Of a stretch of 64,000 nt of DNA, positions 1 to 64,000 are shown piece by piece (within the stretch, counting starts at the first letter, position 1; each line of letters begins with the position of its first letter). The position numbers and the translations under genes were made by a program. The stretch lies in the NCBI GenBank assembly GCA_036872755.1, contig JAVHNS010000003.1:310001-374000 (forward strand), in the 5' to 3' direction. The notes below the pieces were generated by a model. The model saw only the letters and a program-made list of their open reading frames with translations, made no database searches and was not told where the DNA came from. The stretch comes from Orbilia blumenaviensis (Eukaryota > Ascomycota > Orbiliomycetes > Orbiliales > Orbiliaceae).

Positions 1-1688
1 TCTCATCTTCTTCATACTTAATATATTATTAAATATAAAAAATAAAAAATTCATTTTCATAAATATCCTTATATACTACCCTATCCTTATTAACACTCCA
101 ATCCAAATTTAAATAAAAATCTAACTTAATTATTAAATTTATTACATAATCTAAATTATAAAATAAATTTTTTAAATAATAAATATTATTATAATATTTT
201 TTAAATTTTTATAAAACCTTATTAAAAATAATTATAAAATTAATTTTTTATTTAATATATTTTTTTTATAATATTTTAAAAATATTTTTGAAATATTTAA
301 AAAAATTATTATAAATTTTTTAAATAAAAATAATAATTAATTTTTAATAATTTAATATTATTAAAATTATAATATAAAAAAAATTTAAAATTATTATAAT
401 ATAATAAATTTAATTTTATTTTCTATAAATTAAAAAAATAATCAAAAATTTAAATTTTAATTTTATTTATTTTATAAAAATTAATTTTAATTAAATAATT
501 TAATTTAATATTAAAAAAATTAAATTTTATTATATTTAAATATTTTAAATTATAAATATTAAAATTATATTATTTTTTATATTTAATAATTTTTTTTTAA
601 ATTTAAAATAATTTTATATTTTTTTAAATATTTTTAATTATTAAAAAAATTAATTAATAGTTTTGATTAATATTTAAATTTAAAATAATTTAAAATGTTA
701 AATTTATTATAAAAAACATATTTAAATTATAAAATAAATTAATATATTAATTTATTATAAAAAATAGTTAGTTTATTTTTTGAAGAGTTTTGTGGAATAA
801 AGTTTTAATTTTTTTTAGTTTTTGAAAATTTTTTTGAAAAAAAACAGAGATTTTAATATTATTATTTTGTAAGATAGCTTCTATTTTTTTAATAAATATT
901 TTAATTATTAATTAAATAATATAAATTAAATAAAAAATGTGAAATTTTCTTTTATTTTATTTAATTGTAATATACTTTTTAATAATAAAATTGAAAAATT
1001 AAAATTTATTAACTTTATAATAAAAATTTTTTTTTTAAAAATATCTTCCAAAATAGAAATCATAATAAAATTATTAATTACATTGTTAATAATGATATTA
1101 AATAAATGGTTTTTAATGTTAAATTATTTTAAAATAACCTTTATTATATTAACAATTTTAATATTAATATATTTATTAATTAAATATTTAAAATTAAAAA
1201 AAATTTATTGTAATTTTTATTTTAAATTAATTCAATATTTCATTATAATAAAAAAAAAATAATGGTTTAGAAAACTCCATATATTAATAATTAAAAATAT
1301 ATTGTAAATATTTTTAAATTTTATTTTAATTTTTTGCTTAATTAAATTATATTTTTTTTAAGAAGATTTTTTATTAATTTACTTGATGGGAAATCAGTTT
1401 TAACATTAAATTTCAAAAAAAAACATAGTTATTGAAAAATTTTATTATTTATAGTTTTAAAATTTAAATTATTAATAATTAAAAGTTTTAAAATCATTAA
1501 ATAAAATTTATGTTTGTTATAATTAATAATTTTTAAAATAGAAATATTTTTATTTAATTAATTTAATTAAAATATGTATTTTAAATTTTAAAATAAATTA
1601 ATATATTAAGTTACTATTTACTTTTTGTAGAAAGTTAATTACCCTATTAAAAATTAATTTTTTGATTTGTTTCTAAAAATACTCTTTC
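1..1688. other. AT-rich, RIP-like tract without genes
   Basis: This stretch is almost entirely A and T and carries only chance, low-complexity open frames. The segments near 708-775 and 1566-1632 resemble each other, so it may hold remnants of a further decayed repeat, but I cannot delimit an element. I see no gene. Confidence 0.8.
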
Positions 1689-1693
1689 ATAAT

Positions 1694-2259
1694 TGTCACG
1701 GCCAGCCATACTAGATATGTCTTGGCGTGTCAAACATAAGTCTGTTTAATTCTGGGTTCAATTTACAGATTAGATTTATAGTATAAATATTTGGATTATA
1801 AGTTTGGAAGTAAACCAAATTAAAACTAGATTGTTTGTAAATATGTTATATTAATAATATATTTTTAAAATAAATTATATAAGAAGTATTATATATAGTT
1901 TAATATATTATATATATATAATATTTATTTAAATATATAATATTTAAATTTATAAATAATTTATATTTATATAAATAATGTTTATGTATATAAAAATTTT
2001 TAAATAATAATAATTTTAAAATTTTTTTTTAAATTTTATTAATTAATTTATTAATATTTAATATATTTTATTTATTATTTTTATTTATTAAATTTAATAT
2101 ACCTTTATTAAAAATTATATTATTTAATATTTTTATATTTAATTCAATTTATTTTAAAAAAATAATTTAAATACTTTAAATTAAAAATATGATTAATTAA
2201 AAAATATTAAACTGTTTTAGGAATTTCTTATTTAAAAAATATCTAAAATAAGTGTAACA
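1694..2259 (+). repeat. R1 5' LTR (566 bp)
   Basis: It begins TGTCACGGCCAGCC and ends GTGTAACA. The first ~100 bases keep many G and C bases while the rest is A/T. After ~50 bases it diverges from the B LTR by more than transitions (566 against 558 bp), so R1 is a related subfamily and not the direct ancestor of B. Confidence 0.9.
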
Positions 2260-5200
2260 TTTTAACCAATCCAATTTTTAATAATAAAATAAGAATTGTA
2301 TATTAAACAATAATAATAATATTGAATATTACAATTTTTATAATATTATTTACAAAATAGAAAATAATTTTTTTAATAGAATAATATATTTATTAATTGT
2401 AATTTAAAATTAATAAATATAAATAAAAAAATTATTTATAAAATAAATTAAATTATCTCTTTTAAAATTAATTATTAATAATAAAAATTTAAAATTAATA
2501 TAAATTAATATTTTATTTAAATAATATAAAAATATTAAATATATCAATATTATAATTAAAATACAATCAATATTAGATTATTTTTAAAAATATAAATAAT
2601 TATTTAACACAACATTAAATTTACTTAATATAATAATTAACATAAAAAAATTTTTAAATAAATAAATTTTATTAATTATAAAAAATTTTATAATAAAAAT
2701 AATTATTTTAAAAATAAAATATAAATAAACTATTATAAACAAAAAAAAAATATTTTTATAAAAATAATTAAAATATAAAATTCTTAAAATAAATTATAAT
2801 AAAAAAAAAATCAAAATTAATATTAACAAAGTACTTAAAATTAAAAATTTAATAAAATATTTTAATAAATTTAAAAAAATTAATTATTTTTTTTATTAAT
2901 TTTTAATTTATTTTAAAATATAAGATAATAGATTTTCAAATAATAGATTTAAGATTATTTTTATAAAAATATATTTAAAAAATTTAATTTTTCAAATATT
3001 TATTAATTATAATAATTATTATATTAAAAATAAAATTACTTTTAATATTTATATTTTTAAAATTATAATAAATTTTAAAAAATTTATTATATTCTTTAAA
3101 TAATAATATAAAAAAAATAATAAAATTAATAAAATTTATAAAAATTTTAAAAAATTTAAATAAATTAATTTAGTTTGTGGATATTTTTATAAGTTTAATT
3201 AAATTGTTTTTTTTATTGAATAAAATGAATTTAATATTATTTACTAAATTTGAGAAGGATTAAAATTAAAGTTAAAAATTTAAGTTTTTTTTAGAGAATA
3301 ATAATTTGGAAAATTTTTTGAATGTATGGAAATGTAAAAAATGGTTATTAAAATTAATAATATTTACTAATGAAATAAATATAATTAGAAAAAAAAAATT
3401 TTTATAATTATAATTTTAAAAAAAATAAGAATAAGGGGAAAATACTTTAAAACCAAAATAATAAAAAAAATAAAAATTAATATAAAAATAAAAATAAAAG
3501 TTTTATTTCAAATAAAATTTTTAATTTAGTTTTTATAGATTTTAACATAATTTAATATAATTATTTATATAATAAAAAGTTTAAAAAATTAAAATTTAAC
3601 AATTTTATTTATTATAATTATAATAAATCTAAATATATTATTAAAAATTATAAAGAACTATAATAAAATAATATATTTTAATAATGTAAAAATATTAAAT
3701 TCATAAATATTAATTTTTTATTATTATTTGTTATAAAAAAAATTTAAATGATATATTAATTTATTTTTTAAAAAATTGAATAATTTCAATAATAAATTTT
3801 TAAGTAAACTTTAAATTATTTAATTACCTTTAATTAACTTATAAATATTTTTAAATTTACCATTTAAAAAAAAGAAATTGGATTTAAAATTACTTTAGTT
3901 ATTTATAATTTAATTTTTTAAAAATATTATTAGTTTTAAAACAATCCAATATTTAAAATTTATTTAAATTATAAAAAATATTTTAATAAAAAATTTTTTT
4001 AAAAATATATATTTAAAAAAATTTATTATATTTATTTAATTTATATTAATTTTATATTATAAAATTTTAAAATTTATTTATAATTTATTAATATAATAAA
4101 AAATTTTTTTATTAAAATAGATTTATTATTCATTTATAACCAAATTTTTTACAAATAAGAAAATCTTTTTATAAAATATTTAAATAATAAAAAAGAAATT
4201 TATAAAAAAATTTTTTTTAATTTTTTAATTATATTTTATAAAAATTAAAATAATAATAAAATTTTTATTTTTAAAATTTATATTAATAATATAATTTTTA
4301 TAAAATTTAAAAAAAAATAAATTTAATATATAAATTATTAAAAAAAAATTTATAATTAATATAAAAGTTATAATTATATAATTTAAAATTAATTAAATTT
4401 TAAATATTTAAATTATTATATTATTTTTATTATTAAATATATTAAATATAAATATATTAAAAATTAAAAATAATTTTTTTTTAAAAAATATTAAAATATT
4501 TTTTTTTATATTAATAATAATTTTTATAAAATTAATTTTATAAAAAATTAAAAAATTTATTATAAAAAAATTAAAAATATTAATTTCTTTTTTATTTATA
4601 AATAAATTAATAAAATTAAATATATTATTTTAAAATATTAAAAAATTATTTCTAATTATTATTTATATAAAAACTAATTTTCAAATATAAGATTTTATAA
4701 TTACATTTTTTATTTTTATAATTTTTATTATAATAAATAAAATTTATATATTAAATATTTTAATTTTATTTAATTTATTTTTTATAATTTTAATATTTTT
4801 TTTAATTATAAAAAATGTTTTTATTAATATTTTTTTCAAATTATTATTTAATTTTTAATTTATTAAAATACTTATATTATTTAATTTAATATTAATTATA
4901 AAAAAAAAATTATAAAATATTATAAAAAAAATAAATACTATTATATAATTAATATTAAATATATTATTAAATATAATTTAATTAAAAAAAAAAATTATTA
5001 ATATTGATTTTGTAGAAAATTAGTTATTTATTTATTTTATAAAAAATATGATTTTTGTATTAATTATATTTAAAAATATATTATTTTTATTAAAAATCTT
5101 TATATTTTAAAAATTAAACCAAATATTTAAAATATAAAATAATAATATATATATTATTAAAATTTTATTTTTAATATTTGGTTTAATTTTAAATATTATT

Positions 5201-8200
5201 TTTAAAAAAATTATTTTAATTATAAATAAAATAATTTTATTTTATTTTATTATTAATTTAAAATTATTAATTTTAAATAAAATTATTTTAAATTAAAATT
5301 TAATAAATTTTTTTATATTAATAAAATTAAATTTGTTAATATTTATAAAAAAATGAATATGAAAAAAAAAAATTAAAAAAATTTTAAAACTCAATATTAT
5401 TTAAAAAATTTAAGTTATATATTATTAAAAATAAATTATCTAAATAATTTTTTTTATAATTAACCAAAAATTATTTCTTTTTATTAATTAATATTAATAG
5501 AAATTTTAATATATTTTTATTAAATTATAAAATAAAAAATTTATTTATTTATTTTAAAATTATTAAATAATTTAAATTATTTTATATTTAGAAATTTTAG
5601 AAAATATATATTATTATTTTTAATAATAATTTTTTTAAAATAATTATTTATAAAATTATTTTTATATTTTTTATAAATAGATATTTAGAAATAATTATAA
5701 TAAATATTTTAAAAATTTTTTATAAATTAGTTTTTAAATTTTTTTAATTAGAAAAATATAATTTAAATATTAATTAAAAAATTTAATATTTTAAATTTTT
5801 AAAATATAATTATAGAAAAATTTATTTTAAAATTTAATTAAATAATTAATTTTTAAAAAAAATTTATTATTAATTTATTTAATATATATTATAAAAAAAA
5901 ATTAATAATTATTTTTAAAATAAATTTTATTTTATAAAATATATTTTTTTTAAAATATAAAAAATTAATAAAAAAAAAAAGAAAATTTTAAATTAAATTT
6001 TTAAAAATAATAAATTAATTTTTTAATTTTTAAATAAAAAAAATTTTTTATTAAAAATTAATTAATTTATATATTATATTTTTTTAAAAAAAAAAATTTA
6101 ATTAAAATTTTTATTTATATATGTATATATAAAAAAAAAAATTATAATTTTATATAAATATATTAATAAAAATTTTTATAATAAATTTATATAATTTTTT
6201 AATTTATTTATAAAATATTTTATATTATTTATATTAAAATTTAATAGAAAATTATAAATATATATTAATTATAAAAATTTAAATAATATTATAATTAAAA
6301 ATATTAAATTTTTATTATTAATAAATAAATTTTTTGATTGTTTAATAAATATAAATTATTTTATTAAATTAAATATTATTAATATTTATTATAATATTAA
6401 GATAAATTTAAAAAAAAAATAAAAAATAATTTTTTAATATTATTATAATTTATTTAAATATTTAATTATATTATTTAAATTAATTAATGTATTAGTTTTT
6501 TTTTAAACTTTTATAAATTATATATTTTAAAAATATATAAATATTATTTGTGTTGTTTATTTAAATAATATTTTGATTTTTAACAAAATATTAAAAAAAC
6601 ATAAAAAAAATATTAATATAATATTAAAATTTTTTTAGGATTATGATTTATGTGTGGTGTTAAATAAATTAAAATTTATTATTATTAAATATAAATTTTT
6701 AAAAATTATAATTATTTTGAATAAAATTAAGATAGATTTAAAAAAGGTTTAAATTATTTAAAATTAATTTTTTTTTAAAAATGTTAAAAAAATATAATTA
6801 TTTTTTAAATTTTATAATTATTATTAATGATTTATTTGAAAATATAATTTTATATTAATAATATTTTCTAAATTTATTAAGAAATAATTAAAATTTAAAA
6901 TGATACCTAAAAAAATTTAAATTTTTAAAATTTTTAAGAAATTTTTTATTTTTGTTTTTATTTTTAAATTTTATAATTTAAAATTATTTATTAAGATTGA
7001 AATTAATATTTTTATAATAATATTAGGAATTTATTTACTTTAATTTTATAAAGATAAATAATAATATTTTATTATTTATATTTTTTATAAATTTAATATA
7101 ATATAACTATAATATACTATTTATAATAAAAAATTAATAACTATTATAGAAATTTATTAAAAATAATATATTTATTTTTAAAACAAAAAATTTTTTATAA
7201 TTTTATTTAATTATAAAAATTTTATTTATTTTCTAATTATAAAAAAACTTAATAAATAACAAATTTAATAATAAAAATTTTTTAATAAATATAATATAAA
7301 AATAATATATTTTAAAAAAAAAAAAAATATTTTTACAAATATAATAAACAAAAAATCAAATTTTATTAAAAATATTAAACTTAATAAAAAAGTAATTTTT
7401 AAATATAATAATATTAAAAATCAAATTTTTATTAATAAATTTTTAAATTTAATAAAATATAATATTAAAAATAATTTTTAATAAAAAATTTTTAAAATTT
7501 ATAAACAAAATTTTATTATATAATAAATCTTGAAAAAAAAAATATATTTTTTTATTTTAAATTAATTAATAAAATTATTATATTTTAAAATTTATTTTAT
7601 ATTTTAATTAAAAAATTTTAAAAAAAATTTATTTTCTTATATTATAATTATTTAATTTATAATTATTTTAAAATTAATTATATTTAAAAATTTATTATAA
7701 AAATTTATTTTTAATTTTAAATAAAAAAACAAATTAAAAAATATATTAAAATTTATAATTTTTATTATAAAAATAAATCTAATTAATATAAATTTTATAA
7801 AATCTTTTAATTATATAATATATTAAATATATTTTTCAAAATTATTATTTATAATTTTATATAAAAAATATTTTTAACATAAAATTTCCTTATTAATAAA
7901 TTATATGATAAAATATTAATTATTATAAATAAATTAATAAAAATTGTTATTTTTATTTTATAAAATAGTTAATAAAAAATTAAAAAATTATAATAAATTT
8001 ATTATAATTATGTTTTTTCTAAATATAAAATTTAATAAAAATATATTTTTAATTATAATCTTTTTTTTATAAATAAATATTAATAATTAATTATAAATTA
8101 AATTAATATTAAATTAAATATTGTAATTAAAAATTATATTTAAATAAATAAAACTTTTAAAAAACTTATTCAAATTTTTAAAATCTATTTTTAAAATTTC

Positions 8201-8599
8201 TTTAATTATATTTAAAATAATTAAATACTTTTTTTATTTATAATAAAATTTATTTATAATATTTTTTAATATTCAATTATTAAATACACTTTATACAAAA
8301 TATTAAAAAAATAAATATTTAAAGTTATTCTTTTTTTTTTTATATTAAAAAAAATTATTTTTAAAATTAAAAAACATATAAAATTAATAAAAAATATTTA
8401 TAATATTTTTATAAAAAATATTTATAATATTTTTATAAAAAATCTTTAATTTTTATAAGAAAAAATAAGTTATTATTATAATAAATAATAAAAAAAAATT
8501 CCAAATTTTAAAAAAAAAAATAAAATATATTTATTTATATAAAATTTAAAAATTAAATATTTTAATAAAAAATTTAATTTTTAAAAATTTAATTTATAT
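2260..8599 (+). pseudogene. R1 gag and 5' part of pol, destroyed by RIP
   Basis: This is the interior of R1 from the priming site to the point where element A inserted. By alignment with B, the gag region should lie near 2300-5380 and pol from about 5390 on. Just inside the LTR, TTAACCAAT at about 2263 corresponds to the B priming site TTGACCGAT with G-to-A changes. Patches lacking G alternate with patches lacking C, showing RIP of one or the other strand. Stops occur in all frames; nothing is translatable. Confidence 0.8.
8595..8599. repeat. Target-site duplication of element A (left copy)
   Basis: TATAT here is repeated at 15694-15698. Joining the flanks through one copy restores the sequence found in the homologous part of R2 (around 21115 on the reverse strand). 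Confidence 0.93.
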
Positions 8600-8929
8600 T
8601 GTAAGGTTATATGTGCGAGAGTGTGCGTGTCACGACGGTTGAGAATATGACCTTAGTTATGGTTATAGATTAAAAGACAAGGAGCTATATACATGACTGC
8701 TATCTATGCTTTATATACTGAAGGATATGCGTATCACAGCGTCAGGCCGCGGCTCTCTATTGCTTCCGGATCAAGGGAACTGAACTGACGTTGGCCCGAG
8801 GACCGAAGTTGCCCGGGTGGGTCTCCGGGTGGGTCGCCGCGTGTTCGTGTTGCCCGGACCGGGTAGCTCTAGCCGTTGTGTTGACCTTGTTGTATTTTGC
8901 GCACCACCGCGTGGGTGCGCGGCCTGACA
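8600..8929 (-). repeat. Element A 3' LTR (330 bp)
   Basis: It has TGTAAGG...CTGACA ends on the plus strand and I found no difference from the copy at 15364-15693. Confidence 0.96.
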
Positions 8930-8941
8930 CCATCCCTCTCT
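8930..8941 (-). promoter_or_regulatory. Element A polypurine tract
   Basis: On the minus strand the bases directly before the 3' LTR read AGAGAGGGATGG, mostly purine, as expected for the plus-strand primer of Ty3 elements. Confidence 0.7.
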
Positions 8942-9762
8942 AATAGCCTTCGAAGCTTGCTTGCTAAAAACTAAATGAGACCTCGTCGCTGCGACCCGTG
9001 TTGAAGCTGTAGTTCTCCTGCGTAGCCTAGAGAGTGTTCTAGGGGGCCAGTCCTAGGCTCCAGCTTACCAGTGTCATCATACCGCTGCGACTCTGCGCGG
9101 GTGTTTCGGAGGCTCTGAGCTTGGCCGCTAGGCTCAAGCGTATGAAAACAATATGCAACAAAAACAACACGCTAGCTATAAACTCAAAACAAAACTCTAT
9201 ACATGCTAGGGATTCCACTTATGCACTGTGACTCTGCGGGAGACTGCGTACCGTGAAGTTGTATGAAAGATCTTGGGTTTGTTCTGCGACGGCCCGCGGC
9301 ACGTCGTATTCTAGGGATTTTTGGTGTGGTGTGGGCGGCCGACCGTATAAAATTAAACTTGCCGTGCTATGCGTCGACCCGCGAGCTTGCATTATCATGA
9401 AGCTTGCATTCCATGGGTTGCGACCTTCAGCAACCGTGCTCTACGGCCCGTGGCCTTAAAGCTTGCGTTTTGCGGCTCGTAGCGTGAGGATGTGACTGTA
9501 AACTGTATGAATCCCAGCTTCTAGAATCTCAAAGAAAGCCGAAATCTAACATATAACGCTGCGTCTCGCGCCCTTTCGTCCCTTTCTTCTTCTCTTCACC
9601 CCAAAATATTCCAATAAACAGCTCTTCTGGATCAACAGTCCTAAAACGTTCTAAAATTTTCAAGTCAACAACTTACAATTCTTCCCTCCTCGTCTCGCTC
9701 TGCCTCGCGGAGTGTATAACAATTTCTTTTCGCCTCGTCTCGCCCTTCCTCGCTCGAAAAAA
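8942..9762 (+). promoter_or_regulatory. Leader and probable promoter of the antisense gene of element A
   Basis: There are 821 bases without a convincing coding frame between the polypurine tract and the accessory gene. A pyrimidine-rich run at 9568-9602 lies 160-195 bases upstream of the start codon, a usual layout just before the transcription start of filamentous-fungal genes. The 7-mer GCGACTC, frequent in element A, occurs at 9087. A 68-codon frame at 9253-9459 has no recognisable features. Confidence 0.4.
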
Positions 9763-10638
9763 ATGGCTGGCCAACTTGGTATGCGTACTATCGATATCGC
9801 GGAAGCGGTTCGTATTAACCTCGGTCCCCCGCTGCGTACCGCATGCGACCAATGTCAAACTGCAGGCTTTGCTTGCTACCCTTCCCCCGGTGACCACGAC
9901 GCTTGTTCTCGTTGCCGCAAGAGGCGACTCGGTGCGACTCGGCCTTGTCAATTTGGGGGTGTCAATTCTACAGCTGCTGGCTTCGCTGCTCGACCCGTTG
10001 CGACTCGCATGAGTCAACTTGTTCATCCGGTCACCCTGACCATGAGGATTCCTGCTGGTGTGGTGGTTCGTCGAGATTGGTGGGAAGCAGCCTTCTTTGA
10101 GGTTGCCCCAGTTGCTGTGGGTGCCGCGTCGGGTCGCTTCGACAATATTCCAGACTTCAACGCCCCCTCGCAGCAAATCGCAACTTTGGAGCACTTGTTG
10201 CTTCGAGGAGGTCTTCCCGTGGTTCCTGGGCCGAATTCTTTGGTTTCGCGTGTCGCTGCGTTGGAAAGCGCGCTAAGTTCTTTCGTTTCCTGTGGTTGTG
10301 GGGTTGGGGGTCCTCCAGCGGTTATTGGAGGTGATGGAGGTGATGGTGGGGATGGCGCTGCGGGAGGTGGCGATGGGGGTGGTGATGGAGGAGATGGGAG
10401 TGGTGGAGCTCCTCCCCCTGCGGGTGACGGCGGTGCGGGGGATGGAGGAGATGGCGGAACTGGTGGAGGTGGAGGAGGAGATGGTAGTGGGGCCGCTCTT
10501 TGTTATTGCGGTAGAAATGCGGGTCACCGCGGTCCTCACCGTGGTGGAAGGAGGAAGAAGAAGGATGGAGACGGGAAGACCCGTAAATATAAGGTCTCCA
10601 AGAGGAGAAGTCGTCCGGTTTGGTTGCATTATGAGTAG
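9763..10638 (+). CDS. Antisense accessory protein of element A with Zn2Cys6-like cluster
   Basis: This 291-residue protein is encoded on the strand opposite to gag and pol, convergent with pol and ending 181 bases from it. I chose the ATG at 9763; the frame is open upstream but has no ATG there. Cysteines at 28, 31, 38, 48, 51 and 62 follow C-x2-C-x6-C-x9-C-x2-C-x10-C, close to the fungal Zn2Cys6 pattern, with a basic RKRR stretch after the fifth Cys. A short heptad-like segment follows near residues 176-190, then about 80 residues rich in Gly and Asp, then a CYCGRNAGHRGPH motif and a strongly basic tail (KKK, KRRSR). No family is recognised beyond the cysteine pattern. DNA binding is inferred. 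It is the counterpart in position, orientation and cysteine pattern of the accessory gene of element B. Confidence 0.75.
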   Translation: MAGQLGMRTIDIAEAVRINLGPPLRTACDQCQTAGFACYPSPGDHDACSRCRKRRLGATRPCQFGGVNSTAAGFAARPVATRMSQLVHPVTLTMRIPAGVVVRRDWWEAAFFEVAPVAVGAASGRFDNIPDFNAPSQQIATLEHLLLRGGLPVVPGPNSLVSRVAALESALSSFVSCGCGVGGPPAVIGGDGGDGGDGAAGGGDGGGDGGDGSGGAPPPAGDGGAGDGGDGGTGGGGGGDGSGAALCYCGRNAGHRGPHRGGRRKKKDGDGKTRKYKVSKRRSRPVWLHYE

Positions 10639-10819
10639 ATTTTCTGCGTGTCGCTGCGTCTGTTTTCGTTAATTTTTTCTTAATTTTCTGTGGGAGTTTT
10701 TTGTCTTTTTAGATTTGCCTTGTTCCTGATAGTTTTACTAGATCGGCCCGCTGCGACTCTAGAGTTTTTAATAGTAATTTCAAGTTTTTTCCGCGGGTCA
10801 TTGCGACTCGCAAAATCTC

Positions 10820-13800
10820 TCAAAGTGTTCTTTTAAAATCTCTAATCTTAGCCTCAGCGTGCAGTAAGTGTTCTTCAGGCTCCCATGATGCGTCTGCTAG
10901 CGACCAACCTTTCCATTTAACCAAATAGTGCTTCGTCTCGGTGCGGCTCCGTGCGCCCTTCTTGAAATTATCCTCTGCTAATATCTTTTCTATTTCCCAT
11001 TCTTCCTCTCCCTCTACCTCGACATGCTGCGGCTCGGGGGGTGCTGGGTGGATTTCATTTATGATATATGGCTCTAGAAGTGACACATGGAAAACATTAT
11101 GTTGTCTCATCTTCTTAGGTAATGCTAGCTCATAGGCATGCGTCCCAATGCGGGCCGTGATTCTATATGGACCTAAGAACCTGGCTTCAAGCTTTGCAGA
11201 GGGTCGCTTAGTGTCTATATTCTTGCTAGAGAGCATAACCTTTTGCCCGACCTCGTATTCTGGTGTCTCGTCTCGCCTCGAGTCGCTGTACCTAGCTTGG
11301 TCATTTTGAGCCTGTTTCATCTCTAATTTGCAAGCCTGATGTAGCAATTTCAACTCCTCGATGCGTTCCTCTGCGGCTGGCACCTTATTTCTCACGAGGT
11401 GGTTCGCTTCGAACCGTGGGTGGTAACCATGTTTAGCAAAGAATGGGGTCATCTTAATTGTCACTTGATAAGTATTATTGTATGCAAACGCTGCGAGCGG
11501 AAGCAAGCCGACCCAGTCATTTTGCTTATAATTGCAATAGTTCCTTATCAGTTGTTCCAAGATCTGGTTGACCCTTTCTGTCTGACCGTCCGTCTCGGGG
11601 TGAAACGCGGTGGATTGCTTCCTTGCGATACCTGTCGCCTCGCAGAGACTCGCTATGAACTTAGAGGTGAAAACTCGTCCTCGATCAGACACAAAGTCGT
11701 CTGGAAGACCGTTATGAATTAAGTGTTTCACATAAGCTTGTGCTAGTTCTTCTGCTTGCGGCTCACCGCGAAGCGGTACAAAGTATGCAAACTTGGTTAA
11801 CCTGTCTACTACCACCCAAATTGTGTCAAATTCCGGGCTTGCGTCTCCCAGCGTAGGGTCTCGCGACGGAGGTAATTTGACAATAAAATCCATGGAAATA
11901 CTGCGCCACGGTGCGTCTGGCACCGGGAGTGGTAGCAGTTTTCCTTTCTTCAGCCTTCTAATTGTCTTGTTTCGCTGGCAGACGTCGCATCCCGCAATGT
12001 ATTTGTAAATAAATCCGGTGTATCCTGGGAAGTAATAATTCCTAGAGAACAATTCTTGTGTTTTACGATAACCGAAATGGCCTGCTAGAGGAGCGTCGTG
12101 TACGCGGTGTACCGCATCCTTACGCAGTTTCAAAACATTGGGTATGTATAATCTGCCTTCGAACCGCAGCGTGCCGTCTTCTTCTAATGTATAGCCTGTC
12201 GTATATGCCGTGTCGTCTCGCTGTATGGCGCTGATAATGCGTTTTACTTTCTCATCTTTGAGATACGCTTTCTTGATGTTATTGATGTCTTGTGAAAATC
12301 CAGCGGATATCAGTGCCAGGGTACCAAGTGGCCTACTGCGTATCGCTGCGACCAGCTGCCCTGCCTTCAGCAATGGAGGTGGCAGTGATCTATCATGTCC
12401 TTCTGTGTATTCTATCTGGCGAGACAATGCGTCTGCCGCCGCGTTATCCTTTCCTGGACGATATTGAATTGTGAAGTCATAGTCTGCTAGTTCCTCAGAC
12501 CATCTGACTTGTCTCGCATTGAGTCGCTTTGAGGTTGTGAAATAAGTTAAGCTTCGGTGATCGCTGTAAATAATGATTTGAAACTGGGCTCCCTTCAGGT
12601 ACGCCGCCCAGTGTCGCAGTGCCTCGACCACCGCTAGCATTTCTTGATCAAAAACCTCGTAGTTCCTCTCTGCTCCTGACATTTTTCTGCTCCAAAAACA
12701 GACAGGGTGCCAGCGACCCTCTTCGTCCTGTTGCGAGAGGCAGGCTCCAATTCCGAATCCAGAGGCATCGGTTTCGACCGCAGTGCGTCGCTTCCAGTCG
12801 TAGTATGGTAGTACTATTTCAGTTGTAAATTTTCTTTTGATGCGTTCGAATGCGGCTTGCTGCTCCTCGCCCCATTCCCATGTCTTCTCTTTTGATAAAA
12901 GTCTTGTAATTGGTTCTGCTATGGCGCTGTGCCTCGCAAGGAACCGGTGATAGAAGTTCACAAAACCTAGGAAGGATTGTAGCTGTTTTATATTCTGAGG
13001 AGCTTTCCATTGGTGTACAGCTTCTACCTTGCTCTCGTCCATCGAGATGCCGCGAGTCGACACGGTGAAGCCTAGGAAGTCCACTTTTTCTTTATGGAAC
13101 TCGCACTTTTCTGCTTTGACATATAATGATGCCGCTTTGAGTCGCTGCAGCACGGTGCGTACGTGTTCCACATGAGATTTGTAATCCTTAGAGAAGATTA
13201 GGATGTCGTCTAAATAAATAATAACGAAGGTATCTAGCAAGTCGCGGAACAACGCGTTCAGCAGCGACTGGAAGGTCGCTGGTGCATTCGTTAATCCAAA
13301 CGGCATTACTAAATATTCGTAGAGGCCATATCTTGTTCTAAACGCTGTTTTCCACTCCTCCCCCGCTGCGATACGCACCAAGTTATAAGCCCCTCTCAGG
13401 TCTAATTTAGTGAATATTTTGGCGCCCCGCAGCTGGTCGAGGAGTCCGTCTATTAAAGGTAGTGGGTACCGGTTTTTTATCGTTATATTATTAAGTGCCC
13501 GGTAGTCCACACAGAGCCGCAGTGAGCCGTCCTTCTTTTTTACGAAAAGAATAGGTGCCCCTGCTGGTGAAGAGGATTCGCGGATGAAGCCTTTCGACTC
13601 CATTTCCTCTATATATAATTTTAGTGCCTCATCTTCGGTTGGAGAAAGCTTATAAATTGGCCCGAAGGGAGGCGCGGTGTCTCGCACCAGTGGGATCTTA
13701 TGGTCCCAGGGCTGGTGTTCCGGTAGCTTATCTGCTGCTTCTTTTTCTCCTAGATCTGCGAAATCGGCGTATTCTTTTGGCATGTGCCGCATCGACTCGC

Positions 13801-14380
13801 TTTGAGAAGCAGCTTCTTTCAGGACCGTTGCTCCCACTAGTACGGAGTCTTCTAGTAGGGAGTCGAATTGTTCCGCTTCAACTAGTCCTATGGTGATAAC
13901 GCGAGGCCCTGCGGCTCGTCGCATTAGAAGATGGCCCGTATTCCAATTAATGTCTGGGTTATTTTTGCGTAACCACGCGAGTCCCAGTATGAGATCGAAT
14001 GATCTGATTTCCATGACATCAAAAGAAATAGATTCTTCAAAATTGTCTATTTTCATCCCCAAGTCTTCTGTTTTATGCGTGACGCTGCGGCCCAGTGAGG
14101 CGCCATTCACTCCTTCGAGTGGGATGACTTCATTCCTTCTCACTAGAGGTATGCCGTGCCTCGCCGCGAACCGCGTCGCTATGAAGTTGCTAGGTGCACC
14201 GCAGTCTATTAATGCTCTGGCTCGCACCGTCTCGCCGTTCCATGATAGTGTTACTTCTACTACCAAATGGTTGAAATATCCTTCCGGTAGTTTTGTTCCA
14301 CATATCGCAGCCAGCGTGACGCTGCGTATGACATAGGTACCCTTTTCTCCAGGCGACGGGAGTTCTGTCGCCTCCATTAT
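10820..14380 (-). CDS. pol: Element A Pol polyprotein (protease-RT-RNase H-integrase-chromodomain)
   Basis: Pol is read in the -1 frame relative to gag, entered by slippage at 14386-14380; its open frame extends upstream to 14455 within the gag overlap. In order: an aspartic protease with active site DCGA (14206-14195, Cys where Ser/Thr is usual); reverse transcriptase with YLDD (13216-13205); RNase H (about 12770-12420, TDAS motif); integrase with an HHCC zinc finger (about 12120-11970, CDVC) and a DD35E core (SDRGRVF and DGQTERVNQ motifs, about 11900-11560); a GPY/F module; and a C-terminal chromodomain (about 11010-10835, YLVKWKGW and SWEPEEHL). The frame is uninterrupted, so the enzyme set is probably functional. 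The chromodomain places it among chromoviruses, whose integrases are known to target heterochromatin marks. Confidence 0.96.
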   Translation of the reverse strand: MMEATELPSPGEKGTYVIRSVTLAAICGTKLPEGYFNHLVVEVTLSWNGETVRARALIDCGAPSNFIATRFAARHGIPLVRRNEVIPLEGVNGASLGRSVTHKTEDLGMKIDNFEESISFDVMEIRSFDLILGLAWLRKNNPDINWNTGHLLMRRAAGPRVITIGLVEAEQFDSLLEDSVLVGATVLKEAASQSESMRHMPKEYADFADLGEKEAADKLPEHQPWDHKIPLVRDTAPPFGPIYKLSPTEDEALKLYIEEMESKGFIRESSSPAGAPILFVKKKDGSLRLCVDYRALNNITIKNRYPLPLIDGLLDQLRGAKIFTKLDLRGAYNLVRIAAGEEWKTAFRTRYGLYEYLVMPFGLTNAPATFQSLLNALFRDLLDTFVIIYLDDILIFSKDYKSHVEHVRTVLQRLKAASLYVKAEKCEFHKEKVDFLGFTVSTRGISMDESKVEAVHQWKAPQNIKQLQSFLGFVNFYHRFLARHSAIAEPITRLLSKEKTWEWGEEQQAAFERIKRKFTTEIVLPYYDWKRRTAVETDASGFGIGACLSQQDEEGRWHPVCFWSRKMSGAERNYEVFDQEMLAVVEALRHWAAYLKGAQFQIIIYSDHRSLTYFTTSKRLNARQVRWSEELADYDFTIQYRPGKDNAAADALSRQIEYTEGHDRSLPPPLLKAGQLVAAIRSRPLGTLALISAGFSQDINNIKKAYLKDEKVKRIISAIQRDDTAYTTGYTLEEDGTLRFEGRLYIPNVLKLRKDAVHRVHDAPLAGHFGYRKTQELFSRNYYFPGYTGFIYKYIAGCDVCQRNKTIRRLKKGKLLPLPVPDAPWRSISMDFIVKLPPSRDPTLGDASPEFDTIWVVVDRLTKFAYFVPLRGEPQAEELAQAYVKHLIHNGLPDDFVSDRGRVFTSKFIASLCEATGIARKQSTAFHPETDGQTERVNQILEQLIRNYCNYKQNDWVGLLPLAAFAYNNTYQVTIKMTPFFAKHGYHPRFEANHLVRNKVPAAEERIEELKLLHQACKLEMKQAQNDQARYSDSRRDETPEYEVGQKVMLSSKNIDTKRPSAKLEARFLGPYRITARIGTHAYELALPKKMRQHNVFHVSLLEPYIINEIHPAPPEPQHVEVEGEEEWEIEKILAEDNFKKGARSRTETKHYLVKWKGWSLADASWEPEEHLLHAEAKIRDFKRTL

Positions 14381-15333
14381 TTTTTTGATCCCTTGTGCTG
14401 CGTGCCGCTGCGGCACTGCCTTGCCATGTGGCCAGATTTTCCACATTTGAAGCAAAGGTTGCTCGCTCTGTAACGCTTATACTCGCTGGGGGATAATCTT
14501 CTTTGCTGGAAGGCGTCTATTTCCATAGGATCTGGTTGATCTAATACCGGTGCGGCTTGCTGCGGTACGACTTGGGCTTGTGGGTTATGAGGTAAACTAT
14601 TTCGGGTTTGATGATTCTTGATATGTAGGTCTTGCAGTCCCTCGACGCGAACCGCTAACTGTATGAGCTCCTGTAGATCTTTGGGTCCCCCCGACATGCT
14701 GCCAGTCGCAGCGAGGATAGCCTTCTGAATTTTCTCTTTAAGGCCTTTGTGGTAAAGGGTACGTAGGGTGTCCTCATGCCATAGGGGTAGTTTGGCTCGT
14801 AGCGTGTTGAAGCGGGTCGTGTAGTCGGTAACTTTGCCTTCTTGTCGTATCTTCAGGATAGCAAGTCTGGCTACTTCTTCTTCGTTCAAGTCCCCGAAGT
14901 GAGTCGTGACGGCTCGCTCGAACGCCTCCCATGTTGCTAGCTCTGGGGGGGTTTTGCCTGTGTTCATCAGAGCCACTAGAGGTTCGGACCACTCAGCCGC
15001 AGTGCCTCGCAGCTGGTTGAGGGCGAAATTAATTTTGCGTTCCTCGTTATTTTCGAACATCCAGCGGTTGGAGTTAAAGAACAATCTCATCTGATGAATG
15101 AAGGCTCGCGTCTTGCCGCGGTCACCCGTAAATTCGTCTGGCCTATTAACCAGCTTTGCGAATTGGGTAGCTATAGCTAGACTGTCGTCTCTGGGTCGTG
15201 GGGCGAGCTGCTGCGTTCCACTGCTTCCCGAAGGTCCAGGACCCGAAGGTCCAGGACCCGTTGGGCTCTGTGGAGCGCTTTGCATTAACTCGTCCTCTCC
15301 GGTGGACGCTGCGGGTACTTGCGAGGCGCTCAT
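14377..15333 (-). CDS. gag: Element A Gag
   Basis: A 318-residue structural protein of the virus-like particle. The N-terminus is rich in Pro, Gly and Ser with a repeated GPGPSG segment. A helical capsid region of Ty3 type follows (roughly residues 50-230, with WEAFERAVTTHFGD and YTTRFNTL motifs). A single CCHC zinc knuckle, CFKCGKSGHMARQC, lies at 14454-14413 near the C-terminus. The ATG at 15333 is the first start after the 5' LTR and opens a fully coding frame. The gene ends in TCA AAA AAA TAA, so the -1 slippery heptamer abuts the stop codon; most ribosomes would make Gag and some Gag-Pol. Confidence 0.95.
   Translation of the reverse strand: MSASQVPAASTGEDELMQSAPQSPTGPGPSGPGPSGSSGTQQLAPRPRDDSLAIATQFAKLVNRPDEFTGDRGKTRAFIHQMRLFFNSNRWMFENNEERKINFALNQLRGTAAEWSEPLVALMNTGKTPPELATWEAFERAVTTHFGDLNEEEVARLAILKIRQEGKVTDYTTRFNTLRAKLPLWHEDTLRTLYHKGLKEKIQKAILAATGSMSGGPKDLQELIQLAVRVEGLQDLHIKNHQTRNSLPHNPQAQVVPQQAAPVLDQPDPMEIDAFQQRRLSPSEYKRYRASNLCFKCGKSGHMARQCRSGTQHKGSKK
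14380..14386 (-). promoter_or_regulatory. -1 frameshift site of element A (A AAA AAA)
   Basis: Seven A residues (minus strand) split A-AAA-AAA in the gag frame and are followed at once by the gag TAA. Slipping back one base leads into the pol frame (codons for K K I M E). The heptamer fits X-XXY-YYZ. I have not identified a downstream stimulatory structure. Confidence 0.8.
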
Positions 15334-15352
15334 GGTAGTAGGTTGAAAGATG

Positions 15353-15362
15353 GTCTTTTAAT
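15353..15362 (-). promoter_or_regulatory. Element A primer-binding site, probably self-primed
   Basis: On the minus strand, one base inside the 5' LTR, lies ATTAAAAGAC. Its perfect complement GTCTTTTAAT occurs inside the 5' LTR at 15442-15433, 31-39 bases downstream of the TATA box, which is where the RNA should start. No TGG matching a tRNA 3' end is present. This is the arrangement of Tf1-type self-priming, where the 5' end of the RNA folds back as primer. Confidence 0.7.
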
Positions 15363-15363
15363 A

Positions 15364-15693
15364 TGTAAGGTTATATGTGCGAGAGTGTGCGTGTCACGAC
15401 GGTTGAGAATATGACCTTAGTTATGGTTATAGATTAAAAGACAAGGAGCTATATACATGACTGCTATCTATGCTTTATATACTGAAGGATATGCGTATCA
15501 CAGCGTCAGGCCGCGGCTCTCTATTGCTTCCGGATCAAGGGAACTGAACTGACGTTGGCCCGAGGACCGAAGTTGCCCGGGTGGGTCTCCGGGTGGGTCG
15601 CCGCGTGTTCGTGTTGCCCGGACCGGGTAGCTCTAGCCGTTGTGTTGACCTTGTTGTATTTTGCGCACCACCGCGTGGGTGCGCGGCCTGACA
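15364..15693 (-). repeat. Element A 5' LTR (330 bp)
   Basis: It appears identical to 8600-8929. U3 (higher coordinates) contains repeated GGGTGGGTC-type motifs and a GCGCACC/GGTGCGC hairpin at 15663-15684. The TATA box lies at 15481-15473. Confidence 0.96.
15473..15481 (-). promoter_or_regulatory. TATA box of the element A 5' LTR
   Basis: The minus strand reads TATATAAAG, 31-39 bases upstream of GTCTTTTAAT, the proposed RNA start that is complementary to the priming site. Confidence 0.6.
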
Positions 15694-15698
15694 TATAT

Positions 15699-17455
15699 AT
15701 AATTAAAAAAAAACTTAAAAAATATTATTTTAAATTTAATATATTTAAATTAATATAAATATATAAAATATTTTATATTTTAATTTTAAAAAAAATTTTT
15801 TTAAAATTTTTTTAAAATTTAAATAAAATTAAAATCAAATATAATAATTATATAGAATATAAAATTGAAAAAATTTTTAATAAATTTAATAATAATAATA
15901 AATATTTTATTTATTAAGTTACTTTCTACAAATTAAAAAATAATTTTTAATAATTAAAAAAAAATATTTTATTATAGATTATATAAGATTATTTTAAAAA
16001 TAAGGATTTATTTTATTAATTTAATATTTTTATATTTGAATAAAGATAAAGAAAATTTAAGAAAAATAAAAATTAATATATTTTGTAAATTTTTAATTTA
16101 TAAAAATATAATTTTTTTATTTAATTAATTTTTATATTTATAAATTTTTTTTATAAATATTTATTTTTATAAATATATAATTTAAATAAATACTTATAAT
16201 ATTATTTATTTAATTATTTTTTAATTTTTTTTAAATATTTTATTTCCTCAATTAATAAAATTTTATATTTTAGTAATATTAATAAATAATTATATAAAAA
16301 TTATATTAATAAAATAATATTATAAATTATTAAAATTAATGATTTAATATAAATTATAATAAAATAATAAAATATAATTTAATTTAAAAAAAAAAAATTA
16401 TGAATATATAATAAAAAATTAATTAAAATTTTAAATAATATTTTAAAAAAAATTTTTTATAAAAAATATAAAATAATTTTTATTTTATTTAATAAAAAAA
16501 TTTATTATATTTATTAAAATATTATAAAAAAAATTAAATATTTTATTAAATATTAATAAATTTTTATTAATTTTTTTTTTAATAATTAAATTATTTTTAA
16601 ATATTATATTATTTTTTATAATTTTTTATTTTTTATAAAAAAAAAATTTTTAATATTTTTATATAATTATTAAAATTTTAATAAATTAATATTTTAATTT
16701 AATTATAATAATATTAAATTTAATTAAAAATTTTATAAATTTTATTTAATTTTTAATAATTTTTTAATATATTATTTTATATTAAACAAAATTTTTTTTA
16801 ATTTTTTAAATTTTTTATTTTAAATTTTTATAATATAATTTATTAAAAATTTTAAATTAAAAATATTTTATAAAATAAAAAAAAATAAAAATTATTTATA
16901 AAAAATTATATTACATTTTTTTATTTTGTTTTGTTTATAATAAATTTTATACTTAATATTTTTTTTTAATATAATATAAATATAATTATTTATAATGTAA
17001 TATAAATATAAAATTGTAATTTTTAAATTTTTTAATTTAAATTATTTAAAAAAAATAATTTTTTTTTATTTTGTTTAAATATAATTTTTTAATTTTTTTT
17101 TAAATTTTTAAATAATGTTTTGTTGTATAATTAAAATAAAAAATTTAATATTATTTTATATATATAAAAAAATATTTTATAATTTAAATTTTTAAAATTT
17201 AATTATAATATAAATTATAATTATTTATATTTAATTTTATTTATATAAATATATAATATAATTATAAAAAATTATATTTTTAAATATATAATTTCTTATA
17301 TATAAATTTTTTTTAAATAATTTTTTTACATAATAAAATTTTGTAAACAAATTTTATATAAAGATTTTTTATTTAATTTTATTATATTTTTTATATATAA
17401 AAAGATTTTGTATAAAAATTTCTTTTTTGGAAGTTTTTCTTAAAAAAAAAAATAA
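15699..17455 (+). pseudogene. R1 3' interior: end of pol and accessory-gene relic
   Basis: This continues R1 after element A. It aligns to B at an offset of about 20255, so pol should end near 16075. The relic of the antisense accessory gene lies at about 16430-17128 on the minus strand. Over the stretches I compared, differences from B are C-to-T and G-to-A transitions only, including the region of the intron and cysteine cluster. The accessory gene was therefore already part of this family before RIP. Confidence 0.75.
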
Positions 17456-18021
17456 TATTATAGTTAATTATATTAAATATATTTTAATATGTTAAATATG
17501 AGTTTATTTAATTTTAGATTTAATTTATAAATTAGATTTATAATATAAATATTTGGATTATAAGTTTAAAAATGAATTAAGTTAAAATTGAATTGTTTAT
17601 AAATATATTATATTAATAATATATTTTTAAAATAAAATATACAAAAAACATTATATATAATTTAGTATATTATATATATATAATGTTTATTTAAACATAT
17701 AATATTTAAATTTATAAATAATTTATATTTATATAAATAATATTTATATATATAAAAATTTTTAAATAATAATAATTTTAAAATTTTTTTTTAAATTTTA
17801 TTAATTAATTTATTAATATTTAATATATTTTATTTATTATTTTTATTTATTGAATTTAGTATATTTTTATTAAAAATTATATTATTTGATATTTTTATAT
17901 TTAATTTAACTTATTTTAAAAAAATAATTTGAATATTTTAAATTAAAAATATAATTAGTTAAAAAATATTAAGTTATTTTAGGAATTTCTTATTTAAGAA
18001 ATACCTAAAATAGGTGTAACA
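17456..18021 (+). repeat. R1 3' LTR (566 bp)
   Basis: It has the same length as the 5' LTR. Its start reads TATTATAGTTAATTATA where the 5' copy has TGTCACGGCCAGCCATA, so every C and G there except one has been converted. The last ~50 bases (ending GGTGTAACA) are less mutated. Confidence 0.9.
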
Positions 18022-18026
18022 ATAAT

Positions 18027-18816
18027 TAAATGATTTTTTAATTTTAAAATTTTAGTATTTTTTTTTTTAGAAAAAGAATAAAAAAAAACAAATTAATAAT
18101 AATTATAGTAAACAAAAAATTTTTTAGTGTTTATTAATGTTATTTTTTTGAATTTTAATTATGTTGATGAGGTTTTAGTATTCTATTGTATTTTTTGAAT
18201 ATTATTTGATTTAATTTTATTTTAAAGATTTGATATTTATTTTATTTTATTTTATTATTTAAGAAAATTTTTAAATAATTTAGATTTAAAAATAATAAAT
18301 TTTTTATTATTTATATAAGAAAAGTTATTAATATAAAATAATATATTTAAAATAATATATAATTTTATATTTAATTTATAAAAATAAAAATAAAATATTA
18401 TTTTAAAATTATTTTAATAAAAATTAAATAAAAATTTTTGAAATTTTGAAAATAAATAAATTTTAATATAAAAAAATAAATTTATAAGTTTAAAAGCAAA
18501 ATAATAAATGTTTAATAATATAAATTAATTTGAAATATTATATATAAATTTATTAATATTTTTAAAAAAATATATTATATATAAATTATGATTTTATTTT
18601 TTTTAAAAAAAAAATAATATATAATATTTTTTAAAAAGTAATAAAAATAATATAATATATTAATTTATTAAATATTAAAATATTTTTAATTATAATTATA
18701 ATAATAAAAATTATAATATATTAAAATTTTAAAAAAAAAAAAGATATTTATTTTTTTATATTTTTTTATTTATTATTAGTTTTTTTTTATTTTTAGTTTT
18801 TTTTAATTTTTTTTTT
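18027..18816. other. AT-rich spacer between R1 and R2
   Basis: About 790 bases of A/T-dominated sequence with runs that keep G but hardly any C, consistent with one-strand RIP. I see no gene and no recognisable repeat. Confidence 0.6.
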
Positions 18817-18821
18817 AATAT

Positions 18822-19387
18822 TGTTACATCTGTCCCGGGTATTTCTTAAATAGGAAATTCTTAAAATAGTCTAATATTCTTTAATTAATTATATTTTTAA
18901 TTTAAAATATTTAGATTATTTTTTTAAAATAAGTTAAATTAAATATAAAAATATTAAATAATATAATTTTTAGTAAGGGTATATTAAATTTAATAAATAA
19001 AAATAGTAAATAAAATATATTAAATATTAATAAATTGATTGATGGAGTTTAAAAAAAAATTTTAAAATTATTATTATTTAAAAATTTTTATATATATAAA
19101 TATTATTTATATAAATATAAATTATTTATAAATTTGGGTATTATATATTTAAATAAATATTATATATATATAATATATTAAATTATATATAATATTTTTT
19201 ATATAATTTATTTTAAAAATATATTATTAATATAATATATTTACAAATAATTTAATTTTGATTTGATTTGTTTTTAAATTTGTAATTTAAATATTTATAT
19301 TATAAATTTAATTTATAAACTAAATCTAAAGTTAAATAAATTTATATTTAATATGTTAAAATATATTTAATATAATTAATTATAATA
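18822..19387 (-). repeat. R2 3' LTR (566 bp)
   Basis: Its outer ~40 bases (TGTTACATCTGTCCCGGGTA) are nearly unmutated, while the inner end reads ATTAATTATAATA, the fully converted form of the TGTCACGG terminus. Confidence 0.88.
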
Positions 19388-22300
19388 TTATTTTTTTTTT
19401 TAAGGGAAATTTTTAAAAAGAAAATTTTTATACAAAATTTTCTTATATATAAAAAATATAATAAAATTAAATAAAAAATTTTTATATAAAATTTATTTAT
19501 AAAATTTTATTATACAAAAAAATTATTTAAAAAAAATTTATATATAAGAAATTATATATTTAAAAATATAATTTTTTGTAATTATATTATATATTTATAT
19601 AAATAAAATTAAATATAAATAATTATAATTTATATTATAATTAAATTTTAAAATTTAAATTATAAAATATTTTTTTATATATATAAAATAATATTAAATT
19701 TTTTATTTTAATTATATAATAAAATATTATTTAAAAATTTAAAAAAAAATTAGAGAATTATATTTAAATAAAATAAAAAAAAACTATTTTTTTTAAATAA
19801 TTTAAATTAGAAAATTTAAAAGTTATAATTTTATATTTATATTATATTATAAATAGTTATATTTATGTTATATTAAAAAAAAATATTAAATATAAAATTT
19901 ATTATAAATAAAATAAAAAAATATAATATAATTTTTTGTAAATAATTTTTGTTTTTTTTTATTTTATAAAATATTTTTAATTTAAAATTTTTAATAAATT
20001 GTATTATAGAAATTTAAGATAAAAAATTTAAAAAATTAAAAAAATTTTTATTTAATATAAAATAATATATTAAAAAATTATTAAAAATCAGATAAAATTT
20101 ATAAAATTTTTAATTAAATTTAATATTATTATAATTAAATTAAAATGTTAATTTATTAAAATTTTAATAATTATATAAAAATATTTAAAAATTTTTTTTT
20201 TATAAAAAATAAAAAATTATAAAAAATAATATAATATTTAAAAATAATTTAATTATTAAAAAAAAACTAATAAAAATTTATTAATATTTAATAAAATATT
20301 TAATTTTTTTTATAATATTTTAATAAATATAATAGATTTTTTTATTAAATAAAATAAAAATTATTTTATATTTTTTATAAAAAATTTTTTTTAAAATATT
20401 ATTTAAAATTTTTAACTAATTTTTTATTATATATTTGTAATTTTTTTTTTTTAAATTAAATTATGTTTTATTATTTTATTATAATTTATATTAAATTATT
20501 AATTTTAATAATTTATAATATTATTTTATTAATATAATTTTTATGTAATTGTTTATTAATACTACTAAAATATAAAATTTTATTAATTAAAAAAATAAAA
20601 TATTTAAAAAAAATTAAAAAATAATTAAATAAATAATATTATAAATATTTATTTAAATTATATATTTATAGAAATAAATATTTGTAAAAAAAATTTATAA
20701 ATATAAAAATTAATTAAATAAAAAAATTATATTTTTATAAATTGAAAATTTATAAAATATGTTAATTTTTATTTTTTTTAAATTTTTTTTATTTTTGTTT
20801 AAATATAAAAATATTAGGTTAATAAAATAAATTTTTATTTTTAAAATAATTTTATATAATTTATAATAAAATATTTTTTTTTAATTATTAAAAATTATTT
20901 TTTAATTTATAAAAAATAATTTAATAAATAAAATATTTATTATTATTATTAAATTTATTAAAAATTTTTTTAATTTTATATTTTATATAATTATTATATT
21001 TAATTTTAATTTTATTTAAATTTTTTTTAAATTTTAAAAAAGTTTTTTTTAAAATTAAAATATAAAATATTTTATATATTTATATTAATTTAAATATATT
21101 AAATTTAAAATAATATTTTTCAAATTTTTTTTTAATTATATATAAATTAAATTTTTAAAAATTAAATTTTTTATTAAAATATTTAGTTTTTAAATTTTAT
21201 ATAAATAAATATATTTTATTTTTTTTTTTAAAATTTAAAACTTTTTCTTATTATTTATCATAATAATAGCTTATTTTTTTTTATAAAAATTAAAAATTTT
21301 TTATAAAAATATTATAAATATTTTTTATTAATTTTATATATTTTTTAATTTTAAAAATAATTTTTTTTAATGTAAAAAAAGGAAAAATAATTTTAAACAT
21401 CTATTTTCTTAATACTTTATATAAAATATATTTAATAATTAAATATTAAAAAATATTATAAATAAATTTTATTATAAATAAAAAAAATATTTAATTATTT
21501 TAAATATAATTAAAAAAATTTCAAAAATAAATTTTAAAAATTTAAATAAATTTTTTAAAAATTTTATTTATTTAAATATAATTTTTAATTACAATATTTA
21601 ATTTAATATTAATTTAATTTATAATTAATTATTAATATTTATTTATAAAAAAAAAATCATAATTAAAAATATATTTTTATTAAATTTATATTTAAAAAAA
21701 ATATAATTATAATAAATTTATTATAATTTTTTAATTTTTTATTAACTATTCTATAAAATAAAAATAACAATTTTTATCAATTTATTTATAATAATTAATA
21801 TTTCATTATATAACTTATTAATAAAAAAATTTTATATTAAAAACATTCTTTATACAAAATTATAAATAATAACTTCAAAAAATATATTTAATATATTATA
21901 TAATTAAAAAATTTTATAAAATTTATATTGATTAAATTTATTTTTATAATAAAAATTATAAATTTTAATATATTTTTAATTTATTTTTTTATTTAAAATT
22001 AAAAATAAATTTTTATAATAAATTTTTAAATATAATTAATTTTAAAATAATTATAAATTAAATAATTATAATATAAAAAAATAAATTTTTTTTAAAATTT
22101 TTTAATTAAAATATAAAATAAATTTTAAAATATAATAATTTTATTAATTAATTTAAAATAAAAAAATATATTTTTTTTTTTTAAAATTTGTTATATAATA
22201 AAATTTTATTTATAAACTTTAAAGATTTTTTATTAAAAATTATTTTTGATATTATATTTTATTAAATTTAAAAATTTATTAATAAAAATCTAATCCTTAA

Positions 22301-25300
22301 TATTATTATATTTAAAAATTATTTTTTTATTAAATTTAATATTTTTAATAAAATCTAATTTTTTATTTATTATATTTATAAAAATATTCTTTTTTTTTTT
22401 AAAATATATTATTTTTATATTATATTTATTAAAAAATTCTTATTATTAAATTTATTATTTATTAAATTTTTTTATAATTAAAAAATAAATAAAATTTTTA
22501 TAATTAAATAAAATTATAAAAAATTTTTTATTTTAAAAATAAATATATTATTTTTAATAAATTTTTATAATAATTATTAATTTTTTATTATAAATAATAT
22601 ATTATAATTATATTGTATTAAATTTATAAAAAATATAAACAATAAAATATTATTATTTATTTTTATAAAATTGAAGTAAATAAGTTTTTAATATTGTTGT
22701 AAAAATGTTGGTTTTAATTTTAATAAATAATTTCAAATTATAAAATTTAAAAATAAAAATAAAAATAAAAGATTTTTTAAAAATTTTAAAAGTTTGAATT
22801 TTTTTAAATATTATTTTAAATTTTAATTATTTTTTAATAAATTTGGAAAATATTATTAATATAAAATTATATTTTTGAATAAATTGTTAATAATAATTAT
22901 AAAATTTAAAAAATAATTATATTTTTTTAATATTTTTAAAAAAAAATTAATTTTAAATAATTTAAATTTTTTTTAGATTTATTTTAATTTTATTTGAGGT
23001 AATTATAGTTTTTAAAAATTTGTATTTAATAATAATAAATTTTAATTTATTTAGTGTTATATGTAGATTATAGTTTTGGAAGAATTTTAATATTATGTTG
23101 ATGTTTTTTTTATGTTTTTTTAATATTTTATTAAAAATTAAAATGTTATTTAAATAGATAATATAAATAATATTTATATATTTTTAAAGTATATAATTTA
23201 TAAAAATTTAAAAAAAAGCTAATATATTAATTAATTTAAATAATATAATTAAATACTTAAATAAATTATAATAATATTAAAAAATTATTTTTTATTTTTT
23301 TTTTAAATTTATCCTAATATTGTAATAAGTATTAATAATATTTAATTTAATAAAATAATTTATATTTATTAAATAATTAAAAAACTTACTTATTAATAAT
23401 AAAAATTTAATATTTTTAATCATAATATTATTTAAATTTTTATAATTAATATATATTTATAATTTTCCATTAAATTTTAATATAAATAATATAAAATATT
23501 TTATAAATAAATTAAAAAATTATATAAATTTATTATAAAAATTTTTATTAATATATTTATATAAAATTATAATTTTTTTTTTTATATATACATATATAAA
23601 TAAAAATTTTAATTAAATTTTTTTTTTTAAAAAAATATAATATATAAATTAATTAATTTTTAATAAAAAATTTTTTTTGTTTAAAAATTGAAAAATTAAT
23701 TTATTATTTTTAAAAATTTAATTTAAAATTTTTTTTTTTTTTTTATTAATTTTTTATATTTTAAAAAAAATATATTTTATAAAATAAAATTTATTTTAAA
23801 AATAATTATTAATTTTTTTTTATAATATATGTTAAATAAATTGGTGATAAATTTTTTTTAAAAATTAATTATTTAGTTAAATTTTAAAATAAATTTTTTT
23901 ATAATTGTATTTTAAAAATTTAAGATATTAAATTTTTTAATTAATATTTGGGTTATATTTTTCTAATTAAAAAAATTTAAAAATTAATTTATAAAAAATT
24001 TTTAAAATATTTATTATAATTATTTTTAAATATTTATTTATAAAAAATGTAAAAATAATTTTATAAATAATTGTTTTAAAAAAATTATTATTAAAAATAA
24101 TAATATATATTTTCTAAAATTTTTAAATATAAAATAATTTAAATTATTTAATAATTTCAAAATAAATAAATAAATTTTTTATTTTATAATTTAATAAAAA
24201 TATATTAAAATTTTTATTAATATTAATTAATAAAAAAAAATAATTTTTAATTAATTATAAAAAAAATTATTTAAATAATTTATTTTTAATAATATATAAT
24301 TTAAATTTTTTAGGTGGTATTGAGTTTTAAAATTTTTTTAATTTTTTTTTTTTATGTTTATTCTTTTATAAACATTAATAAATTTAATTTTATTGATATA
24401 GAAAAATTTGTTAAATTTTGGTTTAAAATGATTTTATTTAAAATTAATAATTTTAAATTAATAGTAAAATAAAATAAGGTTATTTTATTTATAATTAAAA
24501 TAATTTTTTTAAAAATAATATTTAAAATTAAATTAAATATTAAAAGTAAGGTTTTAATAATATATATATTATTATTTTATATTTTAAATATTTAATTTAA
24601 TTTTTAAAATATGAAAATTTTTAATAAAAATAATATATTTTTAAATATAATTAATATAAAAATTATATTTTTTATAAAATAAATAAATAATTAGTTTTTT
24701 GTAGAGTTGGTATTGATAATTTTTTTTTTTGATTAAGTTATGTTTAATAATATATTTAATATTAATTATATAATAATATTTGTTTTTTTTATAGTATTTT
24801 ATAATTTTTTTTTTGTAGTTAATATTGAATTAAATAATGTAAATATTTTAATAAATTAAAAATTAAATAATAATTTAAAAAAAATATTAATAAAAATATT
24901 TTTTGTAATTAAAAAAAATATTAAGATTATAAAAGGTAAATTAAATAAAATTAAAATATTTAGTATATAAGTTTTATTTATTATAATAAAAATTGTAAAA
25001 ATAAAAAATATAATTATAAAATTTTATATTTAAAAATTGGTTTTTATATATATAATAATTAAAAATAATTTTTTAATATTTTGAAATAATATATTTAATT
25101 TTATTAATTTGTTTATAAGTAAAAAAAAAATTGATGTTTTTGATTTTTTTATAATAGGTTTTTTAATTTTTTGTAAAGTTGATTTTATAGAAATTGTTAT
25201 TAATATAAAAAAAAATATTTTAGTATTTTTTAGAAAAAGGTTATTTTTAGTTTTTAGTATATTTGTATTTAATATATTTAATAATAAAAATAGTGTAATA

Positions 25301-27455
25301 ATTTAGATATTTAAAATTTAATTAATTTTAAATTATATAATTATAATTTTTATGTTAGTTGTAAATTTCTTTTTAATAATCTATATATTAGATTTATTTT
25401 TTTTTAAGTTTTATAAAAATTATATTGTTAATATAAATTTTAAAAATAAAAATTTTATTATTATTTTAATTTTTATAAAATGTAATTAAAAAATTAAAAA
25501 AAATTTTTTTATAAGTTTTTTTTTTATTATTTAAATATTTTATAAAAAAAATTTTTTATTTATAAAAGATTTAATTATAAATAAATAATAAATTTATTTT
25601 AATAAAAAAATTTTTTATTATATTAATGGATTGTAAATGAATTTTAGGATTTTGTGGTATAAAATTAATATAAATTAAATAAATATAATAAATTTTTTTA
25701 AATATATATTTTTAAAAAAATTTTTTGTTAAAATATTTTTTATAATTTAAATAAATTTTAAATATTAAATTATTTTAAAGTTAATAATATTTTTAAGAAA
25801 TTAAATTATAAATAATTAAAATAATTTCAAATTTAGTTTCTTTTTTTTAAATAATAAATTTAAAAATATTCATAGGTTGATTGGAGATAATTAAATAATT
25901 TAAAATTTGTTTAAAAATTTATTATTAAAATTGTTTAATTTTTTAAAAAATAGATTAATATATTATTTAAATTTTTTTTGTAATAGGTGGTGGTGGAAAA
26001 TTAATATTTATAAATTTAATATTTTTATATTATTAAAATATATTATTTTATTATAATTTTTTATAATTTTTAATAATATGTTTAAATTTATTATAATTAT
26101 AATAAATAGGGTTATTAAATTTTAATTCCTTAAACTTTTTGTTATATAAGTAATTATATTGAGTTGTATTGAGATTTATAGGGATTGGGTTAAAAATTTT
26201 ATTTAAAATAAAATTTTTATTTTTATTTTTATATTAATTTTTATTTTTTTTATTATTTTGGTTTTGGAATATTTTTTTTTTATTTTTATTTTTTTTAAAA
26301 TTATAATTGTAAAAATTTTTTTTTTCTTAATTATATTTATTTTATTAATAAATGTTATTAATTTTAATAATTATTTTTTATATTTCTATATGTTTAAAAA
26401 ATTTTTTAAATTATTATTTTTTAAAAAAAATTTAAATTTTTAGTTTTAATTTTAATTTTTTTTAAATTTAGTAAATAATATTAAATTTATTTTATTTAAT
26501 AAAAAAAATAATTTAATTAAATTTATAAAAATATTTATAAGTTAAATTAATTTGTTTGAGTTTTTTAAAATTTTTATAAATTTTGTTAATTTTATTATTT
26601 TTTTTATATTATTATTTAAAAAATATAATAAATTTTTTAAAATTTATTATAATTTTAAAAATATAAATATTAAAAATAATTTTATTTTTAATATAATAAT
26701 TATTATAATTAATAAATATTTAAAAAATTAAATTTTTTAAATATATTTTTATAAAAATAATTTTAAATTTATTATTTAAAAATTTGTTATCTTATATTTT
26801 AAAATAAATTAAAAATTAATAAAAAAAATAATTAATTTTTTTAAATTTATTAAAATATTTTATTAAATTTTTAATTTTAGATATTTTATTAATATTAATT
26901 TTAACTTTTTTTTTATTATAATTTATTTTAAAGATTTTATATTTTAATTATTTTCATAAAAATGTTTTTTTTTTATTTATAATAATTTATTTATATTTTA
27001 CTTTTAAAATAATTATTTTTATTATAAAATTTTTTATAATTAATAAAATTTATTTATTTAAAAGTTTTTTTATATTAATTATTATATTAAATAAATTTAA
27101 TGTTATATTAAGTAATTATTTATGTTTTTAAAAATGATTTAATATTAATTATATTTTAATTGTAATATTAATATATTTAATATTTTTGTATTATTTAAAT
27201 GAAATATTGATTTATATTAATTCTAAATTTTTACTATTAATAATTAATTTTAAAAAAAGTAATTTAATTTATTTTATAAATAATTTTTTTATTTATATTT
27301 ATTAATTTTAAATTATAATTAATAAATATATTATTTTATTAAAAAAATTATTTTTTATTTCATAAATAATATTATAAAAATTGTAATATTCAATATTATT
27401 ACTATTACTTAATATATGATTTTTATTTTATTATTAAAAATTAAATTAATTAAAA
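19388..27455 (-). pseudogene. R2 interior: RIP-destroyed gag, pol and accessory gene
   Basis: This is A/T-only sequence collinear with R1 and B. Around 21115 it matches R1 across the insertion point of element A, showing the uninterrupted state. Long patches such as 24300-26200 keep G but almost no C, whereas patches such as 23290-23470 keep C, so RIP acted on different strands in different segments. Confidence 0.85.
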
Positions 27456-28021
27456 TATTATACTTATTTTAGATATTTTCCAAATAAAAAATTTTTAAAA
27501 CAATTTAATATTCTTTAGTTAATTATATTTTTAATTTAAAATATTCAAATTATTTTCTTAAAATAAATTAAATTAAATATAAAAATATTAAATAATATAA
27601 TTTTTAATAAAAATATATTAAATTTAATAAATAAAAATAATAAATAAAATATATTAAATATTAATAAATTAATTAATAAAATTTAAAAAAAAATTTTAAA
27701 ATTAATATTATTTAAAGATTTTTATATATATAAGTATCATTTATATAAATACAAATTATTTATAAATTTAAATATTATGTACTTAAATAAACATTATATA
27801 TATATAATATACTAAATTATATATAATATTTTTTGTATAATTTATTTTGGAAATGTATTATTAATATAATATATTTGTAGATAATTTGATTTTAGTTTGA
27901 TTTGTTTTTAAATTTATAATTTAAATATTTATATTATAAATTTGATTTGTAAGTTGAACCCAGAGTTAAACGGGTTTATGTTTGACATATTAAGACATAT
28001 TTAGTATGGTTGGTCGTGACA
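27456..28021 (-). repeat. R2 5' LTR (566 bp)
   Basis: It starts TATTATACTTATTTT, the converted form of TGTTACACCTGTCCC, and ends TGGTTGGTCGTGACA. The last ~85 bases retain many G and C, in contrast to the rest. Confidence 0.88.
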
Positions 28022-28026
28022 AATAT

Positions 28027-29071
28027 TTTATTTTTTTTTTTTGTTTAATTTTTTTATTTATTAAATTAAGTTTAAAAATTTTGGTAAAATATTTAATTTA
28101 TTATTTTAATATTTTTAAAAATATTATTTTTGAAAAATAAAGTAAAAATATTATAAAAAAAAAATAATAAAATAAAGTTTATTTTTTTATTAAAATTAAA
28201 TTTTTTTTTTAAATTGTTTTTTTATTGTTAATTATTTTTATATTTTTTAAAGTATGAATTTATAAGTTTTTTTATAATTTTTTTTTTTTTTATATAAAAA
28301 ATTTTTACAATTTTTTATTAAAATAATTTTGTTTTTATTTATTATTAAAAATTTTTTTTTTAATTATAGTATTGTTGATATAAGTTTTTTTTTTATATAA
28401 TTAATTTTTTTAAAAAAATTTTTTGTTATTTTAGTTGTTTTTTATTTTATTTTTCTTTTTAGTTTATTTTATTAAATTATTTTTTTATGAAAATATTTTT
28501 TTTATATTTTTTTTATATATTTTAATTTTTTAAATTAATAAATTTTTAATTATAATTTTTTTTTTTAATATTATAAAAAAAATAAATAAATTAATAAAAA
28601 AAATAAAAATATTAAAATATAATTTTATAAATATAATTTAATTTATTTTTAATTAAAAATATAAAAAAAATTAAAATTAAAATTATAAAATATAAATTTT
28701 ATATTTTAATATTTATTAAATAATCATAATTTTTTTTGGTTATTAATAATATTTTTAATAATTTAACACAACTTTTTTATTTATAAATTAATATTTTAAT
28801 AAATTAATATCTTAATAATTAATAAATATAATATAAAAACTTAAATAATCATATATATTAAAAAAAAAAACTAATTTTAAATTTAATATTTAATTTTATT
28901 TGTTTTATATATTTTTTTAATAAAATTTATATATTTTACAATTTTAAATTTTCAATTTTAAATATTATTATTAATTATATAAAATATTTTTAAATATAAA
29001 ATCAATATAAAAATTATTTATAAAATAATAAAAATAATTTAAAAAATAAAAATAATTTAAAAAATAAATTA
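28027..29071. other. AT-rich spacer between R2 and element B
   Basis: A/T-dominated sequence with long T and A runs. No gene, no LTR and no GC island seen. Confidence 0.65.
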
Positions 29072-29260
29072 TTAATTGTCACGGCCAGCCATACTAGGTA
29101 TGTCTTGGCGTGTCAAACATGAGTCCGTTTTCGCAGGCTGTTTCTCACACCGAGATGATTTTTATTATAAATATCCGGCGGGAGAAAACCATACCAGAAA
29201 AGAGACGGATTGGACTGTGTTGTGCCGACAACACAACTCCCAGAACAAACCATGCAGAAA

Positions 29261-29318
29261 GCGTTATGTGTGGCTTGGCGCGTTATGTGCACATAACGCC
29301 CTCCGGGGCACATAACGC
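29261..29318. promoter_or_regulatory. Symmetric four-copy GCGTTATGTG array in the element B LTR
   Basis: Two forward copies (29261-29270 and 29280-29289) and two inverted copies (29290-29299 and 29309-29318). The inner pair abut as a perfect 20-bp palindrome and each outer copy lies exactly 9 bases away, so the whole array is symmetric about 29289/29290. It ends 43 bases upstream of the TATA box. This layout is typical of a binding site for a dimeric or tetrameric DNA-binding protein. The binder is unknown; the element's own Zn2Cys6-like protein is one candidate. Confidence 0.75.
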
Positions 29319-29361
29319 CCAAGTCTATAGACGATTCACATTTGTATGGACGACGCTCATG

Positions 29362-29368
29362 TATATAA
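29362..29368 (+). promoter_or_regulatory. TATA box of the element B LTR
   Basis: TATATAA, 51 bases upstream of ATCGGTCAA (29413-29421), which is complementary to the priming site and so probably near the RNA 5' end. Confidence 0.6.
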
Positions 29369-29636
29369 GGACCTTTGAACGATGGCAGTCTCAGGATTCT
29401 TTCTTAGACTCCATCGGTCAACTTATCAATACTCAATACACTCTGTTTACTACCTTTACCCATTGAACCTAGTATCCCCTTACTAGGAGTTACACTATTT
29501 GATATCTCTATATTCAACCCAGCTTACCTTGAGAGAATAATCTGAATACTTTAGATTGAGAATACGATTAGCCAAAGAACGCTAGGCTGTTTTAGGAATT
29601 TCCTATTTGGGAAATACCCGGGACAGGTGTAACACT

Positions 29637-29645
29637 TTGACCGAT
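29637..29645 (+). promoter_or_regulatory. Element B primer-binding site, probably self-primed
   Basis: TTGACCGAT, two bases inside the 5' LTR, is the exact complement of ATCGGTCAA at 29413-29421 in the LTR. No tRNA-type TGG occurs at the junction. It parallels element A, but the match is only 9 bases and does not extend to the LTR edge. Confidence 0.55.
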
Positions 29646-29674
29646 CCGACTCTCAACGGTAAGGCGAGAATCGT

Positions 29675-32600
29675 ATGTCAAGCAATAGCAGTGACGCCGA
29701 ATATCACGACTTCCACGGCACTACTTACGGAATAGGAGACAATCTCTTTGATAGAGTAATACGTCTACCAGTTGCAACTCAAGATCAACAGACGCAGACA
29801 GAAGAATCATCTGCAGAACAGGTTGAATTACCCCCTCTAGAGCTAACCACTGACAGTGAAGATTTAGAATTAGTACGAATCAGTGTTCCGTCCGGACAAT
29901 ATAGAGACACTGAATACATCAGCGTTACGACTAGGATACAGCCGACGCTAGATCATTTTCGAAGACACGAACGACTACTTAGCACAGCATCAGACTTACT
30001 CAACGCAATGGCCAGCGTAGGAGGACCCTCAAGTGGACAGATTCCACCAACTGTGGAAGATCTCATGACGAGAATAGCCACTTTGGAAGTAGAATACAAG
30101 CAAGCTGTCGCAGACAAGGAAGAAGCGCTCTTACAGAAACAATTGGAATATGAAACCCTCAAAACGGATTACGACAAGGAAAAAGTCAGAACCGGTACTA
30201 ACAAGGCACCTAAAATCGGAGACCCAATAAAGTACTCTGGCAAACCCGAGAAAATTGATCACTTTCTCCACCAACTCTCAACCCATTTTGAAGTACAGGG
30301 TGACAGATTTCCAAATGACAGACTCAAGGTCATCTTTGCAGGAATGTACTTGGAAGACCCGATCCTCCAAGCATTCATCAACTACAATAATCATTATGTC
30401 AAGAATGGAACCGCCTCTGACGCCCACATCCTCAAGATCATGACGAATTTCGAGGAATTCGTCACGTTCCTTAAACAACAATGCGGAGAAGACGATAAGG
30501 TTAACAAGGCCCGTAGGGACCTTGAAGGACTCAAACAGACTAACTCAGCTCGTGGATACTTCCACAAGTTCAACCAAATCGCCCTTCTCACCGAATGGGA
30601 CGAATCCAACATCACCTACCGAGCCCGAGAAGGATTGAAACCAGAGCTGAAGGTTCAAGTCCTTCTCAGAGAACAACAACTCGGAAAACCCCTCGAACGC
30701 ATGGAAATGCAGAAGATGGTCATCGAAATCGACGACATCTACTGGCGAAATAAGCACGGTCAGGGAAAGAAGAATTTCCACGACCATGGTCCTAAGAAGG
30801 ACAAGAACAAGGGGAAGGCACCCCAGAACCAGAATAATAAAGGAAATGGGAACTGGCGTAAGAATAAGGATGGAAGTTTTACTCCAAATAAAACTTTTGG
30901 CCCAGCCCCCATGGATCTCAACACAACTCGACACAATTACCCGCACAACAAGGAGCCCAAGGGACCAAAATCTAACAGCCCTATTTGCTACAATTGCAAC
31001 AAATCTGGGCATATTGCTAGAAATTGCGACGAGCCACGACAAAATAACACATTTCAACAACGCAGAAATGTCAGATTCGCGAACACCAACTCTCCACCAC
31101 CACCTACTACGAAGAAAGTTCAAATGACACACCAGTCTACTCCTCAGGAGATCGAACAACTTCAGCAGCGAATTCTTGAGCAAGCCTCAAACTGCTCAAC
31201 CACCTCCGATCAACCTATGAACACCCCCGAGTCTACCACCCAAGAAGAAGAAACTGGACTTGAAGTTGCCCCAGTCACCCATGATCCAACTCCTCAAGAA
31301 TATCATTGGCTTTGGAACAATCCGACGCCTGGAGTTCATTTGAACTACGAGAGGCGCCCTAACGGAGAACTCTTCCAGGAGTACATGTCTGAAGGGATTC
31401 ACTATACCCGCCTAGTTCATATTGACCCCATACCACGAAATCCTAAGGTTCATCTACGATCCACTAATGTAGTAGAGGACCCCCTCACCAAAATGGATTT
31501 ATCACTCGCTTACGACCAAATCTCCCACAGATGGGAAGATCTTCCTATGGAACACTCAAGTGATGAAGAGGAAGCCTACAAAGAAGTTCCCTCTAGCCCT
31601 TCAACTACGTCCTACAGGAGCTGGGATGACGACGAAGCCTTTGCCCCTGAGACCTACGTTGACGACATAATCCCTATGGAACTCGAAGAAGGACAAGTCC
31701 GATGTATGGATTGTCAGAAAGGAACCCACAACTGGCGCGAAAGTTACAACCGTACAACTCAAAGTCGATCGGACCGCAGATGTCTAGACTGCTACACTAC
31801 TTTCACTGCTGGATGTGCCGGATACAGATATGCTGAAAACCGGAAATGGCCCTCCTCTAAGAAATACCAAGATGCCCTCTTCTATGCTAATAGCGACCTT
31901 TATGGAGTCGACTTTGCAGAAGATTGGGAAACCTACCATAAAGGAATCGAAGACGTCGATTCCCCTCCTACCTACGAACAAACCGATGAGATTGGATGCA
32001 TTGCTTCGGAATATTGGGAAGTTGCTCCCGATTGCCACCTGTGCGAGACCCGACCCTCAGATGTGAGACTCTACGACCACGCTCTCTATCTTTGCGATCT
32101 CTGCCACGATGGATGGAGCTTATACACTGGATATTTCAACTTCGTCCAACTTACCCCCTACGATCCCAATACCCCTTTTAATTGCAGGAAATGCCCCTGT
32201 CAATATCCCTTTCGAACCATCATTCAACTCTTAACTCACCAAGATACTTGCATCACTCAATTCGACACCGACTACGAGGAAGAAACCACAGAATACCACA
32301 GAAAGGACAAACACTATTGTACAGCCGGTACCAAACATATCACCAAGCACGGCTTGATCAAGAAGGAGAATCGCCGATGCCGACTCTGCAGAAAACCAGC
32401 TGTCTACTCGTTTTATGGAGGATACGACCTCTGTATCAACCACACCCGAAAATATGTCACCTTCACTGGAAATCCTCATGTCCTAGAAATCAAACCAAAT
32501 GCTCGAAACGTAGGATGGCGATGCATGTACTGCCGAGACCTCACCTTTGACACCTGGCTTGACTTCAGACATCATTTCCAGGAAGATCACCCCAACCACG

Positions 32601-32752
32601 GACAGGATGACCCTGCCTCACCTTACTACCGACTTAAAATCACCGATCTTAAACGAGGTCACCTTGAACCAAGACCCAACAGATTCCTCCACATCAACAA
32701 GATTGAATTTGCCGACGTCTATGGAAGAATGAACATGGAAGGAAAAAACTAA
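29675..32752 (+). CDS. gag: Element B Gag with long Cys-rich zinc-finger extension
   Basis: At 1025 residues this is about two to three times the usual Ty3 Gag length. A coiled-coil segment near residues 125-165 leads into a capsid-like helical region (about 175-350, with YSGKPEKIDHFL). A CCHC zinc knuckle, CYNCNKSGHIARNC, occupies residues 438-451. The ~570 residues after it are not typical Gag: an acidic, Pro-rich linker, then CxxC pairs near residues 677 and 702 (CMDC, CLDC), 787 and 806 (CHLC, CDLC), 837, 902 (CRLC) and a C2H2-like CMYC...HHFQEDH near 950. They resemble tandem zinc ribbons or fingers and may bind nucleic acid or protein. The ATG at 29675 is 40 bases after the LTR. The gene ends GGA AAA AAC TAA, a slippery site directly before the stop. 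Confidence 0.92.
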   Translation: MSSNSSDAEYHDFHGTTYGIGDNLFDRVIRLPVATQDQQTQTEESSAEQVELPPLELTTDSEDLELVRISVPSGQYRDTEYISVTTRIQPTLDHFRRHERLLSTASDLLNAMASVGGPSSGQIPPTVEDLMTRIATLEVEYKQAVADKEEALLQKQLEYETLKTDYDKEKVRTGTNKAPKIGDPIKYSGKPEKIDHFLHQLSTHFEVQGDRFPNDRLKVIFAGMYLEDPILQAFINYNNHYVKNGTASDAHILKIMTNFEEFVTFLKQQCGEDDKVNKARRDLEGLKQTNSARGYFHKFNQIALLTEWDESNITYRAREGLKPELKVQVLLREQQLGKPLERMEMQKMVIEIDDIYWRNKHGQGKKNFHDHGPKKDKNKGKAPQNQNNKGNGNWRKNKDGSFTPNKTFGPAPMDLNTTRHNYPHNKEPKGPKSNSPICYNCNKSGHIARNCDEPRQNNTFQQRRNVRFANTNSPPPPTTKKVQMTHQSTPQEIEQLQQRILEQASNCSTTSDQPMNTPESTTQEEETGLEVAPVTHDPTPQEYHWLWNNPTPGVHLNYERRPNGELFQEYMSEGIHYTRLVHIDPIPRNPKVHLRSTNVVEDPLTKMDLSLAYDQISHRWEDLPMEHSSDEEEAYKEVPSSPSTTSYRSWDDDEAFAPETYVDDIIPMELEEGQVRCMDCQKGTHNWRESYNRTTQSRSDRRCLDCYTTFTAGCAGYRYAENRKWPSSKKYQDALFYANSDLYGVDFAEDWETYHKGIEDVDSPPTYEQTDEIGCIASEYWEVAPDCHLCETRPSDVRLYDHALYLCDLCHDGWSLYTGYFNFVQLTPYDPNTPFNCRKCPCQYPFRTIIQLLTHQDTCITQFDTDYEEETTEYHRKDKHYCTAGTKHITKHGLIKKENRRCRLCRKPAVYSFYGGYDLCINHTRKYVTFTGNPHVLEIKPNARNVGWRCMYCRDLTFDTWLDFRHHFQEDHPNHGQDDPASPYYRLKITDLKRGHLEPRPNRFLHINKIEFADVYGRMNMEGKN
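32743..32749 (+). promoter_or_regulatory. -1 frameshift site of element B (A AAA AAC)
   Basis: The heptamer A-AAA-AAC is set in the gag frame and followed immediately by the gag stop TAA (32750-32752). It is one of the best-known retroviral -1 slippery sequences. A -1 slip continues as codons for K K L R K L Q D S into the ATG at 32770 of pol; the pol frame is open from 32707. Confidence 0.87.
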
Positions 32753-35700
32753 GAAAACTTCAGGACTCGATGCCGCCTGAAGGGTCCAAGTTACGCATCG
32801 TTAAAAATGGACCATCCAAACAACTTTCCTTACAGTCAACCAAAAATCATTTCTTTCTACCAGTCAACATTAACGGAAACTCCAGCACGTCTTTATTAGA
32901 CTGTGGAGCAGAAGATTCATTCATTCACCCCGAAGTTGTCAAACAACTTAAACTACCTTACATTCAGAAACTTCAGAAAACACATGTTACCGCCTTCGAT
33001 AATAGCCCTCTTGGAACAATCACTCACGAAACCACTTTCACACTTCTTATAAATGGACACTTGGAAACAATCACGATGGATATCCTAGAGACCCCCCACG
33101 AATTGGTTCTCGGATTCCCTTGGTTGGAAGAACATAACCCAAGTATTAACTGGAAAACTCGACACCTTGAATTCTCGAGATGCGATTGTAGAAAGATCTA
33201 TTCCAAGATCCGACCGGACAATCGACCCCCAAAAGAAGCTCATCACCGACTCACCCAACATATGTCACAAAAAGAAGTTAACAACCGTCTCCGAAACAAA
33301 CCTCATTCCATAAGACATGTTTTTCTCAAAATACGAGAAATTAACAAAGAAAAGAAGGAGATTCCAGATTGGATTCTCGAAGATAATAAATTGGTCTTTC
33401 AGCCCCCAGACGAAAGGGACCCCCTACCGAAAATCAATCAATTCACACATCATATCCCTCTAAAGGAAGGAACCCAACCAAAATCTCTACCTATATACGC
33501 ATGTACAGAAGAAGAAACTGCGGCTCTACGCGAATACATTGACGAAAACCTTCGCAATGGATTCATACGACCTTCTAACTCACCCGCAGGACACCCTATA
33601 CTATTCGTACCAAAACCTAATGGAAAACTGCGAATATGTATCGATTACAGAAGCTTGAACGACATTACGATCAAAGACACTGGACCCCTACCACTGATAA
33701 GCGAGTCTTTCGATCGCTTAACAGGAGCAAATTACTTCACCAAATTGGATATTATCAATGCCTACTACAATATCAGGATAAATCCAGGAGAAGAATGGAA
33801 AACGGCTTTTCGATGCCGCTACGGTCTATTTGAATACTTGGTTATGCCATTTGGGCTAACCAATGCACCAGCTTCTTTCCAAGCTTTTATGAACCATGTG
33901 CTTCGAGAGCACATAGATGTCATTTGTGTTGTCTACCTAGATGACATTTTGATTTTCAGCAAGACGCTGGGAAAACACAAGGAAAACGTCAACGCAGTGT
34001 TGAAATCCCTCCGGGACTACGACCTACGTGTGGCGCTAGACAAGTCAGAATTTGCTGTTACTGAATGCGAATTCTTAGGAGCCATAGTCACCTCGAATGG
34101 AATTAAGATGGACCCAAAGAAGGTTCAAGCCATTCAAGATTGGCCTCTCCCTGAGAATGTCAAAGAAGTGCAGTCATTTCTTGGACTTTGCAATTATTAT
34201 CGACGATTTATTCGGAAATACAGCTTCATGTCAGCAGCGCTTTCCGAACTCACCAAGAAACAACTGAAGTTTGAAATGACGCCCGAAAGAGTTCAAGCCT
34301 TTGAAACTCTGAAAAAATCATTTACCTCCGCCCCCATTCTCAAACTTTACGATCCGAAATTACCTATCAAGATTGAAACCGACGCCTCTACAGCAGCGCT
34401 AGGAGCCTGCTTACTCCAACTCCATAAGGACAAACAATGGTACCCCATTGCCTACATCTCTCACAAATTCGATGCTACGCAACTGCGATACGCTATTCAT
34501 GACAAGGAATTGATGGCTATTGTAGAAGCATGTCGAAAATGGCGCGTTTACCTCCAAAGCAAAGAACCTTTCACAGTTCTATCCGATCACAAGAACCTCA
34601 CTTACTTCCTAACCACGAAGGAACTTAGCAGACGGCAAGTTCGATGGTGGGAACTCCTCAGCGAATATAGCATGAAGATAATACACTTTAAAGGAAAAGA
34701 GAATGCTCTCGCAGATGCGATAAGCAGGAGACCAGACCTTGTCAAAGGCGTTGAACCTGACAAAGGAGCAATTCTCAAATATGGCGATACTAAGGACCAG
34801 ATTCTCATCAATAAATCCCTGAATCTGACAGAACACAATATCGAAGATGATCTTCGACAGAAAGTCCTCAAAGCCTATGAACAAGACCCTGTTGCACAAC
34901 GGATCTTGAAGAAAGAAGATACACCCCCTCACTTTGAATTAGTCGACGGAATTATTATGTTTCGAGACTCGTTCTACATCCCAACTAAGAAACTTCAAGA
35001 AGAAATCATCTCTTTACACCACGATCACCCAGCTCATGGTCATCTTGGAATTGACCGTACTCAGGAACTTATCACAAAGACTTATTTCTGGCCTCAGATG
35101 AGAAAGCAGATCGAAGAATACATCAAAACTTGCGATCTTTGCTGCAGAAACAAGCCTAACCGACACAAACCTTACGGAACCCTTCAACCACACGACGTAC
35201 CAAGTGCACCCTTCGAAGTTATTACTTACGACTTTGTACAAGGAATGCCTCCAGCACGAGACCCCCTCACCAACAAGCTGTACGACGAAATATTGGTTAT
35301 CACGGACAAGTTGACAAAAGTTGCTATTTTTGTCCCATGGGATAGCCAATGGGGAGCCAAAGAATTACAACAAGTCTACCACAACCATGTTTTCTCTAAA
35401 TATGGAATCCAACGAAAACACATTTCTGATCGCGACCCTCTTTTTACGAGCAAATATTGGCAGTCAATTATGAACCAAACTGGTACTAAATTGAACATTG
35501 CAACCAAAGGTCACGCTCAAACGGACGGAGCCTCCGAGAGACTCATCCAAACCCTTGAAATCTACCTTCGAAACTTCCTCAACTACGCTCAAAATAATTG
35601 GATACCCCTTCTACCCATGGCAGAATTCACCTACAACACTTCTCAACATTCAACTACTAAGTACACCCCGTACGAAGTACTGAGAGGATGGACGCCTAAG

Positions 35701-36330
35701 GCTATTCTTCCCCCTCTCACGCCGAAAGAAGTTGTCCCCGAAGCTGAAGAACATATGAAATCAATGAAGAATGCTCATAATATTCTCGTAAAAGACCTTC
35801 AGTTCTCACAAGAAAGAATGAGCCATTACTACGACAAACGACGGGAGGAAGCCCCAGATTTTAAAGAAGGAGATAAAGCATATCTGCTTGCACGAAACTT
35901 GAAAACCAAGCGACCTAATAAAAAACTTGATTTTCAGAAATTTGGCCCATACGTAATCAAGAAGAAACTTGGAAAGCACCATTTTGAACTTGACATACCT
36001 GGACCAACACGGATACACAAGACATTTCATGTCTCAGTCTTAGAAAGAGCCCCTCCAGGACTCAGAGAAGACCCGAACGAGATTGAAATCGAATACGACG
36101 ACTACGCGGAATACGAAGTTGAAAGAATCCTTGACGGACCTAACGGCGACAACGAATACCTTATTCGTTGGGCTGCTCCCTACGGACCAGAAGACGATTC
36201 TTGGCAACCAGAAGAAAATATTTCGCCACAAACTATACAGGATTACCTTAGGAACAGGGACCCACCCCATCAACCTGATGCCCCTGCACCTAAACGAGGA
36301 CGAGGAAGACCTAAGAAAAATAGAGATTAG
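32746..36330 (+). CDS. pol: Element B Pol polyprotein with chromodomain and AT-hook
   Basis: Pol lies in the -1 frame to gag; its first ATG is at 32770 (1186 residues from there), but expression by frameshift at 32743 is more likely. Using the ATG numbering: protease active site DCGA at 44-47; reverse transcriptase YLDD at 389-392; RNase H with TDAS about residues 535-660; integrase HHCC finger about 749-792 (CDLC); DDE core motifs YDFV, SDRDPLF and DGASERL; a GPY/F module (FGPYVI); and a chromodomain about 1110-1160 (YLIRWAAPYG, SWQPEENI). The last residues carry an AT-hook, KRGRGRPKK (about 1175-1184), after the chromodomain. No stops interrupt the frame. The pairing of chromodomain and AT-hook would suit integration into AT-rich heterochromatin, where B actually sits. 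Confidence 0.96.
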   Translation, partial: KLRKLQDSMPPEGSKLRIVKNGPSKQLSLQSTKNHFFLPVNINGNSSTSLLDCGAEDSFIHPEVVKQLKLPYIQKLQKTHVTAFDNSPLGTITHETTFTLLINGHLETITMDILETPHELVLGFPWLEEHNPSINWKTRHLEFSRCDCRKIYSKIRPDNRPPKEAHHRLTQHMSQKEVNNRLRNKPHSIRHVFLKIREINKEKKEIPDWILEDNKLVFQPPDERDPLPKINQFTHHIPLKEGTQPKSLPIYACTEEETAALREYIDENLRNGFIRPSNSPAGHPILFVPKPNGKLRICIDYRSLNDITIKDTGPLPLISESFDRLTGANYFTKLDIINAYYNIRINPGEEWKTAFRCRYGLFEYLVMPFGLTNAPASFQAFMNHVLREHIDVICVVYLDDILIFSKTLGKHKENVNAVLKSLRDYDLRVALDKSEFAVTECEFLGAIVTSNGIKMDPKKVQAIQDWPLPENVKEVQSFLGLCNYYRRFIRKYSFMSAALSELTKKQLKFEMTPERVQAFETLKKSFTSAPILKLYDPKLPIKIETDASTAALGACLLQLHKDKQWYPIAYISHKFDATQLRYAIHDKELMAIVEACRKWRVYLQSKEPFTVLSDHKNLTYFLTTKELSRRQVRWWELLSEYSMKIIHFKGKENALADAISRRPDLVKGVEPDKGAILKYGDTKDQILINKSLNLTEHNIEDDLRQKVLKAYEQDPVAQRILKKEDTPPHFELVDGIIMFRDSFYIPTKKLQEEIISLHHDHPAHGHLGIDRTQELITKTYFWPQMRKQIEEYIKTCDLCCRNKPNRHKPYGTLQPHDVPSAPFEVITYDFVQGMPPARDPLTNKLYDEILVITDKLTKVAIFVPWDSQWGAKELQQVYHNHVFSKYGIQRKHISDRDPLFTSKYWQSIMNQTGTKLNIATKGHAQTDGASERLIQTLEIYLRNFLNYAQNNWIPLLPMAEFTYNTSQHSTTKYTPYEVLRGWTPKAILPPLTPKEVVPEAEEHMKSMKNAHNILVKDLQFSQERMSHYYDKRREEAPDFKEGDKAYLLARNLKTKRPNKKLDFQKFGPYVIKKKLGKHHFELDIPGPTRIHKTFHVSVLERAPPGLREDPNEIEIEYDDYAEYEVERILDGPNGDNEYLIRWAAPYGPEDDSWQPEENISPQTIQDYLRNRDPPHQPDAPAPKRGRGRPKKNRD

Positions 36331-36684
36331 CATACTTTGTAGATTTTCGACCTACAAGGATATGGCCTCTCTACCCAACCAGTTCCTACACTTACGAATT
36401 TTCTTTACAAACATCCACCTCCACAGACACACGGTCTGAACAGACACCTACGGTGTTGATCGTCCAACCACTCTTCGACCCTCTCCAGATACCTTATTTC
36501 CTCAACCAGCAGAACCCTGTACTCTGGCCGCGCTAACGAGCGACTGCGCAGAAGCTGTATCGATAGAGCGATACCACGAATTATTGGAGTCAACGACTCA
36601 GCGCGAATCATAGCAAGATAACAAGGCATGATTTGATTTGAAAATGAGAAGTTACGAATACATGACAGGAAACCAGCCAAAGTT
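36331..36684. other. Spacer between pol and the convergent accessory gene of B
   Basis: These 354 bases separate the tail-to-tail 3' ends of pol and the accessory gene. They presumably hold both 3' untranslated ends. I see no further gene; overlapping short frames look like chance. Confidence 0.5.
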
Positions 36685-37383
36685 TCAGATAGTACTCTGA
36701 AGGAAATCCTCCATGGAAAACGCGAGATAACTCTCATCCCACCCAGCAGAAAAATCCACCGCATCCGCTGGGATGTCGCAGAAGAAGTCAAGCACCTCAT
36801 CAGGCGCTGACGAACCTTCACCAGCCCCTTCTTCAACGATCGGATCATCTCCGAATATCATATCATTTTCTATGACTCTCTGTTCTTCATGAAGAAGAGA
36901 TTCTCGATACTTCCGCGCGATTACTGAAGCCTCAGTGGATTGACGTTTTAATTCAGCCGCAACAGTGTTGAACTCAGCCAGAAGCTCTGTGAGCTTTGTC
37001 TGACCTTCGATGACTTTTTGATGTGCTATTTCATACCGAGCAGAAGTTTCTTCCAATTCTTTGAACTTCTTGTCTCGAATTTCCGCAATACGATCCACTA
37101 AAGATTTTGGATTAGAAACACCCCACAAAGCGGAGAAAAACAAAAATCACTTACAAGGAATTGCATTGCATTTTCCTACTCTGCCCTGTCTATGACAGAC
37201 TTCGCACTTGATGCTCTTTTCCAACATGACGCAAATATGACCGTTCGCGACGCAGTGTGAACACGGAACTGCAGCCTCTAAACCTTCTGACTTGAACCGC
37301 TCAAGAAAGATGGCCCTTCTTCGTTTTGCTTGGACGCGATTCTCTGATCTTTTTTTAGGTTTTTGAATGGCGCTCCGTTGCAT
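36685..37383 (-). CDS. Antisense two-exon accessory gene of element B, Zn2Cys6-like regulator
   Basis: Exon 1 is 37383-37155 and exon 2 is 37097-36685, joined by a 57-nt intron with donor GTAAGT (37154-37149), branch CTAAT (37115-37111) and acceptor TTTAG. Without splicing the frame stops within three codons of the donor; splicing yields 213 residues in frame. After a basic N-terminus (KKR, KRRR), cysteines at 41, 44, 51, 60, 63 and 72 fit C-x2-C-x6-C-x8-C-x2-C-x8-C, the canonical fungal Zn2Cys6 spacing. A long charged coiled coil follows (about residues 77-155), then an acidic, hydrophobic C-terminus (DEVLDFFCD, MEDFLQ) resembling an activation domain. A DNA-binding transcription regulator is the natural reading, inferred from layout. 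The intron means this gene is transcribed separately from the genomic RNA. The relic in R1 shows the gene is old in the family. Confidence 0.82.
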
Positions 37384-37694
37384 GATCAGAATGAAAGATT
37401 TGATATTATTTTGTATGTATGAAAGAATATTTTGTGGTTTAAGTTTTGAAATTTAGTTATGGTGCGAATTGCAGTTATTTATGTTTGATTTTGATTACAT
37501 AATCATGTAACGTGATCATGAAGGCTAAGCCTTCGGACACGAGAATTCTTGTACACAAATTTCTCCCAGACGGTTTTCCCGTACGGTAGAATTTTGTAGA
37601 CGAATTTTGTACAAAGGCCCTTTACCCAGTTTTGTTGCATCTCCTATGTGCGAGAAGATCCCGCATGGGAATTTCCCTTTTGGGAGTTTCCCTT
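37384..37694 (-). promoter_or_regulatory. Probable promoter region of the B accessory gene
   Basis: About 310 bases between the accessory-gene start and the polypurine tract, with AT-rich and short repeated segments such as GGGAATTTCCC and GGGAGTTTCCC. No coding frame. A promoter for minus-strand transcription must lie here or in the 3' LTR. Confidence 0.35.
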
Positions 37695-37708
37695 GAAGGA
37701 GGAGATAG
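37695..37708 (+). promoter_or_regulatory. Element B polypurine tract
   Basis: GAAGGAGGAGATAG abuts the 3' LTR and would be the plus-strand primer. Confidence 0.8.
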
Positions 37709-38266
37709 TGTCACGGCCAGCCATACTAGGTATGTCTTGGCGTGTCAAACATGAGTCCGTTTTCGCAGGCTGTTTCTCACACCGAGATGATTTTTATTAT
37801 AAATATCCGGCGGGAGAAAACCATACCAGAAAAGAGACGGATTGGACTGTGTTGTGCCGACAACACAACTCCCAGAACAAACCATGCAGAAAGCGTTATG
37901 TGTGGCTTGGCGCGTTATGTGCACATAACGCCCTCCGGGGCACATAACGCCCAAGTCTATAGACGATTCACATTTGTATGGACGACGCTCATGTATATAA
38001 GGACCTTTGAACGATGGCAGTCTCAGGATTCTTTCTTAGACTCCATCGGTCAACTTATCAATACTCAATACACTCTGTTTACTACCTTTACCCATTGAAC
38101 CTAGTATCCCCTTACTAGGAGTTACACTATTTGATATCTCTATATTCAACCCAGCTTACCTTGAGAGAATAATCTGAATACTTTAGATTGAGAATACGAT
38201 TAGCCAAAGAACGCTAGGCTGTTTTAGGAATTTCCTATTTGGGAAATACCCGGGACAGGTGTAACA
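37709..38266 (+). repeat. Element B 3' LTR (558 bp)
   Basis: It looks identical to 29077-29634. The GCGTTATGTG array is at 37893-37950. The flanking TTAAT at 38267-38271 matches the left target duplication. Confidence 0.97.
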
Positions 38267-38271
38267 TTAAT

Positions 38272-39325
38272 TATTTTAAATAAAAATTTTTAAATTTTTT
38301 ATTTTATAATAAATTCTTTTAATTTATTATATTTAATTTTAAAATTTTTAAAATATATAAATAAAATAAATATTTATTTTATAATATTTTTATTTTTATT
38401 TTTAATTAATTTTTTATTATATTTTATTTTATCATTATTTTAATTTTAAATATTATTTATAACCTTTAATAAATTAAAATTTAAAATAAAATTAAAAATA
38501 ACTTAATTTTTTTATTTTAAAATTGTAAAAAAAATTTATGTTATAAAATATAAAATTAAAATATTTATTAAAAAAAAAAAATTTATTAAAAAAAAAATAC
38601 CCCTTAAAAAAATAAAAACCAAATTAATATCTAGTATTAAGAAAACTAAAAAATTTAAATTGAATAATAAATATTTTCCTTATATTTTTTATTTAAAAAA
38701 TTTTTTTTTTTTTTTTATTAATTCACTATATAATCATTATATTTTGCAAAATAAAATAATAATAAAAAAATACTAGTCTTTTAATTCCAAAACTCTTATT
38801 CTCTCATTTTATTAAAAAACTTATTTTTAATATTATTACAAATATAATATTTAATAACTATTAAAATAATAATAAAAATATAAAATAATTAAAAAAAATT
38901 ATATTAATTATTTAAAAAATAATAAAAATTTAAATAATAAATATATTTATATTTATTAATTTATTTATAATATATTATAATTAAATTATTATAAATTTAA
39001 AAAATATAATAATTTATATTAAAATTATTTTAAATTTTATAAAAAATTTTTTATAATATAATTATATTTATATTAATATTAGAAAGCTTAATTATAATAA
39101 TTAAATTATTAATATTTTATATATATATATTTTATTATAAAATAAAATATTTTTTATTTTGATTTTAGATTATAATTTAAAATATTATAAAATATTCATT
39201 TAATATATTTTATAATATTTTTAATATAAAATAAATTAATATATTAATTTACTATATTTATATAATAAATAAATAAATATTAATAATTATTAAATAAATT
39301 ATAATTATATAATAAATTTATTAAT
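38272..39325. other. AT-rich tract without genes
   Basis: A/T-dominated sequence like the region left of R1. No LTR or coding sequence recognised. Confidence 0.65.
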
Positions 39326-39329
39326 AAAT

Positions 39330-39482
39330 AAATATTTAAATTTATTAATAAACTTTAATACTAAATATAATAAATCTATTAATAAACTTTAAATATTAAA
39401 TATAAATCCACTAATAAATTTTAAATAATATATATAAATCCATCAATAAATTTTAAATATTAAATATAAATTTATTAATAAA
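39330..39482. repeat. Degenerate tandem repeat, unit about 32-38 bp
   Basis: Four to five imperfect copies of a unit like AATCYAYTAATAAAYTTTA followed by ATATTAAATAT. The variants differ mainly by C/T, as expected if RIP mutated a tandem array. Confidence 0.65.
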
Positions 39483-39526
39483 ACAATTTAAACTTTAAAA
39501 AATGAATATTAAATTGTTTTATCTTC

Positions 39527-39690
39527 TAAAAATCCAAGTTTAAATCACTCTATAGATTTACCCTAAAAATCCAAGTCCAAACCACTCCATTGTAGACTTA
39601 AGTTTATCCATTTTAATAAAAGTCCAAACCGCTTCACAGTTTGGAGCGGTTTGGACCCGGTTTAGCCGCTCCACGGTAACACACTAATAA
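39527..39690. repeat. GC island with direct repeats and overlapping hairpins
   Basis: Around 39530-39600 the phrase AAAAATCCAAGTCCAAACCACTC occurs twice in differently mutated form, and a third related copy reads AGTCCAAACCGCTTC. It then forms a perfect 12-bp inverted repeat, GTCCAAACCGCT (39622-39633) with AGCGGTTTGGAC (39645-39656). A second, overlapping hairpin pairs GGAGCGG (39643-39649) with CCGCTCC (39666-39672). The two cannot form together. This may be the terminal or subterminal part of a DNA transposon (hAT ends often carry such repeats), but no partner end was found. Confidence 0.5.
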
Positions 39691-42438
39691 ATTTAAATAT
39701 ATTTTTATAATCAGAATTATTAATTTTTTGTTTTTTTTATTTATTAAAATATATTTCCATATGCTTTAGGATAATAAATTTAAATTCCTAATTAATAAAA
39801 ATAATGTTGACTTTAATAATTATATCTAAAATTAAAATAATATTAATTTGATTTTTAATTAGGATTAGGTGAACAATGGAATTGGAGTCAGAATTTTGTT
39901 TAATTAGTTGGATGTTAGTAGGAATCTTATTTAAAAAGATGAGTTTTTTAATTATTATTAATAAAATTAGAAGATTTAAAAGGTTGGTAATAAGAGTAAA
40001 GCTTTTTTTATTTAAAGTAATTTATCTAATTTATCCCATTAATTATAAAAATATTTTTATTAATTTAGATTTAAAATATTCACTTTTTTAAAATAAAATA
40101 TAATCAAATAGTAAAATATAATTTAATTTATTAAAATTAATTATAATAAACATAAAAATTATTTTTTTAAATATTATAAAAATAAATTTTTTTTAAAGTT
40201 TATTATAATAAATTTCATTATTTTTATTAATTAATTTTTAAAAATTTTAATATAAATAAATAAAAAATCATTTGCTTTATATTTAAAACTAAATAATTAT
40301 ATTTAAATTATTAAAATAAATTAAAATTTTTTTTATAAATTTTAATTTATTTAATAATAATTTTTTTATAAAAAATTAAATTTTTTTATAAAAAATTAAA
40401 TTTTTATTAATTTAATTTTAAAAAAAAATAATTATTAATAAAATTTTTTTTTTAAAATTTTTAAAATTTTTAGTAAATTAAATATTAATTTTTTTATTAT
40501 AAAATTTAAAAAATTTATAAAATTTTCATAAATTTTCCTTAATATTTTATTAATTTTATATTATAAAATAAAAATGATTTTCTAATTATTTTTTTTTAAT
40601 TTAATTAAAAATTCTAATTTTAATTTTAATTCTAAATTTTTATTATTAATAAATTTAATATTAAAAAAATTATAATTAATATTTTTTATTATAATAATAA
40701 AAAAAAAAACTTAAAATTTAATTTATAATAATTTATATATTTTTAATTTAATATTTTTTTTTCTCTTTTTTTTTTTTTTTTTTATTTTCTTTTTTAATAA
40801 TAAGATTTTAAAAACTTTCAAAAACAACAATTTTAAAAATAAATAATAAATTATTAAAATAAATTTTAATTTAATAAATAATAATAATAACATCTTATTT
40901 AAAAATATTTCCATAATCTACATCTAATTTAAATATATTAATTAAATTTATAATATTAAAATTTATAAAATTAAAATTTGTAAAAATCTATTTAATCAAT
41001 TTTTTTTTATTAAAATCATCATTCTTATTATTTTTAATATTTAATTTTAAATTAAATCTTATATATTCTAATTATATAGCAATTTTAAATTTATTAATAA
41101 ATTTTAAAATTATTAAATAAAAATATATTTAAATAATATAAATTATCAAATATAAAAACTATATTTTTTTTAAAAAAAAAAATTTTATATATTATATTTA
41201 ATAAAAATAAATAATATCTCCTTTAAAATATTAATATAATAATTTTATATTATAATAAATTAAAAAACTTAAACCTAAATATAATTAACATTATAATTAC
41301 TAAAAGTAAAATAAAATTAAAAATAATTATAAATTATAATAATATTTTAAACATAAATAAATATTATTTAATAATGTAAGTATAATTAATGTTTTGATAA
41401 TATAATAATAATAATATAATAAAAAAATTATATATTTATTAAAAAAATTTTAATAATATAAAAATAAAAATAAAATTAAAAATTATAATATATAAAATTA
41501 TTATATTAAATATATTAAATCTTAATTATTTTATATATTTAATATTTTTTAAATTTATAAAATATAAATTTAATTTTTTTTATTATTATTATTATCATTA
41601 TTATAAACCAACTTTAATTTAATTTGTTATGTAAATAATTATCAAATTTTTATTAGTTTTTATTTTATAATATTTTTTTTTTTTAATTTTATTTTTAATT
41701 TTTTAATTAAATATTAATACAATTTCTTTTTTTAATTTAAAACATAAAATATATATAATTATTATATTTTAATTAAAAACTATTTACTTATTTTTATTAG
41801 ATTTTATTAGAATAAATAAAATTAAACTTAATTAAATTTTTATATTTATATAAAATTTAAATTTAAATTAATTTTTAATTTATTATACTATAAATTATTT
41901 TTTTAATTTTATTAATAATTTTGATAATAATATTAATAATAATTTTCAAATATATGTAAATTTTAATTATTTTTTTTTTATTTTTATTATATTAAAATTA
42001 AATTTAAAATTTTAATATAATATAATTTTTAATTTATAATATTTATTTATTAATAATAAAATTATCTAAAATAATAATTTTAATAATATTTTAAATTTTA
42101 ATTTATAATTAATTATAATTTTTTTTATATTTATATTTTTAATTTATAATTTAATTTTTTTTTTATAAAAATTAAAAAGATAATATCTTAAAATAAAAAG
42201 TTATATTAAAAATAATATTAATAATAATAATTTTAAATATAATATTTTTATTAATTAATATAAAATATTATTTATTTATAATTTAAATTTAATAATTAAA
42301 AATATTAATAATTGTTTTATTATATAGTTTAATAATAATATAATTAAAATTAATTTATATAATAAATTTTCCAATCATACTATAAAATGATATTATAATT
42401 GATAAAATCAAATTATCCAAAAAAATTATCTACTAATA

Positions 42439-42440
<2 letters not shown>
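39691..42440. other. AT-rich tract without recognisable genes
   Basis: The interval 39840-40090 is somewhat less extreme and holds a 71-codon frame (39876-40091) of Ile, Leu and Lys-rich composition. I think it is a mutated repeat, not a gene. The rest is A/T-only. Confidence 0.6.
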
Positions 42441-42443
<3 letters not shown>

Positions 42444-42476
<33 letters not shown>

Positions 42477-42569
42477 TTTTTTTTTATTTATTTTTTTTTT
42501 TTTTATTTTTTTTTATTCTTTTTTTTCTTACCTATTTTTTTTTTTTTTATTTTTCTTTTTTTATTATTG

Positions 42570-42605
<36 letters not shown>
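42444..42605. repeat. Poly(T) and (TTA)n low-complexity tract
   Basis: Long T runs pass into about 15 TTA/TTG triplets. A simple repeat. Confidence 0.85.
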
Positions 42606-42607
<2 letters not shown>

Positions 42608-43300
42608 ATTAATTTTATTTTTATTTTATAAATATTTAAAATAATATAAATAATATAATTATATAGTAAATAAATAAATATTTTTAAAATTAAATAATAG
42701 TTATTATAATAGTATTATATATATAATATTTATAGATAAATATTTAAATAAATTTTTAATAAAGTTTAAGTAATTATAATTTTTTGTCTTTAATTTTATT
42801 ATTTTTAATTTCTTTGTTATTTTTATTATTTTTAGTTTTTTTATTATTTTTGGTTTTTTTATTATTATTATTAATTTTTTTGTTATTAATTTTTTTATTA
42901 TTTTTATTATTATTATTTTTTATAATTTAAAAAAAAATTTGTTTATTTATATATTTTTGATTATTTTAAAATTAAAAATTAATTAATAAAATAATTTTTT
43001 TAATAGGTATATTATTAATTATATAATTAATTAAAATATTTTTATTTATATTTATTACTTATTTAATAAAAATTTTAAAATTTATTTTTATTAAAATTAT
43101 ATTATTTAAAAATTTAATAAAATTAAAAATATTTAAATAAAAATAATAAAAAAAAATATATTATTTAATTTTAAAATATAAAAAATTATTTACAAATATT
43201 TATATATTAAAAAAATAATTTAAAATTAATAGTATTATATCTTTTAATATTATTATTTTAATTAAAATTCTAAATTATAATTTATAGATATATACTACAA
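42606..43300. other. AT-rich tract, low complexity
   Basis: Includes TTATTTTT-type repeats at 42780-42925. No gene seen. Confidence 0.6.
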
Positions 43301-43450
43301 TGCCAGTTAGAAATGTAGTAATAATAATAAAAAGAGCATATTAAGCCATAAAAAGGCTAGAATTTAATAAAATAAAAATTCAATTTATTAAATATTAATT
43401 ACAGAATAAATCCAATATTTCAGAATAGGTTATTCATATATGCTATGATG

Positions 43451-43577
43451 GGAATAGTAGAGGTAGAAGCAGAAGTAGCAAAAACAGAAGCAGAAGTAGA
43501 AACAAAAGTAAAAGTAAAAGTAAAAGCAGAAGCAGAGGTAGAAGTAGTAGAAGCAGAGGTAGTAAAAGTAAACTGGT
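43451..43577 (+). repeat. Purine-rich hexamer-like repeat (AGA/AGT/AGC)
   Basis: An imperfect run of AGTAGA, AGCAGA and AAAGTA units. In one frame it reads as alternating Ser and Arg/Lys (open 43429-43604), and in another as a 44-codon frame of alternating Val/Ala and Glu/Lys. The RS-like frame runs into GGTGAGT, a possible donor, but no neighbouring exon is visible. I regard it as a microsatellite. Confidence 0.55.
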
Positions 43578-43579
43578 GA

Positions 43580-44939
43580 GTATGATTAATAAAAAATGAT
43601 ATTTATATTGGTGTTATAGTTGGTGGTTAAGGTATAAATTACTTATTTTAATGTTAATAAATAAAATAAACTAACTAAAATTAATTAATACATATTATAT
43701 ATCACTTTTTAAATAAAATTTGTTTTATAAATTAATCTATTTTTGAAAATAAGATTTTTTTTTGAATTAAAGCAGTTCTATAATAATTAGAATTTTAAAA
43801 CTATCTTTTAAATTACTTAACTTTAAAATTAAGATATTGTTATTATTAAAAATAATTTTAAAATAACTTTATTTTAATAAGATTAGTTTAAAATAAAAAA
43901 TCACTTTTTATTAAAGCTATTTTTTTTATTAATTTGCTTTTTAAACTTTATAACACTTTAATCCAATAATTCATTTTAAATAAAAAAGATGACTCTAAAT
44001 TTATAACACTTTTATAAATATAAATTATAATTATTAAAAATTATTATTAAAATAAAGATATAGATTTAATTTAAAGTAGTTTAAAATACTTAAACACATA
44101 TATTTAAAGGTGGTTTTATTATATGTAGTGCCCTTGTGTTTTCAGTCGGCATTAAGCCATTTTATCTTTGTAAAAGAGTTTATTTTTGAAGACCATCTTA
44201 AGACCCTACAAAAAACGCCTCAAAAAACTACCCAATCCCCTTACGGTACCTACTTGGTAGATAGATAGATAGATAGATATTGCATCCCAAGAACATGCAG
44301 CATATAGGTACCTAGGTATATGCATGCAGGAACCTTCAGATCAATATGCTCCCTAAGCTCGCGGTTACTGCCAACGAGACTAGTTACTGCCAATACCTCC
44401 TGTACAATAATGTTGCCCCAACGCATGTACCAACCAAATTTAAAGGCGACGCCCTGTCCCGGATAGATCTGGATGCATGCACGTCTGTACATAATATAAG
44501 ACAAAATCAGGGTACCAAGTACTTAAGCTACTTTTCACGTTTTGACCAAGTACAAATAACTACACTAGTAACTATCCGGTACCTTTGTGTAACGGGTACT
44601 ATACTTTTACTAGTACTAGGGTTCACCAGGCTAAACTAGCCGTTAGAATAGTCGGCAAGCGGCACATTCCAACAGGTAGCTAGTAGGATGTTACCTGGTA
44701 TCTCAAGTCGCATGGATTTCGAGCTGAGGGTTGTTTGTGCGGCAAGGCTTGGAATATTGAACACATGGATACGAGAGACGGGATAGAAAGTAGCATGCAG
44801 TGCCACGACAGGATCGTACCTTTTTTTCTTTCCCCTACGTAGTTTTTGTTTTGTTGGTTGGAACTGCGGGGAAGCCAATAATTGGTGAAGCATGAACGAA
44901 GGAAGGAAGTCCCACAGCCAGCCAGAGGACTTAGCTGGC
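43580..44939. other. Transition from AT-rich to balanced DNA; no gene
   Basis: Composition shifts abruptly near 44,100-44,130. A (TAGA)n tract lies at 44258-44279 and a perfect TACCTAGGTA palindrome at 44309-44318. Short open frames here show no domain features. Confidence 0.6.
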
Positions 44940-44946
44940 TATATAA
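44940..44946 (+). promoter_or_regulatory. TATA box upstream of the LPxELR-type gene
   Basis: TATATAA lies about 190 bases before the ATG at 45137, followed by a C/T/A-rich leader typical of fungal 5' untranslated regions. Confidence 0.5.
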
Positions 44947-45136
44947 CCCCATCTTAAGCTCTTCTGGATCCTGCCAAAAACACTACACCCACAACTCATC
45001 CCCGCCCGCTCTACTTCTATCATTTCACAATTAAATCATCGACAGCCACTTTCTCAGCAGTTACCTACACAATCTACAGACTTAATTACATACTCAAGTA
45101 TCTAACAAGAATCTATCAGGAAGGGGAAAAAAAAAA

Positions 45137-46444
45137 ATGGAGTCCCTTCAAAGGCAACTAAGGCAACTCCACAGAGCCATCCGATCCCGAGGCAGTAACC
45201 CAAATTGCGAAACTTCATCTCAACTCGAGGGCTCCCTCGTCTTCAATGACGATGACAACCCCAGCCAGCAACAGCTAGAAGAAACCCCCTCAGAACCCCC
45301 CCAACAAGCCAAAAAACTCACCTTCACAGACCCCTCCCCGCAATCCACAAGCCCACTCTTCTCCCTCCCCGGTGAACTCCGAAACATCATCTGGGAATAC
45401 GCATTGGCACCATACAACGATCCAACCCGTCCATATCCCCAAACCACAGCATACCACCGTCCAGACTACATTGCTCCCAAAATCTCGACTGTAGCTTTAC
45501 TACGTACCTGTAAAGCAGTATATATGGAAGCATGGTACTTACCCTGGACGACCGCCGAGCTAGGATTCTACCTTACAGCCGAAGATAGGCGACCGCCAAA
45601 AGTTGAGACCGTTGAGCGTGTACAGCATATTTTGAATGATCTCCATTCTAAAGGCGTGGACACCACAACCGCGAATGTCCGTGTCTTCGCGCAATTATAC
45701 CGTCTCGAAGACGGTGTGGAGTTGCAAAACATCCTCGGGATGGCACATTTCAAACCTCAATATTTTACGATCACGATCCGTCATACCGATTTCTGGTATT
45801 GGGAGCAAGATGCTACGTTGCGTGTTGGTGGGCAATGGGTCGGGAAATGTAGGTTTCCGGAGAGTGTGAAGGTTATTAGGGTCGAGTTTGAGAGTTTGGA
45901 GAGGAAGAAGGCGCAGGTTGATGAGATTGCGCAGCAGGCGGTGGAGAATTGGCGCTTTATGAGGGAGGATGGGAGGGTTCTGTCTGCCGTTATTAATAAT
46001 AATAACAATAGATACAACAGAACAGAGGGTGGGGATGGTAATAATAGTGCTAAGAAGGTGGAAGGGGAGATGGAGGTTATGAGGTGGACTGGAGGGAGCA
46101 CCTGGCATGGCTTCAGATGGCTTAGAGACGAGATCGACCACAATAAGCTGAGCTACTACGTCAAGACTGTGGTCTGGAGGCTCAAAAGCGAGTCTGACCC
46201 TTCGCTATCTGTCAGCGATAATGTTTGGACAAGGGAAATTTCAGCAACCCATGTACCGGGGCTGGTAGTCTCTGTCAGCACTACAACAGAAAAGGAGCTG
46301 GAGCTGGTAGGCACTTGTGAAGGAGAGACAGTAGCGCAGTTGATGGAGAGGATACGTCTCTGGAGGGCTAAGAATCGGAGATTGGCGAGTAGGACCCACC
46401 GTAGAGCTTATGAGAGGGCCGCGAGGGCCGCGATGGGCCAGTGA
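45137..46444 (+). CDS. LPxELR-type (2EXR/DUF7730-like) protein
   Basis: A single-exon protein of 435 residues. An N-terminal 70 residues rich in Gln, Ser and Asp precede FSLPGELRNIIWEYAL (residues 75-90) and LLRTCKAVYMEAW (121-133), the two hallmarks of a large family of fungal proteins with an F-box-like helical start, often annotated 2EXR or DUF7730. The central part is a mixed domain with TITIRH and FRWLRDEID motifs. The C-terminus is basic (RTHRRAYERAARAA). An Asn-rich insert (INNNNNRYN) sits near residue 290. The start codon follows a poly(A) stretch and is the first ATG after the TATA box. Molecular role unknown; no transmembrane or signal sequence is seen. Confidence 0.85.
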   Translation: MESLQRQLRQLHRAIRSRGSNPNCETSSQLEGSLVFNDDDNPSQQQLEETPSEPPQQAKKLTFTDPSPQSTSPLFSLPGELRNIIWEYALAPYNDPTRPYPQTTAYHRPDYIAPKISTVALLRTCKAVYMEAWYLPWTTAELGFYLTAEDRRPPKVETVERVQHILNDLHSKGVDTTTANVRVFAQLYRLEDGVELQNILGMAHFKPQYFTITIRHTDFWYWEQDATLRVGGQWVGKCRFPESVKVIRVEFESLERKKAQVDEIAQQAVENWRFMREDGRVLSAVINNNNNRYNRTEGGDGNNSAKKVEGEMEVMRWTGGSTWHGFRWLRDEIDHNKLSYYVKTVVWRLKSESDPSLSVSDNVWTREISATHVPGLVVSVSTTTEKELELVGTCEGETVAQLMERIRLWRAKNRRLASRTHRRAYERAARAAMGQ

Positions 46445-48671
46445 ACCTGATTAATATCCTTTTCTCTCCCTCTTCATTCCTTTGCTATCTTAACAGTACC
46501 AATTAGGTATCGATTACTTTTGATTACATGTATAGTAAAACTTAGCTTGATTTTCATAGCCCATCAACTGTAAGCTCGGAATGGCCGTCATGAAGATGTG
46601 AATATAACAGACCTCACTCAATACATTTGAGAGACTCGAAGCATCGGATCGGATGCAAGGGCAATATAAGGCAACCAAAAGACCCCAGTATTACTCGAGA
46701 CTAAGTATTACCGTTAACCGGGCCCAACTCTCAACCAACTAAAGAGAAAGAGCTTAAGCTTCCCAAGCTATGAAAGAAGAACAAAAGAAAAGAAAAAAAC
46801 AACGAAGCTGTTGTCGTCAAAATCACGCGAGGGGAAAAGGTCTCGTCCCACGTAATCCGTTCCGTCAGAAAAAAAAAACGGCAATACCATACCCAGTACG
46901 CCATAGGATCTTCCGTACTTACTCGCAAAAAGAACAAAAAAAAAAAAAAAAGACATGCAGAGACGTTAAACGTCAACATCTTGTCTAGAGGAGTTCCGAG
47001 ATCCGGCTTCAAGGACGAATACCCTTTTTGGGAGGCGGGAACAAATCAGAGCCCACGTCGAGTATCACGTCACACACAAACCGGCATCGTCGACTCCTTC
47101 TTTGACGGGCTTCACCAATCCCTATCCATTTAATCAAAATAGTGAGAGTGCGTGAAAGAGGGTGAGCGCATACTAACGTCAGGGGCAAGTGTACCCGACC
47201 TACTGCCTTCCCCACCTCTCTAACACAGCAGGATATACCGCTGCTGCCCATGGCATACATGCATAATACTTGTGCATGTAGGACCTACAAAATGCATGAT
47301 GGCGAATGATATAATCGACTAGCATCCAATCGCCTCACCACGACGATTTTCAAAACCCCATCCTGAGCCACACATGCCACCAAGAACCTCGGGAAAATTG
47401 GGTGGCTGTCGTCACTTTTTTGTGTGGGTTTTTCTTTGTCCAGTCCAAGTTAGGCGACGTGGGTTTTGTATGTCTAGAGTGGGGCCTTTCTGAGAGGGAT
47501 CAGGGATCAGGGGTATTCGGGTATCTGGTCTACCAGCCGACTCTGTTTTTCCATACACACACACCAAGGCCAAGTCCGATGATGTAACTTCGATCCTTTC
47601 TGGCGATGTCGCTTGGTATTGTTAGCTTCAAGCCCCATTGCATCGAAAGAGGCTGTCATAATTGGACGGCCGGGCTGATGGACCCAGGCTAGGTCACGTC
47701 AACTTTGGCTTGGTTTGTAATTTTGTAAAGTCCGCCCGGGACCGTATCGTATCTTATCATGGAAGCTTCAAATTGACGAGCTTAAGCAAGCAAGCAGACA
47801 AGGCTAGGCGTAAGTCAGTAAAGTGTGAAAATCAAGGCACAGGAACCAGCAGCTACCAGGCCGCAACTGCACTTCAATTGCACTCACTTTCCTTTCTCTC
47901 TCCCTTGCCTCAGTTGCATTGAAGCTGTATGTATGCATGAATCGTAGTGTCGAGTAGAGTAGCAGGCGCCCCACCCAGCCTCTCTCTCGCGCTCTCGAAC
48001 TAGTTTGCAGGAAGCCTCGGGCCATCATCGTCGTCGGACATATGCTGTTTACGTGTACGACTTTCCCATCCAATGGGCGTCCCGTCGCTGGTGTCTCCTC
48101 CCACCCAAATCCATGCATGCATATCCTGCTTTTTCCTCTCACTCTCTCTCTCTTCATTTTTCTTTTTCCTCCCCTCTTATTTTCTTTCTTTCTTTCTTTC
48201 TTTTTTGTGTTCTTCATGACTAAAGTTGCCCTGGTTTGATGTCTTAAAAAAAAAAAAAAGACAGCGGGCGCGGTGGCGACTGTCCCATCTGTGCCAATTG
48301 GACTCGCAGCGACCAGCCCATTTCAAACTGATAACGTACCTTTTCCCGTCCTTCCTGGCTGGCGGCTCTTACGTAGGAGAGAACTCAATTACATTAGATA
48401 GAATAGAATAAAATAAATAAATCTTCTTCTCTCTTCCTCCTCTTCTCTTCCTTTTCTTTCTTCTTCAACCTGCTTTCCTCATCTCCCAGCTGTGTCTATA
48501 AGAACATCCCCATCAGATACCCAATCATCACCTTTCGCAATTGCTTCAATTCGAATAAACAGGTTCATTCCATTCGCTGCTCTTCCTCTTAAAGAAGAAT
48601 AATAAATCATCCCTTCTCCTCCTCCTTCGTTTTTTTCCCCTGTCGAATCCAGTACACAGAAATCAGACACA
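46445..48671. other. Long intergenic region
   Basis: 2.2 kb with poly(A) runs (46871, 46937, 48248), a (CTTT)n tract near 48180-48204 and a long C/T tract at 48420-48480 that is probably part of the promoter or leader of the next gene. Short frames on both strands look like chance. No RNA gene recognised. Confidence 0.6.
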
Positions 48672-49786
48672 ATGGCTGGCTTCAAGAAACTCATCACATA
48701 CGCTCCTCTCGTCCTTCTTGCTGGTAGCGGCCGTGTTGCTGCTCAGGCTGCTACTACTGATGCCAATCCCGTGGTTCAGGTCACTGCGTAAGTATTTCAA
48801 TCTCTGGCTTCCTTCTTTTTTCGTTTGATTGAGTGATTGAGGGTGGTTATGCTGTGATGTCTTGTACTCCTTCCTCTTTTTCTTGACGCTGCTGGTATGA
48901 TGGAGGTGTGTTGTTGGTGGTTGGCTGCACTGGCACTGGCACTGGCTGGCACTGGCTGGTACTGGCTGGCTGGCTGGCTGCCAGCTAGGCTACCTACTAC
49001 CTAGACAGGCTAAACACCCCCATCTATCCATATATCTATCCATCCATCTATTCACCTACTGTAACGGATAGATAGATATCGATATATGGATATCATCATG
49101 CGAACTAGATGGAACTAGGGCAGCCTGGCTAATACGTGAAATGAATATGTAGTATCACTGCGACCGACAGCGTCGTTGTTGTCGCCGTCCCGTATACCAC
49201 TGTTGTCGACGGGGCCACTACAGTCTTGACCACTGAAGTCTCGACTACCCTCCCCATCCCCACCGGTGCCCAGGGTTCCATCACTTCGATTGCTGGATCC
49301 GCCACTTCAGCCATCGCATCCATCTCTTCCGACCTTGCCTCCCTCTCTTCGGCCATCGAATCCATCTCCTCTGAGGCTTCTGCTGCCATCTCCGGCACCA
49401 CACTCGTCACCAGCACCGTCGAAAACACCCTTGTCACCACTGGAACCAACTCCCTCTACCTCGTTTCCTCCGGCACCACCATCGTCTCCAACGGTGTCAC
49501 CAGCATCATTCCCGAAGTCACCGTCTCAACCATTGAGAGTGTTTACACCTCCACATCCAGAGATACCGCCGTTACCACCTTCGTCAGCACCACGGGAGTC
49601 ATCGGTAACGCCACTGCCACTACTGGCAGTGGAGAGGAGACCGACGGTACTGGACCAACTGGCACTGGCACTCAGACTGGACCCACCACAAGCACCAGCT
49701 CTCCGGCCGCTGCTGCTAACATCAAGGTTCCGGTTGAGATGGGAGGTTTGGTGTTGGCTGTCTTGATGGCCGTTGGGTTGTTTTGA
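48672..49786 (+). CDS. GPI-anchored Ser/Thr-rich cell-wall protein, two exons
   Basis: Exon 1 is 48672-48787 and exon 2 is 49153-49786; the 365-nt intron begins GTAAGT, has CTAAT near 49129 and ends TAG. The product is 249 residues. A signal peptide (about residues 1-25, with LVLLAG and AAQA) is followed by a Ser/Thr/Val-rich mucin-like region with repeated TSIxS and TTxVS phrases, an N-glycosylation site in GNATA, a Gly/Thr-rich linker, and a C-terminal hydrophobic tail (GGLVLAVLMAVGLF) of GPI-signal type. It is most likely a secreted protein linked to membrane or wall glucan. Homology beyond this class is not recognised. The intron is long for a filamentous fungus because it contains GGCACT/GGCT and ATCC-type repeats. 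Confidence 0.82.
48920..48985. repeat. GGCACT/GGCT microsatellite inside the intron
   Basis: Tandem GGCACT units pass into GGCT units. It lies wholly in the intron of the GPI-protein gene. Confidence 0.8.
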
Positions 49787-51269
49787 ATTAGTTGAAGTAT
49801 CCACCTCACTTCTTCTTTTTCTCTTTATATGACCGATCAGACGCATGGAACGGTTTCCCTTTTTTTTTCTTTCACTTCTTCTACCTTACAAGGAGATGGG
49901 ATTGTTCTCCCATCTCTCTGTTTTTATTTTTATTTTTATTGTTACCATGCATTACATAAACCCGCCTTGCATGCTGCTTTTATATCCCCAGACGCCCGCA
50001 ATGCATTCACGTCTAATATCGTACCGCTTTTTATAATGTCACCCCCATTCCCTTAGCAAAAATACCCTTGATCGAAATGTTAATGATAATGAACTGAACC
50101 GAAACAAGCGGGGAAATTCCACACGGGCCGTCTCTTTCCTTTTTTCCTTCTTTTCCCGTTTCCTTTAGCTACTTTAAATACGGAGAATGAGAGAACGAAA
50201 GAGAAAAAAACAATGATAATGAAATAATTCTTAATAAAAAACTTTTTTAAAAAAAAACTAAAAACTACCTTTGTAGCGAATTAAAGATAGATGCCGTAGA
50301 AAATGGGTCTAAGATGAGTGTACTGAAGCTAATTAGATCCTCAATGCGGGGAAACATACCGGTACCCACATAACTGTAAAGTATCCGCGTATTTACGTCA
50401 CCCCTCCCACGAGACTACAAACACGCCACCCCTCTGCAGACTAACCTATCAATCCGGAATCTAGGTACCTAGTTAGTTCCATACACCAACATTAGCACTA
50501 TGCCAATTGAATCTATAACCCTAATAAAGCAGTGAATGGTATAATATTAGTTCCCCAACCGCCGATCTTTCAGATTAAAACCAAAACATACACAGGAGAG
50601 AGAGAGGGAGGGAGGGATGGGGAATATTATACAAATATAAGTAAATATTAAAGCGTCTATCCAACTGCCCTTACCATACCTCAGCTCTACTCTACCTTAT
50701 CAGCTGCTTTTCTTCTTTTTTTTTTTTTCTTGTGACTGCGACCTTTGCATTATAAGTTACCCATAACCAACAGCAGCAACAGCAGCCGACTAACCAGCAA
50801 AGAGGACATCTTGCTTTCTATTTCTATATTTATACCCCGCCTCGTGGATTATCATAAAATGAAAATATAGCAAGCTGTCTATTCACCTGCTGTCTGTTAC
50901 CCGCGGGGGTGAGAATATAGAACAATACAAAATAAAAATAAAATGAAGTAAAATAGCAGATTGTTATGTTCTTCGGATTTGTTACGCTTTCGTTAAAAGA
51001 TACGCGGGAGAAACAGCCACTCACCGCCCATCCTATGCCAATCACGAGCGTAGAGTCTACCTATTACCTACCTACTTGATAAACTATATATATCCTACCT
51101 ACCTAGGTAGTTATCTAGTATCTTCCAGTACAATCTACCTATCTTTCATAAGCTTCACAGACCCTGGATACGAAAAGTTGGTCGGCCGGCCAGCCCAATA
51201 TAATTAAATTTATTATAATATAATAGATTCAAATCCAAATCTAAATAATAAAAAAGGAATAAGAAAACC
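49787..51269. other. Intergenic region upstream of the F-box-like cluster
   Basis: No convincing gene. It holds a TAGGTACCTA palindrome at 50462-50471, a TACCTAGGTA palindrome at 51100-51109 amid TACC repeats, and a GAGAGAGGGAGG tract near 50596. Confidence 0.6.
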
Positions 51270-52241
51270 ATGCCACTGACAATAAATTCCCTGCCCCCGG
51301 AACTCCACCTCGAGATCCTATCCCACATCCTAGGCCTATCCGCCGACGAATTCTTCAACCAAATACTCGCCAGCAAAACCCTACCGATATGGCGAGACCT
51401 CCTGGCCGCCTCCCGCTCCATCCGAACCACCACCCGCTACGTCTACTCACGCAACCAACCGGACGTCGGAATCCACAAAATTCTACATCACACGGATCAA
51501 CCATGTCGATCGAACAGTGCCTGTCACGGTCTGCAGGCGGTGTACAACCCCAGAACGTCTAGAATTGAGCTGTGTCTTTATGCCGGTTTGGGCCTGGGGC
51601 ATGTGTGTGTTATCGGGGGTCCTGTTTTTACATTGCCGTGGGGATGGAATAATGAGGGTGCTGGTGCTGATGCTAGTTCTGATATTGCGAGGAAGGGGAG
51701 GAGGTGGGAAAAGTTGCCTATTGATCATCCGTTTTTGGATGAACCTGTTGTTTTGATCAAGTCTTCCTGTGAGAGATGCGGCGGGCAGAGACATCGAGTT
51801 GAAGCAGCACCTGCGACTCAGCCTCTTCCTCATTCTCCTACTTCTCCTGCTGCTGCTAGTAGCTACGACGATGACGACGACGGCGGTTCAGCGGCTTCAA
51901 AACCCTCATTAGCCAGCATTGTCCGGCCCGCGAGCACACGCCAACGCTCAGACCCGATTAAATTCCTCCTCACAGTCCACGACTGTAGACTCCTCATCGA
52001 TGATGCAGTGTACGATTATTATGATGATAAAATCATCCTCCCACCGTGTTCCGACCCCTCACGGTTTTTCACTGTCAGAGAGATGGTGACTGAAGCTACA
52101 AGGTTAGTGATATCGAGGAATTTATCTGAAATCTTTCATGCGATCAGTGATCGTAAACAGTGGGGCGGGCATTGGATATTCGAGGCGAGGTATTCTAGTG
52201 AGGTGACGGTTATGCTGAATATGTCCGTTTGTGGGATTTGA
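51270..52241 (+). CDS. F-box-like protein 1 of the tandem cluster
   Basis: A 323-residue, single-exon protein. The N-terminus NSLPPELHLEILSHIL starts an F-box-like helix bundle (about residues 5-55) of the kind that binds Skp1 in SCF ubiquitin ligases. Then come VGIHKILHH (about 70), HPFLDEPVVLIK with a CERC pair (about 150-170), a variable Ser/Ala/Asp-rich insert, DPIKFLLTVHDCRL (about 230) and WIFEARYSSEVTVML near the end. These blocks recur in the next two genes, so the three are paralogues. The start context ACCATGCCACTGAC is shared with gene 2. As no WD or LRR repeats are present, the substrate-binding part is unknown. Confidence 0.82.
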   Translation: MPLTINSLPPELHLEILSHILGLSADEFFNQILASKTLPIWRDLLAASRSIRTTTRYVYSRNQPDVGIHKILHHTDQPCRSNSACHGLQAVYNPRTSRIELCLYAGLGLGHVCVIGGPVFTLPWGWNNEGAGADASSDIARKGRRWEKLPIDHPFLDEPVVLIKSSCERCGGQRHRVEAAPATQPLPHSPTSPAAASSYDDDDDGGSAASKPSLASIVRPASTRQRSDPIKFLLTVHDCRLLIDDAVYDYYDDKIILPPCSDPSRFFTVREMVTEATRLVISRNLSEIFHAISDRKQWGGHWIFEARYSSEVTVMLNMSVCGI

Positions 52242-52944
52242 TATTTTTTTGTCCCTGGGGGCTTTCTGTATACGATAGTGGGAGGTCTGGCTTGGGAATT
52301 GATACCTTATATCGTCTACATGCATACGCTTTATGGTATATCATGAGACACTATTCTACTATGTATCTTAAAACTTTTTTTTTTTTTCTCCAGCGAATGG
52401 AAAAAAGAATAAAAGACGCATATAGATATACTCAAACATGACCGGCGTCCTTAGTTAGTCGCACGAAGTGTTAGTCTTAACTTAAGGGAACCATACTAGA
52501 TTCTCTGTTTTCTCAAGGTAAAATTAGCCGATTACGTGTGTATACTTAAAATTCAGTATCTAATTTAAGTACAGTGGCCTCTACTTTCGATTCTGCCACC
52601 TCGAGTAGCTTCCATTTATATCTTCAGCCACGTTAGAACTTCTGATACTATTTTTAATTATAAAGGTCAACATGAAAATTCGAGATCGCTCGATGCCAGC
52701 ATTAAATCGAATTAATTAATTCCATTTAGTCGCGATCTGAATACACTCCCAAATCAAGACACCGTGTATATCTTAATTAGCATCTTGAATCTCGTTTTGT
52801 AATATATATACCGACTCATATACATACACAAGATATCTCAGATTTCACAAACATTCAACTCTTTCAATTTGTATTTTTCAGAAGAATATACCTAGTATAC
52901 AAGTACCGACTCGATATTAAATAATCAATCAAATCAAATCAACC
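52242..52944. other. Intergenic region between F-box-like genes 1 and 2
   Basis: AT-leaning, with no gene. It includes TACCTAGTA near 52891 and probable promoter elements of gene 2. Confidence 0.55.
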
Positions 52945-53946
52945 ATGCCACTGACCAGCCTCCCCCCCGAAATCCACATCGAAATCCTCACCTACATCAC
53001 CGACGAAATCCTCGACCAAATCGCCGCCAGCGCCGCCTACCCGCTCTGGAGCGAACTCCTAACCACCTCCCGTACCTTCCTCAAATCCCGCTACTTCTTC
53101 TCCAAAGCCTCACCAAGCGTCGGAATCCACAAGCTTCTATTCCACCCGGATGATGGGTACACCCAATGGTACGGCCCCTCTCTGCGTTTAGAGACAGTGT
53201 ATAACAGTGAAAGGTCTACGATGGAGGAATTTGCGTATGGGAATACGAATTGTCATTCATGTAGGGCTTGCGGCTGTTTTTCTCGGCGGCAGGAGGTGTT
53301 AGGATTCGGTCATCGGTTTTTGGATGAGCGGGTGGTGTGGATTGAGAGGCTGCCTGTTGCGGCTGTGGCTGCTGGTAGTACTGGGGTATTACGGATTACA
53401 GAACCTGCGGCGTCTCAGTCTGATGCTGCAGACTTTACGGATACTTCTACTACTGCTACTTCTACTGCTACTGCTACTACTACTGTCGACGGCGATGACA
53501 ACGATAACGACGACGACGAAGATACTCACAGCTCCTCACCAGAACCAGACCCAGACCCAGACCTCATAAAATTCATAGTCACAGTCCGTGACTGCAGACT
53601 CTCCTGCGACATGGACGTCGAAGAAAAACACTACTTCCGCAACCACCAAGTCCTTCTACCGTATCTAGGACCATCAGCATGGGATCTTACCGTCCAACAG
53701 CTTTTGCATAAGGCCGCAGAGATGGAGACACCGCGGGTTTTGACGAACGCGTTGAACGGGAGACCCGGGCCGTGGGGTGGGATCAGGATGTTCGAGGTGA
53801 GGTATTCTGGGGGTGTGAGGGTTATGATGTTGGTGGATACTGTGTTTTATATGAGAAATAACCCCCCGCCGAGCATTGAGAGGGAGGAGGAGATTGTAGC
53901 GGGGGTTTTGGCGCTCTTTGACGACGCTGATAAGGCTAGAATTTGA
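52945..53946 (+). CDS. F-box-like protein 2 of the tandem cluster
   Basis: A 333-residue, single-exon protein starting MPLTSLPPEIHIEILTYI, an F-box-like helix bundle to about residue 50. Shared blocks are VGIHKLLFHPDDG (about 68), a Cys-rich stretch CHSCRACGC (about 112-120), HRFLDERVVWIE (about 128), LIKFIVTVRDCRL (about 210) and RMFEVRYSGGVRVMML (about 280). Between them sits a low-complexity Thr/Ala/Asp insert (TSTATATTT, DDNDNDDDED). The order is the same as in gene 1, which fits tandem duplication followed by divergence of the insert. The function is probably a substrate adaptor of an SCF-type ligase, inferred only from the N-terminus. Confidence 0.82.
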   Translation: MPLTSLPPEIHIEILTYITDEILDQIAASAAYPLWSELLTTSRTFLKSRYFFSKASPSVGIHKLLFHPDDGYTQWYGPSLRLETVYNSERSTMEEFAYGNTNCHSCRACGCFSRRQEVLGFGHRFLDERVVWIERLPVAAVAAGSTGVLRITEPAASQSDAADFTDTSTTATSTATATTTVDGDDNDNDDDEDTHSSSPEPDPDPDLIKFIVTVRDCRLSCDMDVEEKHYFRNHQVLLPYLGPSAWDLTVQQLLHKAAEMETPRVLTNALNGRPGPWGGIRMFEVRYSGGVRVMMLVDTVFYMRNNPPPSIEREEEIVAGVLALFDDADKARI

Positions 53947-54414
53947 TTATATACATGCATGCATACATGCTATCGTTGTGATACGTTATGTTATCTTATG
54001 TATATACGAGCTCAGTCAGCCGATTTATATTCTGCAATCCCTAGTTGGATTCACGACCGCTATGTGTTTACTCAAGGAGGTGTATTGTATCATTGATTGG
54101 TGGATATCGATATCTATAATACTATCTACAGTTCCGTTAATTAAGCCGTTTTATCTCCAATAGAGTCTCTTACAGGTTTGACGAAAGGACTCCATAGTAG
54201 GCTCGTCTATATAATGGTATCCGATCTAGTACTATATCTCATCTAAATATAGCCTTATACCCACTGATCAGCTTGCCAAATAAATATATTTATACAGTGA
54301 ATTATATATATAGTACCAACTGCGTAAATCACTAATTCGTGGAGCGAAAGTATCTCTGCAGGGAATGAATTAGATAGAGCGTCCATACCGATCTACTGGT
54401 ACACTGTATGGCGT
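53947..54414. other. Intergenic region left of the MITE-like element
   Basis: No gene recognised; AT-leaning spacer. Confidence 0.5.
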
Positions 54415-54906
54415 GCCAAAATGAAAAAAAGGATTTCAATGTGCAATACCCATTGCAAGTATCTGTTTAAATTACACATAAATATGAAAAATAAATAAAA
54501 TATACATACATACATACATCATATATCCTATCAATTGCAATCACAACAATGACTATAATGCTCAGCAATAATCACGACACTCAGCGATGGCCATAGCGCT
54601 CAGCAATGACTATAACACTTAGCATTATATTAGCCACAGTGCTTAATATTAATACTGGTTATGGTGTTTAACACTAGTTATGGCATTAATACTAACTTCA
54701 ATATTAATAAAAATTTTAACTATGGTTTTATTATTATTATTGAGTGTTATAGTCATTGCTGAGTGTTGTGATTATTACTAAGTGTTATAATTAGTCATTG
54801 TTGTGATCGTGGCTGTATTGTGACTAATAAAATTTATGATGTATATAATTTAAACACATACTTCAAGTTGAATATTGCACATCGAAATTCTTTTTTTCAT
54901 TTTGGC
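54415..54906. mobile_element. MITE-like element with long terminal inverted repeats
   Basis: 492 bp. The left end GCCAAAATGAAAAAAAG is matched in inverse at the right end (CTTTTTTTCATTTTGGC), and similarity continues inward for about 70-80 bases (including ATGTGCAATA and TGTTTAAATTA). The interior holds about four imperfect ~19-bp units like AATGACTATAACACTCAGC on the left and inverted counterparts on the right. No coding capacity. It fits a non-autonomous DNA transposon. No clear target duplication was found, so the exact ends are uncertain. Confidence 0.72.
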
Positions 54907-55080
54907 CCTCCGACTACCTGCCTACCTAGCCTACCTACATCCCAACCTAGGTAGTTAGCACTCAGTCTTCCGTTCTCAGACATCGCCAATTGAATCCAAA
55001 GAGCCCTTACGGTATCATATATATAACACCAAGCTGTAAAAAAAAAAAAAAAAAATGAAAAGAAAAGAAAAGAAACGAAA

Positions 55081-56256
55081 ATGAAAACGAAAATGAAAAG
55101 ACCAAAAATGCACATCCACGCCCTCCCCACAGAACTACACGTCCAAATCCTCAAATACCTCCCCTCAATCTCCGACCAAATCGCCATCTCCCTCACCTGC
55201 CAACGCTGGCAATCCATCCTCAACAAGCCAGACTTCAAAAGAACCCGCTACAGCCGACTTACCCCGTCAGGCACACTCAGCGTCCACAAGTTCTTCGACC
55301 ACCCCGGTCCCGTAGCCAGAATACGACTGACCTGCCAATACCTCTACGGAACCGGCAAGATTTTAACATATTCCTACCATTTTGGAAATTACAGTCCCGA
55401 ATGGTTACCGTATCCTCAAACGATAGATTCCGAAAGGGGGCGTTCTGATATTGATTATATCGATAATGATAGGCCGTTATTGCCGCCGATAGATATCACA
55501 GCCTGCCCGTTTCTAAACGAACCTCTGTTCTATAACCCTAATGGTTTAAAAATAACAGCTCAAAAAAGTGAAGATTTTGCATCAATACAGGAAATTTGCG
55601 AGGTTGATATGGCATCTTACATGCAAAGTCTGATGGTGAGTCTGATGCCGTTTGGTCCGAAGGGTAGGGTGCGCGCTTTCACTCATTCTACGAGTCAATT
55701 TTTGGGTGGGATTATAAGGATTAGTAGTTTTACGGGTGGGGATCCTTGTTGTGAAGAATGTGGTGAGAGTTGGCATCTCCCTGGTCCATTGGATGAACCG
55801 GAGCCTTTTATGGAGGGGGATCATGAATATATGCTGAAGGTGGTTTGGCCTAATGATGGTAGTTCTGAGTCTTCAAGTTCATATCCTTCTTCTTCTTCTT
55901 CTTCTTCTTCTTCTTCTTCTTCTTCTTCTTCTTCTTCTTCTTCTTCTTCTTCTTCTTCTTCTTCTTCTTCTTCTTCTCCCTCCCCTTCTTCTTCTGCTAC
56001 TACTACTTCTAGCTCTGCGGGGAGGATGGAAGTTCCAACTGTTCGACAGACAGCACAGGCTGCGATAGACTCCATTTTGGTGAATACGTTGTGCTCTGGA
56101 GACTACTTCTCTCCCCAGTCTGTTAAAATCTTCGGATTTTCGGCAACACTTACGACGCCAGAGAATGAAATTGAGTACGAGAGGGGGTGTAGAGGGTGGG
56201 AGTTGGGCGGGATCCATAGAGAGCCATGGGAGCCCGAGACAGAAGAAGACTACTGA
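55081..56256 (+). CDS. F-box-like protein 3 of the tandem cluster, with a 30-Ser tract
   Basis: A 391-residue, single-exon protein. Three in-frame ATGs (55081, 55093, 55108) precede HALPTELHVQILKYLPSISDQIAISLTCQRWQSIL, the most canonical F-box of the cluster (residues about 13-50). Shared blocks are LSVHKFFDHPG (about 68), CPFLNEPLF (about 142) and CCEECGESW (about 223). Then come exactly 30 consecutive TCT codons (55888-55977, residues 270-299), more Ser/Thr, and a C-terminal region that is less similar to genes 1 and 2. The Ser tract is a pure trinucleotide microsatellite and is likely to vary in length. The protein is probably an SCF adaptor. The gene is separated from gene 2 by the MITE-like element. 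Confidence 0.82.
   Translation: MKTKMKRPKMHIHALPTELHVQILKYLPSISDQIAISLTCQRWQSILNKPDFKRTRYSRLTPSGTLSVHKFFDHPGPVARIRLTCQYLYGTGKILTYSYHFGNYSPEWLPYPQTIDSERGRSDIDYIDNDRPLLPPIDITACPFLNEPLFYNPNGLKITAQKSEDFASIQEICEVDMASYMQSLMVSLMPFGPKGRVRAFTHSTSQFLGGIIRISSFTGGDPCCEECGESWHLPGPLDEPEPFMEGDHEYMLKVVWPNDGSSESSSSYPSSSSSSSSSSSSSSSSSSSSSSSSSSSSSSPSPSSSATTTSSSAGRMEVPTVRQTAQAAIDSILVNTLCSGDYFSPQSVKIFGFSATLTTPENEIEYERGCRGWELGGIHREPWEPETEEDY
55888..55977 (+). repeat. (TCT)30 coding microsatellite
   Basis: Thirty perfect TCT codons in frame, giving a poly-serine tract in F-box-like protein 3. Confidence 0.95.
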
Positions 56257-56547
56257 TCAGGGATCATGAGGGCTTGCTTTTGGGGCTTTCATGACGCGAG
56301 TATATTCATATAATTGATGTATTTAGTTTCGATTGTGTCATAATCTCAATTTACTTGATGCATGTAGATATATTAGTCTCGGTCCCAGACGCTGTTGACC
56401 ACAATAGATATATTATATCCCCCGGCGATCTCACAGCGCTCAAAAATACAATTATCAGAAACTCCCACAAGAGAAGGACTAACATAGCCTCGAAGAACGG
56501 CGCTGGACGCAAAGAGAGCGAATGTATCTATAAAAGAAAAAGAGCAT

Positions 56548-57969
56548 CTACGCCCCCTTCTTCCCAAAGAACCCATCCAACTTCGTCTGCTTCTCATCCC
56601 ACTTCTCACTCCCCACCCCGCCGCCAGTCCTCTTCAACCCCACAAGATGCACCTTCTCATTAACCCCTTCAATCACCACCGTCATGCCATCTTTACTCAC
56701 AACCCCCTTTGGTAGCACCTCAACTACTAAATAACCGGTATTCCCCCATCCCGGATGTTTTCCCTGATACCACCCTTTTTGCACAACGGGTGTAGTCGCA
56801 AGCACTGAAGTCGGCGGGAATAGTGCGACGAATGACTTCCAAAGCCAGGAGAGGAGCATACCGTGCGAGACTATTGCGATCACTGGTGATGAAGTATCCG
56901 GTGGTGGAGGGTCTTGGTTACTACTACTACTATTGCTGCCGCCTGTTGATGTAGTTGTATTTTGTGATGCTGCTGTTATTGCAAGGGATGGAGGGAGGAG
57001 GGTCGGCGTGCCTGGGAGAAGCGGGATGATGCATCTGCGAATAAACGAATCCGCTCGCGCTTTTATAGATGCCGGTGTTTCCATCTCCCTGAATTCCTCC
57101 TCTTCTCCTTCTTCCTCTTCAGGTAGAGGAACAGCCGCCGCCGTAGCCAAAGGAGTCTCCAAATTCCCGGATAAAGGTCCCTCTTCACCAGCTGTCATCT
57201 CTACATCCTTCGTCGGATTCCCAGTAGCGCCACTAGCAGTAGATGTATTATCATCCCCCTTCCTCTTTTTCGAATCCCCACCAGCAGCACCACCAGCAGC
57301 ACCACCCCCAATCCCAGATCCAGATCCAACGCTATCACTCCTCTTCCTCTTCTTCAAATTCTTTTTAGGAGTGGTAGTCAAAAAAGTCTCCCCCTCATAA
57401 CTTCCAAAATCCTGCTCTATGAGATCGGCGTCGATCTTGAATAATATCGATTCTCCAATTTCCTCGTCTTCGTTCGATACATCGTAGTGCAGTCCCTCTT
57501 TCTCATCACCATTATCATCATCACCGCCACCACCGTCATCATTATTTACGCCATCATTATTACCACCGGCATTTAAACCCTCGCCCGTCGCTTCCGGAAC
57601 ATCCGCACCAGTTTCAACGGGTTTGTTCCTCCGCACCCGTTTTTGTTCCTCATATATCGCCTCTGCTGTTTTCTTCGCTCGCGAAAGCGGCGATGAGAAG
57701 ATATGTGTTATCGGTGGGATTGTACTGCCGATGTGCGTGGCTAGTCGGGCGGTTTGGAGGACTCCGTGGGATGTTAGGGAGGAGTCGGTTACTCCGGCGC
57801 TGTGTAAATACAAGGTCGAATATATAAAATGGTTAGCAACGGCAATATAATAAGAACTAATGAAACTGAATAGGATAGAATAGATGGAAGGAAATTTTGA
57901 TAGAGGAACGTACTAGACATGGCGCAGGTTATCGGTCGTTTCGCCGTGGCGGATGAACAGTATCTTCAT
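56548..57969 (-). CDS. Histidine phosphatase (phosphoglycerate-mutase-like) with NLS and PIP-box-like tail
   Basis: Exon 1 is 57969-57914 and exon 2 is 57799-56548, with a 114-nt intron (donor GTACGT, branch CTAAC, acceptor CAG) that joins in frame; 435 residues. Exon 1 encodes MKILFIRHGETTDNLRH, with the catalytic RHG at 7-9. Exon 2 continues AGVTDSSLTSHG, then SSPLSRAKKTAEAI, IEQDFGSYEGE and the second catalytic His in VSHG (His331). The domain is split by a long low-complexity insert (about residues 80-280) with Gly/Asp runs and basic KKNLKKRKR and KKRK segments of nuclear-localisation type. The C-terminus contains QTKLDGFF (423-430), matching the PCNA-interacting PIP-box consensus Q-x-x-L-x-x-F-F. 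The substrate is unknown. It is convergent with F-box-like gene 3. Confidence 0.85.
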
Positions 57970-60096
57970 CTTTTTTTTATATATGTGTGGTTTTTTGGAA
58001 AGTGTTAGGTCGAATTTCGGTTACGTAATGGCGATGTTATTAAAGCTCAGCTGTACCAAGCATGAAGTTGCAAACCAGATATTAAAAACCCCAGACGCGG
58101 CGGAAAAAAGAGTAGAATAGAACAAGGCAAAAAGCAGTCGATTGAAATAGCCAGCAAGCTAGTTAAACTGGCCGTAATATCGGAATAGCGACCCTTATCA
58201 ATGAAAATGATATAATTCCAGGCCCCCTGTAAGCTCAAGCCCGAGGAAACGAAGATAATCGTCAGCACCCCGCCAGCTATTTAGACTAGTTAGACTAGGC
58301 AGCCTGATAACTAAATCTATGAAACCCAATTGCACCTCCAATTAGTTACAACGAAGAAAACGTAGGCGTCCAATCCCGCACTCCCGAATTCCTCCCCCCC
58401 AAAAATAAAAACGTAAAAATAAGCCGGGGGACGTGGAGAGTTCGAGAGGGAGGATAACTAACCGAAACGTTAAACGCCGACCAAAAAAACAACCAGTCGT
58501 TACCTACCCGAGCCTAAACTAAGCTTCTTGGATTCTTTGCACCTGCCGGTTGCGTCTATAAGGCTGAGAAAACCGGTGCAGTGATATCTATAACAGAGAT
58601 ACCGGCCGCGTCCAACGGTATACTGGTAGGGTATTACCGGAGTGGAGCTCTTGGAAGGTGGTACTAGTATAGTAATGAAGGCCGGCGATTATGAGGCCCC
58701 CTGGTCTGTGATCAGTGGCAGTCTGGAGAAGACCCTGGAACCGATGAAGCGGATTTTGGTCCCTAACTACTTAAACAATCGAGTTGGGTTTAGTATAGTC
58801 CCCCTTGCTCAATATCACAACTTCCGTGTGCATATATGTATGCCTGAATACGTACTCGAGCTCTATTACCTTGGGACCAACGGTACAACGACACGTTCCC
58901 GGAGTTCTTTCCCCAGAAGTCATAAAAAAAAGACAAGGTGATCTCAAATATAGAAAACAAAAAAAAGGAAACAGGAAGTCCGCGGGGATTACCTAAAATG
59001 CCGTGACGTCTGTTTCGTTCCGTGTGCGGAATCGAGCGCGGTTCAATCGCAATTGTGCATATTTCGATTGCGTCGAGGGTTGAATCGCCGTTCAATCGGG
59101 AGCTGATAAACGGGGTAAAAAATACCACACAACGCACGTGTAGACAAGTAATATAGATATGGGTTCTAGAACGTTAATTGACATGTATGGAGAGGTGAAC
59201 AGCGGATGATGTGATGCAAGCCACATTGCAGTGCAGTGCATCGGATTACGAGTTGATGTGTAATCATGAAGAGAGTATCTTTATACTTTTGGTTCTATAT
59301 GCACTATGGTCTCTGGGTAATAGATATCGATAACCGACGGCGGTCTGGCTAAAGTTGCCAAAAGCCGAAAAAGGTATCCGTACGTCTTATCTCGATATAT
59401 TTGGGACGGCATTGAATGTTCTCAATGCATTGTAGATGTATAGCGGGCTGACTGCTTTCTTACTATACGCTGGATCAATTGATAGCAGGCAGAAGGCACC
59501 CACTCCTAATTTCTGCGTTAGTCTGCTAATGTAACGATATACTGTAGGCTTTGTCATTTGTAACCATTCCTATCTATTTTGCTCCTTAAATAAGTCTTCT
59601 GAGTTTATTATATTGCTGCAATGGTCGACTGATATAGCATTGTTATACCAAATACGACGTCACTGCTGTGATACAGCGCTACAAACTTAGTCAGAAGCAA
59701 TTATCGAGTCGCATTACGATCTTCAAATACGACACGGCATCGGTTGCCTACGAGGCACTGGGGATGGACGTTCCAATTCTTTGTGTAACTCTATTTGTTT
59801 CTGGGCTGTCTAGTGAGCTCTCTCCTATGACGACAGGGGCGAGTAACCACTCTTCTGAGCTCCCCTAACATCATACATCATTTTTGGACGTTGACATCTA
59901 GAATAGCCATGCATTTTGTACATTCCTTTTTTGTTTTGGTAAAACGCCTATGCTATGGTAGTAGTGCTCAGTCTAACGCTATGGTCGCAAACATCAAATA
60001 TCCACGTGAAAAAGACAATCTACCATTTTGCCAGATGCATACGGCAGTAGGCTTCGACATCGTCATATTATAAGCCCTTTTTTTTTTTTTTTCAAC
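57970..60096. other. Intergenic region between the phosphatase and the esterase
   Basis: About 2.1 kb. Frames at 58642-58941 and 59668-59868 show no domain or splice support. A poly(T) stretch at 60079-60092 precedes the esterase stop codon on the plus strand. No RNA gene recognised. Confidence 0.5.
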
Positions 60097-61414
60097 CTAA
60101 ACCAACCCCGCCCCGATCAGCACCGCCGCCAAAGCGGCCACTCCCAAGCTCCACATCCCCCCCTCAACCCTCCCAGCTGCATTCCCACCTCCAGCGGTAG
60201 TAGTTGTAGCACCTGGATTAGCCCCCGTCGTCGTCCCCATATTCCCTCCAGTCTCCGTAGCACTCGGCCCTCCCACCCTAGTCGTAGTAACACCACCAGA
60301 ACTAGGGCTAGTACCTCTATCCTCCACATCCCACCTATCAAAAAACCGTAATATCAAATCATTCGCCTCAATGACCGTCGGCTTCCCACCAGAGCTGACT
60401 TGGCTAAAATTCGGCTCCGTGCTAGGCCACACATGCCCCATACCTTCAACTCTATAATGCTGCATAGCACCCTGTACACCATCACAAGTCCATGTGAAAT
60501 GGTGAGCTGAGCCGTTGAAAAGGACTTCGGTCATGTTATCGCATTTATTACGTTCGATCCATCCTTGTAGCCAGTATTCGATTGGAGGGGTGGCGATGGT
60601 GCCGTTGCGGCCGTTATAGGGGACCGTGGTGTCGTTTGTGCCGTGGAAGGAGATTATGGGGATTGGGGTTTTGTAGGGGTTGCAGGTTGCATTGCCGCCG
60701 GCTTCGAAGCCGGTGTAGGCACCTGCGTCTGGAGCGAAGGCTGCGAAGTTGGCGCCGACGACTGGGTCGCAGGCTATGCGGTTGAGAAAGCCGCCGCCGT
60801 TGGAGATACTGTTTTCACGTATTATAATATTAAAACTTTTTTCTCCCTCTTTTTTCTTCTTCTTTTTGTTTTAGAGGACGTATGAGGGGGCATACCCAGT
60901 AGCATAAATCTTCTCATTGTCCACACAGTAGTTATTTCGAAGGTAGTCGAGCAGGTCGCTCATGAACTTAAGATCCTGGTCAACCGGTGTCGTTACAGCC
61001 CCCGGCATTCCAGTCGCCCATATCCCACCCAGCGCATCCGGATATACCATTATTTTCTACTCCAAGTTAGCTCTAATGAAATACTAAATTGGAGAAGCGG
61101 GGAAAAAAAGAGGGACATACATCATCCCCCCACCTCGGCGCGCTAAACCTTGTATCCGCCTCAAAATGAGGACCGATACCAGGCGCGCCATGGAACCCAA
61201 TAATTACAGGATAATCGTCGTCGGATTCATAGTCCCTTGGTAGATGAACATAAAACGTACGGTTGGCGTTAGAGCTTATGATCGATAGCTTGCGAGTCGA
61301 GCCGATATCCGCCGACGGAACGGCCTTTCCACATCCTGGTGTGTCGTCCGCGAAAGCTAAAGAAGGGGCAAGCGCCAGCAGCAGTGCTGGGAGTATCGGA
61401 TGTAGTCGGACCAT
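60097..61414 (-). CDS. Secreted CE1-type esterase (feruloyl/acetyl esterase or PHB-depolymerase-like), GPI-anchored
   Basis: Three exons, 61414-61121, 61056-60896 and 60808-60097, with introns of 64 nt (GTATGT, CTAAC, TAG) and 87 nt (GTATGC, CAG); 388 residues. A signal peptide (about 1-22, LLLALAPSLAFA) leads into an alpha/beta-hydrolase of the CE1 type: RTFYVHLPRDY, PVIIGFHG, VYPDALGG, the nucleophile elbow YATGISNGGG (Ser154), HGTNDTTVPY with the likely acid residue, and GMGHVWPS with the catalytic His277. A Gly/Thr-rich linker and a hydrophobic C-terminus (LGVAALAAVLIGAGLV) suggest a GPI anchor, which is unusual for secreted plant-polymer esterases and implies action at the cell surface. 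The substrate (feruloyl or acetyl esters, or polyesters) cannot be read from the sequence. Confidence 0.87.
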
Positions 61415-62543
61415 CGCGGGGGGGCGAATTAACCAAAATATTGACCGATTACTGGAGCAAGTATAAATGTGGAGCTATGTAAAAACTCTGGGGAAGAAAA
61501 ATAATAAAATTTACTAAATCCGGGGAAAAGGGACGTCCATATAAATATATACAAAAAACCCCCCCAGTGCGACGGAAATTTGCCACTTCCATGAAGTGAG
61601 AAGAAAAGGGAAGGAGAGAACCGCCTTATCCGGGGAATGTGAACCATGACCTGGCGTTTATGTCATTCTGCAGCGACCGGGGAGGCTGGGGCTACATCGA
61701 ACCCTGGTTTAGATTGATCAATCGAGCTAACTTTTCGCGCCGGCAGTTCTTCTAAAACCGAATAAGCTTTTGTCCGCCCATCCACAGAACTTTACTAGTC
61801 CTGCCATCTGTTTCCAATTAGTGTTTTAGATGTTCGATGCCCTAATGGCTGCGAGAGGTTTGGTTATGTATGCATTGGATCGAGATCCTATAGCTATTTC
61901 GTTCAATCCAGTTTGTAAGACATTCAGCTGACTAACGTTCCAACATCCGCCAGCTCGTTTCCATCCCCGCATCAATTGATTGTCAGATCATGAAAAAGAT
62001 AGCCGAGGGCGACTGCAACGCAAAATATGCAACAATTGCGATTTTAGTTGAAGAGCTAGAGACGCATATGAAAATCTGGTTTCAAGGCTAATCTATACAG
62101 CCAATGGAAGATATCCGCACGGAGGCTTAGAATGTGGCATTATTAAAAAACGCGCGATGATGGTTTCTTACCCGTGACACACACCATGGTGGCGCGATAC
62201 TGGAGACTGTGAATATTCAGCCCTAGTACCTGGTCTCGTGACCAGACCGTTGTCAATCCACCCAGTATAACCTGCAGTTTCATGCAAGATACGCCAACAA
62301 ATGAGGGGCTTCCCAAGGCTCTGAGATTTCACCGACGACTTAAAAGATCTTCAATGCCAGCCTCGTAGATATAGAACCTCAAGCCCTCATTATATCCTTG
62401 TTACTATTTGTATTCTTGCGAGTGTATTGATCAACTATCATTCTAAATTAAACTTATCCCGATAGAGGAACTTGTGCCGCATAGCGGCTTAATACGTATT
62501 AATACCGCTACTTGTATTCGAACCAGTTCGCCATTCCAAAAGC
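61415..62543. other. Divergent intergenic region between the esterase and the DUF2235 gene
   Basis: About 1.1 kb containing both promoters. No gene or repeat stands out. Confidence 0.5.
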
Positions 62544-64000
62544 ATGCCGCAATCCTTAGCTACTTCTGAGCAGCTCAAATCACTGGCGACAGAGATTGAC
62601 CAACAACCTATCTCGGAGGTTAAGAACGAAGGATCACTAAGTCAGCTACAACCTTGCGCCGATTGTGGGAAGGATCACTTACGGAAGCGGATTGTTTGCT
62701 GTGTTGATGGGACTTGGATGGGACCTGACGGCGCCGCAGGTAATTCGGGCTAATTTCAGAACTACTATCCATATATGATATTATAAAAACGTATCTCACC
62801 TAACCGAAACCACCAAAAGGAAGTGAAAATGGAAACGCGAGCAACATTTTTCGTATTTGGGCTTCAATAAAGACCGGAATAGTGGAAGATGAGAATGGCA
62901 AGTGGCAGCAAATTCGAAGATACTTCAAGGGCCTTGGAACCGATGTTGGCATCTTTCAAAAACTTTACAGTGGGGTCACGGGATCAGGTCTGGATGATCT
63001 TATCTTCAGAGTTTACAAGGCAAGCCTCCAGAATTTTGTCAAGTAAAACCAAAGTACCGTATTACGTACTTAGATATTAACAAATTTTGGTTGTTGTTTT
63101 TTGGGTAGTTTTGTGCATTAAATTGCTGCCCTTCCCAGGATGAAATTTACTTCTTTGGATACAGCCGCGGTGCTCGTAAGCCTCACATCTTTCGAGGTAA
63201 TTTCGTTTTCAACACGACTTCACAAATATCTAACCAGTAGAACTACAATACAGACGTGGTCCGGGCGGTTGCTGCTCTATTTTACCATATGCGTACCCTC
63301 AAGCCGACGACTGAGGAATTTGACAAACTTTACTGGGACAGCCTGCGTATCTATAAGGGAATCAGAAATAAAATCGATTTCCACAAAAACGAGGTATTAA
63401 GGCCATTCTACTTCTAGCTTTATCCTAGCCAAGTTATTTGTACATGTAACCATAGGGCTGACATCTAGCGTTCTAGGCCTACCTATACCTGTAAGTTTTA
63501 TAAATTTATAGAGCGAATTAATTCATGCCTAACGTTGCATAGCGATACACATACCCGCGAGGCAGCAAAAATAAAATTCATCGGTGTCATTGATACTGTC
63601 AAAGCCTTTAACGATGGCGGGCTATACGACATCAGCCAAACCCCCAATATCGCTCATGTTCGCCATGCCCTCGCTATCCTCGAAGACCGGAATGCTTTCT
63701 CTCCAGAAAAGTATTCAGATTTGGAAAAGTCCTCGGGTGCTAACCTGCCGAATCAGGGCGCACTCAGTGACTGGCAAAAGCGGGATACACAGACGTGCAT
63801 TGAGGCGTGGTTTCTTGGTACCCATGGCGATGTTGGAGGATCTGCTATACAAGACGGCTGGTCATTATGGCCGTTGCAATTCTTACTTTCGGAGGCAGAA
63901 GCCAGTGGTTTGTGTTTGAAATTCCAGCCGTTACGGGGTGCCATTCAAATCCAGAATCCACTTGATTATGCAATGCCTTCCCAGATGGACGTTACAGATG
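62544..64000 (+). CDS. DUF2235 (Tle1-like) alpha/beta-hydrolase, 5' part, at least six exons
   Basis: Proposed exons: 62544-62739, 62820-63019, 63109-63175, 63254-63393, a 14-nt exon 63477-63490, and 63543 to beyond the window. Motifs in order: a Cys pair PCADCGKDH, RIVCCVDGTW (domain start), YFKGLGTDVG, VYKFCALNC, the nucleophile motif DEIYFFGYSRGA, AVAALFYHMRTL, IKFIGVIDTVKAF and WFLGTHGDVGGS. These are the signature blocks of the DUF2235 family (related to the catalytic domain of Tle1 phospholipases), common in fungi. Introns 1, 3 and 5 show CTAAC branches. Intron 2 is best explained with a GC donor (AAG/GCAAGC), and the 14-nt exon restores the frame. The start ATG is in a good context, and the N-terminal 40 residues are family-atypical. 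The gene is incomplete at the window end. Confidence 0.85.

What the first reader, a model, noticed from the sequence alone, without database searches (positions are those of the whole stretch)
36685..37383. Spliced antisense Zn2Cys6-like gene inside a Ty3 retrotransposon
Element B carries a gene opposite to gag-pol. A 57-nt intron with GTAAGT donor, CTAAT branch and TAG acceptor joins two frames into a 213-residue protein with canonical Zn2Cys6 spacing, a coiled coil and an acidic tail. An intron in antisense orientation cannot be removed from the genomic RNA, so it survives retrotransposition and marks a separate transcription unit. An element encoding its own transcription-factor-like protein would be a self-regulatory system. 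Accessory genes have been reported in some Botrytis Gypsy elements; I do not know whether this one is related.
Basis: partly seen in the sequence, partly recalled or inferred. Interest (0 to 1): 0.9.

Follow-up and report, generated by a model that had tools for sequence, protein, structure and literature searches.

The report
Spliced backwards gene in fungal retrotransposon
A jumping element in a fungal genome carries, written backwards behind its replication genes, what looks like a real, spliced gene for a small cysteine-rich protein, and a distantly related element nearby carries a similar one; this suggests, but does not prove, that such elements regulate themselves.

Summary
Element B (29077-38266, identical 558-bp LTRs) carries a 213-aa antisense gene, 37383-36685, with a 57-nt intron, between pol and the 3' LTR; 12 genomic copies are identical. 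RIP-mutated relics were compared with RIP-type changes set aside. Four form a sister allele, B': exon 2 has 18 shared changes, none at codon position 2 (P 1e-4), 9 synonymous (3.5 expected), and a 2-nt deletion lies in the intron. Exon 1 shows no such constraint (4 of 31 synonymous), although its six Cys codons changed only by RIP (not significant alone). The pol end of three B' relics shares 0 changes in 1065 sites; divergence sits in the gene and in U3. Element A (pol 37% identical) has an antisense gene with a similar Cys6 pattern. Zn2Cys6 membership is not met: spacing fits, but Pfam finds nothing and the basic first loop is missing. Antisense genes at this place are a known kind (brtn of Boty, plant aORF-3R); homology to brtn was not testable, and a Botrytis host is not supported. 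Function is inferred, most likely an element-encoded regulator. Expression is unshown.

The parts
29077..29634 (+). 5' LTR of element B, 558 bp, identical to the 3' LTR; 5-bp target duplication TTAAT outside
29663..32752 (+). gag ORF of element B (1029 aa; Retrotrans_gag 229-327, zinc knuckle 441-457)
32707..36330 (+). pol ORF of element B (protease, RT, RNase H, integrase H2C2 and core, chromodomain)
36685..37097 (-). exon 2 of the antisense gene: candidate coiled coil (37095-36862) and acidic tail (36861-36688), stop codon 36687-36685
37098..37154 (-). 57-nt intron, GTAAGT donor, CTAAT branch-like site, TAG acceptor, in-frame TGA inside; 2 nt shorter in 4 of 4 B' relics
37155..37383 (-). exon 1 of the antisense gene, ATG at 37383
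37168..37263 (-). Cys6 cluster C-x2-C-x6-C-x8-C-x2-C-x8-C (residues 41-72)
37384..37708 (-). leader and presumed promoter region of the antisense gene, up to the 3' LTR (inferred)
37709..38266 (+). 3' LTR of element B, 558 bp
37763..37954 (+). variable block of the LTR (U3 by position): three haplotypes among relics
8600..8929 (-). LTR of element A, 330 bp, identical to its partner (3' LTR in element sense)
9763..10638 (+). antisense gene of element A, 291 aa, uninterrupted, Cys6 cluster spaced 2-6-9-2-10
10820..14476 (-). pol ORF of element A, 37% identical to pol of B over 1185 aligned columns
14377..15333 (-). gag ORF of element A
15364..15693 (-). LTR of element A (5' LTR in element sense)

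Best explanation
The gene is a genuine accessory gene of a recently active Ty3/Gypsy element with a chromodomain. It lies antisense between pol and the 3' LTR, has its own spliceable transcription unit, and encodes a small protein: basic N-terminus, six-cysteine presumably zinc-binding module, likely helical dimerisation region, strongly acidic C-terminus. Most likely it works as an element-encoded regulator: a dimer that binds nucleic acid through the basic, cysteine-bearing half, adjusts transcription of its own element, probably at the LTR U3 or the neighbouring leader, and contacts partner proteins through the acidic tail. Shown by sequence: place, orientation, gene structure, selection on exon 2, Cys codons not changed except by RIP in the sister allele, an intron that tolerates frame-breaking change, divergence concentrated in this gene and in U3 in that allele. 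Inferred: zinc binding, dimerisation, nuclear action, the target, and expression itself.
For: Twelve copies identical over the gene. In the B' relics exon 2 has 18 shared non-RIP substitutions with codon positions 8/0/10 and 9 synonymous (null 3.5, P 0.0025; position 2 P 1e-4); the six cluster Cys codons differ only by RIP-type change (Cys 41, 44, 51 covered in 3 relics, Cys 60, 63, 72 in 4). A shared 2-nt deletion lies in the intron in 4 of 4 B' relics, while their shared exon-1 indels (+2/-2 about 7 nt apart, in the 3 relics covering that part) cancel. Over the 54 relics of the first round, kinds of indel number 10 in the 57-nt intron, 21 in 642 exon sites and 40 in 679 flank sites (intron against exons P 7e-5, exons against flanks P 0.026). 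Pol end of three B' relics: 0 changes shared by two or more in 1065 sites, against 49 in 639 exon sites. The other divergent block is U3 37763-37954 with 26 shared changes, against 1 in the other 366 LTR sites. An element with pol only 37% identical carries an antisense Cys6 gene at the same place, itself with signs of selection.
Against: No expression data. No Pfam or NCBIfam family above its cut-off, no PDB-sequence match at E below 0.4, no protein-database relative, though these searches may hold little fungal sequence. Exon 1, the half that should touch DNA, shows no purifying selection: 4 of 31 synonymous, 5.0 expected; over both exons together 13 of 49, P 0.07. The Cys codons alone give P 0.14 (0 of 6 changed against 10 of 26 other cluster codons), and one relic outside B' (L055) has a non-RIP change at Cys 60. 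The B gene occurs with two U3 types (26 and 20 rows), so U3 and gene are not strictly matched. CGG-triplet pairs are not enriched (P 0.31) and the heptad contrast is weak (P 0.10). The exon-1 model (mean pLDDT 71.6, no alignment) does not show the two-helix GAL4-type pattern.
Confidence: 0.42

Rival explanations
1. A post-transcriptional or particle factor: the protein binds the element's RNA or Gag (export, packaging, copy-number control by interference), not DNA.
For: Basic N-terminus (net +8 in residues 1-40) and an acidic tail would suit RNA and protein contacts; the cysteine module does not match a DNA-binding family.
Against: An own antisense unit with an intron separates its expression from gag-pol, which suits a regulator better (inference); B' divergence coincides with U3 divergence.
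Confidence: 0.22
2. A counter-defence protein that dampens host silencing (RNAi, RIP or heterochromatin), diversifying under an arms race.
For: Heavily RIP-mutated relics abound; between B and B' exon 1 changes amino acids at about the rate of random placement while the Cys codons stay; the gene diverges while the pol end does not (in element A).
Against: At least 54 relics holding this gene were RIP-mutated, so it gives no visible protection against RIP; no homology to known suppressors was found.
Confidence: 0.13
3. The antisense RNA, not the protein, matters: transcription across the 3' end interferes with the sense RNA or feeds small RNAs.
For: Antisense transcripts of retroviruses can act as RNA (abstract of PMC10186651); antisense placement gives this for free.
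Against: Codon-position bias and excess of synonymous change in exon 2 point to a protein; an intron matters less for an RNA-only role.
Confidence: 0.1
4. A captured host gene piece or passenger without function for the element.
For: No relative in the databases tried; exon 1 looks unconstrained between B and B'.
Against: Selection on exon 2 and a similar gene at the same place in a second family. Genome searches with each exon gave 12 identical places and otherwise only places broken by stop codons (52 of 64, 61 of 73), none that looks like an intact host gene.
Confidence: 0.05

Closest known systems
brtn, antisense gene of Boty-like elements of Botrytis cinerea (Zhao et al. 2011; paper not held, seen only as cited in passages of PMC7264820, PMC8365987, PMC4227169 and PMC5987419)
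aORF-3R genes of plant elements (Grande1, RIRE2, Retand, PvRetro13; section 5 of PMC7264820)
   Same: Place and orientation; conserved; function unknown
   Different: Plant hosts; no Cys6 or intron mentioned in the section read
HBZ of HTLV-1 (abstract of PMC10186651; spliced bZIP details recalled)
   Same: Antisense protein gene at the 3' end of a retroelement with its own transcript; a works-like comparison only
   Different: A bZIP protein of a retrovirus of people; no sequence relation claimed
Zn2Cys6 (GAL4-type) fungal regulators (domain order recalled)
   Same: Cys spacing within the allowed range; order Cys6, helical region, acidic part
   Different: No Pfam match; basic residues missing between Cys 2 and 3; model not of that pattern

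Membership tests
Zn2Cys6 (GAL4-type) regulator | Cys spacing C-x2-C-x6-C-x5-12-C-x2-C-x6-8-C (recalled) | tested here: met
   2-6-8-2-8 in B; element A, 2-6-9-2-10, exceeds the last interval
Zn2Cys6 (GAL4-type) regulator | Match to the Pfam model | tested here: not met
   No Zn_clus hit up to E = 1 for B or A
Zn2Cys6 (GAL4-type) regulator | Basic residues in the first loop (PROSITE PS00463 as recalled) | tested here: not met
   Pattern fails for B and A
Zn2Cys6 (GAL4-type) regulator | Two short helices, each after a CxxC | tested here: inconclusive
   Single-sequence model, mean pLDDT 71.6: helix only after the second CxxC; fold search switched off
Zn2Cys6 (GAL4-type) regulator | Coiled-coil dimerisation region after the cluster | tested here: inconclusive
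   Heptad contrast P 0.10
Zn2Cys6 (GAL4-type) regulator | Zinc and DNA binding | not testable with these tools
   Needs protein
brtn of Boty-like elements | Antisense gene between pol and 3' LTR | tested here: met
brtn of Boty-like elements | Sequence homology to BRTN | not testable with these tools
   Paper and sequence not held
brtn of Boty-like elements | Boty backbone (primer sites) | tested here: not met
   Both primer sites absent from the window at up to 3 mismatches; one of them searched in the genome gives a single 2-mismatch place. A Boty-like relative with other primer sites is not excluded
Ty3/Gypsy element with chromodomain | gag, protease, RT-RNase H, integrase in this order, chromodomain, LTRs, 5-bp target duplication | tested here: met
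aORF-3R accessory genes | Present in most copies of the family and conserved like other element proteins | tested here: inconclusive
   12 copies with the gene and 12 with the pol ORF, gene identical; exon 2 constrained, exon 1 not; less conserved than the pol end in the B' relics

The most novel reading that the evidence does not exclude
The antisense gene and the U3 form an exchangeable regulator-and-target module, a retrotransposon counterpart of phage immunity regions: a sister allele with a strongly changed cysteine half and its own U3 sits on a backbone that is otherwise nearly the same where examined, and a distantly related family in the same genome carries the same kind of gene, so that each element would regulate itself but not its rivals.
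Probability: 0.13. Interest if true: 0.88.

Novelty: new variant of a known kind. Interest (0 to 1): 0.62.

Why it matters
Antisense accessory genes of LTR elements have been listed for years with unknown function. Here one has a clear gene structure, measurable selection despite RIP, a plausible domain order, and an allele that differs where a regulator and its target would differ. That turns an 'unknown extra ORF' into a testable proposal of self-regulation by a fungal retrotransposon, and the comparison with element A suggests a shared theme across Ty3 families. If exon 1 is really under diversifying pressure, it would also point to competition between elements or with the host.

Tried and rejected
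Host as Botrytis cinerea: first assumed from genome size (note), then dropped. Two Boty primers and one Bc-hch primer from the table of PMC11595591 were tried; the Boty pair is absent from the window, one of that pair has a single 2-mismatch place in the genome, and the Bc-hch primer has none at up to 2 mismatches. Relatives elsewhere: protein database, viral contigs, PDB sequences, NCBIfam: none convincing. Depletion of shared variants in exons against non-exon sites is significant at a threshold of 4 relics (5/642 against 22/736, P 0.003) but not against the 3' flank alone (P 0.21), nor at a threshold of 2 over all 54 relics (30/642 against 38/736, P 0.71; there codon positions 1/2/3 are 7/4/19); not used as main proof, and three of those five exon sites are an A/T-run alignment artefact at codon 143. 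An early count on relics L049, L022 and L023 (8 of 15 synonymous, P 0.0014) weakened to 13 of 49 (P 0.07) over both exons with the four B' relics; the signal is in exon 2 only. Exon indels do occur among relics (21 kinds; the commonest in 4 and 3 relics), and relic L074 has two unshared ones; I read them as decay after RIP. Element A relic L077: 32 changes with 15 synonymous (P 0.018), but many lie in a glycine-rich stretch with doubtful alignment; leaving out codons 181-262 gives 11, 7 synonymous. The other three A relics looked at (of 10 broken places, 4 were fetched) have 0, 0 and 1 non-RIP change. CGG-type sites: not enriched. Two other loci with RT or integrase hits hold no antisense Cys6 in the 3.4 and 2.5 kb looked at; C12:1445457 and C2:3208162 were not looked at. 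In one search two of 52 rows are set aside: L049 is the relic of L085, and L022 lies at a contig end, so its LTR is not held.

Full report
What is there. Element B spans 29077-38266 with two identical 558-bp LTRs and a 5-bp target duplication. Gag (29663-32752) and pol (32707-36330) carry the domains of a Ty3/Gypsy element with a chromodomain. The exons share one frame; the intron removes an in-frame TGA. No sense-strand open stretch longer than 67 codons lies in 36331-37708, so the codon statistics are not borrowed from a long gene on the other strand.

Copies. The genome (42.46 Mb, 23 contigs, unnamed) holds 12 copies of the gene identical over 699 nt. A search with exon 1 gives these 12 and 52 further places, all 52 with stop codons (such counts are lower bounds). 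I aligned 8 of the 12 intact copies and 54 relics in a first round, with scoring that sets C-to-T and G-to-A changes apart, and two more relics later. Most relics differ from the live gene almost only by RIP-type changes. The intron is present in 66 of 66 aligned rows (L070 repeats L024), as expected if copies arise from the sense RNA only. Kinds of indel among the 54 relics number 10 in the 57-nt intron, 21 in 642 exon sites and 40 in 679 flank sites (tests).

Selection. Relics L049, L022, L074 and L075 share many non-RIP changes and form a sister allele, B'. In exon 2, 18 changes shared by at least two fall on codon positions 1/2/3 as 8/0/10, and 9 are synonymous (null 3.5, P 0.0025; none at position 2, P 1e-4). 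In exon 1, 31 changes fall 8/13/10 with 4 synonymous (null 5.0): no sign of purifying selection, perhaps relaxed or diversifying. Over both exons, 13 of 49 are synonymous (P 0.07). The exons differ at Fisher P 0.006 to 0.026, by threshold and relics used. In B' none of the six cluster Cys codons is changed other than by RIP, while 10 of 32 codons of the cluster region are; by itself this is not significant (P 0.14). One relic outside B', L055, has a non-RIP change at Cys 60. A shared 2-nt deletion sits in the intron of all four. The shared exon-1 indels (+2 and -2 about 7 nt apart), in the three relics that reach that part, cancel; L074 has two further unshared exon indels. The P values come from placing changes of the same type at random and take no account of phylogeny.

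Divergence by block. In the three B' relics with pol fetched, the pol end has 0 non-RIP changes shared by two or more in 1065 sites, with 1, 19 and 5 in all, unshared ones included, per relic. The exons have 49 shared in 639 sites (P 4e-22). In the LTR, 37763-37954 carries 26 shared changes and several indels, the other 366 sites one; with so many indels some of the 26 may be alignment artefacts. Four more lie in the flank at 37622-37648, and about ten in 37392-37545, some of them common to other relics. The blocks thus have different histories: recombination or exchange seems to have placed an older gene and U3 on a common backbone. The B'-type U3 was seen with the B' gene in 3 of 3 relics and in 0 of the 19 B-type rows in which its diagnostic sites are covered; shared descent of three relics alone could give this. 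The B-type gene is found with the B-type U3 (26 rows) and with another type, U3-2 (20 rows), plus one mixed row. Strict pairing of gene and U3 is therefore not shown.

Element A. The other intact Ty3 family (10 unbroken copies of its antisense gene; LTRs of 330 bp) has an antisense gene at the same place: 9763-10638, 291 aa, no intron needed, Cys spacing 2-6-9-2-10. The two pols are 37% identical. Compared directly, exon 1 of B and the A protein align in the Cys register but without significance (E 3.9). One copy of each of two live versions of A differ at 15 places and one 1-nt indel upstream of the ATG and nowhere in the CDS; recombination could explain this too. One relic has 11 changes in the gene outside the glycine-rich part, 7 synonymous, and 2 in 1300 pol-side sites; three other A relics have 0, 0 and 1. 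The two Cys6 patterns are the only ones in the six-frame translation of the window. Homology and convergence cannot be told apart here.

What it is like. By place and orientation it is an aORF-3R gene, the kind reported in plants and, as brtn, in Boty (section 5 of PMC7264820; passages of PMC8365987, PMC4227169 and PMC5987419). The Zhao et al. 2011 paper itself is not held, so I do not know whether brtn has an intron or this cysteine module. One paper reports a Monilinia transcript similar to both pol and BRTN (63% identity; passage seen), a hint that brtn-like proteins cross genera. By the tests run the protein is not a Zn2Cys6 family member, though it may work like one. In the listings and passages that I saw, the ten searches of the paper library gave no report of a Cys6 or Zn2Cys6-type antisense gene in a fungal LTR element; most subscription papers are outside that library.

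Mechanism. I favour an element-encoded regulator made from its own antisense unit and acting on the element's LTR or leader (0.42). The antisense intron keeps the gene's expression separate from the sense RNA and leaves a lasting mark of a second transcription unit. Against this stand the unconstrained exon 1, the lack of enriched CGG-type sites, and the B-type gene with two U3 types. No transcript was seen, so every functional step is inference.

Noticed in passing
29663-32752: Gag of element B is very long: about 570 residues follow the zinc knuckle before the ORF ends, and pol overlaps it by 46 nt in another frame, so a frameshift is implied. Only a weak Pfam hit (E 0.2) lies in the extra part.
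   Followed up: no
37763-37954: The U3-side block of the LTR has at least three haplotypes among relics, while the rest of the LTR varies much less.
   Followed up: partly
1689-8599 and 15694-28026: Very AT-rich relic DNA (1-6% G+C in the five 100-bp blocks sampled beside element A) with inverted arms of 4.25 and 1.8 kb at 91% and 88%.
   Followed up: no
9021-9762: Two live versions of element A differ at 15 places here and nowhere in the antisense CDS or on to 10819, suggesting exchange between subfamilies.
   Followed up: partly
10320-10500: Element A's antisense protein has a long glycine/aspartate-rich stretch; relic L077 has four indels in the gene, all multiples of 3. A second small Cys motif and a basic tail follow.
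   Followed up: no
L088 (G000:C7:1118300-1121700): A different locus with RT and integrase hits in a 1947-aa open frame and no antisense Cys6 in this stretch.
   Followed up: partly
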